From NCBI RefSeq assembly GCF_000003815.2, contig NC_049994.1, forward strand, positions 10,831,751 to 10,895,750: DNA of 64,000 nucleotides, given 5' to 3'. The position numbers were made by a program, and so were the translations under genes. Below are positions 1-64,000 of this stretch, one piece after another. The notes beneath the pieces are model-generated. The model was not told the DNA's origin, ran no database searches, and saw only the letters and a list, made by a program, of their open reading frames with translations. Position 1 is the stretch's first letter; each line of letters starts with the position of its first letter. The DNA comes from Branchiostoma floridae. Lineage: Eukaryota > Chordata > Leptocardii > Amphioxiformes > Branchiostomatidae.

Positions 1-1084
1 GTGCAGGATTCCACTGCGGTACGTGCGTGCGTGACCCACAGTGACCTCTTGCTTGCAAATTAAAAATGGCGGGAGAATTCTTCATTTTCGTCTTGTAGCA
101 GATTACTATTCTTTTGCTTGCAAACAAACATTGTCCCCAACAAAGAATGACACAGAGACGGGGAAATATGGAATTAAACCCGGCGTTCCTGGCCGCCGGT
201 GGTATTACAGATCACTACTAGTATCATGAAGGATGTAGCCACAGGTGGTGGGGCATTGCGCTGGAACAGGCAGTTTCTGATGACAAAAACATGTTTCCAT
301 TACTGACTGCATGTATATTTACGGAGAAAAATGCCCTTTCGAATAGAAAAAAACATGATCCAGTCCCGTCGCTGGCGACGATTTTTCTTTGGACATGTGG
401 GGAATGGTCGCGGACCCCCCGATGAACGTCGCGCGACTGGGTCCGAGGTGGTCGCACGATGATTCCAATAAAAACCCTCGCATGACTATTTTGATTCTCT
501 TTAGACAGCCTAAAAATGTCGTCGCCGGCAACGTTGTCGACAACAACAGTCGCACGACTATATATATGAAAGTGTTGTCTGTCTAAAGTTGGCCTGAGCC
601 AGCCATTATATATAGGATGGTACCAAGGCTAACTAAACAACAGAGGGTATAGGGAGACTATGAGATCTGTATTCACTTAAGAAAACTGAGGGAACTAAGG
701 TCTTCAGGCTTTGTTTTCATTAGCCACTTTCCTCTTAAAATCACAGAAGTCACAAATTGTAGAAAAGATAGGGCTTTTTGTCATCTTCTGGTTCCAATAA
801 AGAAGTTAAACCCAACCTGTTTAGAAGTAGTAAACACTAGGATTCACGTAGCCTCTTTTTACATTATAATGTTTATCACTGTTCATAATGTCACATGTAT
901 GTTCCCTATGTTTCCACCATGTACTTGCAATTAGCCTCCGGGCATGAACTTGCAATGAACTTTCTTACTTATGTTTTTCCACGTGAACTATTTTTCTAAA
1001 TCCGATAATCAGGAGTTCAATTTGCTGTGGCTTATGGGCAAGTTTACATCATTAAGAATGGCTATGTCTTCTCTTGTATTTCAG
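1..1084. other. Upstream part of Pur-alpha locus, no exon recognised
   Basis: No coding exon is recognisable here. The first Pur-alpha exon I can see begins at 1085 with a split codon, so the start-codon exon lies either in this stretch without recognisable similarity or, more likely, upstream of the window. The segment holds a small foldback at 499-588 and, near 930-955, a fragment (core TTGCAATTAGCC, then a CGGGCA motif) that recurs near 43475-43500 beside a collagen-C4-like gene. Confidence 0.5.
499..588. repeat. Small foldback (10-bp perfect arms)
   Basis: CTTTAGACAG at 499-508 is the exact reverse complement of CTGTCTAAAG at 579-588. The roughly 70-bp interior is GC-rich (GTCGTCGCCGGCAACG). 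It could be a remnant of a miniature transposon. No target duplication is evident. Confidence 0.4.
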
Positions 1085-4000
1085 GTGTCCAAGAACTAGC
1101 CACAAAGACACTTCACATCCAGTCCAAACGGTTTTACCTGGATGTCAAACAGAACCGACGGGGCCGTTTTCTCAAAATAGCCGAGGTGAGTAGACCACAA
1201 TAAGAAGAAGAATAAGACGTATTATGTAGAACAATAAGAAGTACTAGTACTCTTTGTTTCGGAAGTCTTGTGTACTTTTATTTTTATTTCACTGAAGAAA
1301 GACAGAGGATGCAGTGTGAAACGTTCGTATAAATTTTGTATATATAACCAGCAGTAAGGATTGATTTAACTACATGTTATACCTACTTTCTGGATGACTC
1401 AGCATTCACAGGAAACATTGAGATTCATATTTTCCCAATGTCACATAACTGACATAGATGTTTGCACTGATAAATTGACAGAGACATACATGTATGTGTC
1501 ACCCTCAGTCAGAAGAATTTCATGCGTATATGAAAATTAAAGCCACGTCTGACATGTAAATCGCTTTCTACATTATACTCCAGATTCTCAATGCATCCTT
1601 TGTTTGTGATATATTCGTCTACGCCTGCTATGTAATGTTGGCTTACGGCAGAATTGCAGTGGAATCCATAATTACACATGCACAATGAATATGATCAAAG
1701 TATGATATCCAGCCATGGTAAAAAATGGCAAGCTTTCAAATGTAGTCTACCAACGAGTGTGTGCTTGCCAGGAAAATTAAAACCAGCCTTCACAATATGC
1801 TTTACTGTTTCCAATGCACAATTGAATGTCCAATGCACAATTGAATGTCTTAACTTCTTAGAAGTACCTTATCCTGGGAATTGGAAAGAGAATTTGGAAT
1901 GGAAAAAGCTACGAGTTTCAATATACGGTATTCCCCTCAGGCACGAGATGCTGAAGAATTTGTTCTTCCCTACGGCTATTGTAGCATGGAATTCGCTATT
2001 GTCAGGAGTATATTCACAAGATAGCTTTATCAAGTATTATTAAGAGTTAGGCATGCTGGACTGACTTCTGACAAGTCATTTAATATATACAAGGCCACAC
2101 TGACTTGATTCTATGGATGACATCCGCATGCGCATTACTTTTCGTCTGTTCTCTTGGAAAAATACCTCCTCTGAGGCTTGACAGAAAAAACAGACCGGAA
2201 AAAATCAGTGGATCGGATGTTGGACCAATTAAAAAATAGCAGATTATACTGGCAGGCGTTCAATATTGTGTTTTGAGGCTTTATTAGTTCAAGATAATAA
2301 CAAGAGTGAAGTGGACGAGAATTGATAGTTATTTTTACCTTTACCAAGTTTCTACAGTCAAGCTTGGTTTAACTTAAAAGAGGCAGATAGCGTTGTTTAC
2401 GTGAAGATAGGATACTCCACCAAACATTCCTTTGTATCAAATTGGACCATTGTTTTGAGTATCGCCCATTCTTAAACAATTACGTCCAGGTGCAGGTCCG
2501 GACCTTGACCTAATCCTTTGGGCCTGGACCTGGACAGGGGCCTTCAACATTGACATGTCACCCACAGTGCTTCCCACTGCACATGCACAGTCCACACAGT
2601 GAACTAGCCTATTGTCAGGACAGTATCTCTGCTTGGTAATTTTAGAAACGATCCATCTGAAATCTTGTCTTTCCCATACACAGGTCGGTGCTGGTGGCAA
2701 CAAAAGCCGTTTAACACTTTCAATGTCAACAGCAGCAGAATTTCGTGATCATCTCACAGACTTCAGTGAGCATTATGCACAGCTAGGTAAGTCAGGACTC
2801 GACTAAAATTAGAGGCCTTGAATTCAAAATGATAGACAATGACAATCACAAGGATCTTTATTGCTTATCCATGGCCAACATGGGCTATTAAAAATATAAT
2901 CAAAATGCATTCAGATAACTAAAGTAGAAGTATAGAAAGAAACATCATATTCTATCTAAATCTACAGTCTCTTCCCTCTTCTTGAAACTTGTGTAGACAA
3001 TTTTACATTGTTTTTCCATTAAATTGTAGTCTTTAGATGACATAATGTATGTGAATATTTAATCCTTCGTAAAATGTGCATATGTATGTATGGTCTAGTT
3101 TAAAAGAAATGTAGCTGTACAATGTTCAGCAACTGGGGACGCAGAAAGCAGTAGATAATGATGCATGTTGTTTTCCAATCTGTTCTGGTCAAAATTATGC
3201 CAATAAATCTGAGATCTTCATGATAAGTAAAACTGTTTATTTACCAAAGCAGAGGATCTTTTATAGTGCCACACAGCAGAAAAATGGCTTGCTTATGCCA
3301 ATAAATCTGAACGTATGAAATTAAGATCTTCATGATAAGTAAAACTGTTTATTTACCAAAGCAGAGGATTTTTATAATGCCACACAGCAGAAAAATGGCT
3401 TCCCCTTTAAGTCTGCAAGCACTAGAGGACATTAATAACAACAATACATCCAGTGTCCTCTGGGCCACTGCACAATTTTTAGAGATCGGCTGATTTTTGT
3501 ATGTGTCCCCCAGTGTGATAGTGTATACTTACAGGCAGAAAATATGTGCGATTCTCTAGCAGTTTTGAAATTCAGTGACCTTGTGGCGAACATAACAGCT
3601 TAAGAAGCTTTTGTGCCGTGTTCAGCAAGTGTTGTAACGTGACTTGACTTGATTGGTGCAGGGCCAGCCAACCCTGACAACCCTCCCGAGGACGGACGCT
3701 TGAAGAGCGAGACCATGGTCAAGGAGAACAGACGTTATTACCTGGACCTTAAAGAGAACGCACGTGGCCGGTTTTTGAGGGTCAGTGTCCAATTTGTTTC
3801 TGCTTTGAAACAGGCAAGAAAGGATCACATTAGGGGAAAACCAGGGCTGCACCAAAAGAAAAAATTTAGAGGCACAGAAGAAATTTTGTGCGCTCATAAA
3901 CCTAGAACTAAGTCGAATATAAAATCTATCTACAAACCTATTTGACTCCCTTCAAAGCTCGAATGTCATATTCTTCAAACACTGGCTTCAAAATTTACAA

Positions 4001-6480
4001 GTATTCACATTTTTAAGGAAGGTTTTTTTTATTTATTCTTACATTTAAGTGTGAAGGGGATACTGTATAATTGTTTGTAATAGTGAAAAATCCTAAACTA
4101 CAGTAGATAAACAGCTTCAATTTTGAATGCACAGAAATGCATATGCACTCAGTATTTCTAGTCCAGGAAAATGCAACAAGGAAAAAAAAGGTAATTTAAA
4201 ACAAGATGTGATTAAGATTTGAATTAAAATTTCAGTGCCAGCTGTGCATATGACATGTTTGTGTCTATTTGTACACAACCATGATTTGATCCTTTCTAGT
4301 CAATCCCCTCAACACTTTGGTAACAGTTGACAGGTCTCAATATAATCTCTTTCCAGCAGTCAAGACGGAAAAGTTGTGACTTTGACATGTTATCATCAGT
4401 ACTTCCTTCATTATCAAAATATCATGCCTTCAAGCTAACTCATCACCAACCAGAGATATTGTGATTTTGGAGAAGTCACCTGTCAAAGTGAATCCTTTGA
4501 GGAAGGACGTGATAATTGCTGAATGTCTTGTTGTATTAGTGCAAGTAGTCAGATCACACAACCCTAACCACCTATCAAAACATAGGCATTCAAAATAAAA
4601 ACATTGTACATGTATACAAATAGTTGTTGAATATGCAGCTACTCTCTCATTGCTCTACCTGCTAATTGATAAGCGGTTGTCGACTCGACGGACGAACAAC
4701 AACAAAACAATGTTCATTTTTCAATCTCTGCAAATTGGCTGACAATCAATCAATCAATCTTTATGACATGACACTGCACATGCACATCAAATAAATAAAG
4801 GCACAGTAACTTGAATATTGAAGACATCTCAAGTGCCAAGTGTGTTTGAATCTACCTGATTAGATGTCCTTTGAACATGTCTGCTTGTTAGCCTGGTATT
4901 CTTGCTATTCTAGCTTTTGTTTGTTCCTCTGATCGCTTCTTTGAAGAATAATTTCCCCTCATTAAAACTCTCGCCTGGTAGTCAAATATTCAAATGCCAA
5001 CTGTTTCTCCATGAACAGGTGACAAATTATTCTACAGTTCAGTGAGCCGGAGCTAGAATATGATGGACACCAGGTCCTTTACCTTACTGTTGATTAAGAA
5101 GTTATTTGACACCATGTGACACAGATGTACAGTTATAGACTCTATAGATTCTCTACCAATAGTTTAGTAATGGAAACTTTATCTATATTTGAATCTACAT
5201 GATTTAGGTGTCCATGGAATGATTTGCTCGTGCCTGTCCCCAGGTTAGCCAAACCGTCAACCGCGGACCACGGACACAGATCGCCTTGCCAGCCCAGGGC
5301 TTGGTAGAGTTCAGAGATGCGCTAACAGAATTACTGGATGAGTTCGGCACCGATGACATGAGTGGTAATTGTTTAAAATCAGGTCCTTTTTTGAAATACT
5401 GTAATGAAAAGATGGACAAGCATGTTACCAAGTTAGTAAATTACTTAGTTGTACACTAGTTATACTAGAGGCAATTCACCTTACCTTTCAGTGGGAAAGA
5501 AAAATTTAACAGATCTAAAAATTCAAACTTCTCTGTTAACTCTACGATTGGACAGAAATGAAAGATCAAAATATAGCATATCAACTGACGTATGAATTTG
5601 TACTGCACATCTAGTATACAATAAGATCATTGCATTAGACCTTTTTTTTCTGTCTAATGCTCTTGACAAACTATGGTCATACCTCTTGGTTGTACTGGAA
5701 AAAGTGACAGAAGTTTTGGCTCTCTAGCAGCTTTCTTATGAATTGCAGGGGCATTTTAGTTGCTGACTTTGACAATGTTGATACTGACTTGGTTTCACTC
5801 TGTGTGGTCAGCAGAACAACCAGAACTCCCTGAAGGTCGTCACATGAGGGTGGAAAATAAAAACTTCTACTTTGACATTGGCAGCAACAACAGAGGTGTC
5901 TACATGCGCATATCAGAGGTACGCTGCTTTCTCATTTTATCAAGAATACAGTAACATTATACATGCATGTACCATGGGAGTGAAGTATTGTTTTTGACTT
6001 TTCTCAATGAATGTGTGTTTGTATGTGTGTGCTCGTGTGTATGACTGTGTATGTGTGTGTGTGTGTGTGTGTGTGCATGTGTGTGTCTGTTAGTCTGTGC
6101 ACTCAAGTATGATTGTAGATTTTTTTGTCAGGAAGTGTCTAATTGTAATAGGGTAATTCATGATGTCTTGATCACATCATAAATAGTTATAGTTCCACAC
6201 ACATTTTAAAAAAATTTACAGGCTAGAGCTTCAATATTGAAATCAACACTCTTTCTCATAAATGTACAATCCTCAGCCCTTGTTGCATCATTTAAGAGAG
6301 ATGTTATGTACACTACTTACCTGTGCATTTTGGTTACAGGTGAAGAGCACTTTTCGCACATCAATAACCATTCCCGAAAAGTCATGGGTACGTTTCCGAG
6401 ACATCTTCGGGGACTATGTGGAAAAGATGAAAGAAACACAACAAAGAAAAGAACAGCAGGACAGAAGTTCAGGAGACTGA
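1085..6480 (+). CDS. Pur-alpha, single-stranded nucleic-acid-binding protein (5' partial)
   Basis: Pur-family proteins bind purine-rich single-stranded DNA and RNA and act in transcription, replication control and mRNA transport. Six exons are visible: 1085-1185, 2684-2786, 3662-3780, 5244-5364, 5812-5918 and 6340-6480 (stop TGA 6478-6480), all with GT-AG introns. Together they encode about 229 residues forming three PUR repeats. Repeat I has [10 protein letters not shown] then GRFLKIAE; repeat II has [10 protein letters not shown] then GRFLR; repeat III has [20 protein letters not shown]. The RFL and YMR strands and the FRD helices match the Pur-alpha family closely. The first visible exon starts inside a split codon (phase 1), so the N-terminal exon, often Gly-rich in relatives, is missing. 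The C-terminus ends shortly after a Gln/Arg/Lys-rich helix and lacks the long Gln tract of the human protein (322 aa). Each repeat is encoded by two exons split at the same place. Confidence 0.95.
1810..1847. repeat. 19-bp unit in two tandem copies
   Basis: TCCAATGCACAATTGAATG occurs at 1810-1828 and again, identically, at 1829-1847 inside the first visible Pur-alpha intron. It is probably replication slippage with no evident function. Confidence 0.8.
1885..2043 (+). mobile_element. Possible non-LTR retrotransposon ORF2 C-terminal remnant
   Basis: The translated stretch contains [15 protein letters not shown] followed by a short tail with DSF. This resembles the conserved 'FFxRTIxxWNSLP ... 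DSFK' terminus of many non-LTR reverse transcriptase polyproteins. Only about 50 codons are recognisable, inside a Pur-alpha intron, and the frame ends at TAA 2041-2043. The call rests on motif memory alone and should be treated as tentative. Confidence 0.4.
2092..2610. repeat. Dispersed repeat R2 (copy in Pur-alpha intron)
   Basis: The sequence from about 2190 to 2535 is alignable by eye with 40370-40760 in a SAP18 intron. Shared landmarks are GGATGTTGGACCAATT, AACAGATTATAC-like text, TGGACCATTGTTTTGAGTAT, CGCCCATTC, and a purine-rich end of CCTGGACCTGGACAG type. The upstream block 2092-2153 (AGGCCACACT, then TATGGATGACATCCGC) recurs at 52109-52170. The following block 2537-2610, starting GGGGCCTTCAAC, recurs at 15358-15436 downstream of FAIM. 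These are composite transposon-derived fragments; none carries a convincing reading frame. Confidence 0.6.
3195..3401. repeat. Tandem duplication of about 100 bp in a Pur-alpha intron
   Basis: A unit starting TATGCCAATAAATCTGA and ending AGAAAAATGGCTT occurs at about 3195-3292 and again at about 3293-3401. The second copy has a roughly 12-bp insertion (ACGTATGAAATT region). The two are otherwise nearly identical, so the duplication is recent. Confidence 0.85.
6010..6094. repeat. (GT)n microsatellite
   Basis: Interrupted TG repeats with an uninterrupted core around 6053-6074, in the last Pur-alpha intron. Low-complexity sequence with no function inferred. Confidence 0.9.
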
Positions 6481-7438
6481 GGAAGAAGGAAGGTAACATA
6501 TTTTTAAAAATCACAATAAAATTACCAACAAACTTATTCATATGATGCAAAGTAATAGTTACTCAAGTATCCGGATGTGATTTTGGAAATCTTCCAGTTG
6601 CTTGAGACTGAGTGTTATAATATATCATTGGTGTCTCTTATGTTTGAGTGTCTAAACTTTAGCGACGTTTAGTTGTTTATACCCCTTGAGAATGATGTTT
6701 AGTGTTTTTCTCTATAATGTAATGTAGTGCAGTCAAAATTTTAGATAGATGTCCTAATACAATCTTCCTCACAATTCAAGTGACCCATTAATGGTTTTGC
6801 AGGCTCATAGCATCAACATGAAATTTGCATATTTTCACAATTATGCGCTAATAGCAAAGCAAATTACGATTATAGTGAAGTTGTTGAAATACCTGTAAAA
6901 TATATAATAATGCATCTTTGGTTGAATGATAGACTATTCAATAATACTGAGACATAGTATTGTTGGTAGATTTTGAATATTGATTGATTGATTGATTGAT
7001 ACTCAACATTTAAACTTCTTTTCTTTTTCCAGCCTGTTCTGCAGACATTTCCAACACTTCGTGCTGCCTGTCAGACTTGGACCTGCTCAAAGGAGTGGCT
7101 CGTGTTTTTTCAACTTCGTTTGTAATTTGTTCCCATCTGAATCAGTATTTCATATGGACAGTTATCCCGTTCATCAACTGAAGAGACGTAGAAGCAGTTT
7201 CCTGGTTTCTGTAGTGGTAAATGTTGTACAATATTTTCCTACACATTGTAAGTTCTGGCTTAGAGATTTGGAATGAAAGATCAAAATACATTATTCAAAA
7301 TAACAACCCGAAAGAATGTGGTATTTAAGAGTTGTGCACACCAACACAAAATGTGTTTCAGTTGAAACTTGCACACTTAGCTTTGATTAAAAACAACTAC
7401 CAACTGTAGCTATGGATTTGAATATATGTCGTTGCATT

Positions 7439-7452
7439 GTTCCCATAGCAAC
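7439..7452. promoter_or_regulatory. X-box-like motif (RFX-type site)
   Basis: GTTCCCATAGCAAC fits the RFX X-box pattern of two half-sites (GTTNCC and RGYAAC) separated by two bases. It lies downstream of Pur-alpha and no adjacent ciliary gene is seen. The match is to the motif only; function is inferred. Confidence 0.4.
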
Positions 7453-7884
7453 CCATGGTGCTCATATAAAATGACCTTTGACATAATTGGCTGATTTTGC
7501 AATGGTCTGTAGGAAGGTGACTATAGAAAAGAGTTTGCTGTACTTGAGTGCACTGCTGTCTGTTTGTTTGGAGTTGCTAGGAAAAAGAGAGAGAATGTAA
7601 CATGTCAAGCATATCTTCTCTAATACGTGTAGGTGTTAAATCTATTTGTACTGAGTTTCTCTACTCTGCTTTGTCGGTGTTTATTGTGTTGGTCATGTGA
7701 GTATGGATCATCTACTGGAGTCAAGGATGCTGGTTTGGTACACCCCAAAACACAATCCCTCCATTGAAACACAGCAGCCACCTTTCACCAGTCGTTTTAA
7801 CCTCTTCCTACTTATGTAGCCTTTTAGCGCCACATTTGTGTTGGCTGTAAGGTTAAGTAGCAGGGAGATGGTATTTAAAGAGTT

Positions 7885-7956
7885 AAGGACTGACTGTTTG
7901 TTCTAGCACAAAAGTTTTTCCGATATGACTGACAACGTCGGTCACAGACAGTCCTT
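7885..7956. repeat. Inverted-repeat cluster, possible structured RNA
   Basis: AAGGACTG at 7885-7892 pairs with CAGTCCTT at 7949-7956. Between them GACTGAC and GTCGGTC form a smaller hairpin. TTTTTCCGAT nearby has its complement ATCGGAAAAA just downstream (to about 7985). It may be a stem-rich segment of the Pur-alpha 3' region or a decayed foldback element. Confidence 0.35.
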
Positions 7957-10646
7957 ACTGGAATCTCAAATCGGAAAAAAAAGTCGCAGATTCCTTAGCT
8001 CTTATTCTTGGAAGAAAAGACGAAAGCTAAAGATTTGAGGTAAGACAACTCTGCCGTTTTGGAACGGAAGATCAGCCTGTTTGCTGCCATGACTCATCAA
8101 GGTTTATGATGGTTCATTTCCAGTTTTTCATGAGGGGTGTTAGAGGGGATGCCCATGGCGCTGCATGTATTCACAGAAAGGAGGAGTCCAAAAGTTTGGC
8201 CAGTTTTGACCCAATTAAAGAAAGAAAGAAAAAAAGAAAGTCCTGGTCATAACATAAGATTATCCACTGGCTAGTGATATAAGCAAGAATGTTCTCAGTT
8301 TGGCAACTCCAGCCAAAAAGGCATCGCCTCTGAGGTTTCGCCAAAAATGCTAGCATTTGGCCTGTCATCTCAGAACAGCATCATGCCTGGATTTTAAAGC
8401 TGTGGATACTCTTGGTTATGTGCAGTATCAAAGCTGGTTTTGTTGTGGTTATGTACAATATCAAGCCACTATGTGCCACAATGTTGTGGTCATGCTTTTG
8501 ACTAGCCTTGCCAATCAAGACCCAACGATTTGACTGTAACATAATGTAAATGAAAGATTCTTCATATGAATGACAATATTGTTTGTCAAACATTCCTCCA
8601 CAGCTAAGCATCGTTGATACATGTAAAATACTGTATGTTTATCAAACAACTTTTTGTTGTTTAAAAAGTTTGATTTTTATTAGATGAACTTCTGAAAGTG
8701 GTCACAAATTTGAGTGTATAAAGTTAAAGATTCTGTTGATTTGTCTGCATGTAGTTTCTTTTGAGGAGACAGATCTTCATAAATCAAATGTAATTTTTAC
8801 ATAAAAGTAATATGTATTACCATCTTTTTTTATGTGTTATTTTCTTAAATATTTATGCCAGTGCGTGTTCTATGTAAACTTTTAGCACTTAATTTCTGGA
8901 AGTTCGTGTAGCTAGCCTTGATAAGATTTTGTGATGGTAGATGTTTACCGGTCAGCATGTTGTCATTTTTTTTGTGATGAAGTGCAAAGAAAACTTCCCA
9001 CTACAAAACCCATGCTGGTTTGGATGTACTGAATATTTAGCTTGATTTTTTCATTGTAAGAAAAACAATTCTTGTTTTGATTATTATATAGATGGCGTCA
9101 GCACAGTTTTCACACCTTGACAACTTGCCTTGTGTTTGGAACAGCTTTGGTCACACAATGACTCCTAGAATCCAGAAGCGAAATATGTCAGCTTCTGTCG
9201 TTTGGTGCTGTCGGTAGCTTGCTGTTCTTCCAAATCCTGCTTCGGTTTTTTGGTGCTCCATACCCGCAGGTCTATCTAATCATATGGGAGGATTGACAAG
9301 CTAGGAACTTGACTGTCAAAATCACTCGTAATTTGGTGCGGGCCTATCGGAAACTTTTTGTGATCTTTGCATGACTGCAATCTTTATCAAGATGTGGCTC
9401 TATGCACCAAATTCTTTGACCAAAATACAGTAAGACGTAGGTAGCTTCAGTTTTAAGAATGCCACCTGTCGATTTTTGTCTGATAGTGGTCCGTAATCTG
9501 AACTTGCTACGAGGATGACTGTGATCTGTCTCTTACTGTTACTTACAATTTTGTATACCCTATACTTCTTACTTGGTTGGTTGACTTGTGTAAGTGTGGT
9601 CCAATGGTATATCAGTAGTAACAGGACGGGCATTAGAAGGTGTTGTTGAAGACATTGTTAATGAGGAGACCAAATACCGTGTACAGATGTCAAATTTTGT
9701 CCACACTTTTCAGTCAATCACTTGCAGTGCATCCAGTTTGAAGAGAAAAAAAAAAAAGAGAAGGTTTTGGTCCAGAAAAAAACTGATGCTTGTTGAATTG
9801 AGCAGTTTTCCAAGTCACTAGTAACCTGTGGTGCTGCGTTGTTGCATTGATTTGAATCAGTGCAATCAAAGTCAGCCTATATGTTCTTATTACCACGTCG
9901 TACCAAATAGTGATTCGGACGGTTGCTGCTAGGTTGACCACTTTGGTCATGGCAAACATTTTCACAGCGTAATAATTTATGGAAGTAATTGATTGAGTAG
10001 TAGTGAACATTTTCTGAATCTGGGGACATTTTCATTCTTTGTGTCCCTGCAAGTATTACCAGTGGAACAGGTATAAAAAACGTGTCCCTCACTGGAACTA
10101 GTTAACTGCCTTTTGCAACACAAAGATGGACACTACGATAGTGGTGTCCACCGGCCTTCTTTTGCCAGTGTCAACATACCTTAACACTGTTGGATGGACA
10201 TGTGGTTTCTGGAGACCATTTGTTTTAGACATTTTTGTGAATGAGAGATAATTTCATAATAAATATGAAAAAAGGCTTCAAATGGTGTTTGAGTTTTCAT
10301 GTCTCTTGATACTTTTTCAGTGTATGAATAGCAGTTTGTTTCATTCAATTTGTGTGGAACCCAAATACACAGTGTACATTTTGGATATCCTGAATTTCAT
10401 GCTTGATAATTTTTGTGGAAAGCCAAGTTATACACATTGATTTGTGATGCCATTTTGTAGGTTTTACTTTTTATAGGAACCCCTATTGGTACTTCACAGT
10501 CTTATTTGCTGGGGTTTTTTCTATGTTTGTGCCAAATTGAACTTTTATCTGATGATGCACCATCTTCCCATCACAGTCACTACCACATAATTTCACTACA
10601 TGTACTTTGTAAGTTTACTAAGTCTTAGTTGTGGTGGGAATTATAA

Positions 10647-10768
10647 GAATTCTAGCCTGGACTCCAGCCATTTCCACCTAGTCCGCTCCCAAAGGTTGCT
10701 ACCCACTGGAAGCGACCTTCGGGAGCAGACTAAAGCAAACAAGGCTGGACACAAGTCAACTAGAATTC
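10647..10768. mobile_element. MITE-like foldback, about 122 bp
   Basis: The left end GAATTCTAG (10647-10655), followed by a CCAGCC block, mirrors the right end, where GGCTGG is followed by CTAGAATTC (10760-10768). The outer 9 bp are perfect inverted repeats. The interior has a second partial foldback (CTCCCAAAGGTTGCT against AGCGACCTTCGGGAG). No coding capacity. Confidence 0.6.
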
Positions 10769-11843
10769 ATCGTTGCTGCATATCATGTATACTGCGTACA
10801 TGTAAACTGATTTTTCTCCATATTGTCTCGTAAGTGGCTAGTTGTTGCATCCTCCCATTCACAACCCAAAGTATAATTGCCTCTATCTGAATCCTCCAAA
10901 ACATTTACACCCAACATATACATGTACCTGAGGGTGTTAGGCCGGCAAAGAGAAAAGGCATTGGGTCATTACATTCGCTTTAGAAGGATCAGAGGACGGA
11001 TATTATATTGGTGGTAAGCGCTTTTTGTTTACGGTTAAGTTTAAAATTGTATCAAAGTTGTTTTCCTGTACCTGACTGAACCTAGCAAAGACCTGCACAT
11101 TTTAGTCTTTTTTTGGGGTGGACTGCTGAAAATGATAATCTGTGTGATGAAAACGTAGAATTGTTCTCCAACATCTCATTCATGTTGCAGCACAAAAAGT
11201 GAACCACCAAATCTAGGCCCCTTTTTGTAGACACACAGCATTAAAGTCCTGTATAATTGAAATACATTTTATGTTGAAAATGCCAGAATGAGTGTTTCAT
11301 GCATGTCAGCATTCAAAATCATTGAGATCCTTTACTAAAATTGGTTAAAATTGTGGAGTTGTCCTCGTAAGAGAGGTTCTTGCAAACTAACCAGTACATA
11401 TTGAATACTGGGAGAATGATAAAACTGCAAATGTCAGAATCAAAGAATTTTCTTTGAATCCACACATGATGCCAAGAAAATTCATTTATTCTTGTAGGGA
11501 TTTAATTTTGTTGTAGAAGGCCGGAGAAAGAAGGTCTTGGCAGTTTTAAATCTGCAGTTGAAACAATCCTGCCATGCAGTTGTCATACATCTGGTCTAAT
11601 CTGGTTCTAATACATCTGAAATGCATAGTTGCAATGTCATGATTTCATGGTGGAAAGATCACCATTAAAAGAAAACCACTACCAGCATTTCAAGATTGCC
11701 TCGCATATTGAGTAGTTGGGGTTCTTGTGAGGATACTAGGGTGTTAGGTAACTCGCTGTATCTTGCGGTTCATGGATATGTTGCGACTTAACCCGTCTTT
11801 CACTATCTAGTGGTGCCTTTGTTATCAGGCTAACATTGGCTCT

Positions 11844-11918
11844 GTTACCATGGCAACATAAGGTGAAGGCCAGGTGTCTTTGTTAACAGGATGATACATG
11901 TTTGGTTACCATGGTGAC
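11844..11918. promoter_or_regulatory. Pair of X-box-like motifs
   Basis: GTTACCATGGCAAC at 11844-11857 is a textbook palindromic X-box. GTTACCATGGTGAC at 11905-11918 differs only in the second half-site. The flanks are also similar (CTTTGTTA with a CAGG core), so the pair may be a local duplication. X-boxes bind RFX factors; no nearby target is obvious in the window. Confidence 0.45.
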
Positions 11919-12718
11919 AGAAGAAGGTCAAGCATACCTGTAAGCAAGACTTCAAGGTTGAAAGACGAGGCATTTTATCTATTCAGTATCTCTTCCAATA
12001 CCAGAACAGTTAACACATAGGACGATTAAATGCAGCATGTTACAATGTACGTACATCATAAATTCCTGTGCTATTCTAATAAAAACAGTCAACACTGATA
12101 TCAAAAACAAAAGATACGAGTCTTCCAGCTAGCCATGTACTTTCCTGAAAACTATTGTCAAAGCGACATAGCAATACTAGATATGCCCCAGACCACATAA
12201 GCTATGATCTACCAAAGTATAACAAAAACTTGCCAGCCTTCTAGCTGCATAAAACAGTGTGCAGTTATATCTACTGGTGGAATATTACATGGAATGTATG
12301 TAACGTTATACTAATTTGCAGTACAAAAGAAATCATTCTCATTCAGTTCAACAAGTTATTGATAAAACTCCTGAAAATGTTCCTAGTAGATGTTTTTCTT
12401 CTTTTTGTCTTCACAAATTGGTGCATATTTGTCACCCTAATGTGTTTTTTTTAAAATCTACAATCAATCTTTTTTTTTTATTCCTGTCTCTGACATTTCC
12501 ATACAAAACTGAGGACCAATAACTGACCTTGGGTATTGCCTGTGAAATTATACAATACACCACTCAGACTGTCATATTAAGGTACTTGATATGTCACTTC
12601 AACTCTAACAAAACATCCTAATTACAAGTCTCAACTGTATGCTATGTTACAATATAGACAACTTTATTAAAACACTTGAAAGCCGCCATGGTTCTATTCC
12701 TTGAAACATGTTCTACTG

Positions 12719-13462
12719 CAGGGCTGTCTCCAGATTTATTTTTTTTCTGTCCTACTCATTGTTGAATTTGGAGCTCAGGATGTTCATTTTAGTTTGTTTG
12801 TTTTAGTCTGTCATTTTCATCATCATCATCATCGCCGTATATCAGTCTTCGCTGATGCAGGCCATCTGTCATTTTAAGCTGATGAAAACACATTTTCATC
12901 TATTTCTGGTATAGTTTTGTATATTATGTCATAACTGTGACGCGAAAATGTTCGATACAGGTGTTCTGGACCGTGTGATATCTTTCCATATCACACAGGC
13001 TCGAAGTTTGTATCACACAGGCTTCCTTTGAGTAAATCAAACCATTTTGAGCGGGCCGAGTGCGGCACGGTTGGCAATTCAAATACCAGATTCGGACGTT
13101 TGAACATTGCTGTTCTAACACAATTTGTTCAAGGGCATCAAATTTGTTCAACTTCTGGCGCATTTCGCATCAAAACATGGGTTCTTTCAGGTGGGTATGA
13201 CATAAATAAAATACAACATGGTGTATTCTGCATAACCCTCCGTCCCAGCCCTCCTGCGGGTCGGATCGCTCTCCGGCCTTCGGGCAATCAACCCGCGGTC
13301 GCGATGGAACCTCGGGTGATACAGAATACACTGTGTTATATTCTATACGTATGTATGTATAGTATGGTTCAGATTTTTGGGACGGAAAGGGTAAAATTTT
13401 TGTCCATCCCAACAAACAAATTTCCGCCCAGGACAGAGGGACGGGTCCTGGAGACAGCCCAA
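12719..13462. mobile_element. Non-autonomous hAT-like element, 744 bp
   Basis: The left terminus CAGGGCTGTCTCCAG starts at 12719 and the right terminus CTGGAGACAGCCC ends near 13462. They are flanked by TTCTACTG (12711-12718) and GTCTACTG (13463-13470), an 8-bp target duplication with one mismatch. CAGGG termini and 8-bp duplications are typical of hAT elements. The right subterminal GGAC/GGACGGG motifs resemble those of the larger element in SAP18 intron 1. No transposase frame is visible; a second foldback sits inside. Confidence 0.7.
13210..13342. mobile_element. Nested MITE-like foldback inside the 12719-13462 element
   Basis: A 29-bp left arm (13210-13238, core GTGTATTCTGCATAACCC) is the reverse complement, with about six mismatches, of 13314-13342 (core GGGTGATACAGAATACAC). 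The GC-rich middle (GCGGGT ... ACCCGC) can also pair. It is either a nested insertion or a palindromic core of the host element. Confidence 0.55.
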
Positions 13463-14554
13463 GTCTACTGCCTATCTTATAAAGTTCTTACATTTTTTAG
13501 CTATATATTGTCATTGGCAGGTGCCCAAAGATAGAGGCTCAACTTTGTGTTTGAGGTGTGCATGTACACATGAGAAAACACAGTGGTAGACATTGGACAC
13601 TGAAAAGACTTCAAAATCACTAAACAAGACTTAAAACATTACTAGATGTTATTCTATCTATTGTCAGATAATCTACATCTACATTTAAGGCTACTTTCTT
13701 TCAATTGTCTCAATACTAATCCTTAGGCTACAGTCTGACACGGCAATTAAATTTCTCTTTCTTATAGGAATGTACAGAATAATGTGTAGAATATTATCAA
13801 CGATTCATAAATGAAAACATTTGCCCATTCCAGGAGCTTTTTTTTTCAATTATGTAGTGGCTTTGTATCATAAATTGACCCAGAATATTAATGTAGATAC
13901 CTACAGTGTCCAGGGGCCACAAAAAAGTTAATTTCGTGGATTACATCTCTGTAGACAAATGATCTTAAACGCAAGAGTGAGACAGACATTGACATAACTC
14001 ATTATGATATGATCAGTACATGATACAAGACGGATTACAATCCTAACCTATTCCAGCACGTGGACAATGTTGAAAAAGACTGCCTTTTTTAATAGTCCAT
14101 CGCAATTTTCTCAAATTTTTTAAAAGAACGTGCCAAAATCAAGATGAGAATAGATTTTGTTCACAATGTAAAATTTGTGTGCCTAAACATCACCACATGA
14201 TTGCTAAACACACACACTTGTCAGGGTTTTTATTCTCATAATACCCCAGTCTCTAGCCTCTACTGACACTTAGAAAAATAAATAAACATCTCAATTGAAG
14301 GGTGGGAACAAGGCAGACTTTGATGCTGACACGATCTCAGTAGTTTCCATCAAAGACCTCTTAAGGCCAAAAAAAATGTAGAAATCAGCCAAAGACAACA
14401 ATTTTCCAAAGGAGTTGATCAGCCACAGAGAAATTACTCTAACACAGACATCATTTCGTAAATTTGGAAAGACTAAGTCTAAGTCTGTGTGGGGAATTTT
14501 GTTAGACACAGCAATGTTTGTTCTACATTCTCCACGTATTTTCACATTGTAATA

Positions 14555-14736
14555 CAGTAGAAGCCGCTTAAATCCCCCCCAAAAAAAACAATTTGCCAGA
14601 GCATTTTGTGCAATTATCCGAATGGTGCAATAAAGCGAAGTTATTAAGCTGGGCTGCACCACCGTGGGATTTGGGGATTTCGTGCAATTAACAGAAGTGT
14701 GCGATTATCCGTTGTGCAATTAACTGGCTTCCACTG
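14555..14736. mobile_element. pogo/Tigger-type MITE with TA target duplication
   Basis: The left end CAGTAGAAGCC and right end GGCTTCCACTG are inverted repeats, flanked by TA on both sides (14553-14554 and 14737-14738). The interior repeats GTGCAATTA-type motifs near both ends. The CAGTnGAAnCC terminus and TA duplication fit the pogo branch of Tc1/mariner. It is 182 bp long and non-coding. Confidence 0.75.
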
Positions 14737-15455
14737 TATATTAGTAGTTTTAGCAAATTGTTGATCTAGATGTGTATTCCATTATAATTGAGCAGAGCTT
14801 TGGGCAAATTGTTGATCCTCTTTTGGCCATTTCTACTATTAACTTTGACTTGAGACGAATCTTGGGGAAACTACCATGATCTTGAACCACGCTACGCCGT
14901 AACGGTCAGACAATAAGTATTTCACCCCCTATATGTTTAAGTTCACACTTTTGAAGTGCACACATGCAGTGATGACATGTGGATAGTGTTGAAGGGCCCT
15001 TGCAAACCATACGTATCAAGTTTTTTTTACGATTGCGGCCCGATCTGACTCTTTGTAGTAAAGGTGCTAGCGCTTTTCCAAACATTGTTTTCTGCACATC
15101 GAATGCGCCATCAGGGATATCAAGCATATTACCACTATTGTGCACTAATATTTAGGAATGAATCCTTGACGAAAAAATCTGTGTCACTGAAAAACGCTTA
15201 AAAGAACGGTCTTTTTGAGAAATATAAAAGATTACTAGAGCAATAGCTGAAAAATTGGGAGCCAAACTATGGGGGCACCTATAATCTTTGTCTTGTTTCC
15301 ACGGACAACTTCCCCGTATGGTCAAACAGAGTACGAACCTTAAAGAATGGCCAGCTAGGGGCCTTCAACTTTGACATATTACCCACAATTCATCACGCTG
15401 TGCATGTGCACTTCAAACCATGAACTACCTTATCCAACATTTCTGGTCTGGAAGG

Positions 15456-17644
15456 TCACTCCATGGCCTCAGGTATCTCACTCCCATCCACTATGAGGGA
15501 ATGTACGATGCCGTCTTTCCTCTTCCCACTGCTGACGGCCTTGACATAGCAGCCATGGTTGCCAACTGTGAAGTGGGTTTCTGTGCCATCATCAACAAAT
15601 TCACCCTGGAAGCATTGGAAAAGCAAGGACGTTATATAGAAGCGCTTTGAGCAAAATGTTGATCTCGATGTCTATTCACATTATAATTGACCAGCACTTT
15701 GAGCACGTTCTCTTTGAACACGTTCTTGAGTTATTCTCATTCACATTTGAAAGAAAATTGGCGCCTGCAGTTCCAACAAAGCTGCTTGGGGTCTACCACT
15801 CAAAAATCCAGAACACAAGATATAAAATATGGAAGTTTTGCTGCAGTACCTTAGGCAGCCACTAAGGGGCCCATTATCAAAGTTGACCTTTGTTTACCTG
15901 ACCCCTACCCACCAACCAAATATCATCAGGATCCATCCAAGGGCTCTTGAGTTATGCTGGTAACTCACAGACAGACAGACAGACAGACAAACACGCTCAA
16001 AACATGACCTTCTGGCAAAGGTGACAGATTACATAACTTGGCACCAGAGCTACATGTTGATACCTACCGCAGTCTCCATCTGTTTGCCATTACACCAGAT
16101 GTCCATGGTGTCTTTCTCTGTGTGAAGAAACAACAAACAAGTCAGACATACATGATGAGGGACTGCAGGGCTAGAAATACTTTTCTCTGCATACCTGCAC
16201 TGGTACAGGTACCACTGATAATTACCTGCCCAGACAAATTTTACCTGCACCACTCTGATCATACTAAAATTGTTCAGGAACCATTGTTACTTTTTCTTAT
16301 GTACTATGTAGGCGGTACCAGTCAATGCAACTAGTGACAATCCACATACAACTACATCATCATACATAAATTTACTATGATACGAGTATGTAGTAAATTT
16401 ATGTATAAAACCCAGTACATGGACCAATGTAGGTTAGGTGCAGGTAGACATCAGAAATATCTGCACAGTATTTTACCTACATATGCAGGTGGTATTTTGA
16501 GCCCTGGGCTGTCAGTTGGGTAGGCATGGCTTATCATTCAGGTTCAACTAAATCTTTATTCTTACTTCAACCATTCTGTTTTTCTTTAACCATCCTTGCT
16601 TGAACCAATGCCTTCTTTCTTTTTTTTTACCTGCCTTTCAGTGTATTGGGGCAGTGACCATCTCTGTCTCTGTAGCCCTTGGGCCACACAGGCAAATATA
16701 GTAGGGGATAAGCCCAATGGTAGTGGAGTGTGTTCAACTCTTGTAATCTTTCTCGTAAGTACTGAGAGTAAAGTACAGTATGTACCATTCTTTATTCAGT
16801 ATGTACCAGTTTTTGGTATGATCTGGCTGGGGTTTAAACTACCGGCCTTCAATCTGCAAAGGAGAACACTTAAAAGTTTCACCTAGTACAATTCTGGTGT
16901 CTACACCGTCCAGGGTTAGCGTCCATGTCTTGCTGGTCTTGGATCGGTTTTCGATGAACTTCTCCAGGGATTTCCCGTCCACGTCCAGCGTGTACTGGTA
17001 CGCAAACCCGCTGACGGCCTCGATGAAGATGACGGCCTTGTGGCCCTTGCCTATCGTGAAGGACTCTTTCCCCACCAGCTTGAACATCCAGTTTCTCCGC
17101 AACAACTCCTGAGGAAATAAACGTTGTATGTATTAAATCATGGTCAAGTCTGTCATCATGGTAAGACACCTGTTTCTGCACATTTCAGATGGATAGCACT
17201 TTCCTATGTTTTTATCTACATGAAAAATGGAGATATAGTTTTGGGTGAGTGTCTGTCAGGTGTGTGGGGGGGGGAGTCTGTGTCATGTGTGTGTGGGGGG
17301 GGGGAGGTGTGCACTGTGTGTATGTCACTCACTCACTCACACACTGTCCGGTTTAACGTGTTTCTGGATTTTTGAAGCCAGTATAATTCAATAACCTCTT
17401 GATGGTTTACAATGATATTTAGTATGTGGGTTAGCTATATATATAGGATCATTTGCATAATCAGAATATTTCATGGAGGTATGAGGTCTCCCAACTCTTG
17501 TTTTGTACGGTGCCGCTTACGTACCTTGTTATCGACGGTGACGACTCTCTTGCCCGTGGTTGTTCCGTGTTCAAACTGAACCTTGTGCACGCCGTCGCTT
17601 AGCGCCACCTCCCACACCGCAACCACATCGGACATGGCGGCCAT
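15456..17644 (-). CDS. FAIM, Fas apoptotic inhibitory molecule 1 (complete, 4 exons)
   Basis: FAIM is a cytosolic protein that protects cells from death-receptor-induced apoptosis and is reported to prevent protein aggregation. Exons on the minus strand are 17644-17525, 17108-16883, 16117-16068 and 15605-15456 (stop at 15458-15456), all GT-AG. The predicted protein is 181 residues against 179 for the human short form. Hallmarks in order are VAVWEVALSDGVHKVQFEHG near the N-terminus, NWMFKLVGKESF, SGFAYQYTLDVDGKSLEKF, MDIWCNGKQMETA, and the last exon with TETHFTVGNH and SGKRKDGIVHSLIVDG. The start is the ATG at 17644; a second in-frame ATG three codons on (17635) is an alternative. Exon 2 ends in phase 1 and joins cleanly to exon 3. 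The introns hold a hAT-like MITE (16166-16506), a repeat fragment (15746-16024) and a G/T-rich microsatellite. The gene is convergent with Pur-alpha and divergent from the giant acidic gene. Confidence 0.96.
15746..16024. repeat. Fragment of dispersed repeat family R1 (FAIM intron 3)
   Basis: Shares long stretches with 19600-19960: GGCGCCTGCAGTTC, CTGCTGCAGTACCTTAG, CCCCTACCCACC, TTGAGTTATGCTG, then an (ACAG)n run and CTGGCAAAGGT at the end. It is the 3' portion of the family whose fuller copies are at 18861-19966 and 49641-51271. It ends about 44 bp from FAIM exon 4, counted on the plus strand. Confidence 0.75.
16166..16506. mobile_element. hAT-like MITE with central palindrome (FAIM intron 2)
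   Basis: The left end CAGGGCTAGAAATA and right end TATTTTGAGCCCTG are imperfect inverted repeats. In the centre TACATAAATTTACTA (16363-16377) is the perfect complement of TAGTAAATTTATGTA (16391-16405). Several TACCTGCA/GCAGGTA motifs occur at both ends. No clean 8-bp target duplication is visible. It is 341 bp long and non-coding. Confidence 0.65.
17255..17345. repeat. G-rich and GT-rich microsatellite with CACT run
   Basis: GTGTGTGGGGGGGGG occurs twice, followed by alternating GT and CACTCACTCAC. It lies in FAIM intron 1. No function inferred. Confidence 0.85.
17440..17505. repeat. R1-family terminal fragment beside the FAIM exon 1 donor
   Basis: The text TTTGCATAATCAGAATAT, then TTCATGGAGGTATGAGGTC and AACTCTTGTTTT, matches 63110-63158 and the inverted end at 49641-49675. 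It ends about 20 bp from the FAIM exon 1 splice donor (minus strand, 17524). Confidence 0.7.
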
Positions 17645-17648
17645 TTTG
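17633..17648 (-). promoter_or_regulatory. YY1-like motif over the FAIM start codon
   Basis: On the minus strand the start context is AAAATGGCCGCCATG. Read on the plus strand, GGCGGCCATTTTG matches the YY1 core GCCATnTT. YY1 sites overlapping start codons are known in animal housekeeping genes; SAP18 here has the same feature. Confidence 0.5.
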
Positions 17649-18125
17649 CGCTACTTCTGTACGGAGCAATAAGACAGCACCTTAATATAAATAAATACCG
17701 GGTGTAGTGTTATTTGCAACCATTAGGTACGCATTTTTTTTAGTTATGAGGCTGATTGACGTGATCGAGGCACCTCCTCGAATGTCGACCCCCATTTTAC
17801 ACCCCTATCGAAAGATGAATTCGTGAATTCTTCATCAGGCTACAGCATAGAAGAAACCAGGTTTGATATATAACGCCAACAATGGATGAGGGTTACCCAA
17901 TGAATAAAGGTGAAATCACCCGGACAAGCTATCCTTGATTTATGCAAATGTGACTTCATTTGACTGACAACACTGAGGCAGCAATAATTTGGTTTGTTGA
18001 CATAACGTTACCCTTTAGCTCAGATTGAACTAAACAATGTGACTATACAATTTGAGATGCTGCATTGTGTGCAATATGGGGGTTGCAGAAACACAGACAC
18101 AAGAAGCCCCCACTCCATTTGGGTG

Positions 18126-18171
18126 CAAGGAGGTTGAAAAGGGTAATACCTTCTTCTTTTCAATCTCCTTG
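18126..18171. repeat. Foldback with 16-bp arms
   Basis: CAAGGAGGTTGAAAAG (18126-18141) pairs with CTTTTCAATCTCCTTG (18156-18171) with one mismatch and a 14-nt loop. It may be the core of a miniature element. Confidence 0.55.
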
Positions 18172-18860
18172 TTGGGTGCAATAACAATGGAAGCAATCAA
18201 GCACAGCATGTGACCCTCCTTGATGTAACATAAGCTTCTTCAGACATATTACCTGCATTTTCACGTTAATGATCATAAACCATTGCGTTACAAGTCCCTT
18301 GACAATCTGCAATCACATATTTTCCAACAGTGATCTTCTAGAATTTTGATTTATTATTTTCAAGCACGCAAAAATTATGTTGGATTTCCTGACATGATGA
18401 GAGGTCGGAGTCCCAAACGTTACCATGGTTTTGGGGACATCGCACCAACCCTGCAACCCGGATGTCACATTTTAAGGGTCCCGGCGGTTTTCAAACAAAT
18501 CAGCTCATAAAATCAGCAACGTTTACACATTATTACACATGACATATCATCTAAAAGATGTATTCTTCGACATACCTATCTCAGAAACTCCAGAAAACAG
18601 CAAGACTTCGTTGGAGAGAACGCTGCCTGCGTTTGGTTGCGGTGTCAAGGATGAACGCATCAAGTGTGAAGAATTTCTAAGCGCCTCCTGGCGAGGTTTT
18701 ACTGAATTATACATGACACGACAGGTGTCTGTAGCTGTTAATCTTCCAGCAAATTGTCCCTTGGGAAATTCATAAATCTATGTCCACGTGGCTAGAATCT
18801 GTAACGTTGTATATAATCGCATTTCGCTTAGGTGTAAAACAGCAGCTAATGGCAAAGACA

Positions 18861-19966
18861 ACTAGAGTTCCACGAACACATACCTTTGCCAAATAAACCA
18901 GGTTTGTTATGTAGAATGATGTCTGTAGACAAATGCGTTACTCATTTCATTTTCTTCATAAGTATATGCTTGGAGTTGGTTTATAAAATTTCGGCATTGA
19001 TTATGCAAATTAGATCCCAAGTTACAATTAATTGATATCAAATTGTATCAAGCATAACTTAAGCTATCAGCATACCAAAAATCATGATGATCCTTTGATC
19101 CATTCTTGACTTATTCTCTTTCAAATTCTTTAAATACACCTCTTACTCTCTTCCCTCTTTCTCAGTTACATACGTGACAACTTTGATGAAAGTACTATAA
19201 TGGAATGCAGTGGATTTATAAACTTTTCCTCATCAATTATGCAAATTAGCTGTTAATTTGCATAATAAGTATCACATTATATAAGTCTTCACTTAGGCTA
19301 TCTACATGCCAAAAATCATGACGATCCGTCAACACGTTCACATTTTCTCATTAATTATGCAAATGAGAGCATCATTTGCATGATAAATATCTATCGACAT
19401 TTCTCTCCTTCCCAGCTACATATGTGACAAGTTTGAAAGTCCTATCATGGAATGCAGTGGATTTATAAATTTTCCTCATTAATTATGCAAATTAGCTGTT
19501 GATTTGCATAATTAGTATACCATTATATAAGTCATCACTCATTCTATCTACATACCAAAAATCATGACGATCCGTCACCACGTTGTAGAGTTACTCTCGT
19601 CCAAAGTTTGAAAGGAAACCGGCGCCTGCAGTTCTAAAAAAGCCGCTAGGGGGCCCAAACTCACAGCACTTACTCTCTGCCTCGAGGGCTATCTACCACT
19701 TAAAATTCATGATCACAGCATGTCCAGAACAGGAGATATCAAAAATTGAGTTTCTGCTGCAGTACCTTAGCAAGCCGCTAGGGGGCCCATTATCGAACTT
19801 GACCTTCGTTTTCCCGACCCCTACCCACCTACCAAATATTATCGGGATTCATCCAAGACTTCTTGAGTTATGCTGTTAACACACACACAGACACACACAC
19901 AGACACACAGACTCACAAGCCCAAAACATAACCTTAGCCATTCTGGCAAAGGTAAAAATTCGGCAC
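18861..19966. mobile_element. Dispersed repeat R1, near-full copy (about 1.1 kb)
   Basis: The left end ACTAGAGTTC, followed by ACATACCTTTGCC, is mirrored by GGCAAAGGTAAAAATTCGG at the right end. The interior has several near-repeats of a CATTAATTATGCAAATTAG block, each followed by text like CCAAAAATCATGACGATCC. Then come GGCGCCTGCAGTTC, CGCTAGGGGGCCCA, CCCCTACCCACC, and an (ACACAG)n tract. Other copies are at 15746-16024, 49641-51271 and 62995-63158. Non-coding; probably a non-autonomous DNA transposon. Confidence 0.7.
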
Positions 19967-21297
19967 GTAAGACATTACGATTATGTTACGTTGAGTGCTG
20001 TAACTTCGGATGTGCTGCAATTTCGGACGGATTTCAGATGGTCTCATTATGCAAAAGTGAACCATGTTTGTTTTCATCAACAGTGCTAAACAAAATCGTG
20101 AAGAACCCAAGTTAATGCACAGAGCTGTCGTCTGAATGTATCGCGGATTGTGTACGATTTTTGAGAAATTCGAGCATTGAAAACGGCTACGTGGCAAGGT
20201 CAGTGCGTAGTGGCGCATCTTACATTTAACTTACTAAACAATCACCATGCAAATTTAATTGTTTTACACACGAGGCATAAAGCTATACAAAAACACCGAA
20301 AACGTGGGTCTTGAGGACTTTATCTGGTATTTAATTGACTTGAAATAACGAAGTCGAACGTTATCTGCTTCGCGAATTCAAGATTACGAGTATTTCTTGC
20401 ATCTTGTGTCGTCTGTTACAAATGCCAATCAAAATACCAGTAAGCCTTGTATCTGTCCTTGAACAAAGACCCTTCGGGCGGAACTCGCTTGATGTCAGAC
20501 TGTAGCTTGTTATTAGGAACCATCTTACTTGCTAACCTTCTGCAGGTACACATTACTAGAAAAGTTGAAAGGCCGTCTGAGCACTTCAACATTAGTTGGT
20601 GACGTAATCGTCTTGAACCCGTTTTACCGGTCTTTTTCTGTCGTCCCAAATATGACCAAGTCACGCAGCATTCTCATTTAATCTCCAAGCAGATGTATAA
20701 GTTTGCCTGTTTTACAGCTCATATTATTCGGTATCATTTCTGGTCGGTACTAATAATTGGTTTATTTATCAATAGCATGCACTTATAGTATACAAAGCCT
20801 CGCAGGCAACCTTGGTTGTCTGAATTACGCTTGTGTTTACGAAATGACATAGTTATATTATTTCAATTTTGTAACAACTTACAATGATCATTTAAAATCC
20901 GTTCGTGTTACAAAATTAGTTAAAGCTCTACATATATACGGAGTGAAATTGCAAAAGATGTTACCGTGAAATGAGCACTAGTAAGCCCAGATTTTTTAAG
21001 AATTTTTTTTAAGCAACATGATACATTTTAGTGCAAATGTACCCAACCTGCTAAACGGTTATAACTTACACGCAATAACTACTAGTTTCCCGGTGGCGTT
21101 TTTTTACCTTTCACCAAAACAAGTTATAGACATAGCACAACTGTACCGTAACGTTTGTAAGTTTGTTGATGCTACCACGTTTCTTCAGCCAAGAACAACA
21201 AAGGCTGTCTGATTCTAATGCATAGGACAGACCTAAGCCTCAGATATGTGCCAGTATAAACAGCATATCCCCGAGCTGGCATATGCGTTTGTAAAGT

Positions 21298-21516
21298 AAA
21301 GGTGCGCTCCCACCGCACTTGTGTCAAGCTTGCGTCACTGAGGGGTTCGTTCACTGCGTCGCTGTTTTGTTATTTTCTCCGATTTTTTATTATCTAAATA
21401 TTGCGTAATACGTAAAAGTATGACTTAGAAGACGACAAAATACACAAAAAGAAAGAAAATTCGTTTTTTATCTCATGATGCAAGCTTGACACAAGTGCCC
21501 TGGGAGCGCACCTTTT
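21298..21516. mobile_element. MITE with inverted termini of about 37 bp
   Basis: The left end AAAGGTGCGCTCCCA, continuing into GCACTTGTGTCAAGCTTGC, is mirrored almost perfectly by the right end (GCAAGCTTGACACAAGTGC, then TGGGAGCGCACCTTT). The interior of about 140 bp is AT-rich and non-coding. The flanking dinucleotide may be TA. Confidence 0.8.
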
Positions 21517-22454
21517 TAGTACTATCGCAAAGTTGTTGTTTTACCTTTATCTAACTTTTATACATCTTCAGCCTAAGCCGTTTTTCAAGATGTCAAGGGT
21601 GGGGCAGGTCAGGTATCTTGCCTTCCTAATAGCACACACACAAAAAATACAATTCAACATTCCATAAACAATTCAACATTCCAGAAATACCAAGGTTAAC
21701 CGGTTGCTAATAAGCACCAACAACAAATTGCCAACAAAGCGTATAAAACGAATACACGTACAGATACATGTTCGTGTATATGAATTTTTATAGGGTTCAC
21801 CACAAAACAAGGCTCAATGCAAGGAGTCACTCATACGTTTTTGGTTACTATACTGTATTGTGACGACAGATATTTGTTTTTAAAACTTTTTAAATAGATT
21901 GTAACCCCCACAGGGAAGCAATCCCATGGAAGCTTCTTTCATGATTATGTAGTTTTAGGAACGAAGCTATCGGCTTATTTACAGATCTGTCAATAAAGCG
22001 TGATTTCCCTCTCTGTCGAATGTTACAATTTCAAAGTTAGTCACCTTTCCCACTGATCATGCCAATGGGGTTGAAAAGATCATACCGAGGTCCTTTTCTT
22101 TTCTACGCTTTGTATTTTGTTTCATACGTCTCTTTCCCGAAGTCAAAAGTACGAGTCGTTTTCTGATGTTTATGATTCGTGCTCCACTATAACCTTCGGT
22201 CCGCCTGCCCCGTTTGTCTGGATGCAGACTGAGGCTAAAGCCATTGTCCTGTGACGGAATGCTCTTCCCTGTGAACCACCTGCGGGCAAACGGGACCTGC
22301 GTATTCGGGCCCAACAAGCGAGAGACAATTGTTTAGGTGTGCTGGCGACGTGGCAGAAGCTAGAAGTGGTTACGCCCATTGATAGGCTGCTAACATATCG
22401 ACATTCCAGACTAACGCGCGAACTCTAACACTCTGAGACTCATTCTGACCAATA

Positions 22455-25400
22455 ATGATTCGTCAGAGAACGTCCAAGCACGAGGTTATCAAGTATGTCG
22501 TTGTGGATAGGAGTCCGGGGAAGTCTTCGTCGGACGGCGGTGGTGCTTCGCCCGGGACAAGCTCTACCGGTGGGACGTCTTCAACCGGACTTACAGAAAC
22601 ACAACAAGACGTCTTGAGCAAGGATGTCGTACAGAAAGAACATCTTAGCGAGGTGGGGACTCTGGGGCAACCGGGGCACAAGGTAAGAAGTGTCCAAAGG
22701 TGGATCTGTAACTTACTGTGGTTTAAACAAAATGTCAGCAGATCCACAAATGTTCAATGTCTATAATGGAATATCACCCGAGGCCATATTGTATAGCTCG
22801 AACAAGTCCAACTTGTTTTGCAAACAGCGAACCCATGTATACAAAAATAAGGGATAACACAGGAGGGAAAACACGTACACGATGTTTTCGTCTACAACAA
22901 GTCGGATACTTGTTACTTCTAGACAGAAGATAGCACCAAATAATTATAAACGGCATGCTACATACTCGTAGTTGTGGACATACATTTAAATACATAATGT
23001 TGCTACTTTATGGCGAATCTCGATTCATAGAAAACATGTTTGAGTTGTTATCTTATGTGACCTACAAACGTTTCCTACCTCTTGTAGTCATGAGTTGATG
23101 GCAAAATATATCTATCTCGGCACAAAATAACAGATGGTGTGATAATGCTAAAGGGTGTGCAAAGAGGTGGGGGGGCATCATAGCGTAAAAGGGTTACAAA
23201 TAGCATAGGGCTAATTAGATATGAAATCTAGTGTAACATAGAATATACATGTGTTAGGGAATGTGTGTACAGGTATCGTATAGTAACTATCATTTCAATC
23301 TGTCTTCTGTCAAAGTCCGATAAAGCAAAACTGCCATTCTAAACCAGTGATCATACACAGTCGGACTGACACCAAGAAAAAACTATGATTAAGAACACAA
23401 CAGAGATCGCACGTGTGTGTAAACAAGAAACTGTATCACTTTCAACTCAAACATTGTAGGCTAGTTTAGATTTAAGAAAAGCATGTTTTGTTGCGCTTTC
23501 AATGACCTGAATCATAGACAAAAGTGCAGTTGCATTTTAGGTATGCATTAGGATGATGCCCTAGAATGAGCAGTAAGCCTGTTAGCCGGAGGGCTCATTG
23601 AAGTATCGTATACACATTGTAAACAATCAACTGAACGATACAATGTTACTGCATAGGAAATGTCGTATCTGAACCGTACCTTTGTCCGCCTTAGCTGAAT
23701 ATACAGCACACTGATGATATTCTTACACTGGTCATGGTAGGCAGTACAGGTGTTATGTATAATGGACACAGGTCTGGCGTACTGTGGAAATTCCGCTGCT
23801 TTTAGTTTTATAGGAACGAACTAGACTGGGACGTCTATTTTTCACTTGCAGTCCTATAACGGTACTTTTAAACAACATTCAATATAGTGGCAATAATTCA
23901 ATAAATAAAGCCAACATATTTGTACTCTCCAAACAGAGGTTCACATGTGTTTTGACGTGCTTTAAGTCGTTTTTATGATTTCTATTTTGTATCGTTTAAA
24001 AGAGACCACGACAAAAACGCCTCAAACGCGCCAAAAAAGCCAGCCTGGCATCCAGCCGTACATACAAGTATTGGCAGAGAGGACAGAAGAGACTCGGGAG
24101 CTATACTACGGCTGAATACTAGGCTAGCGCCTAACCTCTGCTTTGAGAGTAGCATAATTGGTGTATGGTCATGCTACGAGTAATGCGACAAATAGTATAT
24201 TAGCTCGTTTTATGTCTGCCATGTTTGCTACGACTCATACTAAAAGTAATTTAACATTGTTATCCCCATTGCGTCTTTTCAGACACAGGAATCCTCTCAT
24301 GTGACACCGGTCGCATCAAATGAAAGACGACAACAGACCACACCGCTGAATGACACATTGGGTGCACAGGGCAACGATGACTTACAGGGAAAGTCTAAGG
24401 ACAGTGGAAGATTCCAAACACATCCGAACGCTGATCCAAGTTCTGATGATCCAGATTCCACTGATCCAAGTGCTACGTATCCAAGCTCTGTTAATCCAAG
24501 TTCTGCTGGTCCAGATTCGGATCAAGAGGAAGATTCGGACACGGTAGCCTCCTCAGAAACTGCCTCCTCCTCTGCCATTAGTGACTTTGAAATTCAGATA
24601 CCGTCCGGCGAACCTGGCATAGAGTCATTCAGAGTCATTATATATAAACTGAACGGGCCAGACGACAGGGAGGATTCAGGTCAAGGGGACAGCAATGAGG
24701 AAGACGTGCAGCTCACTTCATCGGACTCTCAACAACAAGGAAATCAACCATCACCCGATACAAAGTCCGAAAACGTGCAGGGGATTGTTGAAAAGACACA
24801 CGAAACCATAACACCGACGGGAGAAACATTGTCGGGTGATGAGGAAGATCCATTAGATCCTGAGAAGAAGACACAGCAGCAGGGGGAAACATCAAACTTG
24901 CAGGAGGAAACATTAGACAAAGAGAGGGAGACATCAGAAAGACAAGAGGAGTCATCGGGCCAGGAAAAAGAGACAACAGACAGGCATGAGGAATCAGACA
25001 GGTCGGCAGACAAAACAATAGACAAACAAAAGGATACATTAGATATAAATGTGAAGGCATCACATAAACAGAGGGGAACAACAGACAGGGAGGATGGGGC
25101 ATTAAAAAGGCCGAAGGAAACATCAAATGAAAAGGAGACAACTTCAGATAAAGATAAAGAAACACCAGACGTACACAATGAAACATCGGACAAAGTGGAG
25201 GCGTTAAAAAGGCTAGAGGAAAAGGTTAAAAAGTTGGAGGAAACATATGAGAAGGAGAAAACATCGGATACACGAAAGGAAGTATCAGGCAGGCAGGCGG
25301 AGACATCTGACAGACAGGAGGTAACATCAGGGAAAGGGGAGGAAACACCTAACAAACTAGAGGATACATTAGGAAAAGGGCACGAAATATCTGACAGGAA

Positions 25401-28400
25401 GGGGACATTAGAGAAAGGGGAAGAAACATCTGACAAACACCGGGAGGAGACCTTAGAGAAAGAAGAGGAGACATCTAAGAAACATGGGGAGACATTAGAG
25501 AAAGAAGAGGAGACATCTGTCAGGCAGGAGACATCGGATAAAGGGAACGAAACAGCCGACAGACAGGGCGAGACATTAGAGAAAGAGGATGAAACATCTC
25601 ATAAACAGGAGGAAACATCAGATAAAGGGGAGAAAATATCTGACAAACATGACAGACAGGAGGAGACATTGGCGAAAGGGGAGAGAACATCTGGCAGGGA
25701 GGAGACATTGGAGAAAGGGGAGGAAACATCCGACAAACAGGAGGAAACATCTGATAAACAGGAGGAGACATTAGAGAAAGAAGAGGAGACATCTGTCAGG
25801 CAGGAGACATCGGATAAAGGGAAAGAAACAGCCGACAGACAGGGCGAGACATTAGAGAAAGAGGATGAAACATCTCATAAACAGGAGGAAACATCAGATA
25901 AAGGGGAGAAAATATCTGACAAACATGATAGACAGGAGGAGACATTGGCGAAAGGGGAGGGAACATCTGGCAGGGAGGAGACATTGGAGAAAGGGGAGGA
26001 AACATCCGACAAACAGGAGGAGACATCAGATAAAGGGGAGGAAACATCTAACAAACAGGAGGAGACATTAAAGAAAGGGGAGGAAACATCAGTCAGACAG
26101 GAGACATCAGATAAAGGGAAAGAAACAGCCGGTAGACATGAGGAGACATTGGCGAAAGAGGAGGAAACATCTGATAAACAGGAGGAGACATCGGATAAAG
26201 GGAAGGAAACATCTAATAGGGAGGAGACATTAGAGAAAGGAGAGGAAACATCTGACAAACAAGGGGAGACATCTGACAAACAGGAGACATCAGAAAGGGC
26301 GGAGAGAGCATTAGATGAAATGGAGGAAATATCGGACAGACAGGAGAGAACATTAGGGGAGCTAGAGGAGACGATAGATAAGCTGGAGGAAAGATTTCAG
26401 AAGGAAGACGGAACATTTGACACAATAGAAGATATTCTAAGTGGGCAAGAGGAAACATTGCAAAAGCTGGAAGATACATTCAACAAGGAAGAGGAAACAA
26501 TAGACAAACTGGAAGAAATTATAGACGGACAGGAGAATATATCAGACAGAGAGGACGGAGCAGTAAAGAAGGAAGATGAAATATCCGACAAAGAAACCGA
26601 AGATAGGCAAAGAGATGTTTTAGGTACTGAGAGGAAAATACCAGAGAGGCAGGACCAAATCTCGTTCGGGCAGAGGGGAGGTTTAGATGAACAGAAACCG
26701 CTATCAGACAGGCAAGAACAGGCTACAGACGTCGAGAAAAGAACCGGCAGCGAAGAGAGAAAATGTGGACAGGATGGTGTATCCAAGAGTCAGGAAATAC
26801 GATCAGACGGACAGGGCAATCAGATAGGTAACGTTAGCCAAAAGGAAAATAAAGACGGGCAAGTTTCAGGTAGTCAGAAGGAAACACCGGACCAGTCTGA
26901 GGACGCATCAAGTAAACAGAATGAGTCACTAGACAAGATAGATGAACCATCAGACACACAACCAGAAGTATCGACCGGAGACGAAGAAACCCCGAATAGG
27001 CAAGAGGATGCGTCTGGTATACGATCAAAATCCCCAACGACGCAACAGGAGCAGGGAGACAAGACAGAAGACTTGCCAGAGGGAGGAGAGAAGCCAGAAG
27101 GACACAGAGGAGAGATGGGCGAACAGGGAGTAACATTGGATGCACATAGCGAAGCACAAGACAAGCCAGTGGAAACACCCGACAAACAAAGCGAAGTAAA
27201 ACGTCAGGAAGAAGCGTTGTCCGTTCAGGATAAAGGAAAGAACGAGGAAACGATGGACAAGAAGGGGAAAACATTAGATAAGAAAGATGAGTCATTAGAC
27301 AGGTCGGGTGAGACATTTGATAGGGAAAGTGGGAAATTAGTCAGTCCGGGCGAGGCATTAGACAAGAAGAGGGAAACATTGAACACGCAAGGAACCGACA
27401 TCGAAGAGAGAAAATGTGGACAGGATGGTGTATCGAAGAATCAGGAAATACGATCAGACGGGCGGGATAACCAGATAGGTAACGTTAACCAAACAGAACG
27501 TAAAGACGGGCAAGTTTCAGGTAGTCAGAAGGAAACACCGGACCAGTCTGAGGACGCATCAAGTAAACAGGATGAGTCACTAGACAAGATAGATGAACCC
27601 TCAGACACACAACCAGAAGTATCGACCACAGATAAAGAAACCTCGGGTAGGCATGATAATACGTCTGCAATACAAGAGCAGGGAGACAAGACAAAAGACT
27701 CGCTACATAGAGAAGAGAAGCCAGAAGGACAAAGAGGAGAGTCGGAAAATCAAGGGGAAACATTTGACGGACAACAGGAAACACACGACAAGCCAGGAGA
27801 AACACCCGACAAACAAAGCGAAGTAAAACGTCAGGAAGAAGCGTTGTCCGTTCAGGATAAAGAAAAGAACGGGAAAACGATGGACAGCAATGGGGATACA
27901 TTAGATAAGCAAGATACAACATTAGGCAAGCCGGGTGAGACATTAGATAGGGCTAGGGAGAGTGGGGAATTAGACAGTCCGAGCGAGGCATTAGACAAGG
28001 AGAGGGAAACATTGAACATGCAAGAGGAAACATCACATGCACAGGAGTCATTAGACAGACAGGGGGAGACATCAGGCACGCAAGGGGAGACACCAGATGA
28101 GACGGAAGCTTTAACCACGCAAGGAGAAACATCAGATGAGAAGGCAACATTAGATAAACAGACAGAGGAGACATTGGACAGGAAGGGAGCGACATCGAAC
28201 AAGCAAGAGGACGCATCGGGCAGACAGGAGGAAGAGACAGTGGAGAAAACACCTGAGATGCGGGAGGAACAGGTAACACCATACGGGCAGGATGGAGCAG
28301 TAGATAAGCCGAAGGAAGCGTTGGACAAGCTTCAAGAAATATCAAACGAGAAAGAGGGGAAACCGACAGAAGCTACAGACATAGAGGAAGAAACGTCACA

Positions 28401-31400
28401 TAGACAGGAGGAACTATCAGACAGGCGACCACTAGGAAAGCCGGGAACGTTAGACAGTGAGGAGAGAATACCAAACACACAGGATCAAAATTCAGACAAA
28501 CAGGAGGAGATATCAGGCAAGCAACCGGACAATCCAAAGGAAGATGAAGAAGGGAACATCCCAAGACACCAGAATGATAGATCAGCCAGGAGAGGGACAA
28601 TATCAGATAAAAAGGAAGAATCAACACACAAAGACGGAGAATCATCGCACGAACAAGAGGGAACATCAGACAAACACGAGGAAACATCGGGCGAGGCCAA
28701 AACACCAAACAAACAGCAGGGAATATTAGATAGAGAAAAGGACGCATCAGAGAGGAAGGAGGAAACAACGGATAGTCTGACCAAAACGCCCGCCATACAG
28801 AAAGAACCATCAGCCCCACCAAAGGAAATATCAGACAGGAAAGAAGAACCGTCAGACAAACCAACAACAGCTTCAGACGAGCCAAGGAAAGATAAGCTTG
28901 GGGATGTTTCGGGGACTGAACAGGAACAAACGGAGGACATTGAGGAGAGAATATCAGATGTGCAAGGAGTACCGGACAGAGACGATGAAACATCAGAAAA
29001 GATGGAAAAGACAGCAGACAGCAAGAGGACAACTTCAGGATCACCGAACCAAGCCGACGCCAGCTCATCAGGTCCAGATACCGACAAAACGGAAGGCAGG
29101 GGTTCGGATCTGTGGGCTTCTGGGAAAATGGGCAAAATGGGTAGAATAACAAGAAAGAAAGGAAAAAGAATTACAGAGGAGCTAAAGCACAGATTCAGAG
29201 AGTACGAAACCGAAGGTCAAAGCCCAATGGAGACATCAAACAGAGAGGACGAGCCATCAGAGAAACCAACGAAAACATCAGATGTGCAGAAAGAACCATC
29301 AGCCCCACCAACGGAAATGTCAGACAGGAAAGACGAACCGTCAGACGAACCAACAACAGCTTCAGATGAGCCAAGGAAAGATAAGCTGAGGGACGTTTCG
29401 GGGACTGAAAAAGAAACAACGGGAGATAGGGAGGAAAAAACATCAGATGAGCACGGAGTGCCGGGCAGAGACGATGAAAGATCAGAAAAGACGGAGAAGA
29501 TAGCAAACAGGGAGGGGACAACGTCGGGACCACTGAACCAAGCCGACGCCAGCTCATCTGGTCCAGACACCGACAAAACGGAAGGCAGGGGTTCGGATCT
29601 GTGGGCTTCCGGGAAAATGGGCAAAATGGGCAGAATAACAAGAAAGAAAGGAAAAAGAATTACAGAGGAGCTAAAGCACAGATTCAAGGAGTACGAAACC
29701 GAAGACCAACGCCCAATGGAAACATTAAACAGAGAGGAAGAGCCATCAGAGAAACCAACGAAAACATCAGACAATACTTCATACATGGCGGAAGGGGTGA
29801 TAGAAACACGAAAGACACCGGAGAAGGACATGGAATCGTCAGATGCAGAAGACATGCAGAGGGAAGCGGCGGAAAATCCAATGGAAACATCGGACAAGGA
29901 GCAGAAAACATCAGAAAAGCCGAGAGAAACATTAGACATACAAAATAGAGCGTTAGAAAAGCAGGAGACGTCAGGAAAGACGGAGGAAAAATTAGATGAG
30001 CTGGATGCAACATCACACAGGGGGAGGGAACGGGGTGAGGAGAAAGAAAGATCAGACATGGAAAAAGAAACATCACACAAGCTGAAGCAAACATTGGATA
30101 ATCAAGAGGCGATGTCGCATTCCCGTGAAGAGGAAACATCAGAAGAACAGAGGAACATACTGGACAAGGAGGACGAAACATCGGATAAGGAAGAGGAAGC
30201 ATCAGACCTAGAAGAGGAGGAGACATTGAAACAAAGGATGGAAGAGAAAAGGCGACTCTTTGAAGAATATGGTATATTTGATGACAGCGATGTCGATGAA
30301 GAAGACGAACTGGACGAGAATCAGCCAGACACTGAACAAGACGCTTCAAACGAAGACAATGCGTCTGAGATGAATACTGACAAACCTAACCAAACAAGTG
30401 GAGAAAATATAGATGAAGAAGCTCGAAGAAGAAAGCTATTTGAAGAGTACGGCATATTTGATGACGACGATGACGTCACGGTACCTGTCAGTGACGTAGC
30501 CATAGCTGACGTAGTCCATCCGGATCAAGGAGAATCGAATCCACTGCACAGTATACCTGAGTTAGAGGAAGATTCTGGTCTAGGTGCTGATCAGCGCATA
30601 ACATCTTCGCAAGAAACATCAGATCCAAAACAGGATGAGGGTACCTTAGAGACCCTTTCGGAGGAATGGTCTACTTCAGGCGATGGCAACAAAGTTCCCA
30701 CAGACGTTTCAACTCACAAGCAGCAGCAACTGACAGCTCAGGACGTCGTGTTAGAAGAAGCAGTCAGTACTGATGATAGCGATGTCGACGAGATTTTGCG
30801 AGAGGTCGGGGGTCTAGACCAAGCTCTAGAGATCGAAGCATCATTAGCCGAATTCGACACGACCGTCGATGAAGCAGATAAACAAGCCTCAGATGAGGAG
30901 AATGAAGTCACCAGTGGTACCGTAGCTTCGGGTCCAGAAACTTCCCAAAGTGGGAAGTTTGAAGACTTCTACCCTCAGTTTCACTACCCGACGTCTCCCT
31001 TCGCTGCGAATGCTGAGCAAGGATTATCGTATTATCTTGAGCAGGAAAGATCCTCCGAAACCCCTCGTGAAGGCGACGAGGAGTCCAAAACAAAGGGAGA
31101 CTCAGTAACAACGTTACAGTCGACACCAAGTGACACTGTACATGTTAAACTAACGGAAGAGAAAGGCAAAGATGTTGACAATGAATTTGAAATGGCAGAG
31201 GACAAACAACCTTCAGGTTCTGAAACCTTGCCGGGGGCGAGTTCAATGGACACAAGAAAAGCGCAGCTACCGGCCCAAGAAGACGCCTACTCATCAGGTC
31301 CAGACACCGACAAGACGGAAGGAGCTAGTCCGGATCTATGGACGTCTGGAAAAATGGGTAAAATGGGTAGAATAACAAGAAAGAAAGGGAAAAGAATCAC

Positions 31401-33108
31401 AGAAGAGCTAAAGCAGAAGCTCAAAGAATATGAAACTGAAGGCCAAGCAGACGAAAATGCCCCTTCTGTACAATTTGAGGTGCCATCACAAAAACATGAT
31501 CCTAGAGTAGAAGTAACACAGCAAGGTCGCGAAGACATGCCTGCAACCTTGGCATCGGTGTCAAAACCAGAGGATGAAAATAAAGATACTGAGGAAAATA
31601 AAGACACTGTGGACAAATCGGAGGATGATGAAGAGTCCGTAACGCAGCCATTGCTGTCACAACCTGAGGGTAGCAACGAAGACAAAGATAAAGCAGAGCT
31701 TGGTGTCGAGTCGGAAAATTTGCCATCGGTGTCGCAATCAAGGGGCAGAAACAAAGACACTAACGACAGAGCAGAGGGTGTTGACGAGTCATCAACGCAA
31801 CTATCGGTGTCACAGTCAGAGAGAAAAGACATTCATGACGAAGTAGAGGTTAGCAATGAGTCAGAAACAGTGGTATTGGCGTTACAAGACTCTGAAGAGA
31901 AAACTGCAATTGACAACAGGTCAACAACAATGGCATCGGCGTTAAAACAAAAAGAAGGTAGTGATAAAGGAACTGATGTTGGTGACAAGTCAGCAAAGCT
32001 ACCGTCGGCGTTACAACAAGAAACAGAGAATAGCAACAAAGACGATAAAAAGGAGACCGTCGATGAAAAGCCATCCACGCTGTCCTCGGCGTTACAGCAA
32101 GACGATAAAGACAAGGGCACAGAACAACAGTCTGTGTCCGTGAAGACGTCTAGTCGGTCTAACAAAGAAACCCGGCGTGAGCGCAGGAAAAAGAGCAAGG
32201 AGACTTCAGCAGAACCCACCATCTCGGACGAGCCCCAGGAACAGAAAACAGCCCCCCAGCGACCTGTCCGCCCTGAACGAAAACATCTACAAGAACGACA
32301 ATCAACAGTTTCCAAGGGCAAAACCAGGACAAAGTCGGGAAGGGAAGACGACGAGGCTGAAGAAAGGACACGTGGCCAAGACAGCTTCGGGCCCACATCA
32401 GGAGACCAGTTTTCGGATGAATACACGGGTCCTCACAAGGCTTACATGTCTCGTGCCGACAGAAAAAGACTGACTAACCAGCGCAAGAAAGCAGAGCGCG
32501 ACGCCAAGCTACAAGAAGAAGTTCTACATGCGGATGCTGAGACGTCGGATCAAGACTCACCAAACACTGCAAGCCATTTCAATCTGGACGACAAAAACGT
32601 CGTTGCTGTTGAAGAGGAAGAGCAGTTTAACATCGTAGACGTTGCCGTTTCCTCAATTGAGGACGAAAGTGAATCGTCGGGAAGTAGCCGGACGAGACAG
32701 CGTTCCGTCAGTTCTTCGTCACGTGATACAGAAACGACTAGAGCTGTCGACAGGACGACTTCCAGAGCAGACAAAGAAGGAGATTCGTCCAGTGGCGATG
32801 GCAAACGTCCAAGACGTACACGCACACGGTCCAGGCAAAGGACAAGTCACAAACATGAAACGAACAAGCCCAAGAAGGGAGGACATAAGACCGCGTCTCG
32901 TCCAGCAGATACGACAGAAACTAAAGAGCCTGGTAAAAGTGACATGGAGAAGTCTACGAAGGAAGCAACTCTCGACGAAACGGCTAAAATGAACCTGGTT
33001 CTTGGAATGGGAATGCTGACGACGGTGCTGTTTTCGGTCCTGTTGTTGTGGCCTGAGATATCGGCGTGGCTGTTGTTACTGTTATCACAGAAACACAAAG
33101 AACAGTGA
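22455..33108 (+). CDS. Giant repetitive acidic protein with C-terminal hydrophobic anchor (unrecognised)
   Basis: Two exons, 22455-22682 (76 codons, ATG start) and 24283-33108, join in phase 0 over a 1,600-bp GT-AG intron. They give about 3,017 residues. I do not recognise the family. The N-terminus has a Ser/Gly/Thr-rich stretch. Residues about 190-800 are a degenerate seven-residue repeat of the type EETSDKQ/EETLEKG. Larger in-frame duplications cover about 478-661, 894-1327 and 1582-1907. A basic module, GKMGKMGRITRKKGKRITEE, occurs three times (near residues 1690, 1853, 2432), each after a DTDK motif. LFEEYGIFDD occurs twice (near 2068 and 2128). The last 100 residues are Arg/Lys-rich and end in a hydrophobic stretch from residue 2979 (MNLVLGMGMLTTVLFSVLLLW, written here as one segment of 21; then PEIS and AWLLLLL), closing with KHKEQ. 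Cysteine and aromatics are rare, so most of the chain should be disordered. It is probably a tail-anchored or hairpin membrane protein; function unknown. Confidence 0.85.
24041..24127. mobile_element. Short MITE in the intron of the giant gene
   Basis: CAGCCTGGCATCCAGCCGTA (24041-24060) is the imperfect complement of 24107-24127 (TACGGCTGAATACTAGGCTAG-type end; only its core TACGGCTG and AGGCTAG are exact). The element is 87 bp long, GC-richer than its surroundings, and lies about 155 bp before the splice acceptor at 24282. Confidence 0.6.
25486..26037 (+). repeat. 276-bp in-frame tandem duplication within the giant gene
   Basis: The block beginning around 25486 recurs 276 bp later (92 codons) with only a few substitutions, for example GGGAACGAA against GGGAAAGAA and GAGAGAACA against GAGGGAACA. 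The unit itself is built from the 21-bp (7-codon) repeat. The near-identity indicates a recent duplication and likely length variation between alleles. Confidence 0.85.
26735..28036 (+). repeat. In-frame duplication of about 650 bp within the giant gene
   Basis: The motif RKCGQDGVSK is encoded near 26758 and again near 27409, an offset of about 651 bp. Downstream, DKQSEVKRQEEALSVQDK is encoded at 27181 and 27808 (offset 627). The copies have therefore acquired in-frame indels. They are more diverged than the 276-bp and 489-bp duplications. Confidence 0.8.
28798..29775 (+). repeat. 489-bp in-frame duplication carrying the basic GKMGKMG module
   Basis: QKEPSAPP is encoded at 28798 and again at 29287 (offset 489 bp, 163 codons). 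Both copies run through TTASDEPRKDKL, GPDTDKTEGRGSDLWASGKM and EEPSEKPTKTSD-like ends. A third, isolated and more diverged copy of the DTDK plus basic module lies at about 31288-31446. Confidence 0.85.
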
Positions 33109-33342
33109 TATCTCACAGTTTAACGGGCATAAAGTAAATCAAAGATAGATGTTTGGAAGGCCAGTATTCTCGCCGTTTGTTGTACAGAGACTGTGCTTTT
33201 AAGTACGGTGAAGTGTACCAAACTGATACATTTAGATAATCTATCAAGTTTCGTCTCTTAGAACCACGAGAATGTTAGAAATGTACGACATTGATCATTT
33301 TGTAGAAGAAAAAAACTCGGATTTGTAAACTGTATAACGTAA

Positions 33343-33498
33343 TAGCCTCTACCAGGCTCCGATGATCGATGGCAAAATAGTAGAAATTGGACAAATCGAG
33401 TCAATAGTACGCTAGGGGAGTCGGAAGGCCATAGGAGTCAGTATCAACTCTGAGAACTCTATTTGTCCTATTTGATCCACGGAGCCTGGTAGAGGCTA
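33343..33498. mobile_element. MITE with perfect 19-bp terminal inverted repeats
   Basis: TAGCCTCTACCAGGCTCCG (33343-33361) is exactly the reverse complement of 33480-33498. It is 156 bp in total, non-coding, about 235 bp after the giant gene's stop codon, and may fall inside its 3' untranslated region. Confidence 0.9.
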
Positions 33499-34620
33499 GA
33501 CTGTAAAAACGCTAAGCAAATATGTGAATCCAAGAAAGCCCATGGTGATAGAGTTTTAGCATGCATGCTTTTCCCAAATCTTTCTTCATACGTCAACATC
33601 AACACGCAGAGTACACATTTAATACATCAAATCAACAACAGTATTGAATATCGCTTAGATATAATTGCATAAAGTGACCGATTTCCTACAATGACGTCTA
33701 TCTTATATTTTCACCTTTTTGCCTATTCTGCGTTGTGAAAAATAGAAGTACTGGTAATTAGGAAGTCTAAGTATGTCATGTAACAGTTTGTTTCTACTTT
33801 TTAAAATAACTATACAATTTGTCCAATAGAATCATGAGCCTTTCAAGACATGGACTTCCGAAGCTTATTACATGTAATATTAAAGAGGTGTTAAAACATA
33901 CATTTTTGTCCAGTAGTTCTATAATACCATTTTTCAATTAAATTTCGTTCCAAAATGCCATATCATGCGCATTACCAATAATGAGGTCAGGGTTTTTAGT
34001 GTTGCTGCAATCACTATTGTAGGAAGCGATTTCAAAACTTTCGTAGTTAAGATATTCACACTAAATCATTCGTCATTAGGGACAGATTTTCCCCAGTAAT
34101 GGTGCCCTTATTTGATGTTATAGCCAAGTCTTTGCGTCTTATCGTTTTAAAGTGTTTCAGATATATTGTATTTTGGCCCCCTGTCAGTTTTTCTTTGGAA
34201 CTGCAGGGCTTCTTAAAAGTTTTACTGGAGGCTTTGCATTGGAAGACAAGAGTAATGGATTTTCACGATATTTTGCAAATAACGGTACAGTTTTACTGCT
34301 TCCTATATAACCTCCTTGGTTACTGTAAGTAGCTGAAGTAAAGATTGACGGAGTCTGGTAAAGACAAATTTCCAAGAAGATGTAGAAAAGGAAAAATCAT
34401 AACGTTTCACAAGCTTCCAAATCTATTAGGAAATAATAAAGTTAACGTTAACGTAACATCAGTGATTCAATGGGAGTAAACGGAAAAGAAAGGCCCGACC
34501 CTCCTCGGCAGTATGAATGATTCGTCCAAGGTGATTCTTTAACCTCCTTGATTCGTCCTAGTATGACCCAAACAATGTCGACCGCAGCGTGTCCACAAAT
34601 AATCTCTTGGCTCCACATTT

Positions 34621-35714
34621 ACTAACGGCACTGAACTTTAATCCAACACATTCCAACAAATTCTAAACTGAACCATGAATAAACAAGCGGGCTTTAGCGC
34701 ATTCTGGAAACTGTTTAGTGCATTGTTTACTATGTTTCCCCGGCCATTGCTACACATGCATTGGTCTGCCACTTTCTGTTGTGTCGCAAGAAAATAACAT
34801 TTCAAAGACAGTGTAACTGATAGCAAGTCCTTTGGGATTCTATTCCCAGTGGAACTTTAATCCAACACAATAATATAACAAGGCTGTTTATCTATGGATT
34901 TCATATTTACAACGACAAATTTGTATCAATCGGCAGGCACTTACTCAAGGTTAAATTGGCAAATCGGCATGTCAGTAAACTGCTGATAGCAGCGATCAAA
35001 ACACGGTCCGAAAATACATCAACCAGCGGCAAATCCGTTCTGCTGTTCCACTACACAGTTATGACGTTCTATGAAACTTTTCATCCGTTGTTTGGTCAGC
35101 AAATGGTGGCAAAATATGTTGTTTGTGAATGGTTCCCAAAAAATATCCCCGCAAAACACAGTACAAACTCCCTACAGCACGTCCCCCATGTGGGGCTGTA
35201 ATGGTATCGCCAGTGAGATCCGTCCTACTGGCCTTTGGATGTGATCACTTTCAAAAATAGGGGTGAAGGGGCGTGCTGAAATATGATTCAAAATGGCGCG
35301 TGTTCGGATTTCCACTGAATTTGTGTAACAAAGCCTGGCCCTGTACTTTAAAGAGGGATACTTCAAGGCATGTTGGTTGTGTTGGATGGACAGTTTATTG
35401 ATATTTCGCTATATTTACTGTGATGATGATTGTGTAATGTGAGGACGAAGAGTAGGATTGCTTGAAATTACAATCGCTGCCCTCTTCCCACGGCTTGATT
35501 AACAGCATGAAAACATACCAGAAGATTGATTAACTTGTCACTGCAACGTGCGATCTTTGTGAGTTCAAACTTGCAAGATTTTAAGTCGTATACCTTACTG
35601 GTCTTGTAAAGCACTCAAAAGAATTTGCAAACCGGAGCTAGTTTTTGACTGACAGATGGGTTCTGAAAAGTGTTGGATTAAAGTTGCGTTGGATTAAAGT
35701 TCAGTGCCGTTACT
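34621..35714. mobile_element. 1.1-kb element with 24-bp terminal inverted repeats
   Basis: The left arm 34624-34647 (AACGGCACTGAACTTTAATC plus CAAC) is the perfect complement of 35688-35711. Subterminal copies of AACTTTAATCCAACACA also occur inside (34853 region and 35672 region). No transposase-like frame is seen, so it is non-autonomous or decayed. Confidence 0.75.
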
Positions 35715-35940
35715 TGTGGCGGATGGATAAATAAGTCTATAACCTCTCTCTCAGTGCCACTGTGGCAGCATGGAAGGGACAGTGCGGCCGTAGCAAATAT
35801 TATCAAACAAAATTGTGTTCATAACAGTGATCATATGGCATAGGTTTAGCTTTACGATGACCTTTTTAAACGTTTGAGGATCTTTGTAGCAACGAACTAC
35901 TTTGTATCGCGGAGGAACATTCAGGAGTGATATCAGCGTC

Positions 35941-35950
35941 AAGATGGCGG
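35941..35950 (+). promoter_or_regulatory. YY1-like motif over the SAP18 start codon
   Basis: AAGATGGCGG contains the ATG of SAP18 (35944) and matches the YY1 element AAGATGGCGGC often found at initiation codons of housekeeping genes. Motif match only. Confidence 0.55.
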
Positions 35951-38900
35951 AAGAGCGTCTGAAAAAAATGGCAGGCTTGGAGTCTCGAGTCGCTACAGAA
36001 GAAGAGAAACCAGAACCAGAAAAACCCGTGGACCGGGAAAAGGTTAGAAGCTTACCATCCTGCAGATGCAAAAATCTTAGATGTTTTCCATCGATAGTAG
36101 CTATTAAACGCGTGGTGGTATTCGCGTGGTGGGAGGGGGGCGAACATAATTTTTCAGTCTTGCATGCAGGGTTGTAGCCAGCCCGGAATCATTTTCCGTC
36201 CCCCCACCTTTGACTGAAAATCGTATCGAGCGCCGTAGGCGCGAGATGTCGCGCCAAAGGCGCGACGTTCCTAGGGGGGTCCGGGGGCATGCTCCCCCGG
36301 AAAATTTTGAAATCTAGACCCTCTGAAACGCTATTTCCAGCATTTTGAGCTGTTAATACATCTGTTTTGGTAAAAGAAATTACACGAGGGTTTTACGCTG
36401 GATTTTATTTAGGAAAGGGGCCGATGCTACCGCCACCGCAGTGATCGCACAGATTGCTGGTATGATTGTAAGTGTGTTACACAGCTGCACTTCTATATTG
36501 TATAGAATTTACACAGAAAAGAAACAGCACGTTTAGTACAACAAAAATTTATTACATATCTACGTCCTACGAGAAATATACACAAGCACAATAGCACATA
36601 CAAGGGATAACGGCGCCCTCACATCGGCGAGAATAAAACATTTTCAACAACGGCCGTTTGCGTCTTACTTAGTTAAGTCGTATCAAAGTTCACGTAGATT
36701 CCTACCGTCGCCGATGAAAGAAACCGTCGATTAACACAACACACTTCATCTGTCAGTTCATCTTAACGAGGTAAGTAGCATTTTAACACTTTACAAAGAT
36801 TGGAAACATAGACGGCGAGTCGGCGATCATGTACAACGAATCACTTGAAAGAATCGCCCACGGTTTGATCCGGCGTGGTCCTATTATAGCGGGGTGGGAT
36901 CCCTCCCCGGAAAAGCCAGATTTTCCCCGGAATCTCCTTATATGGGGAGCGGGGTTGATCACATAGGCTCTTACTATTAACGTTAGTTGCGTCATTTCTT
37001 TTTCAGCGCGGAAAATAGAATCAATTCTCTCTGACACATTTCTAGAGCAAGGGCGGGTCGCGTTCCCAAATTTCCTGTTCTAAATTTGAAGCTCTTTGGT
37101 TCGGCAAGGTAAAGTACAAGCCACCGTAAGTTTGCATGTAAAACCCGGGCATTTCCTTTCGGGGCCCGGGCAAGCCTCGTCATGTGGCCCCGCCCACGAT
37201 GAGACCGTCGGCTTCCTTGTTGCAAAGGCAGTGCACCTTTTCGCCGACTTCATCAAAGGCCGCGGCTGTTGGTTAGAGTTTCAAACAGTCGTGTGACAGT
37301 TGACAGCGAACTTCGTATGCTACGTGATTATTCCTTGCACTTTCCCACAGCGGTGCTTCTACAAAATATTTATCAGACTGTAACCCACATGTTTTATAGA
37401 ATAGAATCTGACGCGGAACAATGGTTTCGCCGGGTATTTTTCTTGAAACATGTCCGTTGGTATATCGTCTGACAGCAAAGCGGCAACTTATGGATGTAAG
37501 ACCGTCAACAACAGTCGCACGGCACGGCGGCTAACGGCGCATCGAAGATACTAGCGCTATAAATAAGCGCTTCAACTTCGGATGGCAAACCGGACAATAG
37601 TTAACGTTACTGTTAAACTGAGTAAAGTTTGTTGATTACGAGTTTTTAGTTGACTTTGACGCTTTGACTTGAAATATTGTTATGTCAAACTGAAAAGAAG
37701 TTAAGTGACTGCTACTATTATCGTAGATATGGCCCTAAAAACCTGATAAAATAAGCCTTCTGAATAGCCTGAAATGCGGACCCCTGCCCCGGCGGCCGGC
37801 GCTGTGAAAAAATCTTTTTAATTTTTGGAGATCTTTGCACGATTTTTAGTTTTTGTTGTATCTTTAGATATCGATTTTCTCCGTCACAGAGGACGGAATG
37901 GGCAAAATATTTTTCCGTCCCCAGCTGCAAAATTCCGTCAAAGGACGGAAGGACGGGCGCTGGCTACAACCCTGCTTGCATGTGTGCCGAATTTTGACAA
38001 CAAAGGAGAAAAAGAAACTGGCGTAAAACGCAAAACAGCAACGTTGCTGGTATCACAAGTGGCATATTATGATGCTTTCTTGCATTTAATCTAGTCGTAG
38101 AGTAGCAATGAAGAAGAAGTTATAAAATTTTAACCCACTTTTATTTCTGGCAGTGCCACCCCCAACACCCCCACCCCCACTGTATAGTATAAAGGGACCA
38201 CTACCACATTACCAGTAGTCTTCAAGTAGGCCCATGTAACAGTCTTTACTGTAACTGCTTTATTGCTTCACCGCTGCTTGTCTAGTACCTTTGTGTTCGT
38301 GCGTGTGTGTATAAGAAATAGAATAAACCCCCGGACTGAGGATGAAGCACAAAAAGCTTTTCTATTGTTGCGCAAACTGTGCAAGGCAGTTTCCCTGCAA
38401 TTCGCATGTTTAGCCATGCACATTGTGTCACGTCTACTGGCCCGACATGTCGATAAGTGCAGAGGTTTGACACTTGAGGCTCCCTCAGTCATAGTCTTCA
38501 AAGGCACGAGGCTGTTGGCTTTACTATTATTAAAGTATTATTTACTATTAACATCACTGAAAATGGACAAGTACAATCCCTTACTAGTTACAGCATGTCA
38601 GAGCTGCGGCAGACCCTAGACAATGCACATGATTTATATATGCCTATTTCTTGTCTTCACACAGACTTGTCCCCTGTTGCTCCGTGTGTTCTGCAACCAG
38701 AACAGGTTCCACAGGTACGTAAACATTGTGACTACGCTACTCAGTTACCAGTTAAGGGTCGACTTGTTACTTACTGTAATTCTTGATTTTTCAATGGACT
38801 GTTATGTTCACGGTTTTCACGTTGACGACTGTAACGTGAACTTATCATTACTGATAGTGATAACAAATAATTCACAGCCTTTTTTTATGTGCACTTGCCA

Positions 38901-41155
38901 CGACAGTGAACATTTAGTTCCGAGAAGTTAAATTTTCTCAGACCGTGAAAGTTTGGTACCGTGAAGACAAAGTGAATTACAGTATGTTGTTTTATGGAAA
39001 ACGCGCCTGCAGAAGTTAAGAGCTGTCCTTTTGGAAGACATCTTAGTCAGTCTGCATCTAGTTCTTTGTGGCATCTTTCTTCTGTTGTATTTATCACTGT
39101 GCAAAGTTTGACCAATTTACGGTCAGTTTGGTGTTTCTCCATGGGGTTATTTTTCTAAAGGACATATAATCTGATTATTTCCCATAAAAAGTTCCCTAAG
39201 TAGTCTACTGAGAAAGCACAATGAATAATTGTTTACATTGACGCTAAAGTAAAGATGTACCCTAGACGAACTATGTGTTAGTGTAAATTGTTGTTGTATT
39301 TTTCAGACGTAGTACACTGCTTTGCTGGATGCAAACTTATATGATAGATGTATGACTGAAACTACATGCAGTTTCTACTAAACAACTCTGAGTCAAAGAT
39401 TAAGAACTGAAGTCTTAGTGGTGCAAAAGATAAAATGAATTTGTACTGCAAAAAATAAGATGTATTTAGTAAATACGTCTTATTTTATTTTTATTTGGTA
39501 AATACAGTAGAACTTTGTTTTATTTTTTGCACCACTAAGACTTCAGTTCAAGGTTTACGGTAACAATACCAGCACTATTATTTACACAATATGGAGCATG
39601 GATTAATTGCTTGTGGAACATTACAATTCTATTATTATAGTGTATATTGATATTGTTTCATACCATTTCAGGCCTGAAGAATTTGCTCGAGGGAATGTGC
39701 CATCCAACGAGCTTCAAATCTATACCTGGTAAGATGATTACACACACAATACACAGTGCACGCACACATACACACACAAACACATACACTGTACACACAC
39801 AAAAAGTCAAAAGTAGTGGTCCTTCCAGGTGTGATTTGCACTAATCCATTTGGTCTCCTGCAGTTTGCACATACTTACAAAACTAGTGTGTTATGATTAA
39901 ATGCAGTTTACCGATCATGCAAAACAAGCAAACAAATAGACACACAGACAAACGCTCAAGCCACAAACATGTGGACGTGAAGGCTGATACCAACATCTTG
40001 TACTTGGCCTTCAGGATGGACTGTACACTTAAGGAGCTGACTGGTCTGATAAAAGAAGTCAACCCCGAGGCCAGAAGGAAGGGAACATTCTTCGACTTTG
40101 CTACTGCATATCCAGGTGAGTTACAGGCCTTACGTCTGAGTTTAAAAGGTCTACAGTTGGATGTGGAATGGTTAAACACTGAAAGGTGTTCGCTAGTTGC
40201 AGATGATTACCTCTTTTCTTTCCAAAACTTGCACAGCCTCTTGGCACCTTAAAGTCCCGATTCAGACATCATTCTCCCATCTTGACCTAATATAATATTG
40301 ATGTTTACCCAAAGCATTAGATATTTTGTTTCTGGATTAGGGTTACCGGTACAAAACCGTTTTTTCTTGTTGGATCGGTCCAGAAAAAAAATGGACCTGA
40401 AAAAAATAAGTGGACAGGATGTTGGACCAATTCGAAAATGAACAGATTATACCGGCAGGCATTCACATGTTTGGGGCTTACTGATACAAAAGAATAATGA
40501 GTGTAGAATAAGTAGAGGAGAGTTGATAGTCATTTTACCAAGCTTCTCCAATCAAACTTGGTCTAAAACAGAGGCAGTTAGTGTTGTTTACATGACCCGG
40601 ATAGAATTTTATAATGCCAATGAATGCTGGATACCTCACCAAACAGAATCCTTTGTTGGGAAATGGACCATTGTTTTGAGTATCGCCCATTCATAAGTTT
40701 TCACAGATTGTAATTACATCTGGGTTCAGGTCTGGACCTGATCCTCTGGACCTGGACAGTACATGTACTTGTTCCTAAATTTTCTATACCGGTACCCACC
40801 CCTAGTCTGGAATACTTTTGTAGATTTTTCACACTCAAATGTCATAACATGTGCATATAGCTTTCTTCTTCTTGTCAACAAGGCTACCGCTCAATGATAT
40901 AATAAAGGAACAACCATGGCTGTAAATAAATCTTATTCAAATTCAATCAAAAAGTAAAAGTCTTAATTTCCTTTCCATCCAGATTTGAGACGTGGAGGTT
41001 ACCGTCTGAAAGAGATTGGCAGCACCTGTTCGGGGAGGAAAGGAGCAGACGACAATAAGACGTTGGGTTCTCAGAAGTTCCAGATAGGAGACTACATCGA
41101 CATAGCCATCACACCGGCCAGGCCGGGGGGTCCGCGCGGGGGGCGACCTTACTGA
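35944..41155 (+). CDS. SAP18, Sin3-associated polypeptide p18 (complete, 5 exons)
   Basis: SAP18 is a small ubiquitin-fold protein of the Sin3-HDAC corepressor and of the ASAP/PSAP complexes at the exon junction. Exons are 35944-36042, 38665-38714, 39672-39728, 40015-40115 and 40983-41155 (stop TGA 41153-41155), all GT-AG with matching phases (0, 2, 2, 1). The protein is about 159 residues against 153 in human. Landmarks are PEKPVDREK at the end of exon 1, TCPLLLRVF in exon 2, FARGNVPSNELQIYTW across exons 3/4, and LKELTGLIKEVNPEARRKGT in exon 4. Exon 5 has GGYRLKEIGST and QKFQIGDYIDIAITPARPGG, ending in RPY like the vertebrate protein. Intron 1 carries a 1.8-kb hAT element; introns 2 and 4 carry MITEs and an R2 repeat. 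The 3' flank marks the outer edge of the collagen-C4-like inverted duplication. Confidence 0.97.
36159..36166. repeat. Left 8-bp target-site duplication of the hAT element
   Basis: CTTGCATG directly precedes the CAGGG terminus at 36167 and is repeated exactly at 37975-37982 after the opposite end. Confidence 0.9.
36167..37974. mobile_element. hAT-type element, 1,808 bp, in SAP18 intron 1
   Basis: The termini are CAGGGTTGTAGCCAGC at the left and GCTGGCTACAACCCTG at the right, perfect inverted repeats, flanked by an exact 8-bp duplication CTTGCATG. This is the hAT signature. Subterminal sequence has TTTTCCGTCCCC motifs at both ends and GC-rich hairpins (GTCGCGCC AAA GGCGCGAC near 36248-36266). 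No open frame longer than about 90 codons resembles a transposase, so it is non-autonomous. Related termini occur in the element at 12719-13462. Confidence 0.9.
37975..37982. repeat. Right 8-bp target-site duplication of the hAT element
   Basis: CTTGCATG follows the right terminus (ACCCTG ending at 37974) and matches 36159-36166 exactly. Confidence 0.9.
38772..38984. mobile_element. MITE-like element in SAP18 intron 2
   Basis: TACTGTAATTC (38772-38782) is mirrored by GAATTACAGTA (38974-38984). The interior repeats TTCACGGT/ACCGTGAA-type motifs on both arms (for example GTTCACGG and CCGTGAAG). It is 213 bp and non-coding. Confidence 0.65.
39404..39549. mobile_element. MITE with perfect 25-bp inverted repeats in SAP18 intron 2
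   Basis: The left arm 39404-39428 starts GAACTGAAGTCTTAGTGG and continues TGCAAAA. It is the exact complement of 39525-39549. The arms stay similar further inward (ATAAAA, then GTAC/TCTACTG). The element is 146 bp and its right end lies about 120 bp upstream of SAP18 exon 3. Confidence 0.9.
39745..39812. repeat. (CA)n-rich microsatellite
   Basis: Interrupted CACACA tract in SAP18 intron 3, just downstream of exon 3. No function inferred. Confidence 0.85.
40341..40800. mobile_element. Dispersed repeat R2 copy in SAP18 intron 4
   Basis: The ends GGTTACCGGTACAAAA (left) and TTTCTATACCGGTACCC (right) form imperfect inverted repeats. The interior aligns with 2190-2535 (GGATGTTGGACCAATT, TGGACCATTGTTTTGAGTAT, CGCCCATTCA). 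Non-coding; likely a non-autonomous DNA element. Confidence 0.65.
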
Positions 41156-42802
41156 ACAACTGTCCTTCTGTCGTCAGGAAACTCAACTGCCTTCTGACAT
41201 GATGAAATGTGAACTTACAGACGTCTATGTCGAAAAGTTCGTAGTTTTTGCGTGACCTTTCCACTTGGAATTTATGACAGCAAATAATATGTTTCCATTG
41301 TGTTACTACTTTGATACAGAATTGTTTAAACCACAGACTTTTGATACACTATGAAAGCCTTCATTCCCTCCTACCATAGAATTAAATCCTGCAAAAATAA
41401 AAACATTTACAGCACAATAGATTCAGTACAAAACTGTAGAGGCTGCTTGAACACATTTCCTATTTGGACAAGGTTGAGTTTCCCAATGGCAGCTTTTGTA
41501 ATTTTTTTTATTTGAAACCATTCATGTCTAAGAGAACCGAGTCACACATCTTTTACGAAAAAGGTGCAAAGTAGTTAATCAGATTGTGTGAATGACCTCT
41601 TAGTGTAATACCGGTAGGTTTTGTATCTAGGTTAGAAAACAAAATGAATGTGACAGATGTATTCCAGGTACATTGTTAGATTTCAATAGAATGTTGAACT
41701 CTATCATATGGTATAGACCAACAACCATTGCACATGTACTAGAAATATCCTCAAGCAAATGTATTCTCAGTGTATTATGCCTGGTATTGCACCATTCAGT
41801 ACACTTTGTAGTATTGTATTTTTAGCGGTAGTTAACCATTAAAAATGCAATACAGAAAAGAGTACTAAAGGCAGCAAAAACAGGCATTGAGCACTGTAAG
41901 TGATTGCTTGCCTTACACCTGCTTGGAGATTATTCAAAAAGGAATCTCCCTAAATTAGAATTTGGCTCTCCATTCCTTACAACTGGATTTAGTAGAAGGT
42001 AAAGGGTTAACCTGGGTAGTATCCTCTGTAGTGACTGCTGGCTCAATCCTTTCACTTGCTATCAACAGTCACTACATAGAATGGTACTCAGGCTAGTAAA
42101 GGGTGTGATTTTAGCTCTAATTCTGATTGTTGGTTTTCAGTTTTAGATTTTCATTATGTCTTAAGTCTTTGAATTATGAGAAAAATGCAAGTAGTGTCAG
42201 TAAAGTTTGTCCATTGTATCCATACACAACTTTATTCTCTAGGATGAAAGCTCATCCATGATGAAACATTGGTAATAAAAGGGAAAATTGTAACGACATA
42301 CCTTCAATGTGGTACTAGTGCTTTACTACAGTATCAAAAAATAACTAGAATTAGAATACATGTAATCATTTCCCCTCTCCCAAGAATCTGTAAAGATGAA
42401 AGGAAAATGTTTTGTTTTTGCTAACTACTCTTGTTTTGTCAGTTTGTCACACAGACACACACCCTTCTAGTTGTAGTCGGGTACATGTGTGTGGAAACTA
42501 TGTAGTTTATCCTCTCACTGTTGTTTGATGCAAAAATCACAATTACTTGTTTACATAAAAACATCATCACTTGTATTACGCATAAAACACAAACAATTTG
42601 TATTTCACCAAAAATACACAATCACTTGGACTACACAGAAAAAAACAATAGCCTGTATCACACACAAAAAAAGCACAAAGACTTTTATGATACAAGAGAT
42701 ACCATCACTTGTTGCACAGGCAAATAAACAGACACACACTTGTAAGGCCGGACAGTGAAGGGAAATATGCGAACGTTGTCGCCCAGTTGAGTATCTGGTT
42801 GT

Positions 42803-44704
42803 TCACAGGGTGCAGACCACACAGGTCAGCTCATAGCCACTGATGTAGGGCCCGCAGGGAAGAGAGCCACACTGCGCCTCTACCAGGTACAGCAGGGCTC
42901 CGTTGACATTGGCAGATGATCCTTGCCTTAGGTTGGGAGCTCCGTCCACACAGATGAAGTTCTTGTTGCTGTAGTGGGCGTGATTAGATGACATCAGGTA
43001 CCCGCTGTACTCCTTACTCCACCCCGTGGGACAGGACAGGCGGGCGGGGATCATGACGTGTGCGGACCGTAATTCCACCAGACACACCGAGCAGGGGACG
43101 TCATAGTTCAGAGGGTTAGAGATATACGGCCCCATGGTGTCTGTGGAGAAATACCCATCACCATTAACCTCGTATTCTGCCCCGTACATGTAGCTGTTGT
43201 GCTGATGACCAGCCACTGGGTTGTTCCACTCCACACCTTCCAGGGGCAGGCACTGGTAGTCACTTCCTCCTCCGTGGTGGTGGTACCATCCACTCCCCAC
43301 AACACCTGTGAAAGGACAGGATGGTTTCTGAATATCCACTGCTTCCAGAAAAGGAGTCGAACCCAGAAAAGCTTAGGTTCTCAGCAATCCATATTAGAAT
43401 AGCCACTTCTTCCCACTTGTTACCATTGTTAGTGTGATTTCTTTCTTTTCCATATACATGTACTGTAATGTGTCGTGTTGCAATTAGCCCTCGGGCAAGA
43501 ACATCCAAATAAACACTCTCTATAGTATTAATGATGCCAATAAAGAGGTTATATGTTTCCAATGTCAGTAGATCTATGAGTTAATTGATTAATGGGTGAC
43601 AGATTGTTGCCAGGACTTATGCTGAAACGATATTTTTTTTTACAGTGAGCCATTCGGGTCTCCAGTTTGCCTACCGGAATAGATAGTCTTGGCATTTTCA
43701 CTACAGTTCTCCCTCCCCCACCGCACGTACACGTCCCAGATGGACGTGTCGGCCGCTCTCCTCTCCCTGTGCGCCCCGCCCGCAGCAGTGTCGTTTACTC
43801 GGTCCTCTGTACCAGGTGAGACGGTCTGTGCAGGACGGGTAATCTATTGGTGACAAATGGAAACAAATTGATGTGAACGACTGAAGCAGGTAGATAATAC
43901 CCCATCTCATTAGCCTAATGATCCGTAACAGTACATGGCGTGCATTTGTTACCATTTTCCACCGTTGCTTGGTTTCGGTGTTGTGTTGTGTTATTGAGAA
44001 CTTTGTCAGATGGCATTGAGAACTTGGGGCTTGAGGCAAGTGCTGTTCGCCTAGAGATTATTGTTGATTTGATTAGCTTGACACAATAACCTCACTCGAG
44101 TCAGCAACTAATGAGTTCCCAGACCAAAGACGTTCTCTAAAATGGACGTGAAGCGGAGGTCCCTGACACCATAGTTTTAGCACGTTAATAAGGATCCCAC
44201 CACACTTACCGGTAAGAACAGCGGTCTTTCCCAGCGTGAGTGTCACGATCAAACTTATCACTATGGTCTTACTTAGCTTGTACTTTACGATAAAAAAAAG
44301 TTACCTTATCATTTGTTTTCATAAAGTCAGAACCTTACCAAGAGGTTCCTGAGCTCGGTCACCTCCAGCTGCAGGTCTGACATGGTGACGTACACCAGCG
44401 GCATGAGGACGGCGCACACCAGCACCCCGCCCAGACAGCCTCCCGCCAGGAGCACCAGGCCCGTCCTTCGCCCGCCCTGCCTCTCGTACGGCCGGGTCAG
44501 GCCCAGACCAGCTAGGGAAGGGGCAAAACCTGAATGGAATTAAACATATAGTGTAAGCAATGTCAAAATCCAAAGGAAGGGAACTCGCAAAAAAACCAAA
44601 CAAATTGGTTATTTTGTCTGGTAAAAGAAACGTGTGAAGGTTTTGTCACAGAAAACGTTCAATGATAGCCTACCTTGGTCCATGACAACTTTCTCCACTG
44701 ACAT
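42803..44704 (-). CDS. Type II membrane protein, short-chain-collagen-C4-like ectodomain, copy 1
   Basis: Minus-strand exons are 44704-44674, 44529-44339, 43843-43675 and 43305-42803, all GT-AG, giving 297 residues. Order: a short cytosolic tail (MSVEKVVMDQG, then TRPYERQGGRR), a signal anchor at about residues 33-59 (TGLVLLAGGCLGGVLVCAVL core), a short helical stalk (LQLEVTELRNLL), a linker with sequon NDT, then VYVRWGRENC. The cysteine domain follows: GGGSDYQCLPLEGVEW, VPCSVC, MIPARLSCPTGWSKEYSGYL, FICVDG, VEAQCGSLPCGPYISGYE and TCVVCTL at the end. Ten ectodomain cysteines are seen. The domain matches the C-terminal region of 'short-chain collagen C4-like' invertebrate proteins, but no Gly-X-Y repeat is present. 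It is head-to-head with copy 2. Ligand and function are unknown; cell-surface recognition or matrix attachment is inference. Confidence 0.9.
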
Positions 44705-45196
44705 TTTCACAACGCCATGTCACAAACGTTGCCCAAAAAAGGGAAACGAAAAGATGGCACGATCCAACAGGTGGTCAAGTTTTACTCACGCAACGTAGTG
44801 ACGCGACCACTAGAGTGGGGGTCTCCAAACATTTAAGAAAATATTGCACATTTAGCTCAATTGTCTATGCGGATATGTCTATGGTATTGGTCTCGTGGAT
44901 CTGTTCTTCATCACATACGTATGTTTTCTACATGCAATCAATTAGTAATTTTCATTTAAAGGATAAGCACATTTTGAGCAGAATTCTGGCACCCCTACGA
45001 TCCTACATAGACCACTCCTCACATCCTGCTTGTCATTTGTCTTTGGAAGGAAACTCATTTGTTTGTAGACCCCCTAGTGGTCGTTAAATAGTAGTTACGT
45101 TGCATCGTTACATCGCGACAGTAAAACTTGACCACCTGTTGGATCGTGCCATCTTTTCGTTCCCTTCTTCAAGGCAACGTTTGTGTCGTCGGTGTC

Positions 45197-47027
45197 ATGA
45201 AAATTTCAATGGAGAAAGTTGTCATGGACCAAGGTAAGCTATGGTGGAATGTTTTCTGTGTCGAAATCTTGACTCATTTCTTTACCAGACAAAATAGCTG
45301 CCTTTTTTACGAGTTTCTTGTTGATATTGGTTACATCATGATGTTTAATTCCCTGCAGGTTTTGCCCCTTCCCTAGCTGGTCTGGGCCTGACCCGGCCGT
45401 ACAAGAGGCAGGGCGGGCGGTGGACGGGCCTGGTGCTCCTGGTGGGAGGCTGTCTGGGCGGGGTGCTGGTGTGCGCCGTCCTCATGCCGCTGGTCTACGT
45501 CACCATGTCAGACCTGCAGCTGGAGGTGACCGAGCTCAGAAACCTCTTGGTAAGGCTACGACTTTATATTTGCAGCCTAAGAAAATCAATGAAATATAAA
45601 CTTTTTTAAAACGTGAAGTACAAGATAAGTAAGTTCAGAGTGATAAGTTTGATCGTGACACTCACGCTGGGAAAGACCACTGTTCTTATCGGTAAGTGTG
45701 GTGGGATATTTAAAGTGCTAAAGCTGTGGCGCCCGGCACATCTTCTTTGCATCCCATTTTAGAGAACGTCCCTGGCCGGCCGACGCTGGGAACTCATTAG
45801 TTGCTAAGTCAAGTGAGGGTATTGTGTCAAATTAATCAAATCAACAACGCCTCAAGGCCATCTGGTAAAGGTCTCAATAACACAACACAACACAACACCG
45901 AATCCAAGCAACGGTGGGAAAATGGTAACAAATACTAGTAACACGCCACGTACTGTTACGGATCATTGGGCTAAGGAGATGGGGTATTGTCTAACTGCTT
46001 CATACTAATTTGTTTCCATTTGTTACCAATAGATACCTGGTACAGAGGACCGAGTAAACGGCACTGCTGCGGGCGGGGCGCACAGGGAGCGGAGAGCGGC
46101 CGACACGTCCATCGGGGACGTGTTCGTGCGGTGGGGGAGGGAGAACTGTAGTGAAAATGCCAAGACTATCTATTCCGGTAGGGAAACTGAAGACCCGAAT
46201 GACTCACTGTAAAAAAATATCGTTTCAGCTTAAGTCCTGGCAACAATCTGTCACCCATTAATCAATTAACTCCCACTGACATTGGAAACATACAACCTCT
46301 TTATAGATATCGTTAATACAATATAGAGTATTATGTGAAGGTTAATTTGCCAGGAGGCTAATTGCAACAAGAAATATTACAGTATATGGAAAACAAATCA
46401 CTTAAGTATAGTGGGAACAAGTGACCATTCTAATATGGACTACTGAGAGCCTAAGCTTTTTGGGTTCGACGTCTTTTCTGGAAGCAGTGGATATTCAGAA
46501 ACCATCCTGTCTTTTCACATGCAGGTGTTGTGGGGGGTGGACATTACGGCCACCACGGAGGAGGAAGTGACTACCAGTGCCTGCCCCTGGACGGTGTGGA
46601 GTGGAACAACCCAGTAGCTGGTAATCAGCACGGGAGCTACATGTACGGGACAGAGTACCAGGTTAATAGTGATGGGTATTTCTCCACAGACACCATGGGG
46701 CCGTATATCTCTAACCCTTATAACTATGACGTCCCCTGCTCGGTGTGTTTCGTGGAATTACGGTCCGCACACGTCATGATCCCCGCCCGCCTGTCCTGTC
46801 CCACGGGGTGGAGTAAGGAGTACAGCGGGTACCTGATGTCAGGCCATCACGCTCACCAGAGCAACAAGAACTTCATCTGTGTGGACGGAGCTCCCATGCT
46901 AAGGCAAGGATCATCTGCCAATGTCGACGGAGCACTGCTGTACCTGGTGGAGGCGCAGTGTGGCTCTCTTCCCTGTGGGCCCTACATCAGTGGCTATGAG
47001 CTGACCTGTGTGGTCTGCACCCTGTGA
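45197..47027 (+). CDS. Type II membrane protein, short-chain-collagen-C4-like ectodomain, copy 2
   Basis: Exons are 45197-45233, 45359-45549, 46033-46177 and 46525-47027 (stop 47025-47027). Exon phases are identical to copy 1, of which it is the inverted-duplicate partner. Two possible starts exist: ATG 45197 (MKISMEKVVMDQ) and ATG 45209. The codon aligned with copy 1's start is ATT, so this copy uses a shifted start. The anchor exon differs from copy 1 by RRT to RWT and LLAGG to LLVGG. The linker has the NGT sequon and reads IGDVFVRWG where copy 1 reads IWDVYVRWG. All ten ectodomain cysteines are kept (VPCSVC, LSCPTG, FICVDG, QCGSLPC, TCVVC). Predicted length is about 291 residues. It ends in CTL like copy 1, whereas copies 3 and 5 end in CTK. 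Confidence 0.9.
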
Positions 47028-49190
47028 ACAACCAGTTACGCAACTGGGCGACAACGCCCGTATATTTCTATTCACTGTTCGGCGGCCTTACAAGTGTGTG
47101 TCTGTTTATTTGTTTGTGCAACAAGTGATGGTATCTCTTGTATGATAAAACTCATTGTGTTTTTTGTGTGTAATACGGGCTATAGTTTTGTGTGTGTGTA
47201 GTACAAGCGATTGTGTTCTTTTGCGAAATATAAGTGATTTGTGTTTCTTTTGTGTGTAATACGAGTCATGATGTTTTATGTAATACAGTGATTGCGATTT
47301 TTGTGTAAAACAACAGTGAATGGATAAACTAGATAGTTTCCAAATACATGTTCTCAACTGCAACTAGAAGGGTGTGTGTCCGTGTGACGAACTGGCAGGA
47401 CAATACTTAGCAAAACCAACACATTTTCCTTTCATCTTTACAAATTATTGGGAGAAGGGAAATGATTTCATGTATTCTAATTAGTTATTTATTTTATACT
47501 GTAGCAAAGTACTATTGCCACACTGAAGGCATATTGTGACACTTTTCCCTTTTATTACCAAGACTTCATCATGAATGAGGTTTCTTCCTACAGAATAAAG
47601 TTGTGTATGGATACAATGGACAAACTCTACTGACACTACTTGCCTTTTTCTCTTGAGTCAAACTATAAAAGCATAATAAAAATCTAAACCTGAAAACCAA
47701 GAACACAGAATCAGAGCTTAAATCTCACTTTTTACTTGCATGTGTACCATTCTCCGTATGCGCGTAGTGACCGCTAGGTCAATCCTTTGCTTGCTAACCA
47801 CCGTGAACATCATTCACACAATCTGATTATTTCCTCTACACTTCATGTGCAAATACTACATGCCTTCGCCTTAGTCGCAAAAGATGTGTGACTCCATTCA
47901 CTTAGACATGAACGGTTTCACATAAAAAAATAAACAACTTAAAAAATCTGCCATTGGGAAACTCAACCATGTCCAAATAGGAAATGTCAACTAACCAAAT
48001 TTCAGGCAGTCTGCCCAAGCGTCTTCCCAGCGCTCTTGAGCTTATACAAAGGCCTGCTTATGCATGTGTATTGAAACCCAAAGAAATTACAGCAATTCGG
48101 AAGGAAAGTTAAATGTATCGCTAAGCAGACAAACGCCGCTGTACTTCTTCAACTTCATCTTTTACAAAATAGAATTGAAAATTTGGACGTGGTAATACTT
48201 CTAAATACACTATTTTTGGTACAATAAGAAGGAAACGTATCATTATTTGCCAAAAATTCCGTTGTTTTGCCAGTGAAATGTTTAAGATATTTTCAGTCCT
48301 GACCTTGACTGGTCGCATTATTGGAAAAAAAGTCAAAGCCTGAAAAACTGCAAACCCCTTTGCGAGCCTTTCGCGATTTTCCCATTCCGAAAAGACGGAA
48401 ATTTGGTAATTTGGCGGTCGTTTTAGCCGCTTTTGTGGAGGCGGCCGGCAGCGGTACTGCAGATTAGGCTCTTACGGTATACCACCTCGACTTGTAACCG
48501 TTGAAAGTAAGTGAGATAGCCTGTGAACACTTTCTAAAAATTGTCCAGACATCTTCGTGTACATTTAGAATGACCTTTTATACGAGTTGGCATAGAAAGG
48601 ATCGAGTTTTATGCGTGCGACGCGAGGAGCCCATGTAACGGCGTGGTCGCCCGTCGAAGCGCCACCTACATTATAGCATTATACGAGAAATGAAAGTTTA
48701 TTTGCAAGTTTATGCCCATTTCCTTCGCTTCACTGTAAAGACAAATGTAGTGTGGTGACAAAGATATACCTGCAAGTACCTGAGATATTGTGTGAAAGAA
48801 GTCATTGACATATGATTGTATATTGTTACTGTTTATGTGAATCTTTATTTTTGGTCTCTCAGCAAAATGTTCAAGGAAGTGCTAAAGCAGTTTAGGCTGT
48901 TTCAACGTTTGCGATTCCTTCATTATATGTACAAAATGTATATCTGGCCTATTTCAATGTTGCAGCCCACCCTGCTATAGATTTCCTGTAAACGTTTGAA
49001 GACATAGAAAAACATATAAACATATTTACGTGGATTGATACAAATATGAACATGTTGATGCTGCTGTGATATTTACATTTCTGCTGTCAAATAAGATAAA
49101 GATTGTCATTTCGGTTCACCATTCATAATGTCTTGAACTTGTAATTAAGAACAGTTAAACTTATCAATTTGTTATGTACGTAGTTTTTGT

Positions 49191-49216
49191 CTTTCGCCGC
49201 GCTTCCGCGGCGAAAG
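49191..49216. repeat. Perfect GC-rich hairpin (11-bp stem)
   Basis: CTTTCGCCGCG (49191-49201) and CGCGGCGAAAG (49206-49216) are exact complements around a CTTC loop, at a sharp AT-to-GC transition. Possibly the tip of a transposon arm. Confidence 0.75.
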
Positions 49217-49256
49217 GCAATCAGACGGAAATTAGATTTCTGTCCGTCCGGGTCGA

Positions 49257-49475
49257 CCATGCCATACCGTGCTAGCGAGATATTCTACCCTGCAGATTCG
49301 ACGGTATGTAACGTTATGACATACGTATCGGGCAACCATGAATGTGCTGCTTGGTTTGCGGTCCATGCCATATCGTGCTAGCGAGATATTGGTCGCTGCA
49401 GATTCGACGTTGCCAAAGGCCATGCAAGTATGTATGACATACGTATCGGCCTACCATGAATGTGCTGCTTGGTTT
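49257..49475. repeat. Tandem repeat of about 106 bp, two copies
   Basis: CCATGCCATACCGTGCTAGC at 49257 recurs at 49363 with one change. Both copies continue with GAGATATT, CTGCAGATTCGACG, ATGACATACGTATCGG and CATGAATGTGCTGCTTGG. The second copy has a short insertion (CCAAAGGCCATGCAAG region). Confidence 0.85.
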
Positions 49476-49640
49476 ATGCATGGCTTATAAGCAGGAATTT
49501 GCAGAGACGGATGTGAACGGTGAGGATTTCTTCGTAAGATTGTGTACAATTTATAAACTAACATGTTCGCTGTTTGGTTATAATAAAACAGACATTGTAG
49601 AGAACAGTTTGACATGTCATTTACTTTGTTTTATATAAAA

Positions 49641-51271
49641 CTAGAGTTCGGCGACCTCATACCTCCATGAAAATTTAGAGCTTTCGTAAATTTCAGGCAA
49701 TTGACCAACACATCAACATAATTCATGCATGGTGTTGTTCATCGTTGACTAACGTGCACATGTCACAATTATAAAATTCCCATTATTGATCATTATGCGG
49801 TTTTGAATTTTTACATAAATTATGCAAATAAGTTCCTCATTACCATATTTGGTATCTGCTTATATTCCACCTATCATAATTAACATGTGTTACGTGTATT
49901 GAGGTGCAAATTAAGTCCTCATTTGCATAGAATGCATATCATTATGAACATCTTTGCCTAAGCTACCTGCATGCATTTGTGAGGTCGTCTGGCGCAGCGG
50001 CGGGATTTGTGCCTCGTGACCGAGAGGTGGCGAGTTCGAATCCCGCTGCGTGTCACCGATCTTGTACCCTTGGGAAAGGCACTTTACACGGATTTCCTCA
50101 CTATACTCAGGTGAAAAATGAGTACCTAGCTTCGGCTAGGGCCGTCCCTCGGATAGGACGTTAAATGGAGGTCCCGTGTATGGGGAGAGTCACACCCCAT
50201 GCACGTTAAAGAACCCCCACACGTGCGATGGTGCGGTGTGAGATGGAACAAACCCTTCTGTCTGGAGTTGGTGATTCACTTCAAATCACCCGGTTGGAGG
50301 CCTGGCGAACCTCCATACCGTATTAGCCAGCGAAAGGGTATATCACCCCGTAAGGGGCGGTGTAACCCCGCCGCGTGTAGACATGTGCGAACATGTGCAC
50401 ATGTGTGTATGGCGGCTTTGAAAAGGTGTTCTTAACACCTGTTTCGCCATACCCTCCAAATGGAGAATCCTAATAAATAAATAAATAAATAAATAAATGC
50501 CTAAAATGCAGGCAATCCGTCGTTCCTTTCTGCAGTTATCCCCTTTGGAGTGTCTTGACAAAAACGCCCCTGCAGTTCCACAATTAAATGTCAGGAGACT
50601 GAAACTTGCCCCACATTTTTATGACGCTAAATGCTATCTACCACTTAAATGTCACGACCATATCACGTCAGTGACAAGAGATACATTGAAAAAACTGCTA
50701 TGATAGAATATTCTCATTAATTATGCAAATGTATTCCTGATTTGCATAATTAGTATCTTATCTTGTACAACATTGTCTAAGGTACCTACATACCAAAAAT
50801 CATGAAAATCCGTTGTTAGGGTTTTGCTACTAGCGGTACCATGTCTACGGTACTACATACAAAAATCATGAAAATCGTTGTCCCTTCTTGAGTTATCCTC
50901 GTCAGAAGTTTTTGACAAAAATGCCCCTGCTATCCCCAAACTAGACGCTAGGGGGCCCAAACTTATGTCATTTCTTTCTGAGCACAAGAGCTATCTAAAA
51001 CTTAAAAATCGTGACCATAGCATGTTCAGAACACCGAGATAGCAAAACCGGAAATTGCGCTGCAGCACCAAGGGGAGTTGCTAGGGGGCCCAAAATCTAA
51101 TCATTTCCAGCTTTCGTCACACACTACCAACACACCAAGTATGAAACCAATCCACCCAGCCGTTCTTGAGTTATCTTGTTTACACACACACAAACACACA
51201 GACACACAAACGCGGGGTAAAATATAACCTCCATGACATTTCATGGAGGTAATCACCGCTACAAAATCTAG
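49641..51271. mobile_element. Dispersed repeat R1 copy interrupted by a SINE
   Basis: The left end CTAGAGTTCGGCGACCTC, then ATACCTCCATG, is mirrored by CATGGAGGTAATCACC and ATCTAG at the right. The interior matches 18861-19966: ATTATGCAAAT blocks, CCAAAAATCATG, CGCTAGGGGGCCCA, and TTGAGTTATC before an (ACACA)n tract. Without the nested SINE of about 520 bp the parent would be about 1.1 kb, the same size as the copy near 19 kb. Confidence 0.7.
49981..50498 (+). mobile_element. tRNA-derived SINE with (AAAT)n tail
   Basis: The head carries an RNA polymerase III A box (TGGCGCAGCGG, 49990-50000) and a B box (AGTTCGAATCC, 50033-50043) at tRNA spacing. Next comes a body with motifs resembling the conserved cores of invertebrate SINEs (GGACGTTAAATGGAGGTCCC and GCACGTTAAAGAACCC). 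The tail is an (AAAT)n run at about 50472-50498. It interrupts an R1 element: R1 text stops at about 49980 and resumes at about 50500. I could not define a clear target duplication. Confidence 0.85.
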
Positions 51272-51488
51272 AATTGTGTAAGATGCGTGCGCCGCATCTG
51301 ACATGGTGTGGGCGGAGGGCGTATTCGGAAATTTCTTACTCTAAGAAATTTCAGGCTATTTTCGTGTAACAAACTTCTTTCAGCAAAATAGTAGCCCTAG
51401 GATGCGTTGAAAATAGAATTACCCACATTTAATTTATAATTTCGAAAGGGAAGATTCTGACCAAGCCCGACGGAGTGAGTCTGACGCG

Positions 51489-51496
51489 TGACGTCA
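51489..51496. promoter_or_regulatory. Consensus CRE palindrome
   Basis: TGACGTCA is embedded in a larger inverted repeat (GACGGAGT ... ACTCCGTC, about 51470-51506). CREB/ATF factors bind this octamer. No gene starts nearby, so it may simply be part of a foldback element. Confidence 0.35.
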
Positions 51497-52108
51497 CGAC
51501 TCCGTCAAGTAAAAGCATAATTGCGTTACTAAAAGAAACGAAACGTTCCATTAAACATACCACAGACCTGTTTTAGTTTAAAATATCTACCTTTCACTTG
51601 ATCTTGCCATTGAAAAAATTATTTCCATTACTGTATATGCTATGTTAATATTTTATGTTGTTCATGGTGACAATACTTTGTTTGTTCTTTCAGAAATTCA
51701 GGACACATCTACTGATAAATTTGATTACTACAGTGCACTTTGATAAAACACTGTTGTACTGTAACAGAGCCGTTCTTAACAGCGAAACAATCCGAATAAA
51801 GTTAACATCATTCATACAGTTGTGTTATTATACAGTTCAAGTAAAATATACTCTGTGAGAACCACTACCTTACTAAACAGTTATATAACCTAGCACTTGA
51901 CCAAACTGTGCCAGAGCTGCCAACGTTGCAGACTTGGCACCCATAAGTTTATATATAAGTATAAGTATATATATAAGTAAGCGAAAGACCAGCTTTTTTC
52001 AGAAGCTCTTGTTTTCGGTCTGTGTACTTCTGTGTCCATAATTACATGACTGTGAGTTAAGTTTAAATTGACGGTCAAAGTAGCTGCCCTACACGTTTTC
52101 CCCAGTTT

Positions 52109-52170
52109 AGGCCACACTATAGCTCAATTTTATGGATGACATCCGCGTGCGCATTGGTTTTCGCCTGTTC
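52109..52170. repeat. R2-associated fragment
   Basis: AGGCCACACT followed by TATGGATGACATCCGCGTGC and GCATT matches 2092-2153 in the Pur-alpha intron. Short non-coding repeat. Confidence 0.6.
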
Positions 52171-52919
52171 TAAACAAAAACTGACCACATGTCACCCAGT
52201 AGCATCCCTAGCGATTAGAATTTTATGCTTGCAAGAGAATCTGCTCTTCAGGGTATGAGGCCTGTATGATTATCAAGCTCAACCAGAAAAAAAAGCACTG
52301 ACCGGAAGCTTCACAATAATGCACTACTCTAGTCAAAGGCCAAATATAGTAATGTGTACCCGGAACTTGAAGAATACACAACCTTCTATTTGGTTTGATA
52401 CCCAGTTTGTTCGCTATTATAGGCCGCACACATGACTGGCACCCCCCAGACATCCCTATATATAAATTGAGTTGATCTCACGAAATCAAGTAAAAAAAGG
52501 GGGAAAATTAGAAAAATAAATTCGTGAACGAAAGTATCGACAATAGATCTACAAATGATCAACATGCAGATCAGTTCATCACATATGTAAGAATTGAGGG
52601 GGTGCCTATGGGTCCAAAGGAGAATTACGTGCAAGGCAACACATGATAAACCGAGTTCGATATAATGTCAATTAATGTGTGGTCGCAGCTTTACTGCATT
52701 CGACAAAAAGTCAGTATTTTAGTTTCACCATAGTGTGATGGGTCTGTTTGTAGATCAACAGCATATTTATAACTCGAGAAGATGTGAATGGATCTTTATG
52801 ACATTTGGTGCGTAGCGGTTGTAGAAAGAAAGGCCAAGTTCGAAATTGGTTTACCTGGCGCTGTCCTACTGTATTGCAGCGGGCTTTGCATTTTTGTGTT
52901 TATTTGTAGACAACATTTA

Positions 52920-53441
52920 AGAAAATAAATGGAAGGAAAGCTACACGTGAATGTCAGTTGAAGCACGAGTCGGACTTGAGGTGGGGATGGATTCAAAGCT
53001 AGTTATTTTCTACACATATCCCACAATCTGTCTCAAAATCACCGCCATTTGCACATCCAATGAGGCTCTGCTTTTCCAACCTTCTGACCAACCAGAGAGT
53101 CAGCACAGCAGGACCGAACCATGAAGGCATATTAGGGGTGACAGGGTACTCTTCAAAGAATGGCAATAAGGTCTCTGAATGACAAAGATTGTTGAATATA
53201 CGCTACTCACGAGAAACCTAAAAACTAAATACTATTCAACTAAATAGGCAATGATTTTGGGTAAATACCAGCGTACTACACGTAAGATTTTTTGCCGAGC
53301 GTTTGCCACAACCCCCCCCCCGCTCCACCACAAAGAGTGCGTGCTTCCATCGCTACATTACGAACCTGACCACCTGTTGGATTGCGCCATTGCTTTATTT
53401 CCTCCTTCAAACACAACGGTCGTGCCGTCGGTGTCCTGAAA
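52920..53441 (+). promoter_or_regulatory. Conserved upstream block of gene copy 3
   Basis: About 520 bp before the start codon is shared with copies 4 (about 57150-57610) and 5 (about 61262-61749). Shared landmarks are AATCACCGCCATTT, GACCAACCAGAG, a CATGAAGG..ATATTAGGGGTGAC stretch, CACCTGTTGGATTGCGCCAT and TCCTCCTTCAAACACAAC. The block next to the ATG resembles the shorter conserved region of copies 1 and 2. It presumably includes the promoter; the transcription start was not determined. Confidence 0.6.
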
Positions 53442-55630
53442 ATGTCTTCGGAGAAACTTGTCATGGACCAAGGTGAGAAAAAAACTTTCCTTGCCAAATC
53501 TTTTAACCCGTCCCGTTGTCAAAAGAATAGCAAGATATCGTTTAGAACATGTTTACTTTCTTATGAAACTTGCTAGTTGTTAAACTTTGCCAAGAAAGAG
53601 GAACTTCACAGCACTTTTCTTAAATCTTCCCTCTGCTGCCTATCCGCATAACCAATATGCAATTGGTAGCCAAAGGGTTACTTCAGTCTGCTAAATGTTA
53701 AAATGCGTCTTAATTCATGCAGGTTTTGCCCCTTCCCTGGCTGGTCTGGGCCTGACCCGGCCGTACAAGAGGCAGGGAGGGCGGCGGACGGGCCTGGTGC
53801 TCCTGGCGGGAGGCTGTCTGGGCGGGGTGCTGGTGTGCGCCGTCCTCATGCCGCTGGTCTACGTCACCATGTCAGACCTGCAACTGGAGGTTACTGAGCT
53901 CAAGAACCTCGTGGTAAGCTTTTGACTTAACTTCAAACGAAAGAAGAAAAATGTACACTCGCTGACCGTAAAGCAATGGTCTTGTACTTTTGTGATAACT
54001 TCTTAAACTAGCTGCGCAACAGCCTGCCAGCTATTTCCGTAAGATGACACCGTTCCGTGGACAGGTTGTTGGCAAAAACAAGTCCAAAACCAAGCAAACA
54101 TGACGATACCGCATAGGTATGTTGCCTGCATGCAGTTCACTTTCTATGCATGTCACGTTCGTATACAAACTTCGTGAACTGTCCACAGTGATGCTCATTT
54201 TGTTACACGATAAGTTTAGGAAGCCACGCGTGAAGAAGAATGTGACAGTGACGAGGAACAATGAAATGCACGACACGTACTGTTACAGATCACTAGGGCC
54301 GAGAAATCTAGATAGACTACATGTTATAGAAATTGCTAAACATCTTATTCTCTACCTGCCTAAGTTGGCCATGCTGATTTGATTACTACCATATGGATGA
54401 CATACTTAATATGCGCGCGCATCAATTATTGGCCGTTTCCAAAAATAAAAAAAAAGTTTTCAACCATGCTCTAAATCGTACAAAGCAGTTGCAAAATACA
54501 TGCCGTGGATTGGAGAAAAAATGCGAAAACGTTTACTTACGTAATATAATTTCAACGTCAGTTCGAAAGTCAAAGAATATGTGAAATAACGTAGATGAAG
54601 ATTATAGTGTTCTGTATACCATGCTCTGTCACCGGTGGCTCTGTGTTTTCAGTCATTTGTTCAACCTTCCTGACCACTTATACTTCATGATGAAGGCAAC
54701 TTTTTTGGCCAAACGCAGTATCATCCGTATTAATCAAAGCAACGTGGCCTTGCTCATATTAATTTGTACACGTAATACAACAGACCTCCGGATCCAACTC
54801 TGCGTCAACCGCCTCATCGTCTACAGAGGACCGAGAGAACGGCACTGCTGCGGGCGGGACGCACAGGGAGCGGAGAGAGGCCGACCTGACGCCGGAATTC
54901 GGGGACGTGTACGTGCGGTGGGGTAGGGAGCAGTGTGGTGAAAACGCAGAGACCATCTACGCAGGTAGGCTACTGAAGTTAAATGCGACAATATATCGTG
55001 GAGTTAATACATTCTTTATTCGTCATCCATTGTCATCCTCATCATCCTGTGAACAACCCAGTTAACTCACAAATGCACCACTTCCGTGGGCATCGACAAG
55101 GACTCAGAATTACCTTTAAACTTTTCACAGGTGCTGTTGGGAGTGGTTGGTACCACCACCACGGAGGAGGAAGTGACTACCAGTGCCTGCCCCTGGAAGA
55201 TGTGGAGTGGGGGGAAAACCCAGTGGCCGGTAATCAGCACGGGAGCTACATGTACGGGGCAGAGTACGAGGTTGGTACTGGATACTTCTCCACAGACAAC
55301 ATGGAGTCCATCACCAACCCTAGTCAATATGACGTCCCCTGCTCGGTGTGTCACGTGGCCGGTCGGTCCTCACACGTCATGATCCCCGCCCGCCTATCCT
55401 GTCCCACGGGGTGGAGTAAGGAGTACAGCGGGTACCTGATGTCAGAAAAGCACACCCACTACAGCAACAAGAACTTCATCTGTATGGACGGAGCTCCCAA
55501 CCTAAGGGCGGGATCATCTGCAGACCAAGATGGAGCCCTGCTGTACCTGGTGGAGGCGCAGTGTGGCTCTCTTCCCTGTGGGCCCTACATCAGCGGCTAT
55601 GAGCTGACCTGTGTGGTCTGCACCAAGTGA
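53442..55630 (+). CDS. Type II membrane protein, short-chain-collagen-C4-like ectodomain, copy 3
   Basis: Exons are 53442-53472, 53723-53913, 54784-54964 and 55131-55630 (stop 55628-55630), giving 300 residues. The N-terminus is MSSEKLVMDQG, followed by the near-invariant anchor exon (FAPSLAGLGLTRPYKRQGG, then the hydrophobic segment) and stalk. Exon 3 begins with a Ser/Thr/Ala-rich stretch (TSGSNSASTASSSTED) not found in copies 1 and 2, a plausible O-glycosylated stalk. It then has the NGT sequon and TPEFGDVYVRWGREQC. The last exon carries the ten-cysteine pattern's remaining members (DYQCLPLEDVEW, VPCSVCHVAGRSSH, LSCPTG, FICMDG, QCGSLPC, TCVVCTK). The exon 3 acceptor was chosen because the same CAG/A site opens copies 4 and 5. 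A possible poly(A) signal AATAAA lies at 56545-56550. Confidence 0.9.
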
Positions 55631-57149
55631 ACTTTCCTTATCTTGGAATCAAGAATGATTTTACAACGTTTTTTTCTTTATTAACCTGTTGACAATGTCC
55701 GTAGCATATATTCCACCGTCTAACGTTGTAAGATCTGTTTGTGTGTATTCGTCCTTTCCTATGTGTGTATTAAACAGCGACGGAGTGCCCATGGCTATCA
55801 CATACATGTAGTTCCAAAATATACTTGACTACTGTACTTCACTGTAGTGTATTGCACAACCAAGAACGTCTATGACTTGACCTTTGATGTACCGTCACCC
55901 AGGCCTAAGGCATCTTTTGTGCCCATTGAATCAGAAACTAGTTATACATGTATGATTTGGTACGTGTATCACAGATTGCCTTGATAGAAGATTTGAAGCT
56001 GGTGTGTTATTATGCCAAAGGGCGGTTATACCAGTCATTCATACAGATGTTGGCTTCACGATGTATTGTAGATGACTTTGTATACATCTAGAAGTTGCCC
56101 TCTCTTGGATAAAGGGGTCGATAGGTTTTTAAGACAGAATAGAGGGTTTCTTCTTAATTCTGCGTGCTTAACTTTAAAATAGATGCCCTTGAGTTCGTAC
56201 ACAGAGTGTTATAGAGTAGAGTTTCGGCCAGGCAGGAGTGTTGACTCCTGTTTGGGACCACTATAGATTATTAACAGTTATAGATTAACACAATTTCTGT
56301 GCTATAGCACTTGTACATTGAATCCATCAATAGCCTTTGGATTTCGTCTACATGGCTTTGTCCTGTTGTAGGGGTGTGGCAGATCCATTGTGTGTGAAAA
56401 TGACCTAGATATGAAAAGCTGACTGGTCTGATCTGTCCCATATAAACTCCATTTTCATTACTCTTTTACATATACATATGACCGCTGTGTAGATTATAAT
56501 AACTCGTGTAACTAGGGTATTTACACTATACTATGGACTGAACTAATAAATGTTGTGTGATAAATTTCATGTTTGGTCTGTTATTTAAATGTAGTGAAAG
56601 TGAGTCACAAATACGCCTAAATACTAATATAGGATATAGGGATGGAAACCTACTCACACTTTCAATGGTAACCTTTCATCGAAACATTGCTTTCATAAAC
56701 AACATTGTTTTTTCTTCAGATGGAATTAGCGTTTTGTCTCATAGAAAAAAAAGAAAACTATCATTTGCCAAGCAATCGTAATACTGTATAGAATGCCTCC
56801 GCCCCTGAGGCGTCGCCAAAAAGCAACATGTTTTCTCTTTTTCTGAATGCATATTGGAGCAACGTATCTAGGTACTACTAATGTTAAATGGTTAAAGACA
56901 AGTGCATAATTTTGTTGAGCGTCCTACTTCTATAACATCAAAGTAACGATTGAATATATGCATAATCCATATTGAAGCCACAGAATTCTTCTCATACATG
57001 ACGTTTTGTCATGCATTGTCGCCATAGATATAGATATTAGTCAGGTCATTCATCTGACAATTTCCTTGTGCCCATCCCTATCTATGCTCCATTTCGCCCT
57101 ACTTGGTACCGTCTGTGTGCGGCATGTGGCCGTTGGAGCGGATCGGACT
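55631..57149. other. 3' flank of copy 3 and spacer
   Basis: No exon is recognised. The stretch about 56380-56600 resembles 61040-61230 after copy 4 (ACTAATAAATGTTGTGTGAT against TAATAAACTGATGTGATAAA), so it belongs to the tandem duplication unit. A short fragment near 56222-56275 (GGCCAGGCAGGAGTGTTG) is related in inverse orientation to the element at 63869-64000. Confidence 0.5.
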
Positions 57150-57610
57150 TATTAAAGAGAGGGATGAATACCAGTGTAGTCATTTTCCACAGACATTCCG
57201 CAATCTGTCTCAAAATCACCGCCATTTTACACATCCCATGAAACACTACGTTTCCAATGTCAGCCCTGACCAACCAGAGTCAGTATCGCAGGACTGAACC
57301 ATGAAGGACATATTGGGGGTGACAATGTACTCTTAGAATCGATAAGGTACCTGAATAACATAGATTGTTGTATATACGCTATTCACGGCAAACCACACAA
57401 CTAAATAGTATTCAAGCAAATAGGCAAGATTTACCAGCGAGCTACACCAATGCTTTTCCCTGAGCGTTTGCCCCCACCCCCGCTCCGTAGAGAGTGCTTG
57501 CTTCCATCGCCACATTACTCCTTGACATTAGAACTTGACCACCTGTTGGATTGCGCCATTACTTTATTTCCTCCTTCAAACACAACAGTCGTACTGACGG
57601 TGTCCTGAAA
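57150..57610 (+). promoter_or_regulatory. Conserved upstream block of gene copy 4
   Basis: Aligns with the blocks before copies 3 and 5. Shared text includes AATCTGTCTCAAAATCACCG, CCATTTTACACATCCCATG, CTGACCAACCAGAGTCAG and CACCTGTTGGATTGCGCCAT, ending in GTGTCCTGAAA just before the ATG. Presumed promoter and 5' untranslated region. Confidence 0.55.
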
Positions 57611-59421
57611 ATGTCTTCGGAGAAACTTGTCATGGAGCAAGGTGAGAAAAAAATTTCCTTACCAAATCTTTAACCCGTCCCGTTATCAATAGAATAGCAA
57701 TATATTTTAGAACATGCTCACTTTCTTCTGATACTTGCTAGTTGTTAAACTTTGCCAAGAAAGAGGAACTTCACAATAGTTTTCTTATATCTTCTCCCTG
57801 CCACCTAACCCTGTAACCAATAGAGAGTTGGTAGCCAAACTGCTAGCTTTTTCAATTCAATGTACAAAAGGTTAAAATGCGTCATAATTCATGTAGGTTT
57901 CGCCCCTTCCCTGGCTGGTCTGGGCCTGACCCGGCCGTACAAGAGGCAGAGCGGGCGAAGGACGGGCCTGGTGCTCCTGGCGGGAGGCTGTCTGGGCGGG
58001 GTGCTGGTGTGCGCCGTCCTCATGCCGCTGGTCTACGTCACCATGTCAGACCTGCAGCTGGAGGTTACCGAGCTCAGAAACCTCGTGGTAAGCCCCTGAC
58101 TTAGTAACCTCAAACGACGGGAAAAAACATAGATTCGTTCAAAGCAATGATCTTGTACTTCTCATTACTAGCTGCGTAAATTCTTACTACTGACGCTATT
58201 TCCGTAAGGTGACACCTATTCGTGGCCAGGTAATTGGCAAATACTGGTCCAGAACCAAGCAAACATACCGCATTGCCATTGGCATGTTACCTACAGTTCA
58301 CTTTCTACGTATTTCATATTTGTCTAAGACATTGGTCAACTCCCCACAACAATGCTCCTTTATGACACGAAAAGTGTAGGAAGCCATGCATGAAGAAGAA
58401 TGGGCCAGTCAATAGAATTGGATTGATCAAATACACGTCCCGTATTGTTAAGGATCATCAGGAATAGATGGACTAAATGTTCTTCTCTACTTGCCTGTTA
58501 TAGTTGCTCATTTTTAACTCGCCTATATAATACAACAGATCTCCAACTCTATGTCGACCGCCACATCGTCTACAGAGGACCAAGGGAACGGCACTGCTGT
58601 GGGCGGGGCGCACAGGGAGCGGAGACAGGCCGACTTGACGCCGGAATTCGGAGACGTGTACGTGCGGTGGGGCAGGGAGGATTGTGGTGGAAACGCCGAG
58701 ACCATCTACGCCGGTAAGCAATGTTACATATATTAACGTGGAAATGCATTTTAATTTTCTCCTTATTCACGCCCTAGAGCAGGTCACATCATTATCACAA
58801 TCATCCTGTCAATAATCTTCAGTGGGCATTGATAATGATTAAAAATTTAGAATTCCAATCGAACTTTTCACAGGTGTTGTGGGGAGCGGTTGGTACCACC
58901 ACTACGGAGGAGGAAGCGACTACCAGTGCCTGCCCCTGGAAGGTGTGGAGTGGAACAACCCAGTGTCTGGTTATCAGCACAATAGCTATATGTATGGGGC
59001 AGAGTACGAGGTTAATAGTAACGGCTACTTCTCCACAGACAACATGGAGTCAATCAACAACCCCTTGAACTATGACGTCCCCTGCTCTGTGTGTCATGTG
59101 GCCGGTCGGTCTGCACACGTCATGATCCCCGCCCGCCTGTCCTGTCCCCAGGGGTGGAGTAAGGAGTACAGCGGGTACCTGATGTCATCTAATCACGCCC
59201 ACTACAGCAACAAGAACTTCATCTGTGTGGACGGAGCTCCCAACTTAAGGGCGGGATCATCTGCTGACCTGAATGGAGCCCTGCTGTACCTGGTGGAGGC
59301 GCAGTGTGGCTCTCTTCCGTGTGGGCCTTACATCACAAGGACAAACTATAAATTTCACAAACTTTTACACTTACCTAGGAGTAGACATCACACCATCAGG
59401 ATCATTCCACCGTGCCAATAA
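57611..59421 (+). pseudogene. Short-chain-collagen-C4-like gene copy 4, last exon split by a retrotransposon
   Basis: Exons are 57611-57641, 57897-58087, 58539-58713 and 58874 onward. The first three are intact (MSSEKLVMEQG; anchor exon with RQSGRR; linker with NGT and TPEFGDVYVRWGREDC). In exon 4 the domain is normal through QCGSLPCGPYI. At about 59336 the gene then runs into inserted retrotransposon sequence and stops after about 26 foreign codons at 59419-59421. The lost piece, encoding the terminal GYELTCVVCTK, survives as an orphan at 60769-60809 beyond the insertion. Two of the ten ectodomain cysteines are therefore missing from any product. Apart from this the frame, splice sites and upstream block look functional, so the break is probably young. 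It may be polymorphic, or may still yield a truncated protein. Confidence 0.85.
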
Positions 59422-60768
59422 ACAACTTAGAGTAAAAGCTATGCGAGCATCCTTTAAACTTAAATCATTGCTAGCATCAAATCATAATCCCTCAATATCT
59501 CTTGCCCTGGATTTATTCAATAGCCTAATCAAGCCGATCTTGCTCTATTGTGGGGAAATACTTGGAACAAACGCTCAAGGCAAAGAGCTCATTCTAAAAG
59601 GAATAGAGGAATATCCGAATGAAAGTGTTAGAGATACGGTCTCAAACATCATTTCCCCGATACTTGGACCAGGTATAGATATACTTAAGGCTACCCGTGT
59701 TGGTAAAAAATCTGATACACCATCTACCCGTCCTGTTCTTGTTCGATTTAGGAAGTATACTGACAAACTGAATATCATATATCAATCAGACGCCCTTAGA
59801 AATCAGAACGTAACACCAGAGCAGCCTATTATTTCTTACGAGATTCCCGATCTAGAACATGTACTACTTAACTACTGTAAGATATTACTTAGCGTTCCTA
59901 GAAGTTCTGTGAATGCCGCCGTACTGGGCGAACTAGGTATGTTTCCACTTTATATAGACACCCAGACACAACTGATTAAATATTGGCTTCGATTACACAA
60001 TATGTCTAATGATAGAATTGTTAAAAAAGCATACGACATTGCTGTTGTACAAGAACATGAATGGATTACACATGTACAAGATATGCTATGCAGGCATGGT
60101 TTCCAAAATGTTTGGCTAAACCCTAATGTCGATGCCAAATATTTTGGAAACATGTTTAAGGAACGCCTAAAGGACACATTTCTTTCGAACTGGAGACAAA
60201 AGATAAGAAACTTTAGTAAACTGGCAACATATTCGAAAATTAAAACAACCTTCGCTCTAGAAAAATACCTGTTATCAATTCAAAACAGATCATTTACTAA
60301 TAGCATAACAAAACTAAGGATTGGAGCACATGCTTTGGAAATTGAAAAGGGTCGTCACAAAAATATACCAGCTGAAAAGAGAATGTGTCCCATCTGCAAA
60401 GACAGTATTGAAGATGAATATCATTTCCTGATGATATGCCCTTATTACAATGAAGGAAGGAAAAAGTTATTGACAATGTATAACAACGGAACAACATTAC
60501 CTAAAACAAGCAGAGAAATATTTGATGTACTTCTATCATGTCCTGACTCCATATCTGTGCACCTAGGCCAATTTATATATAATGCTATGCAAAAGAGAAG
60601 TAGTGCTTTAACAATGTGAAATACACTATGCCGCCATATATTATTCATATATCTTGCTAGACTAGTATACTGATGTAAGTAGTTTGTAGTTGTTAGTTAC
60701 ACGTAATTTGCCATACATTGTACCTGTTGCAATCGTTGTGCAATAAACTTGACTTGACTTGACTTGAC
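59336..60768 (+). mobile_element. 5'-truncated non-LTR retrotransposon inserted in copy 4
   Basis: A 1.43-kb insertion interrupts the coding exon, with a short duplication TCA at 59333-59335 and 60769-60771. It encodes the C-terminal part of an ORF2-type reverse transcriptase polyprotein, open from about 59340 to the TGA at 60617-60619. The part begins just after the catalytic core (FYTYLGVDITPSGSF, a typical post-catalytic RT motif) and later has a CX2CX8HX4C zinc-finger-like motif near 60385-60440. The 3' end is a short AT-rich tail plus (CTTGA)n repeats (60746-60768). Microsatellite-like 3' tails and 5' truncation fit the CR1/L2-type group of LINEs; the exact clade is uncertain. Its frame is uninterrupted, supporting recent insertion. 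Confidence 0.88.
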
Positions 60769-60809
60769 TCAGTGGCTATGAGCTGACCTGTGTGGTCTGC
60801 ACCAAGTGA
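60769..60809 (+). pseudogene. Orphaned 3' end of gene copy 4
   Basis: AGTGGCTATGAGCTGACCTG and the following bases to the TGA at 60807-60809 are the expected end of the copy 4 exon, matching copy 3 (55592-55630) and copy 5. It is separated from its gene by the retrotransposon. A possible poly(A) signal AATAAA for the original unit is at 61144-61149. Confidence 0.9.
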
Positions 60810-61261
60810 ATCACAGTGAATTTGCCTTCACTTATATTCACTGTCTGGCTTTGTGGGAGTTTGTTTCATGTTTGTGACAATAGTGAGTGTTTGCGTTTGC
60901 TGTGTGTAATGCACCCCTTTTATCCATCGTTCCAAAATTTATATGACTACTGAACTTTGACAGACGTAATTTACGTCGGTCGTAATTTAGGTAATGCACA
61001 AACCTGTGTGTGCACCAAAAAGCCAAACTACGTAGTAGAAAAGATCTAGAGTTTACCGGTGTGGTTTGTGCCATATAACTAGAGTACATTTTCATTATGT
61101 TTTTACTTACCATATATATGGAACTATGTGTGAGTCAGGCTGTAATAAACTGATGTGATAAACGTTGTGTGATCAATTCCGTGTTTGGACTGATGTGTAA
61201 ATGTGAAAGCAAGCATTTCAACTCAGCGTGAATAGCGATCAAGCTATAACTAACAAAATAA

Positions 61262-61749
61262 ACGGATGGAAAGCTACCCGTGAGTGTCAGTTGGAGTTTA
61301 TCTGACTTGAGGTGGGGATGATTACAAGGCTAGTCATTTTACATTATCTGTCTTGAAATCACCGCCACTTACATATCCCATGAAGCGCTGCGTTCCCAAT
61401 GTTCTGACCAACCAGAGTTAGCACAGCAGGGCTGAACCATGAAGTATATATTAGGGGTGACAAGATACTCATAAAATAACGCAATAATGTCCCTGAAAGA
61501 CGTAGATCGTTGAATGTACGTTATTCACGACAAACCACACAAAGGTATACTATTCAACCAAATCGCTTTCATACCAGCAAGCTACACGTATGCTTTTCTC
61601 CCAGCGCCCCCCCCCCCTCCGCTCAACAAAGAGTGCTTGCTTCCATCCCTACATTGCGCCTTGACATTAGAACTTGAGCACCTGTTGGATTGCGCCATTT
61701 CTTGATTTCCTCCTTCAAACACAACGGTCGTGCCGTCGGTGTCCTGAAA
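61262..61749 (+). promoter_or_regulatory. Conserved upstream block of gene copy 5
   Basis: Shares GAAAGCTAC-CGTGA-TGTCAG, CTTGAGGTGGGGATG, CTGACCAACCAGAG, a CACCTGTTGGATTGCGCCAT site and TCCTCCTTCAAACACAACGG with the block before copy 3, and ends in CGGTGTCCTGAAA before the ATG. Presumed promoter and 5' untranslated region. Confidence 0.6.
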
Positions 61750-63663
61750 ATGTCTTCGGAGAAACTTGTCATGGACCAAGGTGAGAAAAAAGCGTAACCT
61801 TGCCAAATCTTTTAACCCGTCTCATTATCAATGGAATAGCAAGATCTTTTAGAACATGCGTACTTTCTTCTGATACTTTTCTTATATATTCTCTTTGTTG
61901 CCTAACCCCGTAGCCAATAGAGAAATTTACTCAAACAGCTACTTCAGTGTGTTAAAGGTTAAAATGCGTCTTAATTCATGTAGGTTTTGCCCCTGCCCTG
62001 GCTGGTCTGGGCCTGACCCGGCCGTACAAGAGGCAGGGAGGGCGGCGGACGGGCCTGGTGCTCCTGGCGGGAGGCTGTCTGGGCGGGGTGCTGGTATGCG
62101 CCGTCCTCATGCCGCTGGTCTACGTCACCATTTCTGACATGCAGCTGGAGATGAGCGAACTGAAGAACCTGATGGTAAGGCTCACATTAATTGTGCTTCA
62201 ATCAGTTAAGTTTGTCCAACCGACGAAAAAAATATCATAATGGTGTGAATTTTAACTTGTTTACCACAAGTGCGCAAAGGTTTTCCAGGTATTTCCGTAA
62301 GTTTATCCCATTAATTGTCCAGCAAGTATAAAGGCCCAACGTTTCTCGTGTTTCTTATGTCCACATCACGTGGCACTAGTAGTTTACACAACTACAATCA
62401 CACAATCAACACCGTTACCATATACACGCCTTCTCCTGTACATCACTGCCCGCGAACGATACATACAGTCATACGAGTAAGATTATATCATTCGTGCACT
62501 CCATCCAGCAGACCTCTCGCACTGCAACAACAGCCTCACCTGGTACAGAGGACCGAGAGAATGGCACTGCTGCGGGCGGGGCGCACAGGGAGCGGAGACA
62601 GGTCGACCTGACGCCGGAATTCGGAGACGTGTACGTGCGGTGGGGGAGGGAGCAATGTGGTGAAAACGCCGAGACCATCTACGCCGGTAAGTTAAGGAAG
62701 AGGCGTAAGTTACGAAGTTTCAAATCACAAATCACGTCTAGACTCGTCTATGTATTGTTTATATTCATGTCAATCAATTCTCAGATTTTCTAACAGTATG
62801 CACTAAATACCCACCATAAATGGACCCATAATTCCAAGATTTCGAACATTCAGTTGCCGCATACGCTAGTATTGCTTTGTATATTCTTAGCCTCATTTGG
62901 TTCGACCAACTTTCTAGCCAATCAGAGCGTGCCCTATACGATTGCGAGTCATTCGATTAAGGTGCTGCTCTGGAAGATTAGCAGATATCAATCATTTAAA
63001 TAAGTCCCTGATTTGCATAATTAATGTGAAAGTGTCCTAATTCTTCTGTGAAAATTAATCAAGGGTGTGCATAACCAAGCATAAATTATGCAGATGTCCA
63101 AGTCATTTGCATAATCACAATATCTCATGGAGGTGTGAGGTCTCTGAACTCTTGTTTTCATAGGTGTTGTGGGGGGTGGGCATTACAGCCACCACGGAGG
63201 AGGAAATGACCACCAATGCCTACCCATGGAAGATGTGGAGTGGAACAAACCTACAGGTGGTCATCAGCACAACAGCTACATGTACGGGACAGAGTACGAG
63301 GTCAATAGTGATGGCTACTTCACCACAGACAACATGAACTCCATCACCAACCCCTATAACTACAACGTCCCCTGCTCGGTGTGTCACGTGGCCGGTCGGT
63401 CCTCACACGTCATGATCCCCGCCCGCCTGTCCTGTCCCCAGGGGTGGAGTATGGAGTACAGCGGGTACCTGATGTCATCTTATTACAGCCACCAGAGCAA
63501 CAAGAACTTCATCTGTGTGGACGGAGCTCCCAATCTCGTGCCAGGATCATCTACTGACCAAAATGAAGGCCGGCTGTACCTGGTGGAGGTGGTGTGTGGC
63601 TCTCTTCCCTGTGGGCCCTACATCAGTGGCTATGAGCTGACCTGTGTGGTCTGCACCAAGTGA
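61750..63663 (+). CDS. Type II membrane protein, short-chain-collagen-C4-like ectodomain, copy 5
   Basis: Exons are 61750-61780, 61984-62174, 62512-62686 and 63164-63663 (stop 63661-63663), giving 298 residues. N-terminus MSSEKLVMDQG. The anchor exon has small changes (FAPALAG; VTISDMQLEMSELKNLM in the stalk). Exon 3 begins TSRTATTASPGTED, has the NGT sequon and TPEFGDVYVRWGREQC. The acceptor sits at a CAGCAG, so a one-codon shift is possible. Exon 4 is the most diverged of the set (GGGNDHQCLPMEDVEWNKPT, VPCSVCHVAGRSSH, LSCPQGWSMEYSGYL, DGAPNLVPGSS, VEVVCGSLPC, TCVVCTK) but keeps every cysteine. The last intron ends in an R1 repeat that runs to within a few bases of the splice acceptor. Confidence 0.9.
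62995..63158. repeat. R1-family fragment abutting the copy 5 exon 4 acceptor
   Basis: TTTGCATAATTAAT, AAATTATGCAGATG, CATTTGCATAATCACAATAT, TCATGGAGGTGTGAGGTC and AACTCTTGTTTT match 17440-17505 and the inverse of 49641-49690. The repeat's end (CTCTTGTTTT) forms the pyrimidine-rich stretch directly before the CATAG acceptor at 63159-63163. Confidence 0.7.
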
Positions 63664-64000
63664 ATCCGTATTCAACTGGCGGCATGATCCGCACATTTGG
63701 AGTCATTATTGTCTTGCGTTTTAAGAGCGTGTTTGTGTGTTTTGTTTCGTTTGTGCGTATTTGAGTAATACATGGCTTCGCTAAAGATGGGAGGGCTAAT
63801 TAGTAAAGATATCAGTCCTCACACACTGACAGGTTAGTCTCTACCAAACTGGCTGAGTAGGAGACTTTGGCCAAGGAATAACACCACTTGACACCTATAG
63901 CTATTAGATAGCTATTAGATAACAATTAGCGGACTTCAAATTAAAGACTCCGCCTGGCCAGCCAACACTCCTAGGGCTTTTATTCCTAACTTGGCCAAAG
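63664..64000. other. 3' flank of copy 5
   Basis: No exon is recognised between the stop codon and the window end. A GT-rich patch follows at about 63720-63770 and a foldback element occupies the last 130 bp. Any further gene copy would lie beyond the window. Confidence 0.6.
63869..64000. mobile_element. MITE-like element at the window edge
   Basis: CTTTGGCCAAGGAATAA (about 63871) is mirrored by TTCCTAACTTGGCCAAAG at the very end of the window. The interior contains TAGCTATTAGATAGCTATTA repeats and an AACACTCCTAGG motif. The right boundary cannot be confirmed because the sequence ends. Confidence 0.6.

Follow-up and report, generated by a model that had tools for sequence, protein, structure and literature searches.

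Organelle-anchored tethers are commonly pictured as rods, made either of coiled coil or of spectrin repeats. In the window, the whole of a stretch of 64,000 nucleotides of Branchiostoma floridae DNA, a very long and repetitive open frame raises two questions: whether it is a gene at all, and what a protein so built may do in the cell. A gene with a mostly acidic-disorder arm would be a natural case in which to ask if spacing and docking, the work of rods, can also be done by disordered polymers.

Gene model and selection

As the earlier note had proposed, an 8,826-base exon 2 (24283..33108, + strand; residues 77-3017 and the stop codon, TGA at 33106-33108) is open without interruption and stands in phase with a 76-codon exon 1 (22455..22682, +; residues 1-76), the two giving 3,017 residues with a predicted mass of ~336 kDa. 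The start codon (ATG 22455) has an A at -3 and is preceded by an in-frame TGA at 22446-22448; exon 1 ends in AAG at position 22682, followed by GTAAGA with the donor GT at 22683, and exon 2 begins at 24283, directly 3' of TCTTTTCAG. Assessed by eye, these splice signals look good. If exon 1 were absent and no other 5' exon took its place, the earliest ATG in frame would be that of residue 756. Exon 1 occurs at only one place in the assembly, and six pieces of the protein, together 1,242 of the 3,017 residues, are each single-copy in these 513 Mb.

Could the frame be a decaying or non-expressed product of the repeats, or the gene model be wrong? Long frames can stay open in repeat-rich DNA, and antisense to the exon there are indeed frames of 233-294 codons. 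However, the stop-to-stop frame of exon 2 comprises 2,952 residues, the maximum among 200 surrogates of the exon (50 each at Markov orders 2-5) being 10-fold shorter, 293 residues; 112 and 221 stops interrupt the two remaining forward frames. This explanation, against which the splice signals and the excess of silent over replacement change between repeat copies also speak, is very improbable.

Selection on the protein, at first deduced from the open frame, has now been tested directly by dN/dS between internal repeat copies: silent-site divergence lies far above amino-acid-changing divergence. The ratio is below 1 in five of six comparisons, those in which it is finite, and Fisher p is <0.05 in all six, the pairs having been picked by eye. 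The two copies of a 489-bp direct repeat (residues 1581-1743 and 1744-1906; 28795..29772, +) give an omega of 0.41 (p 0.003); two diverged blocks of ~220 residues (900-1116 and 1117-1340; 26752..28074, +), with DNA gaps of 24 and 6 nt, give 0.61 (p 0.007) over 266 aligned residues, one end of which is poorly aligned. Against the docking-arm reading set out below, much of the arm between motifs evolves fast (omega 0.61 in this pair), so that spacing, not sequence, would at best be constrained there. All 25 TRF rows within exon 2 have periods that are multiples of three, as against 5 of 15 elsewhere in the window, although rows overlap. The locus appears to be a genuine gene, seemingly present once, whose product of ~3,000 residues would be mostly unfolded and strongly acidic.

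A probable C-terminal anchor

One hydrophobic segment had been noticed at the very end of the protein, after an Arg/Lys-rich belt, and both are borne out. The segment occupies residues 2979-3010 of 3017 (32989..33084, +), which leaves a 7-residue tail after it, and contains a W-P-E break (sequence, AlphaFold2). Its highest 19-residue Kyte-Doolittle mean is 2.21, whereas no window that begins upstream of residue 2970 exceeds 0.58, and a hydrophobic N-terminal segment is likewise missing; at the level of the sequence, the protein combines the single near-C-terminal segment and the missing N-terminal signal that define tail-anchored proteins. The Arg/Ser/Lys-rich belt (residues 2881-2978; 32695..32988, +) holds 26 basic and 16 acidic residues, net +10. 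The last residues would probably suspend the protein from a membrane inside the cell, and it would bear a few conserved pieces for docking. Our preferred reading, with a probability of roughly 0.5, is that the chain is tail-anchored in the ER/nuclear-envelope system and reaches into the cytosol as a tether or docking arm; its C-terminal helix would enter the membrane after synthesis, while the remaining ~2,970 residues would stay cytosolic. A point against a docking arm is that a simple single span does not usually take the form of a 32-residue hydrophobic run enclosing Pro-Glu.

The proposed build, a very long cytosolic arm followed by a single C-terminal membrane span, is also that of ANC-1, nesprin-1/2 and MSP-300, and so great a length, together with a membrane segment at the C terminus, might point to a LINC protein of the KASH type, a giant nesprin relative. 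KASH peptides are C-terminal and end in PPPx; the present protein has no PPx-type end. Pfam returned no family for residues 77-3017 (E up to 1), a scan of limited sensitivity in repeats since it overlooked weak matches of residues 752-837, and no CH or spectrin domain was matched there or in exon 1. When six pieces were searched separately (E up to 10), nothing emerged but four matches below threshold, all in the C-terminal piece (SOG2, eIF-3 zeta, Afaf and pneumovirus G; best E 0.44), which are unrelated to KASH and which we dismiss as chance; the KASH profile is absent even from these. The protein further differs from giant KASH proteins in length (3,017 versus up to 8,545 residues) and in its spacer, predicted disordered and acidic here and helical there. 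A KASH protein is hence the least credible of all explanations considered. Nevertheless, ANC-1 of C. elegans, with internal tandem repeats, acts from ER membranes and for the most part needs neither its KASH nor its CH domain to do so (PMC8139857), and by analogy the best reading of our docking arm is that it may work like ANC-1 or nesprin, although its spacer would be disordered and it matches no KASH, CH or spectrin domain.

The tail SQKHKEQ (residues 3011-3017; 33085..33105, +) suggests another topology. Its last five residues fit KxKxx, a signal which needs Lys at -3 and -5 (PMC3521961), and thereby show the Lys at -3 and -4/-5 of dilysine (COPI) cargo, a pattern with a chance probability of 0.016 at 9% Lys. 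The 32-residue run could fold back at W-P-E-I-S, where Pro-Glu lies within it, as a hairpin (monotopic) anchor at the ER or lipid-droplet surface, leaving the C terminus cytosolic and KHKEQ free as a COPI retrieval signal. Monotopic ER/lipid-droplet hairpin proteins such as Erg1 likewise have a hydrophobic element able to fold back. The tail-anchor (GET) pathway can take hairpin proteins as clients (PMC9123286). Yet AlphaFold2, run on the single sequence, places between two helices a one-residue break at W2999, seemingly nearer a kink than a turn, in a C-terminal region of 258 residues predicted with low confidence overall (mean pLDDT 59.5). Unlike monotopic proteins, the chain would thus combine a kinked helix with a giant disordered arm; the KxKxx motif follows the hydrophobic run at a distance of just two residues, and basic residues C-terminal to membrane segments are common in any case. 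We consider a hairpin unlikely.

The acidic arm and its heptads

The composition fits the previous description, being rich in Glu (16.0%), Ser (10.4%), Asp (9.9%), Thr (9.6%), Lys (9.2%) and Gln (6.3%) and nearly devoid of aromatics (F+Y+W, 51 of 3,017 residues); there are only 2 Cys in 3,017. The arm is an acidic chain of low hydrophobicity with a net charge of -334, and by the charge-hydropathy boundary 2,929 of 2,967 windows are classed as disordered. The first view of the protein as a disordered spacer with an anchor stands in part: a long, mostly disordered acidic arm is predicted from composition, and the hydrophobic anchor is C-terminal, but the arm is more than a spacer: it includes three basic modules, predicted helical and strongly conserved, besides a predicted coiled coil (residues 752-837) and further motifs that recur.

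A non-heptad acidic region (residues 77-284; 24283..24906, +; net charge -32), found at one place in the assembly, precedes an array of ETSDKQE-like units with a 7-residue period (residues 285-751; 24907..26307, +; autocorrelation and TRF), which is predicted disordered. Lag-7 autocorrelation reaches 0.36 in residues 401-600 and 0.38 in residues 601-800 (shuffle maxima 0.22 and 0.20), a large part of the arm being, at least by its sequence, an expansion of this unit. Neurofilament-H and MAP1B/Futsch, thought to be entropic spacers without a membrane anchor, are built of Glu/Lys/Ser-rich short-unit repeats as well, though of another unit. In a docking arm, the disordered stretches would act as an entropic, phosphorylatable spacer with a contour length of ~1.1 um at 0.38 nm per residue. 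By scaling law, the coil size of the arm would be several tens of nm.

Adjoining the array, residues 752-837 (86 residues, 12 heptads; 26308..26565, +) form a predicted coiled coil: their a/d hydrophobic fraction of 0.67 was matched by none of 5000 shuffles, the region having been picked by eye before this test. A shorter candidate at residues 378-405 was rejected, 487 of 5000 shuffles reaching it. Searched by itself, the 752-837 region weakly resembled 58 Pfam families, with several coiled-coil families among them; of the 25 of 58 matches listed (best E 4.8e-5), none was at its cut-off. In the PDB it matched 14 sequences (E up to 1), the best a spike-S2 helical construct (E 0.0004); we read all these as generic coiled-coil similarity. 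In the docking arm, the coiled coil would pair two chains.

Coiled coil and disordered array share one heptad, TIDKLEE versus TSDKQEE, which differ at the two core positions. Spelled in the same heptad, rod and brush would mean that evolution had turned the one into the other, in whichever direction, within one membrane-anchored protein. A tentative extension, which we hold to be rather doubtful, is that a new organelle-tether architecture is represented here, combining a rigid coiled coil (752-837) and a disordered brush (285-751 and beyond) of the same heptad in one chain, with the basic helical modules as multivalent docking sites.

Conserved modules and candidate partners

The extreme case among the repeats is a 53-residue basic module (DLW-SGKMGKMGRITRKKGKRITEELK) in three copies: residues 1670-1722 (29062..29220, +), 1833-1885 (29551..29709, +) and 2412-2464 (31288..31446, +), the last found within the assembly in this gene only. 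Omega is 0.09-0.13 at a dS of 0.76-0.94 (copy 3 versus copy 1, omega 0.13, p 4e-6; versus copy 2, 0.085, p 1e-8), and the predicted helical modules have stayed nearly unchanged through almost one synonymous substitution per site. The module is predicted helical, with a block pLDDT of 90-96 across most of the helix. Two copies of a FEEYGIFDD motif (residues 2065-2079 and 2125-2139; 30247..30291 and 30427..30471, +) likewise exhibit an excess of silent over replacement change (p 0.0002); judged from these comparisons of copies, the three modules and two motifs are under purifying selection. A further predicted basic helix lies at residues 2800-2826 (32452..32532, +; AlphaFold2 on the single sequence, block pLDDT 89 and 93, 71 at the end).

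No named family had been recognised for this build, and none was accepted now from Pfam or PDB; PDB gave nothing for residues 77-3017 (E up to 1). A profile of the basic module matched two virginiamycin B lyase sequences (E 0.0005-0.0006, though no individual stretch passed), scores that probably add up weak matches across a repeat protein, as well as 2lvs (E 0.79) and periphilin-1 (E 1.5), all of which we dismissed as homologues by judgement. Pattern matches to the module in viral contigs (26) and prokaryote genomes (428) included no confirmed one, the C-terminal 635 residues had no relative in phages (E up to 0.01), and among the literature matches listed, from a collection lacking most subscription papers, titles and abstract openings reported no such protein.

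What might the basic modules bind? As an inner-nuclear-membrane protein, the chain could use them as NLS, its disordered arm as a linker through the nuclear pore, and its Arg/Ser belt, which adjoins the anchor, for binding chromatin or lamina. All three modules contain K[KR]x[KR] clusters (seven in the protein), although basic clusters are expected at 9% Lys. The arm of yeast Heh2 is far shorter than the present one. In the Heh2 system, an NLS and a disordered linker are required and sufficient for a membrane protein to accumulate at the inner nuclear membrane (PMC4695851). Heh1/Heh2 likewise have basic NLS-like clusters, a long disordered linker and a membrane span, the last two being predicted in our protein, which differs in having no LEM or MAN domain match. 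Its extralumenal mass of ~330 kDa, however, far exceeds the limit of ~60-75 kDa given for efficient passage (PMC6359192), and conservation over 53 residues, including GPDTDKTEG and DLW, goes beyond what an NLS needs; an inner-nuclear-membrane role thus has a small probability.

An organellophagy-receptor-like protein, which would fragment and mark its organelle for autophagy, was also considered; its arm would carry an LC3-interacting-region-like motif, EEEEQFNIV (pattern match; residues 2853-2861; 32611..32637, +), 117 residues away from the membrane segment. Like FAM134B, SEC62, TEX264 and RTN3L, the protein has an anchor and a net negative disordered arm, by prediction, besides the candidate LIR. 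The strictest pattern, with four upstream acidic residues, occurs in 3.4% of shuffles, but was devised after the motif had been noticed; patterns with two and three are reached in 44% and 14.5%, as expected by chance. The arms of such receptors are reported to span 47-250 residues (RTN3L over 800; PMC12431859), whereas here 2,978 residues precede the anchor, ~12x the upper end of that range; the conserved basic modules, an addition to the build of these receptors, would be left unexplained. Such a receptor is improbable, slightly more so than a nuclear protein.

In the docking arm we favour, the basic helices would catch an acidic partner surface, be it a second membrane, a microtubule or a nucleic-acid complex, and anchor and docking together would allow the protein to tether or space its organelle relative to that partner. 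Speaking against this, nucleic acid, calmodulin or importin would be no less plausible as ligands of the basic helices. A pattern scan of the protein for FFAT, SxIP, PxIxIT, PPxY and RVxF motifs returned none. The 53-residue basic module provides a new search handle: its detection, or that of FEEYGIFDD, in other deuterostomes would name the family.

The open frame and its gene model

The giant gene, which lies on the plus strand and consists of exon 1 (22455-22682, residues 1-76) and exon 2 (24283-33108, residues 77-3017 and the stop), appears to encode a real and unusual protein. The frame at 24250-33108 is open from stop to stop over 2,952 codons, whereas the longest forward frame of surrogates of the exon (50 per Markov order, orders 2-5) averaged about 170 and reached at most 293 residues. 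The other two forward frames of exon 2 contain 112 and 221 stops. Its antisense strand holds frames of up to 294 codons; composition alone thus does extend frames, yet no further than roughly that length. Periods divisible by three characterise all 25 TRF rows within exon 2, compared with 5 of the 15 from the remainder of the window (rows overlap); the alignment gaps in the repeat of ~220-residue blocks at residues 900 and 1117 measure 24 and 6 nt, and two further internal copy pairs align gap-free.

The ATG of exon 1 stands two codons 3' of an in-frame TGA, its 3' end reads AAG/GTAAGA, and the acceptor 5' of 24283 is TCTTTTCAG. With donor and acceptor assessed by eye, the junction is in phase 0 on both sides and yields a product of 3,017 residues, in agreement with an earlier note on the sequence, which had joined a first exon in phase to one uninterrupted long exon. 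Since the first in-frame ATG of exon 2 is residue 756, exon 1, or another 5' exon, is required.

Selection, predicted disorder and repeated modules

Six pairs of internal copies, chosen by eye from the translation, were compared by Nei-Gojobori counts and by Fisher tests (one-sided, counts rounded); all six agree in direction, which supports the proposed selection on the protein. Omega was 0.41 for the 489-bp direct repeat (p 0.003), 0.61 for the 900/1117 pair (p 0.007; 266 aligned residues, one end poorly aligned) and 0.36 for the pair at residues 483/575 (p 0.04), and for the FEEYGIFDD pair, whose silent sites are saturated, only the p value is given (0.0002). The basic module, a conserved 53-residue element repeated at residues 1670-1722, 1833-1885 and 2412-2464, gave 0.13 for copy 3 against copy 1 (p 4e-6) and 0.085 against copy 2 (p 1e-8), these two comparisons being mutually non-independent. 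Its three copies are identical in 43 of 53 columns, 15 of these 43 with silent codon changes, and a 30-residue helix is predicted at module positions 21-50 (block pLDDT 90, 96, 90; mean 78.6, three-sequence alignment).

The net charge of residues 1-2978 is -334, and the Uversky line classes 2,929 of the 2,967 windows of 51 residues as disordered, which at the level of prediction matches the long disordered stretch described earlier. Every 200-residue block from 201 to 1400 shows a period of 7 residues (or of 14, a multiple of it) above the level of shuffles, most strongly at residues 401-800 (autocorrelation 0.36-0.38 versus shuffle maxima of 0.22 and 0.20). At residues 752-837, a region picked after a moment scan, 85% of heptad positions a and 50% of positions d are hydrophobic, a pattern matched by none of 5000 shuffles. 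The adjoining heptad array (430-752) has no such a/d pattern (4,114 of 5000 shuffles reach its value), although insertions break its register; a heptad frame is common to both, TIDKLEE in the coiled coil and TSDKQEE in the array. The giant protein is predicted to carry disorder, a coiled coil and helices; the earlier description was a good one, but a simple long spacer is incomplete given the modules, coiled coil and helices.

The C-terminal segment and the search for relatives

In the C-terminal 258 residues helices are predicted at 2800-2826, 2969-2998 and 3000-3016, the remainder being of low confidence (mean pLDDT 59.5); the sole predicted break of the final pair is W2999. The hydrophobic run, residues 2979-3010 followed by the tail SQKHKEQ, is a single segment near the C-terminal end, as had been noticed. 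It would tail-anchor the protein in the ER or nuclear envelope, with the arm facing the cytosol and serving in tethering or docking, which would place the protein among giant tail-anchored proteins, a kind already known. A hairpin anchor with a dilysine signal (PMC3521961, PMC9123286) and an inner-nuclear-membrane build (PMC4695851, PMC6359192) are less likely alternatives. The build of organellophagy receptors (PMC12431859) is also less likely: its anchor, its charge and the placing of its motif agree with the giant protein, whereas its length does not, and the LC3-interacting-region-like motif of the giant protein is within chance expectation under looser patterns.

Pfam and PDB searches yielded no accepted relative, consistent with the earlier statement that no named family is known to have this build. 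The home assembly (513,431,437 bases, 431 contigs), in which the window occupies C16:10831751-10895750, was searched in six frames using six segments of the protein as queries (exon 1; 77-284; 2060-2411; 2412-2464; 2383-3017; the last 75 residues). With these 1,242 of 3,017 residues covered, no locus besides the giant gene was found, and a diverged paralogue might escape this search because only the best candidates get scored. A DNA search of the same assembly with the 5'-terminal 2,001 bases of exon 2 gave no match beyond exon 2 itself. We call the protein an orphan in that neither a paralogue nor a named domain was recovered; as the other genome collections covered are of prokaryotes, viruses, phages or plasmids, the term does not imply restriction to a lineage.

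Neighbouring features in the window

Upstream of the giant gene and on the opposite strand lies an exon of a FAIM1 gene (16839-17132, minus strand; Pfam PF06905, E 2.7e-28). An inverted repeat at 33343-33498 (25-nt arms, 92% complementary, 106 nt apart), beginning 235 nt 3' of the stop codon, has the appearance of a MITE within the presumed 3' UTR. About 2.8 kb downstream of the giant gene, MAEERLKKMAGLESRVATEEEKPEPEKPVDREK (35944-36042, plus strand) may represent the start exon of the following gene.

Five related frames, one on the minus and four on the plus strand, occupy 42803-63663; they have variants of DYQCLP, GWSKEYSGYLMS and FICVDGAP in common, and four of the five also SLPCGPYISGYELTCVVC. 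At E up to 0.01 Pfam assigns no family to any of the five, which appear similar to lancelet proteins carrying the annotation short-chain collagen C4-like. A 448-codon frame (59273-60619, plus strand), retrotransposon-like by eye, overlaps the end of one of the five; its Pfam matches at E up to 10 were confined to HOOK_N (E 0.06) and zf-RVT (E 0.07), both below threshold, and that copy may carry a retroelement insertion.
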